Origin: Akebia trifoliata
Taxonomy: Eukaryota; Streptophyta; Magnoliopsida; Ranunculales; Lardizabalaceae
Assembly (NCBI GenBank): GCA_017979445.1
Contig: CM030714.1
Location: 42,512,826-42,576,825 of the forward strand
Direction: 5' to 3'
DNA length: 64,000 nucleotides
A model generated the notes under the pieces. The model saw only the letters and a list, made by a program, of their open reading frames with translations, had not been told where the DNA came from and did no database searches. A program made the translations under genes and the position numbers. This document shows, one piece after another, positions 1 through 64,000 of this stretch; position 1 is the first letter of the stretch; each line of letters opens with the position of its first letter.

Positions 1-141
1 GTACCTGCCATTGCAACCGCTGGGTATATAAAACTTCCTCAGCTCTTGACCATATTTGAACTTGTTCCAGACAAGTCTAAGAGATTCTATGCAAGCTGGA
101 TCAAAGAAATAATTCACTTTGGTATGCCAAATGGTCAATAA
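1..141 (+). CDS. 3' end of an unidentified gene (partial, cut by window edge)
   Basis: Frame 1 is open from the first base to TAA at 139-141, giving 46 codons that end in FGMPNGQ. The composition looks like real protein: two prolines, two tryptophan/tyrosine clusters, basic DKSKRFYASW, and no low complexity. I read it as the last part of a terminal coding exon. No family motif could be assigned, so I give no function. The upstream part lies outside the window. The alternative, a chance open frame, is less likely because the surrounding DNA is very AT-rich and stop-dense. Confidence 0.45.
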   Translation, partial: VPAIATAGYIKLPQLLTIFELVPDKSKRFYASWIKEIIHFGMPNGQ

Positions 142-3037
142 ACTCTTATTGGCTTATGAAACCATCAAATGTGCCAAACATGATTATAGATGATATTGTA
201 AAATGACCTATGCAAATTCTATTGTTTGGTCCCCCATCTGTTAAAGGTTCCGGAATATTGTGTTGTGTTGTGTCTGAGTTGTGCCGATGTTCTCTGATTT
301 GCCCTCCACATGCATAAACCAATCACTGGTCAAAGTCCTCTGAGCCTTCTCCTTGTCATTTCAGCACTCTAGGCTTTTTTCAGATAGATAATCAGACAGT
401 ATGAGCCATTTTTGACTTATGATAGGAGGGACTATGTGCATAGTCACAGTCACCTCCACTCTTATTTTCTCTCTCTAGTTTAATGAATGTGTAAAACATT
501 ATTGCCTAGACTCACCTCATCCAAATAGTCTTAAGTTTCGCTCATGCTTTTGACCACGCAAACATGGTAATCTGACTTACTTAACATAATTACAACATAA
601 AGAAAAATAATTCAAATTTATTAACAAGCAGTGGAAAAGGAAATCCACATGCACAAGGGTCCACCCCCTCGATATCGTCATATGAAACCAAGTAGCACCC
701 CAAGTGTCTCATCGGAGGTTGCCATATGATCCCCGACGATTCATTCGCCTTACCAGAACACAAGGTTTCTCATAAACAATGCCTCCATAAGCATATTGAT
801 GACTCACCAATTAACTAATCCAATTAACCACTTCCAAAGAAGGATTCACATATAAATTAGTTTGATTGCCACGAGGAGAAACCCCGTTAGGCATCCCTAG
901 CTTGGTGCACACCCTGATGGGCATATGGCGGGTGGTTGATAACAATGTACACAACCATTGAAAGCATTGTATATATATATATATATGGTTGTGCAGGGGG
1001 CAATGATGTCCAATCATAGTCCCCATGCATGCACGCACGCACACATTTATCAAATGTCATGTAAATATATGATGGAGATCCCTTCAACTTAGCATGATGG
1101 GCAAAAAAGAAATCAACTATCTCTTGAAGAAACAATTGCCTTTAATGGTGATTACAAGCTTGATTGAGGGGCTCCTAAGATTAATTTAGCTCTTCAAGCA
1201 GCGTACCAAGGTGTATACCATTTAAATGATACAATATGGGCTGATGACACTATACAGGGGGGATCAATGCAAATTAGACCTTCAGAGAGAAGCTTTGGAG
1301 TCCTAGAGCCCTAAAATAAGTTGGATCAACACAAAAAACCTGGAAACATAAAAAGGATATGCCATTGAAAATTGATAGCCAAGGAATAACACGAAGCAAC
1401 CATTTTGATATTTTAAGGATGAAAAGATTGAGGAGGACATTTTCCATAGATTAGAGTTTGGTTGTTCTAGCAGAGTAAAGACAAAGTGCTATGTGACCTT
1501 CAAATTTGAATAAAACTGAAATGAAGATTTCATAAGAAGACAATTAGACCAACTAAGCTTTCTATGTTGTGCGATTAAGAAACAACATGTCCACATAATG
1601 AGTGTAGTAAATATGGAAGTGTTTAAATAAGTGGGTTAAAAGATTAAGAATGATAAAATAAAAAATGAACACATTTGCGAATATATAACAGCATAGATAG
1701 GTGATAAACTATGGGAAAGTTGATTCAGACAGTTTGTTCACGTGAAATGAAGACCAGAGACAACACCAGTGAGAAGGAACAGGTGGGTTAAGGGTTCTAA
1801 AAGAATGAGAGGAGGAACAAAAAGGAAATGGATTGAGATAGTGTGAGAAAATTTGAAGACACTTGAAACAACAAAGGACATGGCTTTACATAGAATTCAA
1901 CGGGGTACAAGATTCATTCAACATGTTACTTTTATTAGGTTTAATTTGTACAATAATGCATTTTACATAGGTTTCTAAGGTGAAACTTCATAAAAATATT
2001 TTAATAAATTTTTGGAGGGAAACAACTTAAGTTTCTTGAGTTTCAAGTAAGACTTTTTGTCCCAAAATTACTTCAATTTAAGGTTAAATGTGGATTAAAT
2101 GATCCAATCATCTTCACTTTGATTGTTTACATACCTTAATCATGTCTTTACCTATTTTCAAACATTTTTACACTTATAAGCACATTTTCATTTATTCCAT
2201 TAGTTGTACATGGACAATTGGAGATACACAAAAATCAGATAACAGAAACTGTCCTCACTATAATACAAGTTACAGAGTTTGTTCTCCAACTCACTCTTCT
2301 CAAGTTCTTTGTTGCTCTCCCAAGGTTTCTAAACGTAGTCAAGTCGGTAGAGGACAATGGTATAGTGTGATGTCTACAACATCCAGGGGTGGTTGTATCA
2401 TGGGTACAAAGTTCTGCAAACTTTGTAGCATGACCTCGAGTCGCAAAGACAAATTCTTCTTTGAGGACAACATGTTCAACGTGTGCCTTAGCCTACCAAA
2501 ACTGATAATTCTATTTGTTTCTTGTAACTTCACTCTACAAATTCTTTACCTAAGCATTTTTAAGTATCACAAATTCTCTGTTTCAGTGTTTGAAAACTAT
2601 AATATATACTTCTGGAATTTTTTTCATCTATGGCTAAATTTCTACTTCTCTAAACTTGGGGTAATATTTCCTTTTACTCCAATAAAAAAGTAAAAATTTT
2701 AACAACAAATTCATCTTTTGAACAATATTTAATCTTTAATCATTCAAATTATGTAAATTTGATGGTAATTAGGGAATAAACATTTAACTTGATATCCTAC
2801 ACACAAAAAAAAGGTGTCTGAAATTTTGAGCTTCCTCGGAATTTTTTATTTTTTATTTTGAAAAAAAAAAAAAAAAACTAGATGGAGCGACTCGGATGAA
2901 TTAAACATTAAAAGTAACGGAAAAAAATTAGAATTTTCGTTAAAAACGCATTAATGACTAAGTAAACAAACAAGGACCAAAAAAAATGAAAAATAAAAAA
3001 TAAACAAAGGGCAAAGGACAAAGAATAAGAAACATAC
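142..3037. other. AT-rich intergenic DNA, no gene recognised
   Basis: No protein family, tRNA or rRNA could be recognised on either strand. A short TA run lies at about 969-986. A 183-codon open frame at 2142-2693 is rich in Phe, Tyr and Leu as expected from AT-rich noise, and has no recognisable domain, so it is not called. Confidence 0.5.
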
Positions 3038-3420
3038 CTGAGGATCCTTTGTCGAAAACCCTAATCAAACCTTGATCCAAAAGCGAAAAAACAACGCCAT
3101 AAACCCTAAAATCCCATCAAACGATCAAAAATCTGATAACTTCCAATAATAATAGCAAAGTCAACGATAATTCCTCTCTTCTTTCGCGATTCTCATCTTT
3201 CACCAATGAAAATTTTCTCAAACCGATACTAAACCCAGAACAGACAGAAGCTCTGCTTTGCACCAAAGCTTCAAAACCGCTAGTGATTTTCCGATTAAGA
3301 GAAAAGCGGTTTTGGAGGATTCACGAGGTTTTGAAAAGCTGTTTTTGATCTGAGCTTCAAGGATTCGAAAAGAGAGAGAGAGAGAGAGAGATTCAAAGTG
3401 GTTTTGGGATGTTTTATATC
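3038..3420 (-). promoter_or_regulatory. Orphan promoter and 5' leader exon on the minus strand
   Basis: Read on the minus strand, a TATA-like ATATAAAAC (about 3412-3420) is followed by a CT-rich tract typical of plant 5' leaders (3371-3390; another at 3433-3470 lies upstream). A leader with only very short upstream ORFs follows, then a strong donor CAG|GTATGTT at 3038/3037. This is the usual look of a plant 5'-UTR exon followed by a 5'-UTR intron. No coding exon was found further along on the minus strand (below 3,000). It may be a promoter stripped of its gene, or the coding exons may be unrecognised. Confidence 0.4.
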
Positions 3421-3577
3421 TGGAAGTCTGGAAGAGAGAGAGAGAGAGAGGAAGACAGAGAGAGAGAGAGAGATGTGTGCCACGTCATCGTTTCGCATGA
3501 TTCAAATATTCGCATAGAAAATTGCTAAACTGATTACTACGATCACTGCGTTCAACATTTTGCTGACGTAGCAGTGT

Positions 3578-3660
3578 GTACAGAATAATAGATTACTTCC
3601 TCGAGATACGAGGTCAAGGGTCTATGATTCTATGGTCAATGCCACGTCTTCTCAGTGTTA
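3578..3660. repeat. Foldback repeat family A, decayed copy 1
   Basis: This short palindromic stretch resembles the core of family A elsewhere in the window: a near-inverted pair around CTCGAGATACGAGG, flanked by GATCTATG-like and ATGCCACGTC-like segments. It is weaker than the other copies and its ends are not clear. Confidence 0.35.
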
Positions 3661-4289
3661 AACGAAGTGTGCTATTAAGTCAGAGTAGAATGGCTCTTTT
3701 GCATATTTCGGGACGCCCCACAGTATGGTTTATTCGGATCGCTTACTGTAATGTTATAAATCGTCCTTTCTAAAGTCCCAAACATTTGTTTTGTCACTAC
3801 TTTTGGTTGGGGAAGGGTTTCTCTGCACAGACAGCCCAGAGTAGAAATATGCGGACACATCTTATTTTTCCAATATTATTGACTACTATCATATCAAATC
3901 TACAAGTATACTCATTTTTTTTCAATTATCTCCTTCAATCCATTTCATTCTCATTTATTTTCATAATATTTTTCTTACGATTAATTGCAATCATGAATAT
4001 TTTCTCTTGACATTGTAATTATATATAAAGAACATAATCAATAAATAAGATCATAAATATTTTTATTAAGAAAAATAAAATTAATGGTCAATAATTAGTA
4101 AGTGAAGACAGATACGTTAATCTTCAAGAAAATGATGATGAGAAAGGAGTATAATTTTTTGTTCTTTCTTATATATACATTTTTCAAGTGAGAAAAAGAA
4201 AAAAAGAATAACGTCATAACCAATTTTAAGTTGACAAATAAAAAAAGGACTACTGATAAATTGACTCGCTAAAACACATGTGATGATGA

Positions 4290-4427
4290 CATGATTGACG
4301 TGGAAAATGAACAAAATCATAAATCTTTTTCCTTTTCTATCCCGAATAAAAGGATCTATGGTTTTGTGCACTTGCCATGCAACTACGTATAAACGACATA
4401 TGTTTTAGCGTGTCAGTTTATCATAAC
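4290..4427. repeat. Foldback repeat family A, copy 2
   Basis: The core reads AATCATAAATCTTTTTCC, a short loop, then AAAAGGATCTATGGTTTTGTG. This is an imperfect hairpin matching the other family A copies. A following GTGTCAGTTTATCATAACT matches the right terminus of the long copies at 31,831 and 40,465. The size of the full unit suggests a non-autonomous MITE. Confidence 0.55.
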
Positions 4428-4593
4428 TAAAAGAAAATTTCAAAATCATTTTTTTTTTCTTAGAATGCAATCATGCATATGAATTGAAGTGGAAGGAGGA
4501 TTTTTTAAGTAACAAAGTGTGACTTATGATAAGTGTTCTACAATTAATCAATCCCTTTTTCTAATTCAAAAACACTGTTCCGACAAAGTTAGT

Positions 4594-4739
4594 AAGGAAA
4601 AAAGACCTTACTAAGCCTCATCCACCATTAAAAAAAATCTTGAGATTCATAACAACTAAATCTCAAGATTTGCTATGAATCTAGAGGTTTTTTTTTTTTA
4701 TGGTGGATAAGCCCTAGTAAGGCCTTTTTTCCTTATTAA
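4594..4739. mobile_element. Hairpin MITE with about 35-bp terminal inverted repeats
   Basis: The left end AAGGAAAAAAGACCTTACTA is mirrored by the right end TAGTAAGGCCTTTTTTCCTT. The inverted repeat continues inward to ATCCACCAT/ATGGTGGAT. A second inner hairpin (AATCTTGAGATT / AATCTCAAGATT) fills the centre. The direct repeat AAGTTAGTAA flanks both sides (4586-4595 and 4738-4747), overlapping the termini. This fits a 9-10-bp target duplication of the kind made by Mutator-type elements. No coding capacity. Confidence 0.7.
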
Positions 4740-5816
4740 GTTAGTAATGTTAATCTGACTCTTTCCAGTTTGATCACTTCTTACTCCATAACTTCACAAG
4801 AACTAAAGCTAAATCCAAGTTAGGATTAAGGTAGAATAAAGTTAAACTAATAAGAACAAATAATAAGTTACAAAATAAAGGGTAATTTAAACATAACAAT
4901 CATGAATATTTGAGATATCCTTTGTGTTTTAACCTAATTTATAGCTCCTTTGACCTTGATCTTATATGAGATACTAATAAAATGACTTAAATACCCTTAT
5001 CTTTAACATCTTGTCAAAAAGTAATGATTTTATCCTAAAATAGTGAGTTTTAGATTTTTGACATCTCTCCACTTGCTCCCCAAACATTTTGGGTAACTAC
5101 TCAATATTTACTATTGTTTCCTCTTTTGGATCAATTAGAAAATAATTATAACTTTTATCTAAGATGAATCTGTCAGAAATATCAAGAACTGAAGGGAAAA
5201 ATCAAGAGATTTTGAGAAAATATATCAAGAATTGTTAAATAAGTCAAAAAAATTATCCTAAGGATTGAAGAAGCCGAAACCAATTGATCTTCTTAGAAAA
5301 GAATTGAGCAATTTTTATTTTGACAAAATAAAAAAATTTTGAGGTTAAAGTTATTTTGATAATTTTGTTTTAGTTTCTTATAAAAGAACAGTGCCAAGAA
5401 GGTATGGATAAGTTTGAAAACACCTTGGCAACGACAAAAAGTCAGCCTTTATCATAAATGAGGGTATTTATGATATTTCCCTGAAGGTTTTGAATAGTAT
5501 TTGAAAATAATTTCAAATTGAAGACTTAGCCCACTTGACAGGTCTTTGAAAGAGATTGACAGATTTTTTCTTTTTTAAATAACTGAAATATTCTCATCTT
5601 CAATCTCCTAATCTTTTATTTTTAAATAAATAATAATTTAGATTTGGGTCGTCTATCAATGGATAGTCGAAAATTCAAATTTATATTTGAATAATCAGAT
5701 ATTATATTTAAAAGATTGGATATTGATTTTTCAGTCAAATTTTACTTTAATTTCATATATTACTCTTTAAGTTTGATAAAAATAGAATCTTTAAATTTTA
5801 CTTTAAAAGACATGAG

Positions 5817-5820
<4 letters not shown>

Positions 5821-5847
<27 letters not shown>

Positions 5848-5848
5848 G
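5821..5848. repeat. (TG)n microsatellite
   Basis: About 14 TG dinucleotides are followed by a G-rich stretch (GGTGGGGGGAG). Confidence 0.95.
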
Positions 5849-5904
5849 TGGGGGGAGTGGGGTCAAGTGTTTTCGGCAAGAGCCTTGACTTGAAAATTTT
5901 CACT

Positions 5905-6025
5905 TAGTGTGTACTCATTCAACGTGACTAGAGCAAAGAATCATAGATCTTTTTCTTCGAGATACAAGAGAAAAGATCTACAATTCTGTGTACTTGTCAC
6001 ATCAACTGAGTATAAATTGAGTGAA
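5905..6025. repeat. Foldback repeat family A, copy 3
   Basis: The core is AATCATAGATCTTTTTCTTC, GAGATAC, then GAAAAGATCTACAATTCTGTG: the same imperfect hairpin as the other copies. The flanks GTGTACTCATTCAACGTGAC and TGTACTTGTCACATCAACTG form a further, looser inverted pair. No coding capacity. Confidence 0.6.
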
Positions 6026-8760
6026 AATTTTCAACTCAAAAAATATCTTTTGGCAAAAATTGAAGTTAAGGGCATTTCAATCATTTTACATTAATCTTTA
6101 TGAAAGAATAAATCAAATATTTTTAAATATTTAATAAGTTAATTTGAATATATGTTACATTTTGAATTGAATTTAGTATTTATTTTCATATTCAAATTCA
6201 TAAAGACTAAATTCGATTCGAATACCATCTGTTGACACCTTAGCCCAAAGGATTCTAGATTGGGTACGATGATTTCCCTTGTGATCTAATGAACCCTGAA
6301 ACCATGATATGGCTGTAAATAGAACAAACTACATCAGATTGGAGTGGATCTATGACTATTCTAATAAGAATCAAATCAAACTTGGAATTGATCCCAACCC
6401 TAAACTTTAAAATTTAGATTAGTTTATAAAACTATGCAAACCACAATTAATTCAACAGCTTTAAATAGAAATCTTTCTCAAGGAAAAACTTTACTCTTAT
6501 GAAGTAACATTCACAAGTCAAATAAACCAGTTCAAAAAATAATTAAATGGGAAGAAATGAATTATTAATTATTAGATAAATAATAATAAACATCTAAAAT
6601 CTGCTAATGGGATTAAAATAACATAAATCCAATAAAAAAAATATTATTGAATAAATTCGAAAAAGGGAAGTAATCATAAGTACTAAACCTTGATATCGAA
6701 AAAACAACATCAATCTACCAACCTTTCAAAAAAAGTAGATCAAACATCTAAAACACATTAGTTAGATTAGAAAATAATATAAATCAGATAAAATTTCTAC
6801 TATTAGTTGGATTAATTTTCAATTACCTTGAAATCAAACAAACAAATTGGTCAACCAACCCTAGAAACCATTTATCCCATCAACATTAACAAAATATTGA
6901 AGATTGATTACCAAAGATGTATTAAGAAGATCAAAGCATTGAACTAATTACGGAAACATGTATTAGACTAAGAAAAATAGATCAATCATTAATCGAATAA
7001 ATTTCACAATATCAAAAAAATATTGTTAATGTGCCTTTTAATACAGTGTGCTCTTATGACATACATTAAACTTGAGGAGGACAACATTAGAAGAACATTA
7101 AAAAAACAATTTAAATTGTTGAATTTTAAAATTTCAATTTTTGGTAGAATTTTCTAGAACATGGATCAAGCTAAAAAAAAGTAAAAAAATGGAGAATATT
7201 TTTTGATAGAAAAATAGGATTTTAGTAATTTTAATTAAAAAATCCACTCAAACATACCTAATACCTACGTGCTACTGTAACGACTTGTAGAGTAGTTGTA
7301 CTACAATAATTTACTAATCTTCTCTACAAGAACCACTCATTTTCTCGAGCATATCCATGAAGTATCCCGAAGAAAATTGTGCCACCAACCAGTTATAAAT
7401 AACTAGTAAGAATGACACCTTTAAATGCAAAATCACATGACTCTGAAGAATGACACCTGAAAAAAAACACATGATCCCAACCCTTGAAATGCAAAATCCA
7501 ATGGTTGAGATATATCCTTGGGATGAGATTTTTGTTATCAAGATACTCATAAATCTGAATAATTGGATTTTGTGTTTAAAAGGTGGGGATCATGTGTTTT
7601 TTTCATGAGTCATTCTTAAGAGTCAACGGATCCTGATCATATTGTAATATAGTAGTACTATATTATGTGTATCCAAATAATGCATATTTCGATGACACTT
7701 CCCAAGGATAATTCTCAATCGTTGGATTTTGTATTTACACAGTCGAGATTGTTAGTTCTTGAGACAACATGTATCTTTAACAATTATAGTACAATTGTCA
7801 ATTGGAATGTTGTGTGACCGAAGCATCCCAATAAAAATTAAAAGAATATTTTATAAGATGGCAGTAAAAATGATTTGAAAAATTGAAAGTCGAGCAATCA
7901 ATATAAATAATGTATCAAAGATTGAATAATTATAATAAAATTAAAAATGAACATAATTGTAAATGTACACAAAAATAATAAAATAAAGAAAAGTCAATTG
8001 AGATGAATTAATCATCATGAAACAAAAGCTGATTAAAGTCTTGATCATAAAGAATATATAAAAATACATTCTTTGCTTTTTCTTTTTTTTTCGGTGTCAG
8101 TTTTTTGAGAAAAATTGAGTTCACGGAGTGGGGATCGTACCATATGGTTGGGTCTGAATTGCTTCAAGTTTTTAGAAAATAATAACAATGAAGGGAATGA
8201 TCTCTAATAACAATGATGTTGCTTCGTTCTTGAAAAGATTTCATCTGTGGTTGATTCTCTTTGTAAGAATCAGAGAGTATGATCCCTAAACCAATTCTTT
8301 ACTTTCGATTTTATTCCAGAAAATTGATTATGAACCCTAGATCCAAATCTAAGAAAATTCTACAATTTTAATTATTTCGTAGAAACGAATTGTAATTTTT
8401 CGATCATCAACAATTTTAAGATGTTTCATATCTCTATAAGAATTGGACTAAATATAGGCAGATTTGAGACACGACACCCGTAGCTTACAACTAGTCAAAT
8501 GTACTATTTATATCTTTGTTGCTCCACCAAATGAGAGATCCAAACAATCTACATTTATTTGTTTTTGCCATGAAATTAATCAAATTAAACATATAGACAC
8601 CCCCAAATTTCATAGAAGTCCATGTTCGAAAGGAAATTTGGACAAGATTTTTCTCAAACTCAGCCTAAAATCCATTCAATGTAGACCCCAACAAAAACTC
8701 CTGAACAAGCCCAAAAATAGTAAAACGGTGCATGTATGATCTGTTAGACTGTCCAACACG
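6026..8760. other. AT-rich intergenic DNA with weak palindromes
   Basis: No gene recognised. At 7,410-7,620 a segment containing AATGACACCT and CACATGATCCCAACC recurs in inverted orientation (GGTGGGGATCATGTG), so a decayed inverted-repeat element is likely. The open frame at 8464-8739 has no recognisable features. Confidence 0.4.
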
Positions 8761-8761
8761 T

Positions 8762-9010
8762 AACCCCAAGGAGTTTGCCTAGTGGCAAGCCGAGCCGTAG
8801 GTCAAGTGCTTGAAACCCCATGAAGCAATGAATTCCTTGGAGTCACCCCTCCGGGTTCAGTTGTTGACCCTCGACTCAACCAATTGTAGTTAGGACTTTT
8901 TTAGGGGACGGTGTGTGTGACCAAGAGATTAGTCTCTCCAAAAGGGTAGCGTAAGCACTAAGCATACTTGACCGACTGATGGGGATTTGATGTGAATAGT
9001 CTATAAAAAA
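8762..9010 (+). mobile_element. tRNA-derived SINE-like repeat, copy 1
   Basis: The unit starts near AAGGAGTTTGCCTAGTGGCA, which resembles a tRNA box A (TGCCTAGTGG at about 8777). A box B-like GGTTCAGTTGTTGACC lies about 85 bp further on. The same unit is present in inverse orientation at 11,360-11,590, sharing AGCAATGAATTCCTTGG and GTTGACCC..GACTCAACC. The box spacing is wider than in a tRNA, as is usual in plant SINEs of the Au type. Family assignment is from memory. Confidence 0.55.
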
Positions 9011-9360
9011 AATCTATAAATAAGACTTCTTCTCTCAAGCAAATAGCCCCACGTTTCAAGCCTAGAGGTTGTGTTCCACAACTCTCAACTATCCTTTAAA
9101 GGTCAAACAGAAGGAGTTAGAGTTCTAAAAAAAATAAATAAATAAATAAAAGAAGAGAAAAATCCTCCAAGAATCCAATTCAAGTAGAGATTTCACTTCT
9201 TATTAGTATAACTTCCCACACACCACAAATCTTGGCGTATTATATTCCTTTGAATCTACTCCACTGGAAATATAACCAAAATAAACATTTCTAGAAAAGA
9301 AGGTAACACATAACAAAAATAGGCCTAGTACGAATTATTGTTGAAAGACAAAGTAAGAAG

Positions 9361-10175
9361 GAGAAATTACTCGAAAGACCCAAGCAAAAGGATTTCTCTT
9401 AATAGTCTATTTAGTAAAACTTTCTTTTCTTAATGGTCCCTCAATCTCATCTCATGTTATAATATTTTTTGAAATACCCAAACTACCCTTTTTCCATCTT
9501 CTTCATATATTTAGATTTTTCAATGGTGATTCCAATAATTTTTGATGACTTTTTTTATTATGAATGATGAATGGAAATAATATACTTTTAATTTTGAACA
9601 TTTAGATGTATTTTTTTACATATTATTTTGACGATTTATAACAAAAAATGAAGAGTGAAGCTAAGATTCAAAATTTTTTTTTTACTAGGTCAAGCTCACT
9701 ACTTTCTATTTGTTGTCAAGTTCAATATTTTTATTGTCGAGCTCGCCACTTTTTATTGTTGAATTCGACAATTTAAAAAAAAAATTGTCAAACTCAAAAA
9801 TAAAAAGTAGTGAGCTCGATAGTAGTAAAATCCACTGATTTTCACTTTTTGAGTTTTTCCAACTAAAATACATGGAAAGATCAGCTAAAAATTTGACATA
9901 ACAACTTTTATAGATGATTTCAAAACAAAAGAACCATCCTTAATCAGTTTTCATCCAAAAACAAAATAAAAAATCCTAATACACTTTCAAAATGCTTGAA
10001 AAAATCCTTGAAAAAGATTTCTTCTTCCTTCTCTAATCCTTTTCATCGGTATAGTCTCCAAAACTCGACCGAAATGTTGAAAAGTCAATTATTTTGAACG
10101 AAAATGGTGAATTTGAATGGTTAGAGACTAATTAAAAAGAAATCCTTTTGTTGGGTCCTTTAAGTAAATTTCCCA
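9361..10175. mobile_element. MITE with about 40-bp terminal inverted repeats (family B)
   Basis: The left end GAGAAATTACTCGAAAGACC and the following CAAAAGGATTTCTCTT are mirrored at the right by AAAGAAATCCTTTTG and GGGTCCTTTAAGTAAATTTC. The centre holds internal inverted stretches built on AAAAAGTAGTGAGCTCGA. A diverged same-orientation relative lies at 42,290-42,800. No coding capacity. Confidence 0.6.
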
Positions 10176-11359
10176 AGAAATGCCCAACACCTTCCCTCAC
10201 TTTAAAAGGAACTTTCTTACCCACAATATCTTTGGCCAAAGACAAGTTTTCCAAGTCATTCTCGAGACAAAAAGTCTGGATGACTTTCTTTTTGAATCAA
10301 AACATAACTCTTAAGTAACAATTCATAGAAATGGGTGTGAATGGTGGTGTTATAAACTTGCTTAGAAGTTGTTTTAAGTTATCGATTCAATTAGATCATT
10401 GGTTGAGCTTGTTTTCAATTGTTGAGTCTCTTAAAAAGTCATGGATTGAGTTGTGTTCACTTATTGAGTCGTGTAAGAAGTCTTGGGAAGAGTATTATGT
10501 ACTTAATTATTAAAGATGAATGAGAAGATAGAGAATTGAGTCTTCCAAATTTATTTATCTTCAAAGAGAAACTGGAGATTGACCATCTCGAACTGGTCCA
10601 GGAGGTCCAATCTGCCTCAAATCAGATCACTTTTCTTATCTTCATCCATTAGATCATCGAAACTCGCACAAAAAAATATGTTAAAAAGGGTGAAAGAACA
10701 TTTAAGTGGAAAAGCAAGATTGTTTTGTTTAAAGTGACTCAAATTTTTTTCTTGCAACAATAAAATGAGAGATTCCAAGCAGAGAGGGAAAGAAAGAAAA
10801 CCAGCAAAGCTTTTAGAAAGTAAGCAATTTTGTCCACCTCAAACCCTTTCCAACACATAGGTATGAGTAAGGATGAGATGGCCCAAATGACCATGAAAAA
10901 GGTGGTTTCCTTGAGGCGTTTTATTAGGGGTGTGGCATGCATGATCAATAGTTTTCCTTTAGGAGAAAAGGGTTTATGTCCCATCCCATGGGATTTGGGA
11001 TCCAACCCATTGATTAGATTCCAACATTTACGAGTGAAAGTCCATTAACATCTCCACAATCTTATCTTTCTTTCCACAAATCATTTTAAAGCTTTCACAT
11101 CATCTACAATTAGGAGAGAAATGCCACCACACAACAAAAGGTTAACATTTTTGTTAAAATAATTCATACAACACATGGTATAATCCACTGTGGACATAAC
11201 CCACTTTACCATAACTCCAAAGACTGAATTTGTGAAAAGATGAAAAATCAACATTGATTACTGATCTCACTTAAAATTTATGAAATTCATCCCATACACA
11301 ATGAAAACTTACCTATTCGAATAGTTTCGAATTCTACTCCTAGCTTCTGAATATATATA
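10176..11359. other. Intergenic DNA, no gene recognised
   Basis: Small open frames (10331-10513, 10739-11005, 10830-11048) have no recognisable domain. The first contains an internal repeat of an IES..KKSW-like phrase caused by a short DNA repeat. Nothing supports a gene. Confidence 0.45.
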
Positions 11360-11590
11360 AATTGCTTATCGTGGGTGAGACGAATCCCATGGTTACACGC
11401 ACCACCCCCTCGGAAAGTCCTACATGCAATGATGCAACTGGTTGAGTCAAGGGTCAACCAGATCCTGGAGGGTGGTACCAAGGAATTCATTGCTTCGTGG
11501 GGTTTCATCAAACACTTGAACTACCCTTCCTGAGGAGCTTATCAAGGCTCAGCTTGCCACTTGGCCAAACCCTTGGAGTTCAGCTTCTGA
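11360..11590 (-). mobile_element. tRNA-derived SINE-like repeat, copy 2 (inverse)
   Basis: On the minus strand this reads AAGGGTTTGGCCAAGTGGCA (box A-like), then AGCAATGAATTCCTTGG, then GTTGACCCTTGACTCAACC. These are the same blocks and order as in the + strand copy at 8,762. It ends near a short TATATATA/AAATTG segment. Confidence 0.55.
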
Positions 11591-11910
11591 AGATATTACC
11601 ATTCACAGAGGAAGTAAGAGGGCGAGGGGGGGGGGATACAATATATGGGGATCTAATAAGTACCTAAATGTGACTTGGACAATTTCTCGAGTCTGCACAT
11701 AATTTTTTTTCTTAAAAATAAAGAAAAAAAATCATATTGAGGGTGGGATATTTATTTTGTAAAATGAGATACTACCATGTCAGAATTCCCCACCTATGAT
11801 GACGGCTCAGCACCATCTGTACAGAAAAAAGGACAAGTTTAGGTGATCAGTAGAATTTCTTGGTTGCATATGACGTATATTATAGTGTAAACCAAGGAAT
11901 CAGGGTCATA

Positions 11911-12080
11911 TACACCAAGCGAGGAGGATTTAAACCCCACTCCCACACCTCAAATCTAGTCACATAGATCTCTCATTAGAAGAAGAAGAAAAAAATCTCC
12001 TTTTAATGGATTAGTTGAGAGATATATGTAACAAGATTTGAGGTGTGGGAGTGGAGTTTAAATCCTCCTTCTGGGTGTCT
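11911..12080. mobile_element. Hairpin MITE with about 60-bp inverted arms
   Basis: The left arm has GAGGAGGATTTAAACCCCAC, then TCCCACACCTCAAATCT. The right arm has AGATTTGAGGTGTGGGA, then GTGGAGTTTAAATCCTCC. The match continues through a GAGAGAT..CTCTCA pair near the centre. The small A-rich loop has no coding capacity. It lies just beyond the 3' end of the pseudouridine-phosphate glycosidase gene and may form a hairpin in read-through transcripts. Confidence 0.7.
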
Positions 12081-12148
12081 ACAATCTGGACACTAAATTA
12101 ACAAGAACAAATCCTTCAATGAAATTTTGAATTTAGTAGTATTTGTTG

Positions 12149-15100
12149 TTAACCATTGACTTTGAGGATGGTTTGAATATTTTGGGATGACAGCTTCCAG
12201 CACAGAAACAAATGCCGAGAATGAAACTCACCGTCACAAGTGCGTAGTCTGAGTTTAGCAAGAGCAACAGCAATCTTTGCACCAATGAGTGCATTGTTTT
12301 TCACTAGTGCAATGTCTATGGCTTGGCTAAGAAGAACAAGGAAGTAAAGAAATATATAAAGCTCACAAAAGTTATGATAGTAAATTGCCTAAAACTAAAC
12401 ATTTAGACATGTTGATGGTTTTCCAAATCATTCCTAGTCTCATCCATAGTTGCAAAAAAGACTGTACACAGTAGACGTGGCAAGTGCACAGAACCATTGA
12501 TCTTTTCCTTGCGTATCCCGAAGAAAAAGATCTATGGCTCTGTGCACTCACCACATCAACTGCGTACAGACTGCGTAAGTGATAGTGTCATTTTATCATG
12601 ACTCAAAACAACATTTTTATTTAAAACGCATTTTGTCCCTCTAGTTTATAAAACAAGTTTTAAAAAAAAAAACCTTTTTAAAGAAACATATTCTCCTTAT
12701 TTTTTTTCCAAAAAAAAAAAAACTTTTAATACATTTTATTGTCTTTGGTCTCAATCCTTAAAAGTTTTTTTTATAAAAAAACAAATGTTTTTAAACCTTT
12801 TCTTATGCTTAAACATGAACGTAGTTTGATGTGGGATCTGATAGATAATATAGGATTTGGTGATGCATAAATGTAGTTTAATTTTGATTTGATGATGTTA
12901 TGATGGTTGATTTTTTTCATTAGGGTTCACTATCTTTTTTTCAAAACATATTTTGATGATTTAGACTTTTCCTAGCATCCTACAATCTATAATTATGTCT
13001 GAAAATAACTGATCAGAAAAAAAATTGTCTGAAAATATGCTATCAAGTATAAATATTGAATGGTATTTTTTTTGCTCAAAAATATGTTGAAAACTTACAA
13101 TAAATGTCTAATGTGCGTGTGTTACTTTTTTCTTATAATAAATATCTAAATGATGCACCTCGCAACATACCCGACCACAGCCTACAGAATATTCTAGGTC
13201 TCTAATAAAATGTATTTTGAGCGTAATTGATTAAACAAGAAAAGGATACTTGAAGCCAGTGAGGCTCCTCCAGTGAGTTCATTCACTCTCGCGAGTAAGA
13301 AAGGTGTTTCAGCATTGCCAGTCACATTGCTGTCCCTGAGATTCCAAACCCAATTCAATAATTTTTTTTAAAGAGAGAGATTATATTGCTACACCAACTT
13401 TTGCTAAAGCCACACCAATTCATATGTAAATCACCAAGAATTAGTACACATCTTGGGGTGGCGTTAGCAAAAGTTGGTGCGGGAATAGAAGCTCTAAAAA
13501 AAGAAATATATAGTGGTTGAGTTTAAAGAGGGTCAATGGTTTCTACCTAGCTTCCTTAAGGGCACTCTGTATTGCAGACTCTATCAAGCTTCCTGAAGCA
13601 GCATGTTCTTTTGGTATTGGCACCGCGATCAAAATCCCCGTTCCAAGTCTGAGTTTCAGGTTAGCATCTATAATTTACAAAAAAAATTCAAAAGTAAATA
13701 AAATATTAAAAGATGAAGGAAGAAAAAATAAAATGAGAAAAAAGAGGGCTCTGTGTTTCACTTGCCTATGAGCCGAGCACAGTCATCTGGAGTGTCCACA
13801 CGACATGGCACCTAGATTTCGAATCACAGTTCAACAATTATAAGTTAGACCAAGACACACAAAATAAATAAATAAAAATTCAATAACGATGTTATTTAGA
13901 GGAAAAAAAAAACATGGTATGAAGGAGTCCAACGATTACCACCTTGTAGCCACTCGTTTCTGTGAAAAATGCTGGAAACTCATGGGTCTTAAATGCAGCG
14001 ACAGTAACTCCCCAAGTTTCCTGTATTTGGAGGTTAGAAATGATAAGCAGTGAATATTAGTCATGATCCAAAGTGGCACACAACATGTCAACCAACTGAG
14101 CTATGGATTCAAGCCCTATTTCATAGACATGCTAATAAAATGCATACCAAATACTCTAGGGTTCTTGGAATATCCAATATTGATTTCACCCCAGCAGAGA
14201 TAACCGCCACTGGTGTCCTCCCAAGCTCAGTAAGATCAGAAGAGATGTCCATTGCTGCAAACACAGTATTTAAGCCCTTATGTCAACAAATGAATACTTG
14301 TGATAAGTTTTTGAATCTAAAACAAAGTTAATCAACAAAAGATCTAAAAGGGATTTTCAATACCAGCCCTTCCACAATAAACATGACAGAAGGATAAAAG
14401 ACACAAATTGTGAGTTGAAATGTGTGTGTGTGCACGTATTAAGTTAGGTTGTAAGGTCTGTTTTGGAAAATGATCACAGGAGATGTGCGTTTATGCGTGT
14501 GTTCACATTATTAACATAGTTTATAAGGTATATATATATTTAAAAGTATTGAAAAAGAAGAATGGTTATAAGAGGTGTTCCCTTGTTACATATGGTGGAG
14601 AACTCAGTCCAACAAATCAACCAATATAAGTTGAAAGCAATAGCTCAGATCTCGATGATAGGCTTAGAATTTAAAGGTGACAAGTATCCTTACTATGTTC
14701 ACCATGTCTATGCACCCCTCCAATTCCTCCAGTAACAAATACAGGGATGCCAACCTGCAAGAATTTACAGGGAAGAAAGAAGATACTGGAAATAATCCAT
14801 GAATATTTATGCACATATAATGGAGAAAAACACACACAAGAAGCTGAGAACAAATTTTCTACCATAGAAGCAAAAAACATTGTGGCAGAAACAGTTGTTG
14901 CACCATTGCCTCCAGCCGCCACCTGTAAACGGGCATAGATCAATAATCCTAGTAGTCAAATAAAACAACCACTCATAAGCATCGTCATTATCACTCCTTT
15001 TTACATGAAAAATCTTGCCTCATTTTAATTCTTTTAAATTTCTAACCCTTAATACTTCCTAACTTTGAAATGTGTGTTATAAAATAAAATGAAGGCAACA

Positions 15101-18100
15101 AACACATGGGGTAGTCCCAATCCTACCACAATTTTAGTAGGTATAGCTTTCTTGACAATCTAAGCTGTCTAATTTGTAGATCTCATCTTGAAAATTTTCT
15201 AGATAAAAATTCAGCCTCGCAAAATGACCATAACTGTCACAACTGAGATTCATAAAAAATGAACTCATTGACTTCAAAATCAATCTATCAATGCATGGAT
15301 GCTAGACATACGTGGATATAACCAATGTTGTTAAATAGCATATGCGACCAGCACATGCTGTTCGCATATGCCCTTTCGCACATTGCATATGCTGCAAGGA
15401 AAAAAAAAAGAAGGAAAAATGCAGAAAATGTTTAAATCTTGATTCTTGAGTTTCTTTTTCTTTTGAGTCTTGAGAGTTGAGAGTGAGAGAGTAACTTAAG
15501 TTGAGACTTGAACCTTGAGAGTAATAGAGTAGAGATTAGAGAATATTTATAATTATGTGAGAATGTATTAGAAAATGTAATGAGAATAGTTAAGGGCTTT
15601 GTGAGAGTAAGAAAGAGATTAGAAGCTAGAAGAGATGTAAAAGGAGTATGGGGGGTAGAAGTGGGATATTAATAAGAGAAAAATAAGCTTAAGCTAAAAC
15701 AAAAAAAAAAAAACTGTGTCCAAATAGTATGCCATTGCATATTGTAGTATGCCATCGCATATTGTGCAGATAGCATAATTTTATATATGCGATGGTAGCG
15801 TATGCGAAAATCAGTTTGGAAATGGCGTATGCGACCGCGTTTGACAACACGGGATATAACCACACACACACACACATACACGCACACAGTGTGTTTGTGT
15901 GTGACCTTAATTTATTCCTGTTATGGCTTTTGACAGCTTCTATTTATGTATGGAATCGTTTTCCCTTTGCGAATAATAAATGAATTATCTATATGTAATC
16001 CTGTATTTTTCAACACAACCATTTGTCTCTTAAACAAACAACAAAAGTTTCTTAGCTCCCCCCCCCCCCCCCCCCCCCCCCCCCCACACGCACACACACA
16101 CAAAAGTTACTATTTAAGAATTTGGTGAATCCTTGCGAATCATTGCACACCTTTTCCATAGTATAAAATGTTAACAAAATATCCTACACTTCAGTCATCA
16201 GGGTTTTCATCAGGGTTTAGCTTCCAAAATGGAAAATAAAATAAAAGATACATGTGTGGGTCTCCCAATATTTTGGATAAGTTTTTGGGATGATGATGAT
16301 GATGATAAAGATGATGCATGGGTGTGCATCAACCAAACTTTAGCTAGTTCCAACTACTACTCACAATATGTGCAATGTCCCTCCTAGCTGTCTTTTGAGC
16401 TTTGGGGCCAAGTTTAGCAAGCCTCTCCAATTCTTCAAGACTTAGGCCTACAGAAATTAAAAAGGCTGCAACTTGAAATAAGGGGTAAATAAAGAACAAC
16501 AAGGGTTAATGAAGGAATCAGACAGTCCTCAACTACTTATCATCTAAATTTGATCGGTGTTTTAAAAGGCGTTTGAGGTTTGTGTCGTAGCAGGGCCCCT
16601 CAACAATGCTTGTGTCTTACCAAAAAGGTGCAAAGACTAATGAGGCATACAGCTCTTCTGTGGCTTTCAAAAGGTGGATACCGTGGATGTCTCAAACCTT
16701 CTGCACCTTTTTTAATGCCTATTGTCATAGGTGCCTATCTTACATGCATATGAGAGAGGTGGCATATCATGGAAACTCTAAAATATCAAAACAAAAATTG
16801 TCTTTTATCCCCCTAAACCTTAATTATATAGTAATAATTATTTTAGATTAAGTTACACCAACAAAACAAAATCTTTCTCCCAAATCATCAATGTTTTGTT
16901 TCATATTTTTACCCCATCATAGCATCCATTATTTTTATTGTTCATTTAAAAGGCAGTTTCATGATACTTATGCACCATGCCTTGAGGCTTCAGGCTTATG
17001 CCTAACACTATAGATCATTGAAGTGCCTCACCCCACACTTCAATGTTAGAAAAATTGCACTCAAGTGACTATCCAGAATCAGAAGCTAAGTTTATTAAAA
17101 AGTGTTGCAAGATGTAAACTCTATCATGTAATATTCTGACAGACAAAGTTCTAAGGACATGTTTCAAGATTGATAGGATGCAAACTAATGTTAAATCCTT
17201 AACTAATACCAGTAAGGATATGTTAAAGTAACAATTATCAGACTCTCATTGAACTTCTAAAATAATTAGTCAATCAATCAACAAAATTATATCTCATTCC
17301 AACTACTTGGGGTTCACCACACCAATCTGGTTCCCCAATTCCACTCTATCAAGGACCTTTCAAACTAAGTAATTTTTCAATTAAAATCCAAGAAAGCATA
17401 AGCATATGAAAAAGTAAAACAGGTTTGCAAAAGAACACCTATGCATGGCATTCCATCCAATATAGCGATTGTGGCTGGAACTGCTCCATTTTCCCTCACG
17501 ATGGTCTCCACCTCCTTTGCGGTCTCTAGGTTCTGAGGATAAGGCATTCCTAAACATAAATGGAAAAGGAGATCATTGTATGAAAGAACATAACTTCCAC
17601 TAATCAACTATGATTAGAAAAAACAAATGGAGACATAATCAATAAGGATTTGTATTCTAAGTAAACACATATATATTTTTAAGTATAAATTTAGTAGAAC
17701 AAAAAGAAAAAAGGAGGCAGAGGTGGCCCCTGAAGGTACAAAGAGAAAGAAGGGAAAAAAAGAAAAAGAAAAAAGAAAGCAAAACCAAAACAAGAAGTAC
17801 AAAATAAAACAACAGAAACCCAGCCCAAACAACTTTACATAGAACACAATTCTTCCCACTTGAAGACAAAGTAAAAATTCTTAGTTGTTAAAGGAGCTCC
17901 TTAAATCCACAAATTTAACATGCTTAAGACAGTATCTGATTATTTTAAACTTCACAGTTTAAAGCTTTATAACATGTAGATAACTAGAAATGTAAAATAT
18001 TGAAGCCTTCTTGGAAGGTTTGTTTTGAAAGAATAGGTTACAAAATTTCACTGAAACTTAACCAACCAAAATTGCTACCTCATAAAACATTAATTGGCAT

Positions 18101-18842
18101 ACCATGGGAGATAATAGTGGATTCGAGAGCAACAACAGCATACCCACGCATGAGAGCATCAGAAACATCCGGCGATATCTTCACATTCTCTCTGCCTATA
18201 CTACCTTCCCCACTCTACGAAAACAAATTAGTGTGACAATCAACCAATATTCTCAAATACAGAAGACTTTATTTATTTAGTTTTTAAGGGGAAGCTCTTT
18301 TTTTTTTTTTTGGGGTGGGGGAGGACCACATCATCATAATCTTCAAAGCCTTATCCCTAAGATTTGGGCTTTGGGGTCGGTTGTACAAATCATGTTCCTC
18401 CAATGGACTGAAATAGTTGATTAGGATTCATGTTAGGGGGTAGCCTATTTTTTACCAGCTGCCAATATGATGTAATGCTCCTCCTTTATCTGGGCTTAGG
18501 ACTAGATACGTATGTAGTGTAAAGGAAACACTACATAGGTGGAGTCGAATGTAGTAAGATGGAAATCAATTTTATTAGTATCGCATCTGTAATCTTTTAG
18601 TTGGTCATCTCAACCACATTATTAATAAATGCTTCTTTCTTATCCAAAAAAGAAAAGAATTGGAGTTGAAAAAACAGTAACTTTATGCACATTTTAAACT
18701 TATTTATCTAAACATGTACAACACAATAGTATAGAAAGAACAACAAGCAAAGAGTTAAAATAAAAGAACATGCGTTTACCTTCTCTAAGGGGTGAAAATG
18801 TCTCTGGAGATTAACAAGCCTTGAGAGGGCTGAAGTTGACAT
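12149..18842 (-). CDS. Pseudouridine-5'-phosphate glycosidase, peroxisomal (12 exons, intact)
   Basis: Enzyme of the YeiN/IndA family (plant PUMY) that splits pseudouridine 5'-phosphate into uracil and ribose 5-phosphate in pseudouridine breakdown. Exons, in order of transcription: 18842-18780, 18214-18103, 17549-17439, 16447-16365, 14922-14863, 14754-14694, 14254-14148, 14020-13943, 13811-13766, 13667-13547, 13335-13250 and 12315-12149. All phases agree, giving 364 residues. The start MSTSALSR fits the plant family. Residues 8-16 (RLVNLQRHF) fit a type-2 peroxisomal signal (RLx5H[LF]). Family motifs seen: [11 protein letters not shown] (catalytic Glu), QKTARRDIA (Lys), [20 protein letters not shown] (Asp), [11 protein letters not shown] (Lys) and [20 protein letters not shown]. 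The exon 9 donor is GC (ATAG|GCAAGT). The exon 8 donor is ambiguous by 3 bp. About 35 residues follow the usual family C-terminus; a strong GACG|GTGAGT donor inside exon 12 suggests a missed final intron. Confident of family. Confidence 0.93.
12455..12600. repeat. Foldback repeat family A, copy 4 (in exon 12 / intron 11 neighbourhood)
   Basis: Outer arms GACGTGGCAAGTGCACAGAA and CTCTGTGCACTCACCACATC, and inner arms TTGATCTTTTCC / GAAAAAGATCTATGG, make a long imperfect hairpin. A terminal GTGTCATTTTATCATGACTC matches the ends of other copies. It lies inside intron 11 of the glycosidase gene. Confidence 0.65.
13386..13492. mobile_element. Small hairpin MITE (family C) in glycosidase intron 10
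   Basis: Left end TTGCTACACCAACTTTTGCT and right end AGCAAAAGTTGGTGCGGGAA are inverted. The inner CCACACCAATTCATATGTAA faces TTGGGGTGGCG. A half copy with the same left side occurs at 23,024-23,085. It lies wholly between exons 10 and 11 and does not touch splice sites. Confidence 0.65.
15325..15851. mobile_element. Mutator-like MITE with 11-bp direct repeats, in glycosidase intron 4
   Basis: The left end ATGTTGTTAAATAGCATATG and right end CGCATACGC..GTTTGACAACAC are inverted relatives. Short CATATGCGA blocks repeat several times inside both ends. GGATATAACCA occurs immediately outside both ends (15314-15324 and 15852-15862). A 9-11-bp duplication is the mark of Mutator-type elements. The centre is A/T- and GAGA-rich with no coding capacity. 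Confidence 0.7.
16056..16086. repeat. Poly-C tract with adjoining CA repeat
   Basis: About 30 consecutive C residues are followed by ACACGCACACACACACA. A (CA)n tract also lies at 15,861-15,876 in the same intron. Length is prone to assembly or polymerase error. Confidence 0.9.
16562..17040. repeat. Probable decayed MITE in glycosidase intron 3
   Basis: TTTTAAAAGGCGTTTGAGG on the left is loosely echoed by TTTAAAAGGCAGTTTCATG and GCCTTGAGGCTTCAGGC on the right. This is typical of decayed elements with a GAGGC-rich end. Boundaries and class are unclear. Confidence 0.3.
18285..18655 (+). mobile_element. Probable LINE 3'-end fragment in glycosidase intron 1
   Basis: The tail TAGTTGGTCATCTCAACCAC, followed by ATTAATAAATGCTTC and an A-rich run (18,645-18,660), resembles the 3' end of the LINE fragment at 36,430-37,185 (GGCTGGTCACCTCAACCACT, TTAATCAAAATTATTC, A-rich). 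The block CTCCTCCTTTATCTGGGCTT at about 18,480 is shared with 50,030-50,090. Confidence 0.45.
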
Positions 18843-21459
18843 GTCTGTAAGAAAGGTAGATAAATGAAAGAAGGAACCTAAAACTTTGAAAGGAAGGACA
18901 GAGAATGAAAAAAAAAAAATTGCAAGTGGGGCATTTGTTAAGCCCTGTTTGGCAGCATAAAAAACCATTTTACCCGTCCCAAGTTTGTTTTCTTCGATCC
19001 AACAGTGCCAAACTTCAGAATCAGCTTAGCTTACATATTATTTGTGTGACATTGATCCTGTCATGAGTTTAGTCTTTATGTTGTTTTTTTCCTGAACTTG
19101 TTGCAAGAAAATTCCGAAAACTTGTGTTGGGACAGCGCAACTTAAGTACATCATGGTTGTTCCAATTCCAAAGAGCAGTGTCAGCCAAGCAATCTGTGGT
19201 GCTTCCTGATTTCATCTCCAATGTATGCATGTAGACTAATGTTGGTTTGAACAAGTTCATTAGAAATTAAATCCATTTCTGTTTTTTATTTCCCCCCCCC
19301 CCCCCCCTATTTTCAACTTAGTTGTTCTAACTAAACCATAAAACATTCCATCAATATTCAAACAGGTAAATTATTGATGCCTACCTTAACCAAATCATTA
19401 ATGCCTATTTAACTAAAATCTGTCAATTCTTGAGATTATTCCTTAAAAAAAAAAAGCATTCTTCCTTCCTTTGAAATTGCATAAAACAATAGAGTATCAA
19501 CTAATCTTTGATTTTCATGCTCTATAGATGAGAATTACAACACCAAATTCCTATCTCTTAAACATTTTAGTGAAAATCAACTACTCTTTTCTCTCATAAA
19601 TTCAGGCTTAGAACCAAATAAGTTTTTCTACCTCTGGCCTTCAAACCAAAATCCCTTCTTGACCTTCTAGAAAACCAGTTCAAATTTATCAAAAAAAAAA
19701 AAAAACCAAGCATTAAATCACTCACCCATCTTTTCTTTGTAAGAGAAAACAGTACCCATCAACATTTTAGTTCAAAACTCAAACAGCCAAATCTCGAAAA
19801 GACTTCAAATCTCTCTTATTATATGATTAATTTCAAACAAATCAACAGAACACAACAACTACTATAAAAACTCCATCTACACAACATGGGCATCTATAAA
19901 AAATCAAAATTTTCTACTTATAATCCAATATTTTCTGTTCTGTTGGCAATCACCTCGAAAAGCTGTCGAGAGAGAGAGAGAGAGGTCAACCTGGTAGAAG
20001 GGCCTGTTTCGATCCCCAAGTACTTCTGACTCGTGCGGGGAGTCAGAAGTAATTTATGTGCGTTTGGAGGGTTGAGTACTTCACATACTTAAGAGTTAAA
20101 AAGACGGTTTTGAGCGGAGCACAAAAATAGGTACTTCTCGAAAACGAAACCGGAGAGCACTTGAACTTTTTAGGTCAAGTATGCCCCTTGTAAATTTTAA
20201 AAATTACAACCCTATTTATTAGCAATGTAAACTATTATAAACACGTGTATTTACTAAAATTTATGTAATTTTGTAATTTAAGTAATTGATTGTGTCCCAT
20301 GAAAATTTTTACGTTTGCTTGATTATTACGTAAATATAAAAAAAGAAATTGGAAAAAAAATTATTTTTCTTTTTAAAATCTTATTTAAAGTTAAATAAAA
20401 AAGGATAAATAGTTACATATTACTTTAAAACAAATCAAAAAATTATAGACAAAACATTTTCAAATAGGTCATACAATGATATTATCTTTAAATCAAGATT
20501 ATAATAGAAATCCAAAATTTTTTAATCATCTACAATTTACCTTAAACATCTACTACATGATACCAACTTTCACTTGCTAATTTTTCATTTTGGAAAGAAA
20601 TCTCATTACCCCCAAACAAGTCAATATTAGCACTGATAGTACCTAATCTAACTTGCCCTAAACTCATTTTAATATCTTACATCTGATGATTTTTTTTTTA
20701 ATTTATAAAAAATAAATATAAATTAATGAGGTAGGATTCTATTCCTCGTTTTTCTTATATTTAGAAAAATGTCAATATTTAAAAAATCATTTTTTTTTTT
20801 AATTTTGTAATTTTAAAATATAAATAGAAACTAACTCCAAGTAGGATTCTATCTCACGATTTTTTGTTTAAATAATAACTATATTACGTTGGGTAATGTT
20901 TAAGAAGTTGGGGAAAGCCAGAAAGAGATTTAAGAAGTTAGAGAAAAAGAGAGGAGAGAGAAAGGAAACTTAACATAACGTAAATTTTTGTGGAGGTATT
21001 TTCTTTGCAACACTTTATGAAGATTTTGTTATAATTTTAATTAAGTTTTGTATTACTTTACAATGGGGCTCACTAGAAATTTACCATCCAAGCACCCACA
21101 TCCTGCAAACAAGCGTAAACGTTTCTGTTTGCGTTTGTTTACGATGCAAACAAGAAAGGTCACATGTAATGTCCCGATCAAATCTCTCTTCTTCTTTCTC
21201 TCTACTCAATGCACAACATAACTGCTCTATTCAAACTTCTCACCCTCACCCTCTCACACACACAGATTGAAGGACCTTTGAGAGTCTCTCTCATTTGGAA
21301 CTCTCGATACATCCCAATTTTACGTCACCCTCTCGTCTCACCATCTCTGTTTTTTTTTTCTTCTGTAATTTTTTTATTTTTATTTTTATAAATCCTCAAC
21401 TCTCTCAATTTCACTCTCTCTCTTTCTCATACATGCTTGTTCTTCAGTAATCATCAAAG
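18843..21459. other. Intergenic region between divergent genes
   Basis: It should hold the upstream region of the minus-strand glycosidase gene and the former promoter of the + strand malate dehydrogenase remnant. A poly-C tract lies at 19,292-19,308, and (GA)n at about 19,970-19,983. 20,010-20,150 is a short repeat-like block with AAGTACTTCTGACTC..GAGTCAGAAGTA inverted arms. A pyrimidine-rich leader (21,180-21,440) precedes the malate dehydrogenase start. No other gene recognised. Confidence 0.5.
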
Positions 21460-22070
21460 ATGTAGACGAGTGCAGATGTTAATCAAAAAATTGCAAGGAT
21501 TTCAGCCCACCACCCTTCAAATCCTCAAGGTTGAATTCCCCTCACCTAACTTTTTTCTTTTAGGTTTTGAAATCTCGTGTTCTAGGATTGTTATTTTTGT
21601 TTTCTCTTGTGGATTTCTTTGATTTTAATAATTTTGTTGTTTTAGGTCATTATCTTTGTTTATTCTTTTGGAGTGTCTCTGGGGGATTTTTTTTATGCAA
21701 TTTTTTTATTTTTATGAAAAAATGGGACTTTTTTCCCATGAATAGTTTTTTTATTTTTTATTTGGGACTTATTTAATAAAGTTCTTAAATGGATATTGAA
21801 TCATGGATTAGAAGTCGGACTTTTTTATTTTTATGAAAAGATGGGATTTTTTTTCCCATGAATAGTGGCATATAGTGCCTAATTACTTGGTTAGAAGAAT
21901 GTTTCACGTACAATAGAAATTTTCACAAATTGGGTGCTGCTGGAGGCATAGGCCAGCCTCTTGCAATGTTGATGAAGATGAATTCTTTGGTTTCAGTTCC
22001 CTATCTCTATGATGTCATCAATTCTCTCGGTGTGACAACAGACGTCAGTCACATGGATTCTGGTGTTGTG
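21460..22070 (+). pseudogene. Glyoxysomal NAD-malate dehydrogenase remnant (two exons)
   Basis: Exon A (21460-21529) begins ATG TAG and then encodes TSADVNQKIARISAHHPSNP, matching the start of glyoxysomal malate dehydrogenases except for a stop as codon 2. The type-2 peroxisomal signal of the family (R-I-x5-H-L) reads K-I-ARISA-H-H, so both anchor ends are damaged. Exon B (about 21,911-22,070) has [18 protein letters not shown], the Rossmann glycine motif, then [20 protein letters not shown], and ends at a clean donor GTG|GTAAAT. The family's residues just before the glycine motif are shortened. No later exons (catalytic His, substrate Args) were found before 23,000. Confidence 0.8.
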
Positions 22071-23150
22071 GTAAATTTCTAATTTTGAACTGTGTTTCTT
22101 TTGTTTATTTTTTGTCCCTAAATTTCAATATTTGGATGAGTTAATGAATTTTTTTTAAATTCAAGTCCTATGATATTGTTAATGTTGGGATTCTATTAAT
22201 TTCTAGATTTTAATGTGAAAAAATGAAATATCAAAGGGGACAAAAATCATACAACGAGAGCATGGCTCAATGTGTGGTCGAGAAGGCAGTCATAAGGAGC
22301 CCTCATAAAGATTTCAGTGCAGATTTGTGATGGCAATGCACAAGCTACTTGATGGTTATGGAATAGGAATACCTCAACCATTCATGATCAACTTTTCAAA
22401 CTAGATCACACACTCTAAAAAAAGTGAAGCTAAATTATATGAATGTCTAGAGTTAATGGAAAATATTTCACTCACTTGTACAAACTAGTTTGCACTAAGG
22501 CTGCAACTTGGGGGGCAAAATCCAAATCCAATGGATTTGGACCCGACCTTAGGTCAGGTTTGGGCAAGTTAGCTTGGGTTGGGTCTCGGATTCAGGCAAC
22601 ATTCATTAAGTATGTATACTTTTGTTACTACATATATAAAAAAAGAAGAAGTATATTTTGATAGTAATAATGTTGAGTTATTGAGTTATAATGTTGAAAG
22701 TAGTAATTGTTACATATAAGGGTATTCTTGTCATTTTAACAAAATCCATAATAGTTCACAAATACAAACTCTGTCAGAAATACTTTTGAAAGTACTTCTC
22801 AAAACCTGCATCCAAACACAAAACTCTATCAGAACTACTCCAGACAGAACTTCAAAAAGTACTTTGTGAGTACTTATGAAACATGACACAACAGGGTTTA
22901 ATAAAATTCGGTATTTCGTCTCGTCCTCCGAAATCAAGTGAACTCGTCTTTGTCATCCCATCTAATGCAAGAATGCAAATCAAATAATTTAAATCAGTTT
23001 GAAATTAGTTTTGAGAGTTTCTATTGCCACACTAACTTTTGCTAACACCACCCCAATTCATATATGTAAATCACCCAAGAATTAGAATTGCTAATGCTAA
23101 TACCATCCCATCTCTACAAGTTAAGTGTTCAATAACGTATTTGATTTCGA
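22071..23150. other. Intergenic DNA with repeat fragments
   Basis: No gene recognised. 22,735-22,880 carries AAGTACTTCT-type blocks related to those near 20,030. 23,024-23,085 is a half copy of hairpin family C (CACACTAACTTTTGCTAACA). Nothing further of malate dehydrogenase is visible. Confidence 0.4.
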
Positions 23151-23154
23151 TTGA

Positions 23155-23499
23155 TTGTTGATTTGATTTTTTCCTTCAATGGATGAATTACTCCAAAAAT
23201 AGAGAATAAGGATGAGAGATCTTTTAGTTTGAAAACTAGGTTGTTTTTTTTGTCGCGGTCTATATCTAACGTTAGATTCATTGACAATGGGATCGGCATA
23301 ATTATTTGCCCAAGTTGAGCAATGCTTTTGTAATCTACATCATACCTAAATATATGTGTAGCAACAAGTTGTAGATCCTCATAGTTAATAATGTAAGAAT
23401 ATTTTAATTAATGTAGAAGAATTATTAACAATTTAATTTATTTATTAATATTATTGTTAAAGTAGTATATAGGTACAAATGTTTTTCTTCAATGAGAAA
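23155..23499 (+). repeat. Left arm of a long inverted repeat
   Basis: About 345 bp that reappears in inverse orientation at 24,055-24,405 with scattered mismatches. Shared landmarks include AGGATGAGAGATCTTTTAGT, ATCTAACGTTAGATTCATTG, AGCAATGCTTTTGTAAT and TTAATTTATTTATT. It lies outside the retrotransposon while the other arm lies inside it. Confidence 0.85.
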
Positions 23500-23583
23500 A
23501 TGGCGGAAAAAACAATCCTCAAGTAATTCATAGGTATAGATTGAAGTATATCGTCATATAGTAGTATGCATTAGGGTGTAACT

Positions 23584-23789
23584 TGTAAGATCCCTTAATA
23601 GGATCCTCTAATCTTGGAGTTTCTAATTCTGTGCACTAGTTACCAATTCTTATATAGTTACTATTCTTGTATAAGACAAATATGTAAACTATGAAATCTA
23701 TATAAGCAAGAGGAATCTGTGAACTTGATTAAGGTTTCACATTCACTAAAAGAGTCTAATAGTGTTTTAACTTTCGGAAAGCATTGAAA
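23584..23789 (+). repeat. 5' LTR of copia element
   Basis: Starts TGTAAGATCCCTTAATAGGA and ends near AAAGCATTGAAA. It corresponds along its length to 28630-28836, with many point differences. At about 206 bp it is short for a copia LTR. TAACT (23579-23583) precedes it as target duplication. Confidence 0.9.
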
Positions 23790-23801
23790 TGGTTTCGGAG
23801 C
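23790..23801 (+). promoter_or_regulatory. Primer-binding site (initiator Met-tRNA type)
   Basis: TGGTTTCGGAGC directly after the 5' LTR differs at two positions from the usual plant initiator-Met site TGGTATCAGAGC. Confidence 0.75.
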
Positions 23802-24054
23802 TACTTGTGTAGCCTTCCTTCAGATTGAAGGACCTTTTACTGTGTGAATCATCCTCAGATTTGATCATCGTTTCTGGCCGGGAAGTACCCTGTTTGGGTG
23901 ATTGTTGCAGGTGCAACATCTTAACCTTCGTGTGAACGCTCACTGCATCTACTAGCCATGATTTGGTTGGAGCAAACCCTTTTACTGTGAGGTAAATGTT
24001 TACCTCTGTTTGGATGGGGTTGATCATTGCCGAGGTGTGTTTTTTTGTTGTTAC

Positions 24055-24405
24055 TTCTCATTGAAGAAAAACATTCATACCTATATAATGCTTTAACTAT
24101 AATATGAATAAATAAATTAAATTGTTAATAATGCTTTTACATTAATTAAAATATTCATACATAAATTACCTATGAGGATCGACAACTTGTTGCTATGCAT
24201 ATATTCAGGTATGATGTGCATTACAAAAGCATTGCTCATATTGGGCAAATAATTATGTCGATCTCATTGCCAATGAATCTAACGTTAGATATAGATCGTG
24301 TAAAAAACAAACAAAAAAACCTAGTTTTGAAACTAAAAGATCTCTCATCCTTATTCTTTGTTTTTGGAGTAGTTCATCCATTGAAGGCAAAAATCAACTC
24401 TCCAA
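24055..24405 (-). repeat. Right arm of the long inverted repeat, inside the copia leader
   Basis: Inverse copy of 23,155-23,499, running from TTCTCATTGAAGAAAAACAT to TTCATCCATTGAAGGCAAAA. It sits between the primer-binding site and gag. A separate perfect 12-bp hairpin (CAACTCTCCAAC at 24395-24406 / GTTGGAGAGTTG at 24417-24428) follows at its outer edge. Confidence 0.85.
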
Positions 24406-24534
24406 CAACAACTCCTGTTGGAGAGTTGTTGTTGGTTTAGGTGTTTAGGTAGAAGACAAACCATTATTGGTGGTGGCCCTCTGTTTGTTTTTAGAGGTGG
24501 TAGCATACAATAAAACCATAATAGAATCCATTAA

Positions 24535-27500
24535 TGTCATTTAAATAAAATTGGATGGGAAGAAGTTTTCCCTCTGGTCCTACCATATTCGTCATCTCTT
24601 AGTTGGAAAGGGGATATGTTGATGGGTCTGAACAACCACCTTATGACCCTAAGGAACTCAATACTTGGCATATGAATAACTCTAGGGTGGTGACATGGAT
24701 ACTAAACAGTGTTGAGGGCCGCATTGTTGTTAATCTCACATCATTCCATAAGGCGTCTGAGGTATGAAATTATCTCAAAAGTTGTTATCAACAAACTAAT
24801 CACATATTAAGTGTGAATTATCTAAGCTTGAGCAAGGAACCATGAGTATCTAGGAATTTTATTCCAAACTTACATGGTTATGGTATGAATTGCACCTTAT
24901 GGATCTAAACATCCCAGTTAAGGCAATTGAAACTCTGCAAAATATTCATCAGAGGAGCCGATTGATGCAATTCATCTATAAACTACGTCCAGAGTTTGAA
25001 CTAACACGTGCAATTATAATGAATCGATCAGAATTATCATCACTTGAAGTTTCCTTGGTCGATCTATTGGCTGAAGAAACCTGTTAAAATACTCTGACTT
25101 CGATAAAGGATGCCACTTCAATAATTCATACTGATACAGCTCTTTTGGCTATCTCGTCTCGTGGGAAACAAAGGGATTTTCCAAAATTCAATGTTACAAT
25201 TGTAAGGAGTACATACATTTTTTCAGCAAATGTCCCAAGAAATCATCTTTTTGCACCAATTGCCAGATATTTGGTCACATACTAGCGAATTGCCAATGTC
25301 GTTCAAAACAAATACATAATAATGGGAACCACGCCATTCTAACCATGAATGGATCAAATATTGCACCTCGCGCCTCTCCAACATCTACAATTGTACAACC
25401 TTCCCTTTGGACACTTGAGCAATTGCAATAGATTATTCAAGCCATGGTCGCTTTTGGTTTCTCGGATACCTCATCTTCTCAATGATACATTGACTCTGGT
25501 GCTAGTAACCATATTCCAGGTAATCCTACCTTCCTTGAAAAATATGTTCCATACAGATGGGAGGGAACTATCACAACTGTAGATGGAAATCATTTCTCAA
25601 TTTTCCATGTTGGATCTCTAAAGTTCCACCCCTCTCTTCATCATGACTTCACCTTGAGTAATGTATTTTATGTTGCCAAATATTCTGCAAATTTGTTGTC
25701 TATTGCTCAATTAGTTGAAAATAATTGCAGTGTGTTTTTCTCTCCCTTTGGTTGTGTCATCCAGGATCTAGCAACAGGGAAGTTGATTAGGGGGGCAAAA
25801 GAAGGGACGTCTATTCACCCTTGAGTTTTCTCCACTAGTTGTCTCATCTAATTGTTTTTTGATTCCATCGAGTCATGACATCTCTTTGGCTGATAAGAAT
25901 TAGAAATTGTGGCATTGTCGTCTAGGCCACCTTAATTCCAAGAATTTAATGTTCTTATTCAATTCTAGTTTATTAGTTGACAAATTTGATGTTCATATTT
26001 TGAATATTGACAAATCTTGTGTTAGTTGCAAAATGTGCAAATCTATTACTTTACCATTTTCATTTAGCACATCATGAGTGACCTCATGTTTTGATCTTGT
26101 ACATTATGATGTATGAGGACCCTCCCGGATCACTTCCCTAGAAAGATCATTGTACTACATCATCTTCATAAATGATTTCTCTAGATATACTTGGATTTAT
26201 TTCATGAATCACAAGTTTGAAGCATTCTAGTGTTATAAGATGTCTAAAGCATTTGTTCACAATCAATTATGCAAAGAAATTAAAATCTTTCGAACGGACT
26301 CTAGAGGGGAATTTATATCAAATGACTTTGAAACATTTATTCAAGATAAAAGAACTATTCATCACGCATATGTCCTCATACCCCCCAACAAAATGACATA
26401 ATTGAAAGGAAGAACATGCACATCATTGAGATTGCAACTACTATGATGGAAGAATCGGGTGTTCCTCGCTTCTTATGGGTAGAAGAAAAGTTGACAGTTG
26501 TGTACTTGATCAACGAACTCCCCTTCTTATATTCTTGGACGCAGGACTCTTTATCTCTATGGAAAGGACTCTAACTATACCAAAATGCGAACATTTGGGT
26601 GTCTAAGTTTCGTTCACTTACATGAATGAGAACGTGACAAACTAAGTCCACGAGCGGTAAAGTGTGTTTTTTGGGATGGTGACAATCAAAAATGTTATTG
26701 ATGCTATGACCCTCTTACTAAGAAGATTCGGGTATCTCGAAATGTTACATTTCTTAAACATTTGTTTTATTATGAGTCTTCATGTACTCAAATTGGATTT
26801 CATGTTGTTACACCTAGCCCTGTTTCTATCATAGCCTCATTTATCAATTTTCCCACTTCATGTGTTGATCAATCCTCTAGTTCCCTTCTTGATAATGTGC
26901 AGGTCAATAATGATATGGCGAATCTGCCTTGTGAGCTCCCTCCACCAGCTACACCTGTTGAAGATCCTTCAGTAGTTATGCTTTCATCCTTTATTGGTAC
27001 TCAGGTGCGTCGTTCTACTCGTATTCCCATTCCTTTTAGTTGCCTCATTGATTATCATTGTATCTTTTTCTCATCTTTGGATACTATGGATGCTCATTTT
27101 TATTATACTTAGGCTGCAAGATAGGCATGTTGGGTGGAGGCAATGAATGAGGTAATCAAAGCATTAGATGAAAATGACACTTGGACTCCGGTTCCTCTTC
27201 CCATAGGAAAACAAGTCATATGGGGTAAATGGGTCTACATCGTTAAACTAAAATCAAATGGTAGTTTGGATTGGTACAAAACTCGATTAGTTGCACATAG
27301 ATTCAAACAGAATATGGAATTGATTATGAAAAAACATTTACTCCAATTGGAAAAATGAAAATAGTCTACACCTTGATCTCTATGGCCTCCTCTAAAAATT
27401 GGGATATTAGTCAACTTGATGTAAATAATGCATTTTTCCATGAAGATCTCAAAGAAGAGGTGCGTCTTTCCCAACCTCCTGGCTATAAGTCATCAGATCC

Positions 27501-28560
27501 TTCATTGGTCTACAAATTAGCTAAAGCCTTATATGGACTCAAACAGGCATCGAGGGGTTGGTTTGAGAAATTTCACAGTGTTTTGACTTATGTTGGATAT
27601 CATCAAAGCTCTTGATCCTTCACTATTTATTCTAAAGACTCCACAAGGATTAGTAATTTTATTGGTTTATGTGGATGATATTTTGATCACTAAGAGTGAT
27701 CTTGATGGGATTAGTCAACTTAAACGACTATTACATGCCTCTTTCCACGTGAAAGATCTTGAGCGATTGACTTACTTTTTAGGACTTGAAGTATCCTCAT
27801 CCCCATAAGGGTTCCTCCTAAGTCAAAGAAAGTACACATTTGATTTAATAAAAATAGCCAAGTTGACCAATGATAAGGTTTATGAAACTCCTCTTGAGCT
27901 CAATGTTAAGTATGGAAAGGATGATGGCGATCCCCTTCTTGATGTGACAATGTATTGCCAACTGGTTGGTAGTCTTGTTTATCTCATAATGACTAGACCA
28001 GACATTTCTCACGTAGTTCATATTGTTAGTCAAATAGTGGTAGCTCTACACACTCTTCACATGATTGTTGTTCATCGAATTATTCGTTATCTTCACGATA
28101 CACTTGATAAAACATTATTGTTTCCTTCTTCATTAGATCTACAGTTGAGAGCATATTCTGACTCAAATTGGGTTGGTTGTCACTCCACTCGTCAATCTAC
28201 AACCAGATATTATCTATTTTTGGGACAATCGTTGATTCATTATAAGTGTAAGAAACAGACTACTGTATCCAATCTAGTATAAAAGATGAATACCGAGCCA
28301 TGGTTGATGCATGTAGCGAGATCACTTGGATTTGTGGGTTGTTGACTGATTTGGGTTTGCACTCTATTGATCCAACATCATTGTAGGAAAATAATAAAAG
28401 TTTTATTCATCTAGTTTCCAATCCGGTATTCCATGAACGGACTAAACATATTGAAGTGGATTGCCATTTCATCTGCAAAAAGTATCTTTCTGACGTCATT
28501 ATTCTTTCACATGTTTCATCCACTTTACAATTTGCAGACTTATTGACGAAATCATTGTTC
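24535..28560 (+). pseudogene. copia gag-pol remains
   Basis: Visible in order: gag (KLDGKKFSLWSYHIRHLL near 24,550, then SVEGRIVVNLTSFHKASEV); a CCHC zinc knuckle C-YN-C-KEYI-H-FFSK-C (25192-25233); the protease active site DSGASNH (about 25,492); an integrase HHCC segment (LWHCRLGHLNSKN near 25,912, ending CKMCKS); integrase core RTDSRGEF (about 26,297); reverse transcriptase with QLDVNNAFFHEDLKEEV (about 27,415) and YVDDILI (27668-27688); RNase H with YSDSNWVGC (about 28,154) and a second half near 28,300-28,500. Stops and frameshifts separate nearly every domain. It cannot make a full polyprotein. Confidence 0.9.
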
Positions 28561-28629
28561 TCAGTTGGGCATCATTTTCTGTCGGACAAACTGATATTGG
28601 TTGACCTCCCATATTAGTTTGAGAGGGGG

Positions 28630-28836
28630 TGTAAGATCCCTTAATAGGATCCCCTAATCTTGGATTTTCTAATCCTGCACACTAGTTATCAATTCTTGTA
28701 TGCTTGCTATTCTTATATAAAAAAAATATGTAAACTATGAAATCTATATAAGAAAAAGGGATCTGTGAACCTGATTAAGGTTTCACATTCACCTAAAAAG
28801 TCAAATTGTGTTTTTAACCTTCAGAGAGCATTGACA
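28630..28836 (+). repeat. 3' LTR of copia element
   Basis: Begins TGTAAGATCCCTTAATAGGA right after a purine-rich GAGAGGGGG tract, and ends GAGAGCATTGACA. It pairs with 23584-23789. Confidence 0.9.
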
Positions 28837-29030
28837 CAACTTTGTTCGATTTAGGATCTAATCGAAACCAAATCGACATAAGTCGGCTCTACCAAATAAG
28901 AACGAGAATGGAACCAAACTGAATTTCCTATAAAATCGAACCAAACTTATAAACATCATTGGAAACAACATATTTTTAATATAAAAAATAGATAATGAAC
29001 ATGAAATTTCATATAATAAATGATTAATCT

Positions 29031-30542
29031 TGAAAGTGTCCTCTATTCGTGGGTGCGGATCTGATTTGCCATTTTGGGAGTCACTACCTAATTTTATGGT
29101 TTAGAAACTAAATATAACTCTAAACAGATAAAAAACACTAAGTTACAAATAGAGTATGGGTATGGGGATCAGACGAGATTGGAAGGTGTTAGGCACCAAT
29201 CTTGCCCGGTGAAAATTGGTCTCTACTTCTCTCAAATATTTACATTGAAAAAACGACATTCAAAATAATAATAAAATTATCTTTTCTTTTACTTGAGTGA
29301 TTACGATGATTGGTTCTCTCAAAAACTGGTAGTGAACGTTCCTCATATGAATATTTTCATTTTATCTTTATTTTTAGATCTACTTCTGATATTTGAGATG
29401 AAACTTTCTTCTTCTAGATATGGATGTTTTTATATCTTTTGTGGTGTTTTTGAGGGTTTTTGAGTGTTTTTAGGTTGAAAATTAGGACTTGGGAATTAGG
29501 TATTGACTTGGGACTCCAAATTTAGGGTTAAGTTTTTGACATCTACTTTTTAAGATTTCTCAAGACCTACGAAATTAGGTGGTAAAGTTCTCTTTTTAAA
29601 TAGTTTTATTAATAAGATTAGGGTTTGATTAGGTCTCTTAGAGATAAAATTTATCTTTAACTAATCTCTTAAGTGGTTTAGATAAAATTTCAATTAGGTT
29701 TTATTTTTATTCTTTGACTTACGTAAAATGAATTTTTTTTTAAAATTTTAGAGAACCACCCCAATGGAGGATTCTTTATTAAATTATTTTAAATTCTTTG
29801 AAATCCCTAATGGAGGATTCTTTATTAAATATCAGGTGGGCCCCACTTGAATAAATGAGCCACATCTTGAAATTTGGCCCACGGATTTAATTAATTGAAT
29901 TTATCTGTTATCGATTTTAATTTGATTTATTAAGATTTCACTTGACATTAATTAATATTTTTATTATTAATTTTAGATATTTAAATTTTAGAACTAAAAA
30001 ATTATCGTTTTACCATCAAAAAAGACTTTTGAGTTGGGATGTTGTTTTTTGACGTTTTGGAGTCAATTTTTCGTAAAGATTTCAATAAGAATATTGATTT
30101 GTATCACTTATGGGTTTTTGGCGTGAAATGATCATAAATCCTATGAGGGGTAATTTTATACTTTTGTCAAATTTTGTAAAAATTGACGAAACAGTTTATT
30201 TGATTTTAATTTTTTGTTTTATGTGTTCAAAAGAGTTTTCTTTAGCGTAATGTAATTTCTAGGGATGTTCTAGTATTAAATGTATTTTGGTAATTTGATC
30301 ATTTTTTAATAATTTTTTCTCGTAAATTTTTTTTAGTCTCAAAATGATGATTTTTATGTTTTGGGTCATATTTTCCTAGCGTAGTGTGATTTCTAAAGTT
30401 TGTTTGCTCGAAACATTTCATCAAGCTTTGGAACACATCTAGTAATTAATAAAACTTTATAATATTTATTCATCATCGGAAACTGTCACAATCGAGTTGA
30501 CGGGTTGATTAATCAGGCAAATGCAAAAATGGGATGTCTACA
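29031..30542 (+). mobile_element. Solo LTR of a Gypsy-type retrotransposon
   Basis: The unit begins TGAAAGTGTCC, ends GGGATGTCTACA, and is flanked by a perfect AATCT duplication (29026-29030 and 30543-30547). Near its left side GGAAGGTGTTAGGCACCAAT follows a TTTGGGAGTCACTACCTAAT block. Both are hallmarks I know from LTRs of large plant Gypsy (Tat/Ogre-like) elements. No internal domain is present, so LTR-LTR recombination probably removed the body. It sits inside the native right half of the hAT-type element. Confidence 0.75.
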
Positions 30543-30811
30543 AATCTATTTATAAAAATAAATTGATTAATCTATGCATAAAAAATTATCATTAATCTAT
30601 GTCTTAACTCTTAAATAATAGTAAGTTTTCAAGTGTTTGGTCAATGGTTTGCTTTGATTCTATACAAGCCTGGAACCGAGTTGATTGGTTATCCATTTCT
30701 CAACCCAGAACTAAATTGCAATTTGTTCCAAATCGAACCAACCAACCCAAAGCTATCAGTTGGGTTTGGATCTCGGTTTAAACATGACCAAGTTGCACCC
30801 CTAATATGCAT

Positions 30812-31830
30812 ATTTTGGTGCAAGCGTTATCATACATTAATTTAATAATCACACTTGAATAAGATACATGAGATATTTATAAGCTGTGGTCACCACCTTA
30901 CAAAATTGGTACTTCTTACAAACTATAATTACTAATTCATAGCCATCAAATAATATAGGGAATCAAATATGGTGCCGAATTTGTTAACTTGGAAACAAAC
31001 AACATGTCTAGTATTGTTGAAAGGTAGTTGGTGAAATTTACAATATTATTTCATTCTAAAAACATACCACAAACTTGTGATTTTCATTCAAATATAAATA
31101 TCTTAGGAAGGACCTTTTATGAATGCAATTTGGTGATTCTCATGGGTTATCGTATATGAATCTTGAGATTGGTAGTGATTTTATTGAGTGCAACATAAAA
31201 CAATCTGATTGCATAGTGGATCTCGGACTTGCAAATGATTTTGTATATCCATCTGATTGCATGGGGGTGAAGCAGATGGGTTTTCCAAAATTAATGTATC
31301 AAGATAATCAAACATGTTCCATACACCAAATGTTGTGTGGGAACGATCATTGATAGAACACTTCTGATTGGATAGCCAAGAAGATATTATTGAAAATACA
31401 AAACCACCGAGGGGTATCATTATTGGAGATTATTACTGATGTTAACACTAGATAGGACATAACCATACCTTATGTCCATTTTATATAAATCTTTCATTGA
31501 ATCGTACATATATATACCTTCGTTACAAAGGGAGCTAAGAAAAGTAGATCTTGTTTGAGCGATCTCATTATTGATCAATAAAATAATAGATTTGAAAGTC
31601 TTTTATAGGCATTCAATCCTTCAATATAACCATTTCATGATAGGCTTAGACCTATTTTGTCTATAAATTAGACTTTCATCAACATACTTCAACTATTCAT
31701 ACAATATCAACTAAATAATATAATATCAAAGAAATATAACCAAGCTATATGTCTTATTCTTTTTAATAATTCATATTTGTAGTAATGAAATACTATTGTT
31801 CATCCCCAAAATGATATGTTATTAAGAACA
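30812..31830. other. Intergenic DNA, no firm gene
   Basis: At 31,123-31,353 an open frame includes GFPKLMYQDNQTCSIHQ, which resembles the YxDNQ region of copia RNase H and may be a small retroelement scrap. Nothing else is recognisable. Confidence 0.35.
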
Positions 31831-31996
31831 ATGATTTTCTGATACCCCCCTCTAATGTACATCCCCCTATGCCCCCATCACAAAATCCTAAATCATTTGC
31901 CTCGGGATACGTAGAATCACAAATTTTTTCTTATGTATCCCGAGGCAAATGATCTATAGTTCTGTGATGGGGGAGTAGAGGGGTGTCAGATTATCA
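31831..31996. mobile_element. Foldback MITE family A, copy 5 (full length)
   Basis: Terminal ATGATTTTCTGATACCCCCC is mirrored by GGGGTGTCAGATTATCA. Inside are CCCCCATCACA / TGTGATGGGGG, then AAATCATTTGCCTCGGGATA / TATCCCGAGGCAAATGATCT, so almost the whole unit folds into one hairpin. Same family as copies at 40,465 and 63,335. Confidence 0.8.
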
Positions 31997-32227
31997 CGAC
32001 TCTATTATTAATTCCAAATATCTATGATGATATTGTATATCCATCCAACAAAGGGGGAGTTGAAATTAAATAAAAACGTGTTATTAATTTATGCATAATT
32101 TTATTCAAAGTTATAATTGAGCATTTCTCATGTGTGGCTTATAGCTTTGGAGTGGTCCACGTAACACGTGAGACATGTTGGCCACATGGTCGTATCTAAC
32201 ATTAAAAAAATAGATTTTTATGGTGGG

Positions 32228-32606
32228 TAGGACTTAAAACGGGTCGGATTCGGGCTATATATGTGCCTACCCATATCCATATCCGATTTTTATTTCGGAT
32301 CCTACTAGCTTTTCCATATTCGATTTTCCCCATCTAAAAAGAAGATTTGAATACTACACCTAATACTCATTTGTTGATGAATGATAGATTAAAAACTATA
32401 AAAATATAACATACAACATACAAAATAATATATCATTCATATATAGGCAGATATAGGGATAGGTTCGTATCCGACTCAAGGCAAGGGACGTCAACCCATA
32501 TCTGACTCATATTTTTATTCGAATATGCTTGAAGAAACCAAATCTACTAAAAATCGGATTCGAATCACTCGAATTTCGGATAAAATCCGACCCATTTTAA
32601 GCCCTA
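32228..32606. mobile_element. MITE with TTAAAA..GGGTCGGATT inverted ends
   Basis: Left TAGGACTTAAAACGGGTCGG is mirrored by right CCGACCCATTTTAAGCCCTA. Inner blocks CATATCCGATTTTTATTTCG and related CGGAT/ATCCG motifs recur in both orientations. Ends and motifs suggest a hAT-type non-autonomous element. The flanking 8 bases do not give a clean duplication. Confidence 0.6.
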
Positions 32607-32775
32607 GGTAAGGGTCCCACTTGGGAAAGACTAATTGCAAATTTAGGTAGGTATACATACACGCTCAATATTTTGGTTAATATTTAAGATACCTCCATAT
32701 TTTCCAATTGATGATATACCCTTTGACCTAGGTTTTTTCTTAATGAAAATTACTTAAATGCCTGGCCACAAAACC

Positions 32776-33195
32776 TTAGGGTGTGTTTGGTAATCGCTAG
32801 TTAGCAAAAATTAAGAAATTTCATGCGTTTGGAATCACCAACGCGTGCGAGTTACTACCAACTTTGTAAAATTAAAATAATTATTTTTATAAATTTTTAA
32901 TATAAAATTATTATATTTATATATATTTAATGTAATTATATATTTATAAGGGTATTCTGATAATTTTTGTTGCATTCTGAGTGCATTATCAACCTTAAGG
33001 GTATTCTGATCATTTTACCCTAATACAATAGATTCTAGAAGGTGTATCAAACAATAATTACCAGATTTTTGTAAACAGTACAACACTTTTACAAAGCTTT
33101 ATTAAACAAGCTTTTCAGTGTTTCAGCTTTTGACAATAGCTTCTTACAACAGAATCTAACAGCAGATTCTAGCAGCTCTATCAAATGGGGCCTAA
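32776..33195. mobile_element. Probable MITE (GTGTGTTTGGTAA ends)
   Basis: Left TTAGGGTGTGTTTGGTAATC and right CTATCAAATGGGGCCTAA form a weak inverted pair. Inner GCTAGTTAGC and TTCTAGCAGCTC recall each other. A run of ATTATATTTATATATATTTA fills the middle. Confidence 0.4.
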
Positions 33196-33274
33196 CTCTC
33201 CCAACATTCGTGTGTGTGTGTGATGTCCACACCTTCAACTCTTCTTCATCAATCATGAAGAAAAGGTAATCCTC

Positions 33275-33355
33275 TCTCTCTACTAGAGAGCTCAAAACCC
33301 AACATTAATGATGTTTCTCTCTACTAGGGAGCTCAAACTCCACATTAATGGCGTC
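33275..33355. repeat. Tandem duplication, about 40-bp unit, two copies
   Basis: CTCTACTAGAGAGCTCAAAA..ACATTAATGATG is followed by CTCTACTAGGGAGCTCAAAC..ACATTAATGGCG. It lies about 600 bp upstream of the indole-glycerol-phosphate synthase start, followed by a TATA-like CTATAAAT (about 33,361). Confidence 0.8.
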
Positions 33356-33950
33356 TCTCTCTATAAATCTCCATGGTCACATATCATTGATATTCTCTTC
33401 CTCTCCCTTCTCTAACTCTTCACATGTCATTGTCTTCAACCCTTAATCAAAGACTCATCATCTTCAACCTCTTCAAATCCAGGGTTAACCCATTTTTTTT
33501 TAAAATTAAGAAACCTTTTGAGGTTAAACACATTCAACCTTTGTCTTTAAAGGCTTGTAAAAACCATATGAAATCTTAAGGAAAAAACACAACACACCCA
33601 CGCATATCATCCAAAAGGGTGCATCAGTGCTTGAAGGAAAGCTTTTTGATGAAATGCCAAAGAGGAATATGATTTCTTCAACTCTTTGAGTTTCCCAAAA
33701 AAAAAAAAAAACAACGGTTGGAATTTATTTAAATTAATTGAACGAAATTCTTATCAACAGATTGAAGGTGAGGGCATATTAGTCATTTTGGTTAGATAAC
33801 GAGAGTAGACTAAGCTCAAAGGGCATGTCATCAATTTTGAAAACAGAGGGGTCTCTCAAAATACTCACCAAAACGTAAACAGAGCATCACCATCTCCTGT
33901 ATTTTGCCCCATCTCCTCTTATCTTCTCGGCTCGGCTCGGCTCTATAACG

Positions 33951-36900
33951 ATGGAGGGAGCTTCCATTAGAGCAACACCTAGGGTTTCCTTTCTGAGCGC
34001 CTCTGCTTCGAAGTGCAGACGGAATTTCATGGTTAGAAGATCGATTCCAGTTACTTTAATGGAGGATGGACGGAGATCTTTTTCTCTTCGATGTGTTCGA
34101 GCTCAAGAGGTCGGTTGTAATATTCTTGAAATTCCTCAATGTTTCAGCCATATTTTTTTTGTTCAATTTCGATTGATAAAACTTCAATTGGAACTGCTGA
34201 TATCTACAAACTTGTGTATTAGAATTTTGGATTTTTTTTTTTTGGTTAGATGGATTCCAAGATCGGATTTTTAGGTGAACTTGAGGGTTTTTCTTTCATG
34301 GTTTCTAATTATTGGGTGTTTAGATTGGATTTTATGGATTCAATTTAGGTTTTTCTTTCATATTCTCCTTTTATGCATTAGAAATTTGGATTATAATAGT
34401 ATAGTTAAATTTAGAATTTAGAACTTGTTGAGTTATAAATTTGTTCAATGGACCCCAAATTTTTGGGATAAGGGTTGATGAGGGAGACGGATTGTTGAGA
34501 TTCTGAAGTTTGTAATTGGTAGATTAAAGAGTAAAATAGCTGCTCGGCATAAAAAATACCCAGGTAATAAAAAATAGTTAATATACGAAGAAAGAAATCT
34601 TAAAGTATGGGGTGAAGGATCAACAGCTTCGACTTTATTCCTGAATCCGCATTGGTTGGTCCTGCGGACCAATACCTCATGCCAAGATGATAGAAAAGCT
34701 CAAAATTTTTTATTTTATTTTATTTTATTTTTTACTTATGCAACATGAAAAATTAAGAGAATGAAAAAATGATTGAATTCCACCACAAAAAAAATGATCG
34801 ATGGGGAAAGAAATCTCAAAGTATAGGGCATAGGATAAAGGGCTTTGACTTTGTTCTTGAATACACATTGGTTGGTCTTGCGGAAAAATACTTAATTCAA
34901 GATGATAAAAAAGCTCAATTTTTTTTTTACTTATTCAATATTAAAAATTAAGAAAATGAAAAATTCAAGTACATAATTCTGGCATATTTTGATTGGTGTT
35001 TGCAGTCCGAATCCAAGGATGGAGCTGTTATACTCTCCCCTAACGATTCTGAGAATGTCCTCAAAATCAAGGAATGGGAAGTGGGAAGATTCCAAGATGA
35101 AATAGCATCTACTCAGGGTATCAAAATTAGAAGACGGCCCCCCACTGGACCCCCTGCACATTATGTCGGCCCTTTCCAATTTCAATTACAGAATGAGGGC
35201 AATACTCCTCGTAACATTCTGGAGGAAATAATATGGAACAAGGACGTTGAAGTCTCAAAGGCACTTTCAAACCCCATATATGAATTCAGTTAGATTTTTT
35301 TCTTAATCTTTTGTGAAGGGCTGGCTGTAATATTTGATACATTTGTTGTTTCCTCAGTTAAAAGAGAGAAGGCCTCTGTATGTGTTGAATAAAGCACTTG
35401 AGAATGCTCCCCCTGTTAGAGATTTTGTTGGAGCTTTAAAGGCATCTTATCTACGAACTGATTTACCGGCTTTAATAGCTGAGGTGAAGAAGGCTTCTCC
35501 CAGCAGAGGAGTGTTGAGAGAGGATTTTGATCCGGTAAATCTGCAACTTTAGCTTTTTGTATGTCTATATTATGTACCTTGTCTTGCTATATGAATCTGG
35601 AGCCATAAGTAAATTGAGTTTAACTCAATTTCCGTATGTCAAATGCTGTGCAATTCAACACATTTTGTAAAGTCATTTTGCACAATTAAATAGAAACACC
35701 TTATCTATGTCACTTCCTTTTTTTTTTCCTCTGAGAATATTGCAGTCTCGTACCTCCCATGTCCTTGCGTCTTTCGTTATTGGCATTAGTTATAGAGCAA
35801 CAAGCTCTTGACAAAAAGAATCCATATGTTACAAAGAATGTTTATTGCCATGAAAAATCTGTGTCATGCTGCTTATGCTGATGATGATAACAATATTGAA
35901 AGAATAGGGCTGCATTTTGCACTTATAAAAAAAAGGCTGCATTTTGTGAGGTACATCTAAGAAGGAGGTTTGGAAGCCATTCTATGATTCTTTGCAATAG
36001 AAAATATTCAAATTAGGGTGTGTAGTATCCTTCCGCTTCTTTATTTCAGCTGTAGAATGGGTCCAGGTAGAAATTGGAACCTCTAAATATAAGTTGTGAA
36101 TGAATGTGGTCAATAACGTGGTGAAGTTTGTTAGAGGACTAGGATTATACATTGTAATAAGGTGTACTGTGACACACCAAATCACCTTCAGACTAGGATA
36201 AGAATAATATTAGGTATTTGATTAGATTCTGATTATATTAGATAAGCTTTGTCTTCTTTTGTTAGTTTCTATATAAGCCCTTTATTGGGTTCATTGTAAT
36301 CATCAAGAGATGCATTAGCTAGGATAATTAATGCAAAGACTCTAAATACTTCCCATCATTTTTTGACTCAAGGTTTTTGGTTGATTCTAGGGGTAGGATT
36401 TTGGGTTCAAGAGGAGTTCCAGTGATTGTGAATTGGATGCGATGGCTTCATTAACATCATTTATTGAGTCTGTTCAGTTGAGAGTGAGTGTGGTGGGGGT
36501 GGGAGGGGGAGATGGGAAAATTTGGGCTTGTAGGAGGGATTGAGTGTTTTCAACTGGTTCTTTCTATGCTTCAATGATGCGACAGTGCTCTGAGTTTGGG
36601 ATGAGTGTTTGGGGAGCAAAGGTTCCATCGAAAGTGGCTATCTTTGTATATAGCACAGGGCTTGGAATAATTATTACAATGGACCAACTTATGAGGAGAG
36701 GTGTCTCAATCCAAATGTTTGTACCATTGTATGGGGGATGAGGAAGCGATGGATCATGTACTTATTCTTTGTCCTTATGCTATTTGAGTTTGGGATCATG
36801 CTATGGGGCTGTTTGGTATTGAGGGTTGTCTGCCTATTTTGGTTCATACTCTATTTTAGTGCTTGCTTGACTGGTCCATTATCCTTTTTGCGGTGCGTTG

Positions 36901-39371
36901 CGCTATTTGAAGGATTGTAACAGTTGGGTGTTTGAGGGGAGGTGCCAGTCGGATTAGTATTCTTTCTTGTCTTTGTTTGAGCTTGTTAGTTTTCTTCTGT
37001 AAAGTCTTTAAAGAGTTTAGGGGAATTTTCTTTGAGGATTCCTTGGTTGGATGGAGGGGGTATGTTGTATTACTTCTAACAAGTTGGTCTTTGTGCTTTG
37101 GCTGGTCACCTCAACCACTTCTTAATCAAAATTATTCACTTATAAAAAAAATAGAAAAAAGAAAAACAAATAAGAAGAAAAGAAATGGAGTGGATTTGCA
37201 AAAGTCAGAAATTTTGTATTTACTTTTTTGTCTTCATCAATTATTACTTTCTCTCAGCGTGCAAACTTTGGTTTAAATCTTCAACAGGTTCAGATAGCTC
37301 AGGCTTATGAGAAAGGTGGAGCAGCATGCCTTAGTGTGTTGACAGATGCAAAATACTTCCAGGTAAAGTTTTTGCATGATGGCGTAAGTTCAAGGATAGA
37401 AGGTTGGTTGAAAGTTGAAACATTAATTATATTTATTTCTCTAAACACTTTTGTCTTTATTTTGGTTTTATTAAATGCAGGGAAGCTTTGAAAATTTGGA
37501 AGCTATACGTAACGCTGGAATAAAGGTCTTTTTTTGTTAAAGATGTCCTCTTTGCTGCCTCATCTTTACTTGTATGCTTTATTTATTGGTTTCTTGGTCT
37601 GTAAACTTCTGACTTGAGCAAGAATTACAGTGCCCTCTTCTTTGCAAAGAATTCATCATTGATGCGTGGCAAATTTACTATGCTCGAACAAAAGGTGCAG
37701 ATGCAGTTCTTTTGATTGCCGCTGTATTGCCTGATATTGATATCAAATACATGACCAAGATCTGCAAAATGCTTGGGATGGCAGCACTGGTTGAGGTTTG
37801 TAGCTTTTCTTTAGTCCTAATTACGTTGTTTTATCTAGCTTAATTGCTTAAACTGTGATCCTGCATTCCTCGGATAAAACATAGTTACTATTTCTCAAGG
37901 TTAATACAGTCATTTTATTCATCAATCATTAGTAGATTTCATTGTTTGAAATTATTTCTTGTAAGTCCTTACAATTACTTCGAGTCACTGACTCAGTTGC
38001 TTTCACCATTATCAATTTTCTTATTGTGGGTATGCTGAATTCAAAAGAATTTTTTAACTGTATCTTATCTTTTAAGACATGTCATCGATTATCTTTTGTT
38101 CCTCTCTTTTACTCCAACCTTTGGGTCTATAAAACTTCTATCAAAATTTCTGAATGGAAAGAAAAGGAAATAGTACCAGTTTTTCATAGTTTAAATGATT
38201 TTTCATTGTTTATATTTGTTTTGAAGGTGCACGATGAAAGGGAAATGGATCGTGTTCTAGGAATAGAAGGGATCGAACTTGTTGGCATCAACAACCGTAA
38301 CCTTGGTAAGTTGTTGTTTCCTTGATCTCCTTCTCTTATCGAAATGGTTTTCGTCAAATTCAACCCATCCTCGCCTTGTTTTGAATACACAGCCATTGGT
38401 GTACATGTCATCTATTTTCCTTTATACTTTTAAATTTTATAGGCTGTCATTAATTTCTTAGTGGAGATTACTCCATATTAGCCGAAGAGATTAAAAAAAA
38501 AAGTGCTTAAACATGTATGCATGTATATACTGAATTATTGTAAATTAGTGGGTAGTGAATTTGGTATTGGTCATCGGCAGAAACATTTGAGGTTGATATT
38601 AGTAATACAAAGAAGCTTCTTGAGGGAGAGCGTGGTCAAATTATCCGTCAGAAAGACATAATTGTAAGTGACTTATGCACTAACGTTTTAGACTCAGAGA
38701 ACTTTGAAGATCCTTTTTAATGGTCTTGAAATCCATTTTCTTCTCTTCAGGTGGTTGGAGAATCTGCGCTGTTCACTCCTGATGATATTGCTTATGTTCA
38801 AGAAGCTGGAGTTAAAGCGGTACTTCCCGTAACTTTTGCGTTGAACATTCCATCTTTTATTTGTTTTATCGGTACATTGGGTTTGGGTTTTAAGAGGGGG
38901 TCTTTTATTCCTGCTTAAAAGCAGGTTCCCTTGTCAACATGTCATGTCTCACTTACTAGAGGTTAATTGCCTCAATTGGGGGAGAAAATAATCACGACAC
39001 CCCATAGCGTAGATTAAATTCCAATTTAATGTTACTTAATCAAAAAAAAAAAAAAAAAAAAACCACCAATAAACCTGATTGCACTCATGCATAACTTAAA
39101 TTCGTTTGCATGAAACTCCTATGATTGCAAGTAAACTTCAAAATATATTTCTGTTCATATTACGTTAAAGCAGTGACATGCATGCTCAGGTGCATTTAGA
39201 TTTATGATGTCTCAGTATGGATATGTATATTTAGTCATTTACTCTATTTCTAAGGTGGAAATGTGTTGTTTTGTTCTTTAGGTTTTGGTTGGGGAATCAA
39301 TTGTGAAACAAAGTGATCCGGCGAAAGGAATAACTGGACTTTTTGGTAACAACATTTCTCCATTTGTTTAA
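33951..39371 (+). CDS. IGPS: Indole-3-glycerol-phosphate synthase, plastid (10 exons, intact)
   Basis: Converts 1-(2-carboxyphenylamino)-1-deoxyribulose 5-phosphate to indole-3-glycerol phosphate in plastid tryptophan synthesis. Exons: 33951-34109, 35006-35260, 35358-35534, 37288-37362, 37481-37525, 37631-37795, 38227-38305, 38581-38663, 38751-38819 and 39282-39371. All phases agree, giving 398 residues, close to the plant family. Exon 1 encodes a Ser/Arg-rich transit peptide ([14 protein letters not shown]). The TIM-barrel residues are present: [13 protein letters not shown] (Glu, Lys), [14 protein letters not shown] (Lys), [13 protein letters not shown] (Glu), GINNRNLETF (Asn) and [12 protein letters not shown] (Glu). 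Exon 2 ends AAG|GCACTT: no GT donor keeps the phase, so intron 2 is GC-AG or the donor is mutated. Intron 3 contains a LINE fragment. The C-terminal FGNNISPFV differs slightly from relatives. A partial copy lies at 61,203-62,250. Confidence 0.95.
36430..37185 (+). mobile_element. LINE 3'-end fragment in IGPS intron 3
   Basis: Broken frames read [39 protein letters not shown] and [12 protein letters not shown]. These match the C-terminal zinc-binding reverse-transcriptase region (zf-RVT) of plant LINEs. The 3' part ends in GGCTGGTCACCTCAACCACT and an A-rich tail (37,141-37,180), as expected for target-primed insertion in the sense direction. The IGPS splice sites are not touched. Confidence 0.75.
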
Positions 39372-39567
39372 TTTATGCCTTTTTTTTTTATTTTTGCTAC
39401 CCCATCTTTGTAGAAGAATACCGATAAATTCTTTTATGTTATTTAAGTATTATTTCAGCCAATAATTTGATCGAGTTGTCTTTACTCTTAGATTTCTCTT
39501 CCTTTCATGATTTAAGTTCATTTTGAAAGTGTTACTTGAACCCTGGCAGTTGAATCGATATGAGATG

Positions 39568-40652
39568 TTACTAATGCAACACGCCATTGGATCTTTGATT
39601 AACTAACTTGGGTCACTTATTCTTGTCTAAAAGACTATTCTTTTGCTCATACAAATCAAATGGTTCTGGTTCTCTCTTCATTTCTGTTGTACTTCTATGG
39701 CACTTCCGTAGATGTTCCCATCTAGAAATGGTAAGAAAGTTCGATTTCATGACAAAATCATGTCCACGGCTCTCCAGGACATTAAGATAAAATATACATG
39801 AAAGACCCCCAACTGAGAGCATATGGTGTGATTTGGACAGCATGAAGAGGAGATTTTATCTCTGAAAGTAAAATTCTTCGTTCATTACTGTAATTTCTTT
39901 GTTCAATTTATTATTATAGACATCCAAATCCTAAAAGGGTGATTTAGGCATTCCTAAATGTTTTGGTGAATATTTGAAATGCCCCATTGTTTTCAAATTA
40001 GTGACATTGACTCCTTTACCTCGGTCCTCTCTTATGGACTAATGGACAATGACTTGAATGCCCTGCCCTCAATTCTCAAATATGGTGATGCAATACCTTG
40101 GTCCTTCTCCAAGCAGGCTAAGCAAATGATAATGAATGTATCATCTGCTAAAAGTACATGAACAAGAATAAAAACAATGGGTTTTCTGCTAAATGTTTTT
40201 AAAGAAAAAGAGTGAATAGTTGTGCAGGATCCTAATTTTGGGGGTAAATGCTTCTTTTTATTAAGTTTTGAATTGAGGATAAGTTGGTATTTTGATCAGG
40301 ATTGATGTGGGCCACTGGGCCATTTAATTATTGGGTTTTATTTAGGATTTAGACGATTTCAGGTCAGCAAAGAATCCTTAAGGTTCTTTTAAATCATTGA
40401 TGGTTTTGGTGATTTTGGATGATTTCAGGCCATTGACCTGGTGGTATAGTTTTTTTGTAGAATAATGATTTTCTGACGCCCTCATCACAGAACCATTGAT
40501 CATTTGCCTTGGGATACATAGAATCATAAATCTTTTTCTTGGGTATCACAAGGCAAATGATCTACAGTTTTGTGATAGGGAGTAGGGATGTGTATGTCAT
40601 TGTGGGGCGTCAGTTTATCGCAAATTTTTTTATGGTAAGAGTTTTGTAACAA
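39568..40652. repeat. IGPS 3'-flank block duplicated at 62,463-63,515
   Basis: Starts near AACACGCCATTGGATCTTTG and includes GGTTCTGGTTCTCTCTTCAT, CCATCTAGAAATGGTAAGAA and foldback copy 6. The second copy keeps order and orientation with point changes. No gene is recognised in either copy. Confidence 0.9.
40465..40619. mobile_element. Foldback MITE family A, copy 6
   Basis: Ends ATGATTTTCTGACGCCC / GGGGCGTCAGTTTATC are inverted. Inner arms GATCATTTGCCTTGGGATAC and TATCACAAGGCAAATGATC, with TAAATCTTTTTC at the apex, fold over most of the unit. It lies inside the block duplicated at 62,463-63,515, where the same insertion is present. Confidence 0.8.
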
Positions 40653-40681
40653 ACAAGGGAATTGGTTGAGTTATTCTACCA

Positions 40682-40763
40682 AACCCATACCTGATAGAAG
40701 CCTAAACTCTTTAAACAAACAGAACCCATACCTGATAGAAGCCTAAACTCTTTAAACAAAAAG
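40682..40763. repeat. Tandem duplication, 41-bp unit, two copies
   Basis: AACCCATACCTGATAGAAGC..TTTAAACAAACAG occurs twice head to tail with almost no differences. The second copy ends inside the broken end of the glycosyltransferase gene, so the last few codons and the stop are made from this repeat. Confidence 0.95.
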
Positions 40764-41528
40764 ACAGCCTGAATAATCTCTGCTGCATAGAGACACGGGG
40801 CCTATAGCCCATACATTGTTGATCACAGCCTTCTTGTAGTGATCAATGTAAGTTGGCTCTAACTCGTAGAAGCTATTCTCAACGCAACCGAAGCTACCAG
40901 TTATTGAGTTGTAGATCCTTTTCATGTGATCCGTATAAGGAGTTTGAATTTTGAGATGTTGAGGGATTTGAGACTTTTTGAACTTGATCTCGTCAGGAAG
41001 ACCGGGTAATATGAAATATGTATCTGATTGGTCATTGCAGTTATGGTCACTTGTGTAGCGTTCCATGCTGCCCATTGCACTTAGAGAGAAGACGGATGTG
41101 GAGGAGAAGTACAACCTTGGGATTCTAAGCTCTGCAGCGATATCATTTGTCCAAGGGAAGAACATATCGGTGACTATGCAATTTGGGTGGTTTTCTCTAA
41201 AGAATTTCTCAATATCGGATTGGAGAAGGTTGATAGCGTGAAATAGTTTTTGTGATTGCTCAGGAGTTTTTGTGGTGTTGAAATTCTCGATTCCTTCTGG
41301 TAAGCCGACTTCCTCCCTAGGTAAGTGAAGTAAATGAATTGAGACTGGGTAGCCGGATTTGATGTCTAGATCTATGGAGTTTTGGAAGAGTTTGGCATGG
41401 AAAGGGGTGGTGATGATGGTAGCATGAACCCCATGTCTAGAAAACATTCTTGCTGTGTCGACTAGAGGTATCATATGGCCTGGACTCAAAAATGGAAGGA
41501 AAAATACTTTTATAACTGAAGCATCCAT
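40752..41528 (-). pseudogene. UDP-glycosyltransferase (UGT73-like), N-terminal half only
   Basis: The frame encodes 258 residues starting MDASVIKVFFLPFLSPGHMI. Family-1 plant glycosyltransferases carry the catalytic His in this FLSPGH motif (here His18) and a partner Asp in the later IVTDMFFPW stretch (Asp121). The N-terminal acceptor-binding domain is complete as far as NNVWAIGPVSLC. It then ends after ten unrelated residues, where a full enzyme of about 490 residues would continue into the sugar-nucleotide-binding PSPG domain. No PSPG box (WAPQ..HCGWNS) was found below 40,750. A TATA-like CTATAAAT lies about 35-40 bp upstream (41,568-41,561), so the promoter may survive. The product could not bind UDP-sugar. 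A split by an intron is possible, but no donor with a downstream exon was seen. Confidence 0.88.
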
Positions 41529-42047
41529 GATGATGGTGGTGGTGGTAGTTCTCTCCCTTAATTTATAGATGGATTAAAAACTGTCTTGAATTGAAGAAAT
41601 TTGGTAATCTATGAGTGGTTGTAGTTCAGTCACTCTATATCATGGACGATGGTAATTTGGGAAATATTTCAAGACTTTTGTGGCTCTTAGGATTTGAGGT
41701 AAAACAAAGACTTTCTAGATATCAATTATGATCATGGTTTTTAAACTTGGTATCACATCTCGTCTCATTCAGCTCCGATACCCTGTCATCTCGGACGAAT
41801 TTTCAGATATGTTTGAGACGTCTCGTAAGACAACTCAAAAAATTAAATGTGAGATGTAAAACTCGATCAAAAAAATGATTTTGTGAGTTGATCTTATTCA
41901 ACTCTAATACTGAGTTAACTCGGACGATACGTTTGGGTCTCGGACGAATTTAAAAACCATTATTATAATAGTACTTGGGACCCACATGACAATAATAGTC
42001 CTTGGGGGAGCGAACTACTTTTTTTTTTTTTTTTCCAAAAGGAGAAT
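41529..42047. other. Upstream region of the truncated glycosyltransferase
   Basis: Contains short CTCGGACGA and CAACTC repeats at 41,790-41,950 in both orientations, with ATTTTTAAATTCG-like arms around GGTTTTTAAACTTGG / AATTTAAAAACCATTATTAT (41,734 and 41,945). This suggests a small decayed inverted-repeat element. No gene recognised. Confidence 0.4.
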
Positions 42048-42192
42048 GTTGCAATGATACACAAAGGAGACAAAAATGAAGCGGTCGCGCACGCATAATT
42101 GTACATGCTTTTTACATCTTATCTCACAATAAAGCATCATCAGTAACAGGCATGACACCACATTTTGTCACCTTTGTGTCACCTCAACAGGA
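42048..42192. mobile_element. Small MITE with about 28-bp inverted ends
   Basis: Left TTGCAATGATACACAAAGGA, then GACAAAAATG, faces right CATTTTGTCACCTTTGTGTC, then ACCTCAAC. It is short, with no coding capacity. Confidence 0.6.
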
Positions 42193-42289
42193 CTCTTTCC
42201 AAAAGATCCTTTTCTTCTCTCTCTAGTCTTATCCTTTCATTTAGGGACCTCTCTCTCTTTCTTTCAAAATTTTGTACTGTAGTTTAATA

Positions 42290-42800
42290 GGATATTTGGT
42301 AAATTTTTTCTTTTTTTATGATCCCTTGTTCTTATTGAACTCATCATTTTTTTATTTATTGTCGAATTCATAACTTTTTATTATTGATAAACTCGATGGT
42401 GTTTTAGATGTCGAATTCACAATTTTCACTGTCAAGTTCACCACTTTTTAAATAAAAATGTGGAGAATTCGACATTGGTAAAACCCACCTATATTCAATT
42501 TTTAAGTTTTTTGACAAAAATATATAGAAAGATTAATTAAAAACTTGCGATAATGACTTGTTTAGATGATTTCAACCAAAGAGAATCACTCTTGATCAAT
42601 TTTCATCCAAAAATTAAAAAAAAAAAAAACGTGAAAAAATCTTAATTTTTTTACATAAATCTTCAAAATATTTGAAAAAAACCCTTAAAAATAATTTCTT
42701 CTTATTTCTTAAATCCTTTCTGATGAAATGAAATATCCGAAACTTGATTGAAGAATTTGACTAAGTCAACTCAATAAAAAAAAATCACCACTAAGTTTAA
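42290..42800. repeat. Diverged relative of MITE family B
   Basis: Follows the order of 9,420-10,110: TTATTGTCGAATTC, a CACTTTTTAAATAAAAA palindrome, TGGTAAAACCCAC, TAGATGATTTCAA, TTTTCATCCAAAAA, and TTTCTTCTT near the end. Terminal inverted repeats are less clear than in the copy at 9,361. Confidence 0.6.
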
Positions 42801-43811
42801 ATTGTAACATTGTTGATTGTCACTCGTAATATCAATTACAAATAATCAAATACTAAGGTTAGTTGATTATTAATGTCATTAATGGAAGGTATGTTGAATT
42901 TAAATTGAGAAAAGAATGGAGAAAAAATAGAAGAACGAGAAATTACTTTAAGGCACGTAGTTTTCTATGTTGTCATATAGACAACAGAAGTCACACTTCG
43001 CTTGAAAACGAAGATGTAATTGGTAAAAAGATTTGAGAGGAAGTTAATTCCTAGATATTATATTCTTATAGGTTCTATCATAACCGTGTAACTACCTTTA
43101 GCACGTCATCTAATCCTAGTGAATAAATTGATTCAATGCATCTATATATACCGTAATACAATACATCCTACTAATGCTCTAACAATTGGATTTATGAAAA
43201 ACTTGTCATAGAGATATAACAGAGCACACTTTAGTCACAAACTATATGTTCTCTCAAAATTTGCATTAAGTTTGGAAGAACTTGTCATGCATGTAATTTC
43301 CAAATTGCAGTTAAAATATATATATAATCTGAATAAACATTAAATAAATATTACATGTACATATATTTATTTTTCACCAAGTATGCATGGAGCAGTGGAA
43401 GAGCAATTACACTTAGACTCTAATGCTCCCTAATTAATGCAATCCTTCCTTCAAACTTTATAAAAAAGAAGAGATGCTTCTTCATTTGGGGGACTTGAGA
43501 CTCAACTCCTAAATTCTATCTCTAGTGAGTATCTTTTCTTTTTTGCTCGACAACTGACATGCTCACTAATTCGATTGTTTGAGGCTCTTTGACCACTATT
43601 ATATTGGTGGCTCTGCAATTTAAGTAATTAGAGAATAATTGATATGCAACCGTATTTGGATTTAATATGATTGATGTATTTATAAAGTAATTAAATAATT
43701 GATGATTCAAATTGTCAATATTAACAGTTTGAATAATGGAGATCAATTTTTAGCTTTAATTGTTGAGATTGACCTTTTACAATCATCAAGGTCAATGATG
43801 GTAAAGTCACT

Positions 43812-43998
43812 GATCTTGATGATTGAAACATGAATCATTGTGAAAAAAAATTCAAATCGTTGAGATCAAACATTCTAAATATTGTCGAGATCAATGATTA
43901 TTATCATCGATCTTGACGATTGAACATGAATCATTTTGATTGAAGATTCAAATCGTTAAGATCAACAATTCAAAATGCCGAGATCAATGATTTGATGA
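43812..43998. repeat. Imperfect tandem repeat, 97-bp period, two copies
   Basis: GATCTTGATGATTGAAACAT (43812) recurs as GATCTTGACGATTGAACATG (43909), each followed by ATTCAAATCGTT(G/A)AGATCA and CGAGATCAATGATT. The smaller motif GAT(C/T)(A/T)A also recurs in the preceding 70 bp, so the array may once have been longer. Confidence 0.75.
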
Positions 43999-44055
43999 GT
44001 TGACCATTTTATCAGGGTAGATGAGGGGGCATTGAGAAACAAAGATTTTTATTAG

Positions 44056-44213
44056 ATTTGAGATTTTCAGCCTCCCCCTCTGTGACGTACTCCCTCATAC
44101 TCTCTTGACATGTCATGTGTTAGAATCATAGATTTTTTTCCAAGATACACAATTGCACCTTGGGATACTCAACTGCACATCCCCATATCAGGGGGAGCCA
44201 GAAAATCATTATT
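44056..44213. mobile_element. Foldback MITE family A, copy 7
   Basis: Left GATTTTCAGCCTCCCCCTCT and right CAGGGGGAGCCAGAAAATC are inverted, like the family's GATTTTCTGACGCCCC end. The centre has AATCATAGATTTTTTTCC and a GTGCACCTTGGGATAC-like arm. More decayed than copies 5, 6 and 9. Confidence 0.6.
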
Positions 44214-44270
44214 TTTATTATTATTATTAATTAAATTTTTATGGTGCATTTATAAATGAATAATGCTGAA

Positions 44271-44428
44271 AGTGACCTCAAGATTAGACATCACAACGCA
44301 AGCCCTGATGAGAAAGTGTACGAGAATCATAGATTCTGTCCTCGAGATATGACAGAAAAACATCTATGATTCCTATCCACTTTCACGTGGTTAATATGTG
44401 CCATATGAGTGCCAATCTTGAGGTCACT
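44271..44428. mobile_element. Hairpin MITE related to family A core, AGTGACCTCAAGATT ends
   Basis: Left AGTGACCTCAAGATTAG and right CCAATCTTGAGGTCACT are near-perfect inverted repeats. Inside, GAATCATAGATTCTGTCCTC faces TGACAGAAAAACATCTATGATTC, the family A core. It may be a subfamily with different ends. Confidence 0.7.
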
Positions 44429-45319
44429 CCATCACACTCTTTAGAAATACATCCCTCCCCTCTATAGTCTATTAAATAATTTCCCTAAATCGAAAATAGG
44501 GTCCAAGACTGTAAGTGGCCTTCCAGACTTCCCAGAGTTTGACAGAAAATAGAAATACACGTCTTGTTTTAGACATGGCATATGCATGCAATAATAAAAA
44601 AATTAACCAAATTAGCAAATTAAAAATCTTTTGTTGACGTCAACTTTATAAAGAGTAGAAACTTTGAATTGAAGTAAATAATTGATTCGATCAATCCAAA
44701 AAATTTAGAATAAAATTTCAATGATGATGATTCAAATACTTGTTCATAAAACCCATCGGTTCAAAACGCAATAATCAGCCAATCAAGTACGACACTTCGA
44801 TGTATAGATGTATCTATATATTAATGCTAAACAGTACTATTTTAATCCATTATACAAGACCATTGAAATAACGAATATTACAAAGATAAAATGAGGCAAC
44901 TAAAATAATCTCATCATCCATGGTGGTAATTAAAAATCCATATATATATATATATATATACTTGTTCTCACTCACTGATGGAAGACAACCTTGGACATAT
45001 CCTCGGACCTAATTAAAAATTAGAAAATCATTTAAACTCTCGTTGGCTTTTCGACATTTAAAATCCGTTCTTCGTTGCAAGCCAATCAGAACACAAACCA
45101 GTGAATCAACAATTCAATAAAATGAGACGTAGGACCATAAGACCTCTATTATGCATACTTTGGATGGATTGGGGGCCTTCAATTATAAATGTGTCCACTT
45201 TGAGAAGTTCCACACGTTAACTTCTTTTTTCCATTCTACTGTTACTACTAGACATTAACTTCCCATCTATTAAGTTAAAGAATCCCCTTTGAATCAATGG
45301 CAACTTCCACTGATCCACC

Positions 45320-45322
45320 CAC
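45320..45322. other. CACTA target-site duplication, left copy (CAC)
   Basis: CAC immediately before the terminal CACTA, repeated at 52460-52462 after the other terminus. CACTA elements make 3-bp duplications. Confidence 0.85.
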
Positions 45323-45430
45323 CACTATGTGAAAAAAGCCCATATTTGACGGTCTTAGCCCGTCAAATTTTGAGAAATTTGACGGACCCTCCTGTCAAAT
45401 ATTCTCTTGTAGAATTTTTTTTTTTGACGG
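45323..45430 (+). repeat. CACTA left terminus and subterminal repeats
   Basis: CACTATGTGAAAAAAGCCCA starts the terminal inverted repeat (about 27 bp, against CACTACGTGAAAATCCCAAA on the other strand at the right end). TTTGACGG and its complement CCGTCAAA or variants then recur about six times within 110 bp. These are the subterminal motifs that CACTA transposases bind in known elements. Confidence 0.9.
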
Positions 45431-45819
45431 CCCTGGACTATCAAATTATTGGAGAATGGGCTTTAGAAGAAGAAAAAAAAATCATAGAGTATGACCATCG
45501 AATTTGAAGGTTTAACAAATAATAGCATGATCCTCTAATTCACCAATCACAATGAACGAAATAATAAAAAAAAATTAAAAAAATTAAAAAAAACAAAAGA
45601 AAAATCATAGAACAAGAATATGAAGGGCATCCATATTGACTGAAGAACAAAGAAGAGAAAACTGAATCAATATTCATGAATTAATATTTTGAAATTGAAA
45701 TAGACCCAACTTCACATTAAATCGAAGAAAAAAGAAGAGAAAACTGAAGAACAAAATATGAGTAAGAGGAGAAAATAGATTCGATGGCCCAATTGATTTC
45801 CTTCACTAACATGCACTTG

Positions 45820-46241
45820 TTGATTGCTTCTTTGCAGCTGTGACCTTCTTCGCAACCTCTTTGCAGCTGTGCCTTGCATGCCTGATTGGGTCCATCACGT
45901 ACATGTAAATCAATATCGATGCCTAATATAATTAGCAACAATTACAAGATCACAATATAAGTGATCCAACTAGAATACAAAATTGAAACTCACCTTCGTC
46001 GCCCGCATCAGATAACATCGTCAGTTACTTTAGCCCCTCACCGAGGCCTTGTGGCATTCTTGGGCTTTGGGCAAGATTACCTATCCTCCCCTTCATAGCC
46101 TGAGAAAATTCGATACAAAAACTTCCAATTCAGTAAGAGGCATAGAATCTGTCTTCTCTAAAAGATGGAAAGATCCTTACCTGTACACTCTTCTGGTGGG
46201 CTTCCTATAATGTATGCCTCCGTAACCAAGAGTGAGAGCTT
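45820..46241 (-). other. Candidate minus-strand exons in the CACTA element, unidentified
   Basis: 46241-46181 is bounded by GTGCAG and ACAG|GTAAGG and reads KLSLLVTEAYIIGSPPEECT in one frame. 46099-45994 is bounded by CTCAG and GAAG|GTGAGT and starts AMKGRIGNLAQSPRMPQGLG before a stop. Near 45,885-45,820 a frame ends AAKKQSTSAC before TAG. The splice-like borders and compositional contrast suggest captured or transposon-derived exons. I do not recognise the proteins. Confidence 0.35.
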
Positions 46242-47751
46242 CTGCACGAACAACAAAGGATTTCAGTAAAACTAAAAATCAAAATTAGATTGTCTAGAAA
46301 ATGGAGTTCAATAGTTGCACATAAAACATGATTATATGCCATCCAAGTGCAAATTTTTGAGAAAAATAACTAAATTCCACAGTATAACTAAATTTCTATA
46401 CTTCATTTCCATGTATCAGTGGGGAAAACATCTGAGATTCAAGTGGGAGGCCTCACTACTTAATAGGTGAGATGATTTTCCCATAATCAGATATTTATAA
46501 CAAATCTAGAGCATATATACCCATAAATGGAAAGTAAGACATACCAAGGTTTTTGTAGTACTGGACTATACATGAAGCATATATGATGTGGAGACAGACC
46601 ACCAAATCATTGAGCTCCATTGGGGATCTCATTGAATTAGCCTATTTAAAATACAAATAAAGGGCTACTTTCCTCGATATACCCCAGGAATAATCCCAAA
46701 ATGCAATTTGATCGGATGGTTAGGACCATCCAATTGGACTGTTGTTTGACTAGGATATTGAATGATGGATAAGCTGGACTTGTCAGATCGATAAATTGTA
46801 TACAAATTGTATGCTAGAGAACTGATTTAACTAACCTACTATGGAATCCGCTTGTTCCTATTAAGAGAATTTGGTAACCTCTTGCAACATGGTAAGAACA
46901 GATTTGTGTTAGGTTTTCTACCAAATACAAACCCATGATAGTTTACTACAATTTTATATGCAAAAAGGAAAAAAAAAAATAGTGTGTGTTTGTGTCTGTA
47001 TTATTTAGTAATCAAACATAACTCATGCAAAGCACCAAAATGATTAAATTAAATTATGCAAAAGAGAAATGGTAACTAGATTAATAGAACTATAAATACT
47101 TAGTCACTTGTTATGACCAACCAAATGTAGCCAAGTGGTTCACAGTTTTGGGCCAATTCTTACCCATATCTCGACTTGATACTTGTTAGTGACCCCAGCC
47201 ATCAGATTTGATAAATTTATACAAAGGTTAGTCATGCATGAGTATATTAAAACTGAAACCAAATTTGAGGGAATCAATAAAAGTCAATTTATACAAAGGT
47301 TAGTCCCAATGAATACCATTAGAATTAAAAGTCTCTTGTGGGTAAAATCCAGTTACTGATCTGATTCCATCAGTCTGTCTTGTGCCCACTTGCCAATCTG
47401 CAAAGCCATTTGCCCATTTTTACCCATTAATTCAAAAGTGGTAGTATTTATAATGATGTTAAAATATAACATACAAAGTACCATAAACTATAAATGCAGC
47501 AGTGGTATAACTAAATCCAGGCACACAATTAGACTCGCACGACCTATGGTTTCATACACTTTATCCCTACATGCATACACCAAATAGTTAATATTTGGTC
47601 AACAAATAAAAGCAGGACGAACTCCATCAGAAGATAAACATCACATGTCCATGACATATATGAAATTATGTAATGTGCCCCCTCCGCAAACTTAAAACAT
47701 CACCAAATTCTATACTAGAAGATATTCAGGAACGAGGTTCGTTTTTCGTAC
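46242..47751. other. Non-coding interior of the CACTA element
   Basis: No exon recognised; AT-rich. A direct repeat AATTTATACAAAGGTTAGTC occurs at about 47,214 and 47,286. Confidence 0.4.
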
Positions 47752-48286
47752 CTGTGGCCAGCATGTTGGAAGAGTAAGCCTGGAGTATATGGCATCATCC
47801 TTGTTCCAACACGTTCTTTCTTTTTACCGAACTGGAACACAAGAAGTAATTTTAATTTTAATTTTGAAATATAAAGGGGGGACATTGTTTGTTTCATGAT
47901 TGTGTTGATTTTCAAGATAAACTTGTACACTTGAACACAATCAGAGGATGGGGAAAGGTTGTTACATGTCTATAGATTGCTATACCTTATCATGATCCCA
48001 AATATTTAAGAGACCATCCTCTGCAGCACTGCCAAAAACAAACGATCTGTCCGGACACCACTGAATAATAAATAAATTTTCAGTTACAAAAGAAAGGAAG
48101 TGAAAATCCAAGCATCAATACAGAATAACAATGCAATCGTAAGAAAGAGATAAGCCAAGAAAATTATCCCATACCTGTACACAAAGAACAACAGCTTTGT
48201 GACTTTCAAATTTATAGATTGGTGACCCAACACCTCCAGAAGTGAGGTTTCGGCGATCAAACATGTGAACGGAATTATCAGCCAAC
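47752..48286 (-). pseudogene. Captured fragment of FVE/MSI4 (WD40 chromatin protein), three exons
   Basis: Exons 48286-48175, 48060-47986 and 47831-47752 keep their introns and GT-AG sites. They read LADNSVHMFDRRNLTSGG.. KFESHKAAVL-type blade, then WCPDRSFVFGSAAEDGLLNI plus WDHDK, then a basic linker and GLLFQHAGHR. This order and the FFQHAGHR insert are specific to plant MSI4/FVE among RbAp48-like proteins. FVE acts in histone deacetylase and Polycomb complexes in the nucleus and affects flowering. Only about two blades remain, with no start or end. The three exons stay in one frame with each other. It is a passenger of the CACTA element, not a working gene. Confidence 0.85.
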
Positions 48287-49034
48287 CTGAAGTAAAAAGA
48301 ATGAAGAATAGAAAATAACCAAAAATGCTGTAAAAACTTCTACATCTATTAAAATTAAGCATATAACTAGGTCAGGAAAAAAAAGCATTATACATTTATG
48401 TACTTCTATTTGCAAATTCTAGCTGATAACATGATGTTTGCAACAAGAAGAATCCCTATTTGTTCCGATGGATTATGACCGTTGGATCTGATGTTGTGGA
48501 TGGCTAGATCTCGTCTTTAAGTGAAAATGTGACTTACAACTGACGCACATCATTTGGTTTTCAATTTTAAAGTATTACCTTATATCCATCAAGAAAAAAA
48601 AAAAAATAATGAAATTCAGATATACAGGCCATGGAAAAGAAATCATGCATCATGCGATCTGCAAAATCACATAAATAGGACTATCTAGATGGCATATGGA
48701 TCTAATAGATTGAATATATCTTAGTTCAAGAAACAATACCACCAACAATTTGGTAAGTTGATTCATCAGAAAATTGATAAATTATATTTATAGCTGTGAT
48801 TGAATTCAATCTAAGGGACCAAATATGTAAATTTTCTATGTGTGAACTGCTGAAAGCAGAGTTACCGTTACATAGAATTAAATATTTCATGAATTACCAT
48901 AATTAAGATAGTTTTTCAATCCAAGAGAAGCTAACCAGACAATACAATAGTACTCCATACAAAACAGAAGGCATGTGTTCCACGCAAAACAACAAAAAAT
49001 ATTAAATAAAATAATTTAAGTCGAGTGTCATAAC

Positions 49035-49187
49035 CTTCCCAACCCCTTGAAGGGCATTTATGGGCTGCCAAAGAGCTGAAAATGTGATGCCAATGCTAAA
49101 CAAATGGACTGTGCTTCCAGCCATCCACATCATGAAGCCCATCATGAACAAATTCTTGAAAGGGGCTTGGGCCACTTCCCAAGCTTT
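49035..49187 (-). pseudogene. Captured exon of EMC4 (ER membrane complex subunit 4)
   Basis: The minus strand gives a 51-codon exon from acceptor TAG (before AAAGCTTGG) to donor GGGAAG|GTTATG. It reads KAWEVAQAPFKNLFMMGFMM, then WMAGSTVHLFSIGITFSALW, then QPINALQGVGK. This is the first transmembrane region of plant EMC4 (TMEM85 family), a subunit of the complex that inserts membrane proteins into the ER. The exon is undamaged, but the N-terminal and C-terminal exons are absent. It lies inside the CACTA element and in the same orientation as the FVE fragment. Confidence 0.88.
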
Positions 49188-49282
49188 CTATTCATGCGGA
49201 AAACGAAAACATGTTAACTACTTGTACTTTAGGTTACACAGAATAACATATATTTTGTTAAAACTCATTTAACAAATGAAAG

Positions 49283-49380
49283 CATATCTGCAACTGTCTT
49301 CACTTCCTTTCATGAAAGCATCAGCATGTTTCACCATTTTCGACTTCCTTTCATGCATATCTGCAACTGTCTTCACTTAT
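49283..49380. repeat. Short direct repeat in the CACTA interior
   Basis: GCATATCTGCAACTGTCTTC followed by ACTT occurs at about 49,283 and 49,355. TTCCTTTCATG also occurs twice between them. Confidence 0.75.
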
Positions 49381-49729
49381 CCAATGGTTTCTCTTGAAAT
49401 CTGGATTTTGAATTCAGTTTATTAATTATATATAACTCAGAAAACAAATGACAGTGGGGATAACACAGTACCTCCAATGGCAGGAGAGCCTTAGGAATTA
49501 TTATGAAACAAAGGCAATTGGACACAAAACAAGTAACTTTTATAGATAGCTACACCTCTCTTTCTCAAACATTTGTGTCGAAATGATTCACTTCTTCACC
49601 AGCAAAATTTCTTTTTCTGCTCCAAAACCAAAAAAACAGAAGTAGAATATAAGGACATCAGTCTCATAAATGACCCAAGTAAATAGTCTTCTTTTAATTA
49701 TACAAGCAAGGATTTCAATTTCGACTTAC

Positions 49730-49804
49730 CCGGAGTTTGGCTTCTTCTTGATTGTCTATATAAGCAAGAAGCTCCTCTTGCCTCATTAGTGCGTCATGCA
49801 GAGC
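49730..49804 (-). other. Captured exon of an unidentified gene
   Basis: A 25-codon exon between acceptor TAG and the strong donor CCGG|GTAAGT, reading ALHDALMRQEELLAYIDNQE, then EAKLR. It is highly charged, helical and coiled-coil-like. Phase 0 at both ends is compatible with the EMC4 exon 540 bp further along the minus strand. I do not recognise the parent gene. Confidence 0.5.
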
Positions 49805-49875
49805 CTACTCAGGAAGAAGGAAGCAAAATCAAATCATTATCTATAAGTACGCACATGCACGTATAAATGTAAACA

Positions 49876-49900
49876 TACATACATACATACATACATACAG
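49876..49900. repeat. (CATA)n microsatellite
   Basis: Six CATA units in a row within the CACTA element. Confidence 0.9.
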
Positions 49901-50027
49901 GCAGACAATTAAGAAATGCCTCTAAGTGCACAAATTAAAACAAAAAATATGCACATGCACATATAGGTAAATGCAGACGTGTACAATAATGAGCTTGCAC
50001 AGTGATGAATCCATGACATACCTTCTC

Positions 50028-50178
50028 CCTCCTCCTTTATCCGGGCTTGGGACCGGCTATGTAAAACGTTAATTTTACATTGGCGGAGTTAAAAAGGTTT
50101 TACCTAATACATACAGAGTTAAAAAAGTTTTACTTAATACATGCAGAGTTAAAAAAGGTTTTACTAAATAGATAGAAA
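50028..50178. repeat. Dispersed repeat fragment plus 30-bp tandem repeat
   Basis: CTCCTCCTTTATCCGGGCTT (50,030) matches a block near 18,480. It is followed by three roughly 30-bp units of GAGTTAAAAA(A/G)GTTTTAC(C/T)TAATACAT (about 50,086-50,178). Confidence 0.7.
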
Positions 50179-50179
50179 T

Positions 50180-51934
50180 GATCAATCAGTTTGACTTCAA
50201 AGTTTTGAAGTAAAACTCAAAGTGCTAAATTGTACACCAATGAATCCATGAATGGTTTGGTCCATCATGTGTGGACCTTCACAAACTATTGAAATAACAG
50301 ATGCTAGGAAATGTAGGTGTACTTCTCATAAACTCTCTCTACGAACACAACAACATCACCTTTTCATACATCACCTCTAGAGGTAAAAATAGAATTTTCA
50401 ATTTGTAACTATAAGCATAAAACAAGTAAAAATTGTAACTATAAGCATACATCACCTTTGTATACAACAAGTACACGAGCAGCTGGATGATCATCCATAA
50501 CTCTCTATCTATAAAATTCATAGTAAAGAATGACCCGAGAAGCATAGAAAGAACACGTTAGTGAAGACTCTGCACTTCCCTTTTTTCCCTTAGATTATTG
50601 GACTTTGACCTCACCTCACAATCCATTAATTAGATAACTTTGTCAATCTACTGTTTTGAGCTTATAAACATATGGTACAGAATAACATGCATGCACATGC
50701 ATCCGTAACAATATTAACAATTTAACCAACTAATGACTTGAAAGATAATTAATAAAAAAATGTGATTTAGACAGATAAACATAACATAAAATTTGAACAA
50801 AAGCTTTCAAAACTAGGATAAAAGAATTCGTAATGATGCAAATATATCATCATTAAAATGAAAATCGTTCAAACTTATTGACATATTATCAATTAGAGAT
50901 ATATTCTAATTTACCTTGTTTGTCTTAAGATAAAAGCAAAACCATTAAATGCAACAATTAATTCTCAACTATGGGATTGTTAAGAAATTCATAATCAAAA
51001 GCCTACTATAATTCAAGTCATAGTTATAGTAATTCAAAAGATATTAGACTTCTTGACTGTGTAACTATTGAACTTCCTTCTTTACTCGTTTCCACATTGC
51101 ATGGGTATATGCCCTTTGACATATAAATATAACATAAAAGAGTTGAAACTTTATTTTTTGTTAAGTAAGATTATATTAATATGGACAAAAGATTAGTTTA
51201 CAATCCAAATATGGGAAACCGTCCCCAACTAGTCCTCCAGAAGGGTCTGTTTAGCCAAAGGAGGTAGGTTTGCAAAAGAGAAAAAAATCAAGAGAAGAGT
51301 TACAAACACTCCATAGTTTGCTAGTGTATCAGTAAACGCCATTTCACTCTCTCCATGTGGGCTGAACTTTCCATCAAAATCTTGATAGAGCTGACTTTAT
51401 ACTATGTATCACAGAATTTGTTCTCCACGGGAAAGATTCTCCTTTCAATCTGTTCCCCACAAGCATTGAATTAAGCTCAATGATGACAATTTCTTGGTGT
51501 AAATTCTAAACTTGAAGAACTCACAGCAACACTGTCAAAAAACACTAGAACTAGAATTTAAAACTTAGTAGTTGGACTATAGAAACTATATTAACATATT
51601 TGTAATGGTCATTAGTAAATTCTTTTATTGTATTTTAAACCTGAATGATTGAGGTATCATTTGGGCCATTGTGACAATATATACAGGATCCAAATTTTTG
51701 AGTTTAGTGGCAATCCGTTTTCTAAGTCTCTAATTTGGCATAATTTTTTTTAATAATGTTTTTAACTAATCTAAAACGCGAATCATACAAAACTGAGATT
51801 TGAAATAAGAAAATCCTACAAAACCTAAAGTTCAACTAATTTTCTACTAAAATTCAATGAAACTCAATTCGATTTATACGATACAAACCCTAGAAGACAT
51901 GAATCAAATAGGAAAAAAGAGATTTCGAACATAC
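50180..51934. other. Non-coding interior of the CACTA element, right half
   Basis: AT-rich, no exon recognised. AACTATAAGCATA is repeated at 50,406 and 50,434. Confidence 0.4.
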
Positions 51935-52360
51935 CTTGAGGATTAGATGTGAAATTCAATTTTTCCAGACAAATCGTCATGAATCTACGATACCTGATCT
52001 CAAATGATGTGAAATTCAAGCTTTTCGATCCTCGATTAGCAGAGAATCCAAGAACATAGAGATTTCTATAAAGAAATTCAAAGAGAAGTTAGTGATGGAG
52101 GAGTGTCTAGATCAACTATAAATGAATTCGACTTCGTCTGAAATGGAGATAGAGATTTCTTCGCGTGGCTGCGATTGAAATATGTTCGATTTCGAGATGT
52201 GCAATCGAAAGAGATGCAACTCCGTCAACAATGGAGACAAAGAGTTCTTCGCAAAGTTTCCATCGGGAAGAATCGTGCTTCACCTTCGATGGAGAGGTCG
52301 ATCGATTGAGAGAGAGAGAGATCGACTGTGAGAGAGAGGCAGAGAGTGAGAGTAATTGAC
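51935..52360 (-). promoter_or_regulatory. CT-rich leader exon of the CACTA element, minus strand
   Basis: Read on the minus strand, CTCTCTCTCTC tracts (52,350-52,308) precede a leader ending at donor CTCAAG|GTATGT (51935/51934). This resembles a plant 5'-UTR exon. All captured exons lie downstream on the same strand, so a chimeric transcript could start here. The + strand open frame 52165-52359 through the same tract is probably chance. Confidence 0.45.
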
Positions 52361-52424
52361 CGAAAAAAGTGATTCACGGGCCGCGGAGTTTTGGGTTTAA
52401 AATTCGACGGGCCACGCCCAACAA

Positions 52425-52459
52425 ATTTTCTTAGACAAATTTGGGATTTTCACGTAGTG
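52425..52459 (-). repeat. CACTA right terminus
   Basis: On the minus strand it starts CACTACGTGAAAATCCCAAA, then TTTGTC, matching the left terminus. CAC (52460-52462) follows. CCGTCGAATT inside recalls the subterminal motif. Confidence 0.9.
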
Positions 52460-52472
52460 CACCACTGGTAGC

Positions 52473-52564
52473 ATTATTGGAGGTTTTGAACATCGATGGA
52501 GGCAGTATAAGAGGGATCATTATTGGAGGTTTTGAACATCGATGGAGGCAGTATAAGAGGGATA
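52473..52564. repeat. 46-bp tandem duplication in patatin-like exon 1
   Basis: ATTATTGGAGGTTTTGAACA through GAGGGATC occurs at 52473-52518 and again at 52519-52564 with one difference at the end. 46 is not a multiple of three, so it shifts the frame after the DGGSIRG motif. Confidence 0.97.
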
Positions 52565-53907
52565 ATTCTGGGAGCCATGCATACTGAGACTTCTTCGAAT
52601 CCAAGCTTCACGTACACATAAAAAACTTCTTAATTGCCTTACCCCAAATTTCAAATTTTCTTACATTAAATGGTGTACTAGTTCATGAGGCTAAAGATGT
52701 TTTTTGAGTTATAGGAGCTTGATGGACCCCAAGCAAGGATCACGGACTACTTTGACATGGTCACAGGAACAAGCACAGGAGGATTAGTGACTACCATGGT
52801 TACTGCTCCTAATAAGAATAATCACCCGCTTTACGCTGCCAAGGATATTAATAATTTTTATTTGGAGCATTGCCCAAAGATATTTCCTCAAAAAGGGCAA
52901 GTAAAAGGGGAGATATTGTAACATCTTATCCTAATATTGGGTAGGCTAATGTTGACTAATGTTGGATTGACAATCTTCCTCAATTCATAACCATTTTAGT
53001 GTGCCTATATCCATATTTGGTGGATGGTAATCGATTTTGGATTCGGCAATTATCCACAACATGGGGATTATAAAAATGAATGATGTTTTTGGGTTTTTTC
53101 CAAAAACCCATCATCTTCAAGCTTCCAAAAACGTTTTCTTGTTCTTAAGATTTAAAGGTAGAAGAAGATATAATTTTGAGTTTTTGAAAGTTAAAAATGC
53201 TATCTATTCAATGATTTATAGATAAACTATCGATTAATTGTTTGATTCACAGATCAAATCGATTGGTCCTTTATTCGTCGACTTTTAGAATTTTTTTGTG
53301 ACTATGATTTGGTGTGTTTTATATTAAGATACAAGTAATGATGATTTAAGTTCTCTAATTCTTAAATTATAGGACATGCACACATGGGGTTATCCTAATC
53401 TTTTGGTCTAATTTGCACCCAATGTTATTTCATTGACATTTCGATGATTGATGATTGACGATTGATGATCGCAGAAATGGTTTCTTTAGTTGGGCGAAGG
53501 GTTTGTTTAAGACGGCCACAGGGGCCCAAGTATGATGGAAAGTATTTACAATCCTTAGCAAAAGACCTACTTGGTGACACCACCATCAGCCAACAAACCC
53601 TCACAAATGTGCCCATCCCAGCTTTCGACAACAAGCTACTTCAACCCACCATCTTTACATCGTTAGGGTTAAGGATATATTCTCTAATTCTTCCAATTTT
53701 CAATCCAACAAAGTTTTTCACATTTTTTTTTACAAATATGTACAGGCCAAAACTGATGTTGCCAAAGATGCTAAATTATCTGATATCTGCCTCAGTACCT
53801 CTGCTGCACCTACATATCTCCTGGCACATTACTTCGAGACGAAAGACTCTACAGGAAAAACTCAAAGCTTCAACCTCATCGATGGTGGGGTTGCAGCAAA
53901 TAATCCG

Positions 53908-56900
53908 GTATATCTCATGAAATTTGACTATTAGTCCACAATAATAGTATACAAGCATTAGAAATTTAAGGGAAAAAAAAAATACAAAAATGGGCACTTA
54001 TCGTTGTAATGGTATTTATTTATTTTTACCAAAATAGTTACATCATTTTACTAAATTTACCTTTATACCCATGTGAATTTCATGCAATACTATTTTTTTT
54101 TTCTAGAAATGGAGGGTATAAAAGTAAAATCATGAAAGTGGACCTACATGTCCTTTTTTGGTAAAAATAACTATATACGTATCAAAATGAGTATATGTCT
54201 GGGGTATGATGAAATGGGTGATTTCGGTGTTTGAACTTATGTGACTAACAATAACTCAGCAATTGGTTTCCCTACATTTATGTTATAATGCATTTGGTCT
54301 TCATAAATCTCACCCATTTGTTTGTGCAGTCCCATCAGATCAAGCTTTATGTGTGAATGTATGTTTGAATTTATGCATTTATTTACGTTAACAATCCTCC
54401 CAAAACTCACTTTTGATTACTGTAGTCATTGTTAAGTTTTTTCTATATAGAAACTTAAATCATGATCAATCTTTTCATAGGAGAAGAACATGGCGCAATT
54501 ACCGCACACATCTGCTAGCAACTATATCTGCCTACAATACTTGTCATCTCATATCACGTTCACTTTGGATAGGATCCAAATCAATTGCTCACCAATTGCA
54601 TTTGCTTGAATTTTCTTCAAATATTAGCAGTCCGTTTGAAATGGTAGCAAGCCCCTTTCTTTGGTACCTTCTTAATGTAAATTCGCAAGCATTATCGAAG
54701 TGATGTCTTGATTAGAAGTGATTCAGGATTTACACTTTGCCCATGATTAGGTCCTATTGGATGGTTTGGACGCATCCTCTTTGCTGACATTTTTATATCT
54801 TCGATTAATAATCTTGAAAAGTTTGACACAGTCACGTTTTTTGACTCTATGCACTTCAAAAGCCTCTAGTTTCTATTTTTTTTGCTTTGTGTTTGACTCC
54901 CTCTCTTCTTTTCTTTAGAAATTAAACCACAATTGTAACTTGTAAGCGAATGATTTCTCACTCTCTAATTTGCAGCGGCCACTACTGCCACTATAGGCCT
55001 CACTTGTATCTTTAACTAAGGTAGTAGAACCAATTAGTGGTGGTGTTTGTCCACCACTATAGGGGTCCAAAAAAGGCAAAACACACACACACACACACAC
55101 ATGTGCGAGCATGCATGCAAGGTAACCCCCAAAAAAGAAAAAGGAACAAATCAAAGACCTCCGCTGCTCTGTTTTTCTGAAGTAGAGGAATATGTTTGCG
55201 AAATCTATAATTAGAGACTGGTTATTGATAATCCTGCCTGTGTTTGTCAAATGTCCAAAAGTTGTTTTTTCATGATATGCCAACATGAGACAACTCAAAA
55301 TTGTTTATGAATCTAGTATATTCTTTTATACTCAATTATTGACAAGGTTATTGTGTTAGTTTTACAGGAACTTGTCTTGACTATGGCTATAATTTGCAAC
55401 AATCTTGTGTCTCAAGCTTATCAGTACCAGGTTTACTTTTTTTCCCTCCATTATCAGATATCCAACCCTTTTTCCCTACAAGTATGAATGATTTCTTAAT
55501 TAATTTATGTGATTGCATTAACTACTCAGGCATTTACATTAAAACACTTGGTTAAACAACCAACTACTAACTACTGCATTAATGGTTTTTTTTCCTAAGT
55601 ATGTATAGATATTGCATTAATATATCTAAGAAATTAGAACATGGACGATCGTATGAGTGACATTCTAAAATTCTTAGATTAATCCAAGTATGATATGTAT
55701 GTCCACATTTAGAAACATTGAGCTACATTGACAATTTAGAGAATACACGTTTAATTGCGCAGTTTACTATGAGCTGCATGATTAAGTAGAGTACTTGTCA
55801 TGCCCCAAGTTTCAAGTTCCATAACCCGATCCTTTATCACTATTTGAACAGTGATTAGGGGTGATTTAGGAATAATCCACTTACTCACATCGACAAGAAA
55901 AAAAAAAATATGATAAACCTAACTAAAAACATTATCTAAATCCATTTCTTGGAAACATTCACATAGGATAGGTCAATGCACCTTCAATAAAAAATTCATA
56001 AATTATTCAATTTTTATCAGAATTTAATGCGACACCCATTTTGGAAAGATGGTTGAAATAACCATAATATAAAAATGCTAAATCAAATAAAATATTTATT
56101 TTTCAGGTATAAAAATACCTAACAAAAGTTCTGTACTATGATGTAATTTAAGATTTAATAACACATCGTGTGACTTCGAAAATATGTACACACTTCAGTT
56201 CATATTGTAAAGTAGAGATTTTAAATTCTATAGAAGTTATTGAAATGTGGAACCCAAGAAAATATGAAATGCATATTAAAATCATTGTTTGGCATGTGAA
56301 ATGTTTTTTTTCAAAAACAGCGGCACAAAATAGGTTTCCTACATATTTAGTAGGTTGGACGGTAAAATCCAGAATAAATATTTCTGTTATTTAAATGGTA
56401 TGGGGCCAAAACCATGTCAAAATTAACTTCCTAAACCCAATCCTAAAAAAAAATTAGAACTAAAGGAGAAGTCTAACCATGGATTGAGACGATATAAAGT
56501 AGGTTTTGTTTTCTATTTATTTCTGTTGTCCATTAATAGTGACAGCAAAAATGACTCATTTTAAAATATAATAATTTTTTTTAAATTCCAAAAAAAATAT
56601 AAGGATATGCGCGTGCGAGTTACAAAATTCTTCCAAGCGGTATAACATCATTTCAATAACAAATAAAAATTCTATAATATTTCTCGTGAAACATGTTAAA
56701 AGGAATTAGTAACATAACAAATCTTCTTTTCTAAATTAATTAATAACTAAGGTTTTTAAGATGAAAATCCTATACTTTTATTCGATAAATTAGTTTATAA
56801 CGATTCTAATAAGCATAAGATAACATCAAGAAGTCTTCCCAAAATCCCATACACCCATAATTATGGAAGCAAATAAACTTAGAAATAAACAAAGTAAAAT

Positions 56901-58040
56901 TGTCGAAGATGATTTCAACACCGCTAATGTGTCTTCATCGAAATTTGAAATTTTTGACATAAAACGTCGGTGAGCGGCGAAGCCCAATAGGAGTGATATG
57001 ACACCCCTCCATATAGTCAAAAAATAATAGAAAAAAATACATCAAATTGCACATGATGTGATGATAATAAAATAAAACAAAATAATTATTTTACCACTTT
57101 ATAAATAAGAAAATTGCTAAATCATTTTCTTATCAATTATTTTATTTTCGATTTGGTTAAACTGTCATATTCAATTCAGCCATTTTATTCCCAGTCTAGC
57201 GAAACCACAAATTACCGTATTCTAAGGTCTTCCTTGAGGGTTTAAGGGTCTTGCACCCAAGGGCCTATGCCCTACTTGCTTTACACCATCATTTGTCCTT
57301 ATAAAAATTCTATCCTTTTTATATAACATAAAAATCATGTGAACCATTCATTCTTAGCATGGAATCACTAAAATCATACCAACATTTATGTATATAATAT
57401 CATTAGATTATATGATTATCAACATTTATGCAAGCATGATTTATTTGTTTTATATCATTATTAAACTGAGTTAAAGGGAGTCAAATCCTACTCTGATCGA
57501 ATTCTGGATCATTTTTTATTGAGTCACATGTTCTTCGCATCTCCTTAACCCCGTGGTCTTCTTCATCTTTCTATTGGAGAGTCTCCACACTACCTACGTC
57601 CCTTTTTCCCTCTCTCCATTCTTCTCTCTTTCTCTTTCCTAAGGATGAGATTAAGTTGAAAAATAAAATAAATGTATACTCCTCAAAATTCCAGCAATAG
57701 TGTCATCACATATTATCTCAATTATTTACTATAAATATTAATTCTCCTATCAATCTAGGTCACTCACAAATTAAAATTTTTTTTAACTATTTTAAAAATA
57801 TTTTCTTACTTCAACATGAATATAAAATATTAATTTGAATTTTAAAAATAATTTCCTACTTGAGTCCCTTCCATTTAAGAAATGATTTTAAATTTTGAAT
57901 AACTTCACAATTCAATTATCATATCATCCTTATTATTTTATTTTTTTATATTATTAAAAAAATAAAAATGAAACAAAACACTTATTAAGGACCACCACAA
58001 TATGTCAGTTTTCTATAAATTTTATTTGTATTCTATTTAT
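53908..58040. other. Intron 4 of the patatin-like gene, expanded
   Basis: A clean donor CCG|GTATAT at 53907/53908 opens an intron that would run about 6.6 kb to 60,535. The interior is AT-rich with small inverted blocks (53,995-54,200, TTTTTACCAAAATAGTTA / GGTAAAAATAACTA). A (CA)n run lies at 55,082-55,100. No other gene recognised. Confidence 0.5.
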
Positions 58041-58716
58041 GGTATGTTTGATTGCACATGGAAAATAGGGTGAAAAATTAATTTTCATGGAAAATGACAT
58101 TTTTCAAGTGTTTGATTGCACATGGAAATGAAAATTCATTTTCCATCCCAATTAAAAAGTCCACCAAAACATGGATTTTACTTTCCCACCCATATGAGTG
58201 GGAAAGTGAAATTCACCCATATTTTTCATCCCCAATTCTTTCCCACTCATATCTTCTTCTTCCCTACCACCACCACCACCATTACATTAACCTCCTCGTC
58301 GTCATCATTGTCGTCTCCGTCATCATCATCTCCGGTCACCTTCTCTCTCTCTCTCTCTCTTACCTCCTCCGCCACCACCACCACCACATTCTCCCCCAAT
58401 TTTCCTCATCATCTTCTTCCTCACTTATCTCCGTTATTACCACCATCGCCACCATCACCACCACGTTCTCCCTTCTTCTTCTTCACTTACCTCCACCGTC
58501 GCTGCCATATCTTCATCCCTCCCTCTTCCTTCTCATCTTCTTCTTCCTCTCCCCATCCTTCTCCTCTTCTTCTTTTTTCTTATATTTTTTCCATGATTTT
58601 ATCCAAGTAAAGTCAAACAATGATATTTGATTTTCCAACCCTACCTATTTCCACAACTATTTTTCCATGGATTTCAAATTCCATGGAAAGTCACTTTTCA
58701 TGCAATCAAACATACC
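58041..58716. mobile_element. MITE with GGTATGTTTGATTGCA ends and pyrimidine-rich centre
   Basis: Left GGTATGTTTGATTGCACATG is mirrored by right CATGCAATCAAACATACCC. An internal TTTTCATGGAAAA / TTTCCATGGA pair extends the arms, and the left end is partly repeated at 58,109. The centre (58,255-58,580) is a long imperfect CCACCA/TCTTCT-type simple repeat. Two overlapping open frames of 164-178 codons across it are low-complexity artefacts. Confidence 0.65.
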
Positions 58717-59629
58717 CTTAAAAATTTAATGATACCAAAATAAGACTCAATGTAATCCAATAATAATTTTAGCAATTTTTGACTTGATTAAGAAGGTCTT
58801 TTTAATATTTATTTTAATACCTATGATTACACCAATTTTGCATAAAAGTACTTAATTTTAAATTAAATAAAAAGAACCCCCCCTATACATTATAAATTAC
58901 ATTATAACACCACTGTCAACTAATCATTTTTATAGTGATTAATTTATCCTTGTTTTAACAAATACTATCCATATCACATGGACTTCTATGATTTGAGCTA
59001 CTAAGTTATCTACTATATTTATTTATTGGATGCATACATTTTAATTAATTACTCAATTATATAAAGTCAAAATTCTATATTAGTAACCACTTTTTATTTC
59101 ATAATATATTTTTTTAGAAATAAATTTTAACAATGAATGAAAACCTGACATTAATCAATATTTTGTTTCATAATTAAGTTGACTTCAAATGTTGACAACT
59201 AATTGTCTAACATAATAAATTATCGAAATGTAAATCTTAAAACTACCATATGTTAAAACCAAAAATATTGATTATAATATATCACAATTAAATATGTTTT
59301 CAAGAGTATTACTTATAAAATAATTTTATGGGTTTTTAAATCAGGGATATTACAATATCCCACTAATAAGTAGGAAAAATGTAAGGCTTCTCATAGGGTC
59401 TTGGTGTAGCAGGGAGGCCCATCCCATGTGATATAGTTTCAGTTGTGGTTGTTCACGGTTGAGCCAATGGGACTACTTCTCTTTTAAGTGTTCATCAATT
59501 TTTTTTCCTTCAATTAATCAGAATTGCTTTGTGCTACATAATTTAGCATTTTATGGACTTTTTAAAGATGCATTGTTTCTCTCCTACCTTGGATATTCTT
59601 AGAATTAGAGGCATGTTTGTTTCTTATTA
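58717..59629. other. AT-rich intron DNA, nothing recognised
   Basis: No coding or structural signal found. It lies within expanded intron 4 of the patatin-like gene. Confidence 0.4.
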
Positions 59630-59850
59630 ATTATTTACTTCTTGTGTAAGATTAATTGGGAGTCGGTTGACCAATTGTTCATTCATTGTGCCTACGTAAA
59701 TTTAGTGTGGTCTCATTTCCTTTCTATTTTTCATTTGTCTTGGTCCACTCCAAGGTCTTTGATTCAATTCTTTTCTAGCTGGAGGTCTACATTGGTGTAA
59801 GCAAAATAGGGATTTTAGGGGAATTTTTGTTTATGTGGGATCTTAGGGGG
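59630..59850 (+). mobile_element. LINE zf-RVT fragment
   Basis: The frame SCKINWESVDQLFIHCAYVN, then LVWSHFL, matches the zinc-binding end of plant LINE reverse transcriptases (C..ESxxHLFxHCxxxxxLW). It is about 200 bp of degraded sequence, unrelated in length to the fragment at 36,430. Confidence 0.65.
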
Positions 59851-59854
59851 CCTC

Positions 59855-60526
59855 TAATACTATATTAATACTATATTATTAATACTATTAACGACACTTA
59901 TTTTACCTGCCGATAATATATCATATTAACGGCATTTATTGGAAACCGTCGTTAAATAATGTATTAGATGCGCTTTCGAAACCGCCGGTAATAGTATTAA
60001 TTATATATTATTAATATAGTATTAGAAGCATTTTAAAAACCATCGGTAATAGTATTATTTAACGGCGGTTTCTAGTAAATGCCGTTAATATATTATATTA
60101 CCGGCAGGTAAAATAAGTGCCTCTAATACATTATTTAACGGCAGTTTACCATTAATGACGTTAAAAGGATACATTCCCCTCGCTTCATGTAAGCGCTGCT
60201 AATACAGATTTCAGTGGCGGTTTCCAATAAACGCTGTTTATATTAGACATTGCCAGTGGTTTATAACCACAAGTAATAGAAAAATACACTAGGACAAAAG
60301 AGTCTTATTGGTATTTCATAACTGTCGGTAATTGTTCTAAAAATCGCCGCAAAAAAATCTATTATTGTTGGCAGTTCTATAACCACCGTTTCAGCCGCCA
60401 CTATAATTTTCCTCGACGCCATAATTGCCAACCAAACTCTTACCGCCGCTGATATATAATACCGACGCTTCGTTAAAATATAGTGGCGATTTGAAAATGC
60501 CAGTGAAGATCGCTTATTTTGTAGTG
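59855..60526. mobile_element. CACTA-type right end and subterminal array, left end uncertain
   Basis: On the minus strand the unit starts CACTACAAAATAAGCGATCT at 60526. Moving left, blocks such as ACCGCCGGTAATA, GCCGTTAATAT, GGCGGTTTC and TTAACGGC repeat many times in both orientations down to about 59,860. This is typical of CACTA subterminal regions. CACTAGGACAAAAGAGTCTT at 60287 could be the opposite end of a 240-bp derivative, but its flanking triplet ATA does not match GCA after 60526. It differs in sequence from the large element at 45,323. Confidence 0.65.
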
Positions 60527-61022
60527 GCACTGCAGACACTACTTGCCATGAGCCACATCGCAGAGGAGATTTTGAAATACAATCCAAAATTTTCAGCTTT
60601 CAAGCCAATGGATTGCACTAGTTTCTTAATACTTTCACTTGGGATTGGGACAGCTAAGCGTGAGGAGTGATACAACACATCTGTGGCCGCTAAGTGGGGC
60701 TTGCTTGGATGGTTGTATAATGGTGGATACACACCCTTGATTGATCTTTTCACTGATGCAAGCTCAGATGTGGTAGGCATTCATGCTTCTGTTCTATTCC
60801 AAGCCAATCACTCCAAGAAGAACTATCTCCGAATTCAGGTACTAAGCCATGTTAGTAAAATTGATTGATTGAATGAATTTTTATTTTTATTTTGGCCAAA
60901 ATCAAAATTTAGCTCCAAATTATTGATTTTGCACCAATCTTGTTCTTCTATTTAATTCTACCTAACAATATGCTTCCCACAAAGGAAAATGTCTTCATAT
61001 TTGCCCTCAATACATTAAACAA

Positions 61023-61073
<51 letters not shown>
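61023..61073. repeat. (TA)n microsatellite
   Basis: About 25 uninterrupted TA units between patatin-like exon 5 and the duplicated IGPS block. Confidence 0.97.
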
Positions 61074-61075
<2 letters not shown>

Positions 61076-61202
61076 CCTTCTAAAAATTAAACTAGGGAGG
61101 AAAGTTGAGATTATTTTATCACATTAAATGATTCTCTCCCCTTGCTTATAGAAGGATGTAAGGTTGATTTTTTGGTGAGGATTGACACTTTGCATTGAGT
61201 TT

Positions 61203-62250
61203 CTTCATCAATTATTACATTCTCTCAGCGTGCAGACTTTGGTTTAATTCTTCAACAGGTTCAGATAGCTCAAGCTTTTGAGAAAGGTGGAGCAGCATGC
61301 CTCAGTGTGTTGACAGATGCAAAATACTTCCAGGTAAAGTTTTTGCATGATGGCATAAGTTCAAGGATAGAAGGCTGGTTGAAAGTTGAAACATTAATTA
61401 TTTTTCTAGACACTTTTGTCTTTATTTTGGTTTTATTAAATGCAGGGAAGCTTTGAAAATTTGGAAGCTATACGTAATGCTGGAATAAAGTTCTTTTCTT
61501 GTTAAAGATGTCCTCTTTGCTGCCTCATCTTTACTTGTATGTTTTATTTATTGGTTTCTTGGTCTGTAAACTTCTGGCTTGAGCAAGAATTACAGTGCCC
61601 CCTTCTTTGGAAAGAATTCATCATTGATGCGTGGCAAATTTACTATGCTTGAACAAAAGGGGCAGATGCAATTCTTTTGATTGCCGCTGTATTGCCTGAT
61701 ATTGATATCAAATACATGACCAAGATCTGCAAAATGCTTGGGTTGGCAGCACTGGTTGAGGTCTGTAGGTTTTCTTTAGTCATAATTACATTTCTTTTTC
61801 TAGCTTAAGTGCCTAAACTGTGATCCTGCATTCCTCGGATAAAACATAGTTACTATTTCTCAAGGTTAATACAGTCATTTTGTTCAAGTCAATCATTAGT
61901 AGATTTCATTGTTTGAAATTATTTCTTGTAAGTCCTTACAATAACTTTGAGTCACTCTATCAGTTGTTCTCACCATTATCAATTTTCTTGTTGTGGGTGT
62001 GCTGAATTCAAAAGAATTTTTTAACTGATCTTACCTTTTAAGACATGTCCTCGATTAACTTTTGTTCCTCTCTTTTGCTCCAACCTTTGGGTCTATAAAA
62101 CTTCTATCAAAATTTCTGAATGGAAAGAAAAGGAAATAGTAAATGATTTTTCATTGTTTATATTTGTTTTGAAGGTGCACGATGAAAGGGAAATGGATCG
62201 TGTTCTAGCAATAGAAGGGATCGAACTTGTTGGCATCAACAACCGTAACT
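61203..62250 (+). pseudogene. Partial IGPS copy (exons 4-7)
   Basis: Corresponds to 37,232-38,302. Exon 4 copy 61259-61333 is intact. Exon 5 copy (from 61446) has lost its GT donor (AAAG|TTCTTT where the gene has AAAG|GTCTTT). Exon 6 copy 61596-61760 has Cys to Trp in the LLCKEF segment and TGA at 61650-61652, where the gene has CGA. Exon 7 copy starts at 62175 and stops at AACCGTAAC (62249), where similarity ends. Introns are retained, so this is a DNA duplication, not a processed copy. Exons 1-3 and 8-10 are absent. It cannot make the enzyme. Confidence 0.95.
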
Positions 62251-62462
62251 TTGTTAAATTTTAAAGTTAATTTTCTAGAAGTCTTATTTTATTTTAAGGG
62301 TTGTAGTGAGGGTATTTATGTAATTTTGTATAGGTCCCACTTTACATGTGCCGTTGACACATGTCACTTTCTTTGTCTTCTCTACCGCATCACCTTTGTA
62401 TTTTTCCATTTAACCATTATTTCTTTTCCGATGTACTCTTCTAGAATCTCCACCTTCATTGA
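62251..62462. other. Filler between the two duplicated IGPS blocks
   Basis: About 210 bp with no match to 38,303-39,567 of the parent locus. It replaces IGPS exons 8-10 and their introns. No gene recognised. Confidence 0.6.
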
Positions 62463-63515
62463 TGTAACACACCATTGAATCTTTGATTAACTAACTTGGG
62501 TCACTTATTCTTGTCTAAAAGACTATTCTTTGGTCATATGAATCAAATGGTTCTGGTTCTCTCTTCATTTCTGTTGTACTTCTATGGCACTTCTGTAGAT
62601 GTTCCCATCTAGAAATGGTAAGAAAGTTCGAATTCATGACAAAACCATGTCCACAACTATTCAGGTCATTAAGATAAAATATAGATGAAAGACCTACTGA
62701 GAGCATATGGTGTGATTTGGACAGAATGAAGAGATTTTAACTCACAAAGAGAAAATTTCAAGTAATATTCTTCATTCATTACTATAATTTCTTTGTTCAA
62801 TTTATTATTATAGACATCCAATTCCTAAATGTTTTGGTGAATATTCGAAATACCCCATTGTTTTCAAATTAATCACATTGACTCCTCGACCTCAGTCCTC
62901 TCTTATGGACTAATGGACAATGATTTAAATGCCCTGCCCTCATTCTCAAATATAGTGATGCTATAACTTGGTCCTTCTCCAAGAAGGCCAAGTAAATGAT
63001 AATGAATGTATCATCTGCTAAAAACACATGAACAAGAATCAAAATAATGGGTTCTCTGTTAAATGTTCTCAAAGAAAAAGAGTGAATAGTTGTTCAGGAT
63101 CCTAATTTTGGGGGTGTATGCTTCTTTTTATTAAGTTTTGAATTGTGGATAAGTTAGAATTTTAATCAAGATTGATGTGGGTCACTGGGTAATTTAATTA
63201 TAGGGTTTTATTTAGGATTTAGAAGATTTCAGGTCAGCAAAGAATTCTTAAAGTTCTTTTAAATCATTGATAGTTTTGGTGATTTTTGATGGATTTCAGG
63301 TCATTGATTTAGTGGTATAGTTTTTCGTAGAATAATGATTTTTTGACGCCCCCATCACATCACTGTAGATACATTGCCTCAGGATACATAGAATCATAAA
63401 TCTTTTTCTTGTGTATCACGAGGCAAATGATTTGCGGTTCTGTGATAGGGCGTTAGGGGGTGTATGTCAAAGGGGGGCGTTAGATTATCAAGACTCTTTT
63501 CCGTCAGAGTTTTGT
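62463..63515. repeat. Copy of the IGPS 3'-flank block
   Basis: Corresponds to 39,568-40,652 in order and orientation, with small deletions. It includes the shared foldback MITE. Similarity fades after CAGAGTTTTGTAA (about 63,505-63,517). Confidence 0.9.
63335..63490. mobile_element. Foldback MITE family A, copy 9 (shared insertion)
   Basis: ATGATTTTTTGACGCCCCC and GGGGGGCGTTAGATTATC are inverted. The apex carries AATCATAAATCTTTTTC. It occupies the same place as copy 6 within the duplicated block. Confidence 0.8.
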
Positions 63516-64000
63516 AATACTTTCTGGAGTTTCAGGGCCTCCACAATGAGGGGAGGCTTCCAAGTGATTGTGACTTGTATTTACTATTTTTATTTACGCA
63601 AATTGATTTTCAATCTTGATTTTGATTTTGTTTGATGTTTAGGAAATTTAGGGGACCCTATCTCCAATCCATCGTTTTGAACTTCATCTTAATCCCTTCT
63701 AAAAAATCCTATCTTCTTTAGGTTTGAAGGTTCAGTATATTAATATTAATGTTGAAGATTAGGGTTAGAAGAATTTACCTGACTGGTTTTGGAAAATGAA
63801 ATTATTAAGGTCATCATCATCTTACATTATTTTATTAGAAAAGATTGAGGTCAAGGGGGGCATGTGGGTGTTTTAGTTAATATTTGATATACCCCCAATG
63901 TTTAAAACAGATGACATTGCCCTTCACTACTTTAAGGTATTCTCTCATATAGTTGTAGTAATGAGACATGACCTAATGGTGTTTATTTAGGGGGCGATTG
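63516..64000. other. Terminal stretch, nothing recognised
   Basis: AT-rich. ATATTTGATATACCCCCAAT near 63,880 loosely recalls ATATTCGAAATACCCCATTG at 62,840. No missing patatin-like or IGPS exon was found. Confidence 0.4.

Follow-up and report, generated by a model that had tools for sequence, protein, structure and literature searches.

The window analysed here, a stretch of 64,000 nucleotides of Akebia trifoliata DNA, contains a transposable element of 7137 bp with pieces of plant genes between its ends and pieces of a damaged patatin-like gene beside it. Features that delimit the element are as follows (strand is not assigned to the element as a whole or to the target-site duplication):

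45320..45322: left copy of the CAC target-site duplication
45323..52459: CACTA (Pack-CACTA) element over its full length of 7137 bp, delimited by its termini, the CAC duplication and a mirrored subterminal motif
45323..45335, plus strand: left terminal inverted repeat CACTATGTGAAAA
45345..45430, plus strand: left subterminal region with four exact TTTGACGG and a GCCCGTCAAATTTT unit with a facing copy
52399..52429, minus strand: right subterminal region, GCCCGTCGAATTTT unit with a facing copy
52447..52459, minus strand: right terminal inverted repeat CACTACGTGAAAA
52460..52462: right copy of the CAC target-site duplication

Ends of the element

The inverted ends typical for the CACTA superfamily (5′-CACTA...TAGTG-3′) were present, with CACTA starting at 45323 and TAGTG ending at 52459; so was the 3-bp target-site duplication expected of this superfamily, here CAC/CAC. 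The 13-bp inverted termini were identical at 12 positions, with one mismatch. We scanned the 64-kb window for terminal pairs spaced by 500–20 000 bp, with at most two mismatches and an identical 3-bp duplication; 45323/52459 was the sole such pair in the window. A pair with no more than one mismatch appeared in 1 of 300 dinucleotide shuffles. Exact matches to CACTAYGTGAAAA numbered two in the window, both being the element ends; at a tolerance of two mismatches this 13-mer had 6 matches against 4.8 expected, i.e. chance level. Inward of the first 13 bp the similarity of the two ends was modest (15 of 4930 random pairs scored equally high). The original prediction, made from the sequence, had placed the element at 45323..52459 between matching CACTA termini and a CAC/CAC duplication; the coordinates proved exact, and termini and duplication were seen on both sides.

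The subterminal repeats claimed earlier were strict at the left end only, as the right end had no exact TTTGACGG. All four exact copies in the window were at the left end (45345, 45360, 45378 and 45423); the right end had just TTCGACGG at 52403. With one mismatch allowed, TTTGACGG occurred at chance level in the window (42 matches versus 38.8 expected). The motif GCCCGTCRAATTTT, picked from the same data on which it was tested, had four matches with up to two mismatches in 64 kb, two per end and in mirrored order; 0.64 matches were expected, and four were reached in none of 100 shuffles. At the left end the GCCCGTCAAATTTT unit starts at 45358 (plus strand) and faces a copy with two mismatches at 45374–45387 (minus); at the right end GCCCGTCGAATTTT at 52399–52412 (minus) faces a copy, again with two mismatches, at 52416–52429 (plus). 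Subterminal repeats of the CACTA superfamily were thus present at both ends in the form of GCCCGTCRAATTTT. We found no report of a CACTA subterminal TTTGACGG in the open-licence literature.

Gene fragments inside the element

Between the ends we identified the following stretches:

51936..52459, minus strand: possible leader exon and promoter side, ending in CAAG/GTATGT
49730..49804, minus strand: SFH6/SFH8-like penultimate exon ALHDALMRQEELLAYIDNQEEAKLR
49596..49616, minus strand: SFH6/SFH8-like last exon, KKKFCW and stop codon
49035..49187, minus strand: EMC4 transmembrane exon of 51 codons, open and with AG/GT borders
48175..48286, minus strand: FVE/MSI4 exon a
47986..48060, minus strand: FVE/MSI4 exon b
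47752..47831, minus strand: FVE/MSI4 exon c
46181..46241, minus strand: exon-like stretch with AG/GT borders, which may not be an exon

The EMC4 transmembrane exon (49187–49035), previously described as undamaged, was indeed open between its AG/GT borders; it matched Pfam family PF06417 (E 2.7e-17), and 49 of its 51 residues were identical to an EMC4-containing protein of Acer. The three FVE/MSI4 exons with introns were likewise recovered, at 48286–47752, as consecutive minus-strand exons with canonical borders; the FVE piece was 82% identical over 88 residues to the date-palm MSI4-like protein P0001. A frameshift at the start of exon a was considered and rejected, the start being in frame. 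The ‘further unidentified exon’ was also real, and it now has an identity: the third captured gene is an SFH6/SFH8-like gene for a Sec14 phosphatidylinositol/phosphatidylcholine transfer protein, represented by its 3′-terminal two exons. For the exon-like stretch 46241–46181, with two reading frames and length-limited candidates, there was no source gene among the matches listed (in one search, the best 120 of 555). A ribosomal-protein origin of this stretch, suggested by three PDB matches (best E 0.0018), was rejected; the tail of the query was out of frame.

In the captured exons the splice borders were canonical and the introns retained, which argues for capture at the DNA level. All the captured exons were still open, so their decay has been slight. 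FVE proteins have 45 columns here with a conservation of 95% or higher, and the FVE piece deviated at three of them; at the same columns the median for 107 orthologues was zero deviations, and three were reached by 1 of the 107. Such changes are what one expects of a copy under weak constraint.

The ORF scan of the element covered stop-to-stop ORFs with a minimum length of 45 aa, which numbered 52. No transposase domain was detected among them by Pfam, so the element looks non-autonomous; the same scan missed the FVE and SFH exons, and short transposase exons could therefore have escaped it too. Weak Pfam matches to TMEM237 (0.0026), ETR1_N (0.021) and MPS-4 (0.043) in element ORFs were taken as chance. 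A candidate retroelement at about 51190–51450 was dropped, with no Pfam match.

Insertion site

The element probably interrupts a damaged patatin-like gene, to which the two flanks would belong:

45297..45322, plus strand: left flank, opening with an ATG; the interrupted patatin-like gene probably begins here
52463..53920, plus strand: right flank, pieces of the damaged patatin-like gene

A peptide from about 52720–52900 matched Pfam family PF01734 with E 1.5e-4 and 22.5 bits, under the cut-off of 27.7; the region 53459–53920 matched Patatin-17 (E 2.9e-7) and had no Pfam match. The segment 52468–52584, adjoining the right end and considered as a patatin N-terminus, was rejected: it had no PDB match, and in Pfam just an unrelated family (E 0.13).

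Interpretation and alternatives

We consider it very probable that the locus is a non-autonomous CACTA (En/Spm-type) DNA transposon with intact termini, carrying genomic DNA from three or more unrelated host genes, among them SFH6/8, EMC4 and FVE/MSI4. The results support the reading as a Pack-CACTA that contains parts of EMC4 and FVE/MSI4: host coding DNA of EMC4, FVE and SFH lies between the termini, and no transposase was seen in the 52 scanned ORFs (45 aa or longer), a scan in which short exons could be missed. The gene pieces would have been taken up as DNA, probably through the joining of neighbouring insertions or through faulty gap repair. The element would have inserted into the first exon of the patatin-like gene. 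It most likely moved by cut-and-paste, relying on a transposase gene at another site in the genome, and the captured fragments are probably non-functional passengers.

One could ask if a larger element starts at another CACTA, at 42789, and encloses 45323. This is extremely unlikely; 42789 and 52459 do pair, also with CAC present, but with three mismatches in 13 bp as against one for 45323/52459, and since 12928/13515 in the same window pairs with three mismatches as well, a match of this quality is not telling. Moreover, strict subterminal repeats adjoin 45323, and the patatin-like gene probably begins just outside this position. It is also very unlikely that local genes or separate insertions left these fragments behind and that the termini are alike by chance. 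A comparable terminal pair did arise in that one shuffle of 300; however, the subterminal motif is confined to both ends, each gene is represented by just one to three exons, and tblastn with eight relatives detected no other convincing part of the SFH, EMC4 and FVE proteins in the window.

Transcription of the element from its right end into RNA, chimeric or regulatory, with an effect on FVE, EMC4 or SFH is very improbable. The three captured genes are all in sense to the possible right-end leader exon, their splice borders are intact, and chimeric transcripts have been published for Tgm-Express1 and Tpn1. Against this, three pieces would all point the same way by chance in one case out of four, EMC4 and FVE are preceded by the last exon and stop codon that came with the SFH piece, and the EMC4-to-FVE and SFH-to-FVE splice joins run into a stop after two codons. 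One could speculate further that sense RNA from the right end, passing through the SFH, EMC4 and FVE exons, might yield small RNAs dampening FVE, an effect that the original prediction had raised as a possibility; we regard this as highly doubtful. If true, a transposon would act in trans to tune a regulator of chromatin and flowering.

Comparison with known elements

Soybean, maize, morning glory, Chenopodium and grapevine are known to have CACTA elements that carry parts of host genes. The statement that such capture is known ‘in a few plants’ was too narrow; it is commoner, as the multi-locus Pack-TYPE elements of maize, Tgm-Express1, Tpn1 and the Chenopodium cases illustrate. According to PMC8903248, it is common in maize for a Pack-TYPE element to contain coding DNA from two or more loci, with most loci in Pack-CACTAs, while in rice the several-loci result is limited to Pack-Mariners; Pack-TYPE elements are mainly of low copy number. 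The Chenopodium CACTA elements carry captured host pieces. The Pack-CACTA elements of Arabidopsis, rice and maize belong to other TIR families than the Akebia element, and the CACTA set of PMC8903248 is reported to have 5-nt duplications in contrast to the 3 bp seen here; 3 bp is the CACTA duplication length given in PMC8978399.

The Tpn1 family of Ipomoea nil, as described in PMC5105172, has 339 copies with a mean of 7,081 bp, 28-bp terminal and 122/104-bp subterminal repeats, 3-bp duplications in all copies except one, and some first-exon insertions; it is likewise a non-autonomous CACTA with its interior replaced by captured host sequence. Tgm-Express1, a soybean CACTA with five gene fragments, sits in an intron of F3H, whereas the Akebia element is probably in an exon of the damaged patatin-like gene; the captured exons of the latter are on the strand opposite to this gene, and the captured genes differ from those of Tgm-Express1. 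In the open-licence literature we found no report of a CACTA transposon involving EMC4 and none of a CACTA gene fragment involving MSI4.

The Akebia element leaves knowledge of gene capture unchanged and adds an example to an already well-known class of gene-carrying transposons. It is a clean case of exon shuffling by CACTA, in which a single 7.1-kb unit combines fragments of three unrelated genes together with their introns. Annotation can benefit from it, since the fragments of EMC4, MSI4 and SFH at this locus should not be called genes.

Boundaries of the element

Judging by the plant genes in it, the window is nuclear DNA of a plant. The 7137-bp segment 45323-52459 is a real, well-bounded and ordinary Pack-CACTA element. 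It starts with CACTATGTGAAAA, its other end reads CACTACGTGAAAA on the opposite strand, and CAC flanks it on both sides. At spacings of 500-20000 bp, 45323/52459 was the sole terminal pair in the window with no more than 2 mismatches out of 13 and an identical 3-bp duplication; in dinucleotide shuffles a pair with at most one mismatch appeared once in 300. Single motifs with mismatches were not above chance: the terminal 13-mer with up to 2 mismatches had 6 matches in the window (4.8 expected), and TTTGACGG with one mismatch had 42 (38.8 expected). We therefore gave weight to the paired arrangement and to exact repeats.

Exact TTTGACGG occurs at four sites in the window, none of them more than 108 bp from the left end of the element and none at its right end. 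A longer unit common to both ends, GCCCGTCRAATTTT, was picked from the same data in which it was counted; it is present in two copies per end in mirrored order (at most 2 mismatches) and, at up to 2 mismatches, absent from the rest of the window. Inside the first 13 bp, the alignment score of the two ends was equalled by 15 of 4930 random pairs. Given the pairing, the exact repeats, the mirroring of GCCCGTCRAATTTT and the end-to-end alignment score, both ends very probably belong to one element.

Captured gene fragments

Pieces of three host genes lie within the element, here in order from its right end:

49804-49730, minus strand: SFH6/8-like penultimate exon
49616-49596, minus strand: SFH6/8-like last exon, with stop
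49187-49035, minus strand: EMC4 exon
48286-48175, 48060-47986 and 47831-47752, minus strand: three FVE/MSI4 exons

Of the 7137 bp, 516 are exonic sequence of identified genes. A tblastn search with eight relatives chosen out of 211 proteins found no other convincing part of the captured proteins in the window, and two reading frames of an exon-like stretch, 46241-46181, had no match in protein and Pfam searches. Three imperfect head-to-tail copies of ∼30 bp each are located at 50086-50176.

The EMC4 exon matched Pfam PF06417 (E 2.7e-17) and shares 49 of 51 residues with P0027, an EMC4-containing protein. In this predicted Acer yangbiense protein (795 aa), which is probably a fused gene model, EMC4 is accompanied by another EMC4-like stretch and by a peroxidase domain.

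With the FVE piece, 555 of 1426 candidates fell under E 10; WD40 domains were present in 119 of the best 120 of these matches, many of them named MSI4. The best among the matches listed was P0001 from Phoenix dactylifera, with 79% identity over the search-aligned part and 82% over 88 residues in direct comparison. Pfam reported WD40 and nothing more specific.

The SFH piece gave 91 of 215 candidates under E 10; the shortness of the exon accounts for the weak best E-value, 2.9e-4. All 91 have the CRAL-TRIO domain PF00650, under the names SFH4/6/8, Sec14-type, CRAL-TRIO, retinaldehyde-binding/tocopherol-transport or hypothetical. P0127 shares 96% identity with the 25-residue exon; QEELLAYID was present in 80 of the 91 matches, and 49 end at the C-terminus in KKKFCW, exactly as the captured SFH piece does. 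The second exon, through its splice position and its exact ending, makes the SFH assignment firm.

A single frame runs open through the three FVE exons, and the exons of EMC4 and SFH are likewise open; thus the original prediction, which called the EMC4 exon undamaged, was correct, and the word holds for all captured pieces. AG acceptors are present at all captured exons and GT donors at all but the terminal SFH exon. Splicing of EMC4 or SFH to FVE meets a stop after two codons; SFH joins EMC4 in frame only with the SFH terminal exon skipped.

For divergence we used 107 of the 119 FVE proteins (from the best 120 of 555 matches; 12 misfitted the extraction pattern and were dropped). Median identity of the captured segment to these was 0.744, and just one of the 107 had a lower median to the others. 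At the 45 columns with conservation of 95% or more, the segment has three differences (median among FVE proteins, 0). Such differences would fit relaxed selection after capture.

Insertion site and neighboring sequence

The element probably sits in a gene. Minus one CAC, the flanks join as ATGGCAACTTCCACTGATCCACCCACCACTGGTAGC..., followed by VLNIDGGSIRGII, which we take to resemble a patatin N-terminus. Searched alone, 52468-52584 had no patatin match; the resemblance improves farther downstream in the right flank, where there is a PF01734 match (E 1.5e-4, scoring short of the family cut-off), and 53459-53920 matched Patatin-17 (E 2.9e-7) with no match in Pfam. The patatin-like motif sits one base off the ATG frame, and the presumed first exon contains an exact 46-bp tandem duplication (copies at 52472 and 52518; 52472-52563); the patatin-like gene is thus damaged.

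Elsewhere, 37231-40649 and 61202-63517 hold two parts duplicated within the window (93% and 86% identity); a translated piece at 61199 may be indole-3-glycerol phosphate synthase. A 273-aa ORF at 40752-41573 (minus strand) had no Pfam match at E 0.01; its PDB matches are plant glycosyltransferases including UGT73 types (best 7c2x, E 2.1e-60). The 157-aa ORF at 27809-28282 (plus strand), a putative Copia polyprotein piece, had no Pfam match.

Probable movement and capture

A scan of the element's 52 ORFs, which also passed over the short exons of FVE and SFH, gave no match to any transposase family; Rfam gave no match in the whole window at gathering scores. Most likely, a transposase encoded elsewhere would bind the termini and move the element. 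The gene fragments were most likely taken up as genomic DNA, because introns are kept. The route proposed for Pack-CACTA capture is the joining of neighboring insertions after aberrant excision (PMC8903248; PMC13317346).

Soybean Tgm-Express1 carries pieces of five genes within 5.7 kb. Further reports describe captured genic regions in Tpn1 elements (mean 7,081 bp; PMC5105172), fragments including AP2 and neprosin in Chenopodium CACTA elements (PMC8978399), and host pieces in grapevine CACTA elements (PMC2528002). Searches of open-licence literature for CACTA with EMC4 and for CACTA with MSI4 gave no paper; a new gene combination is as expected from elements of the Pack-CACTA sort.
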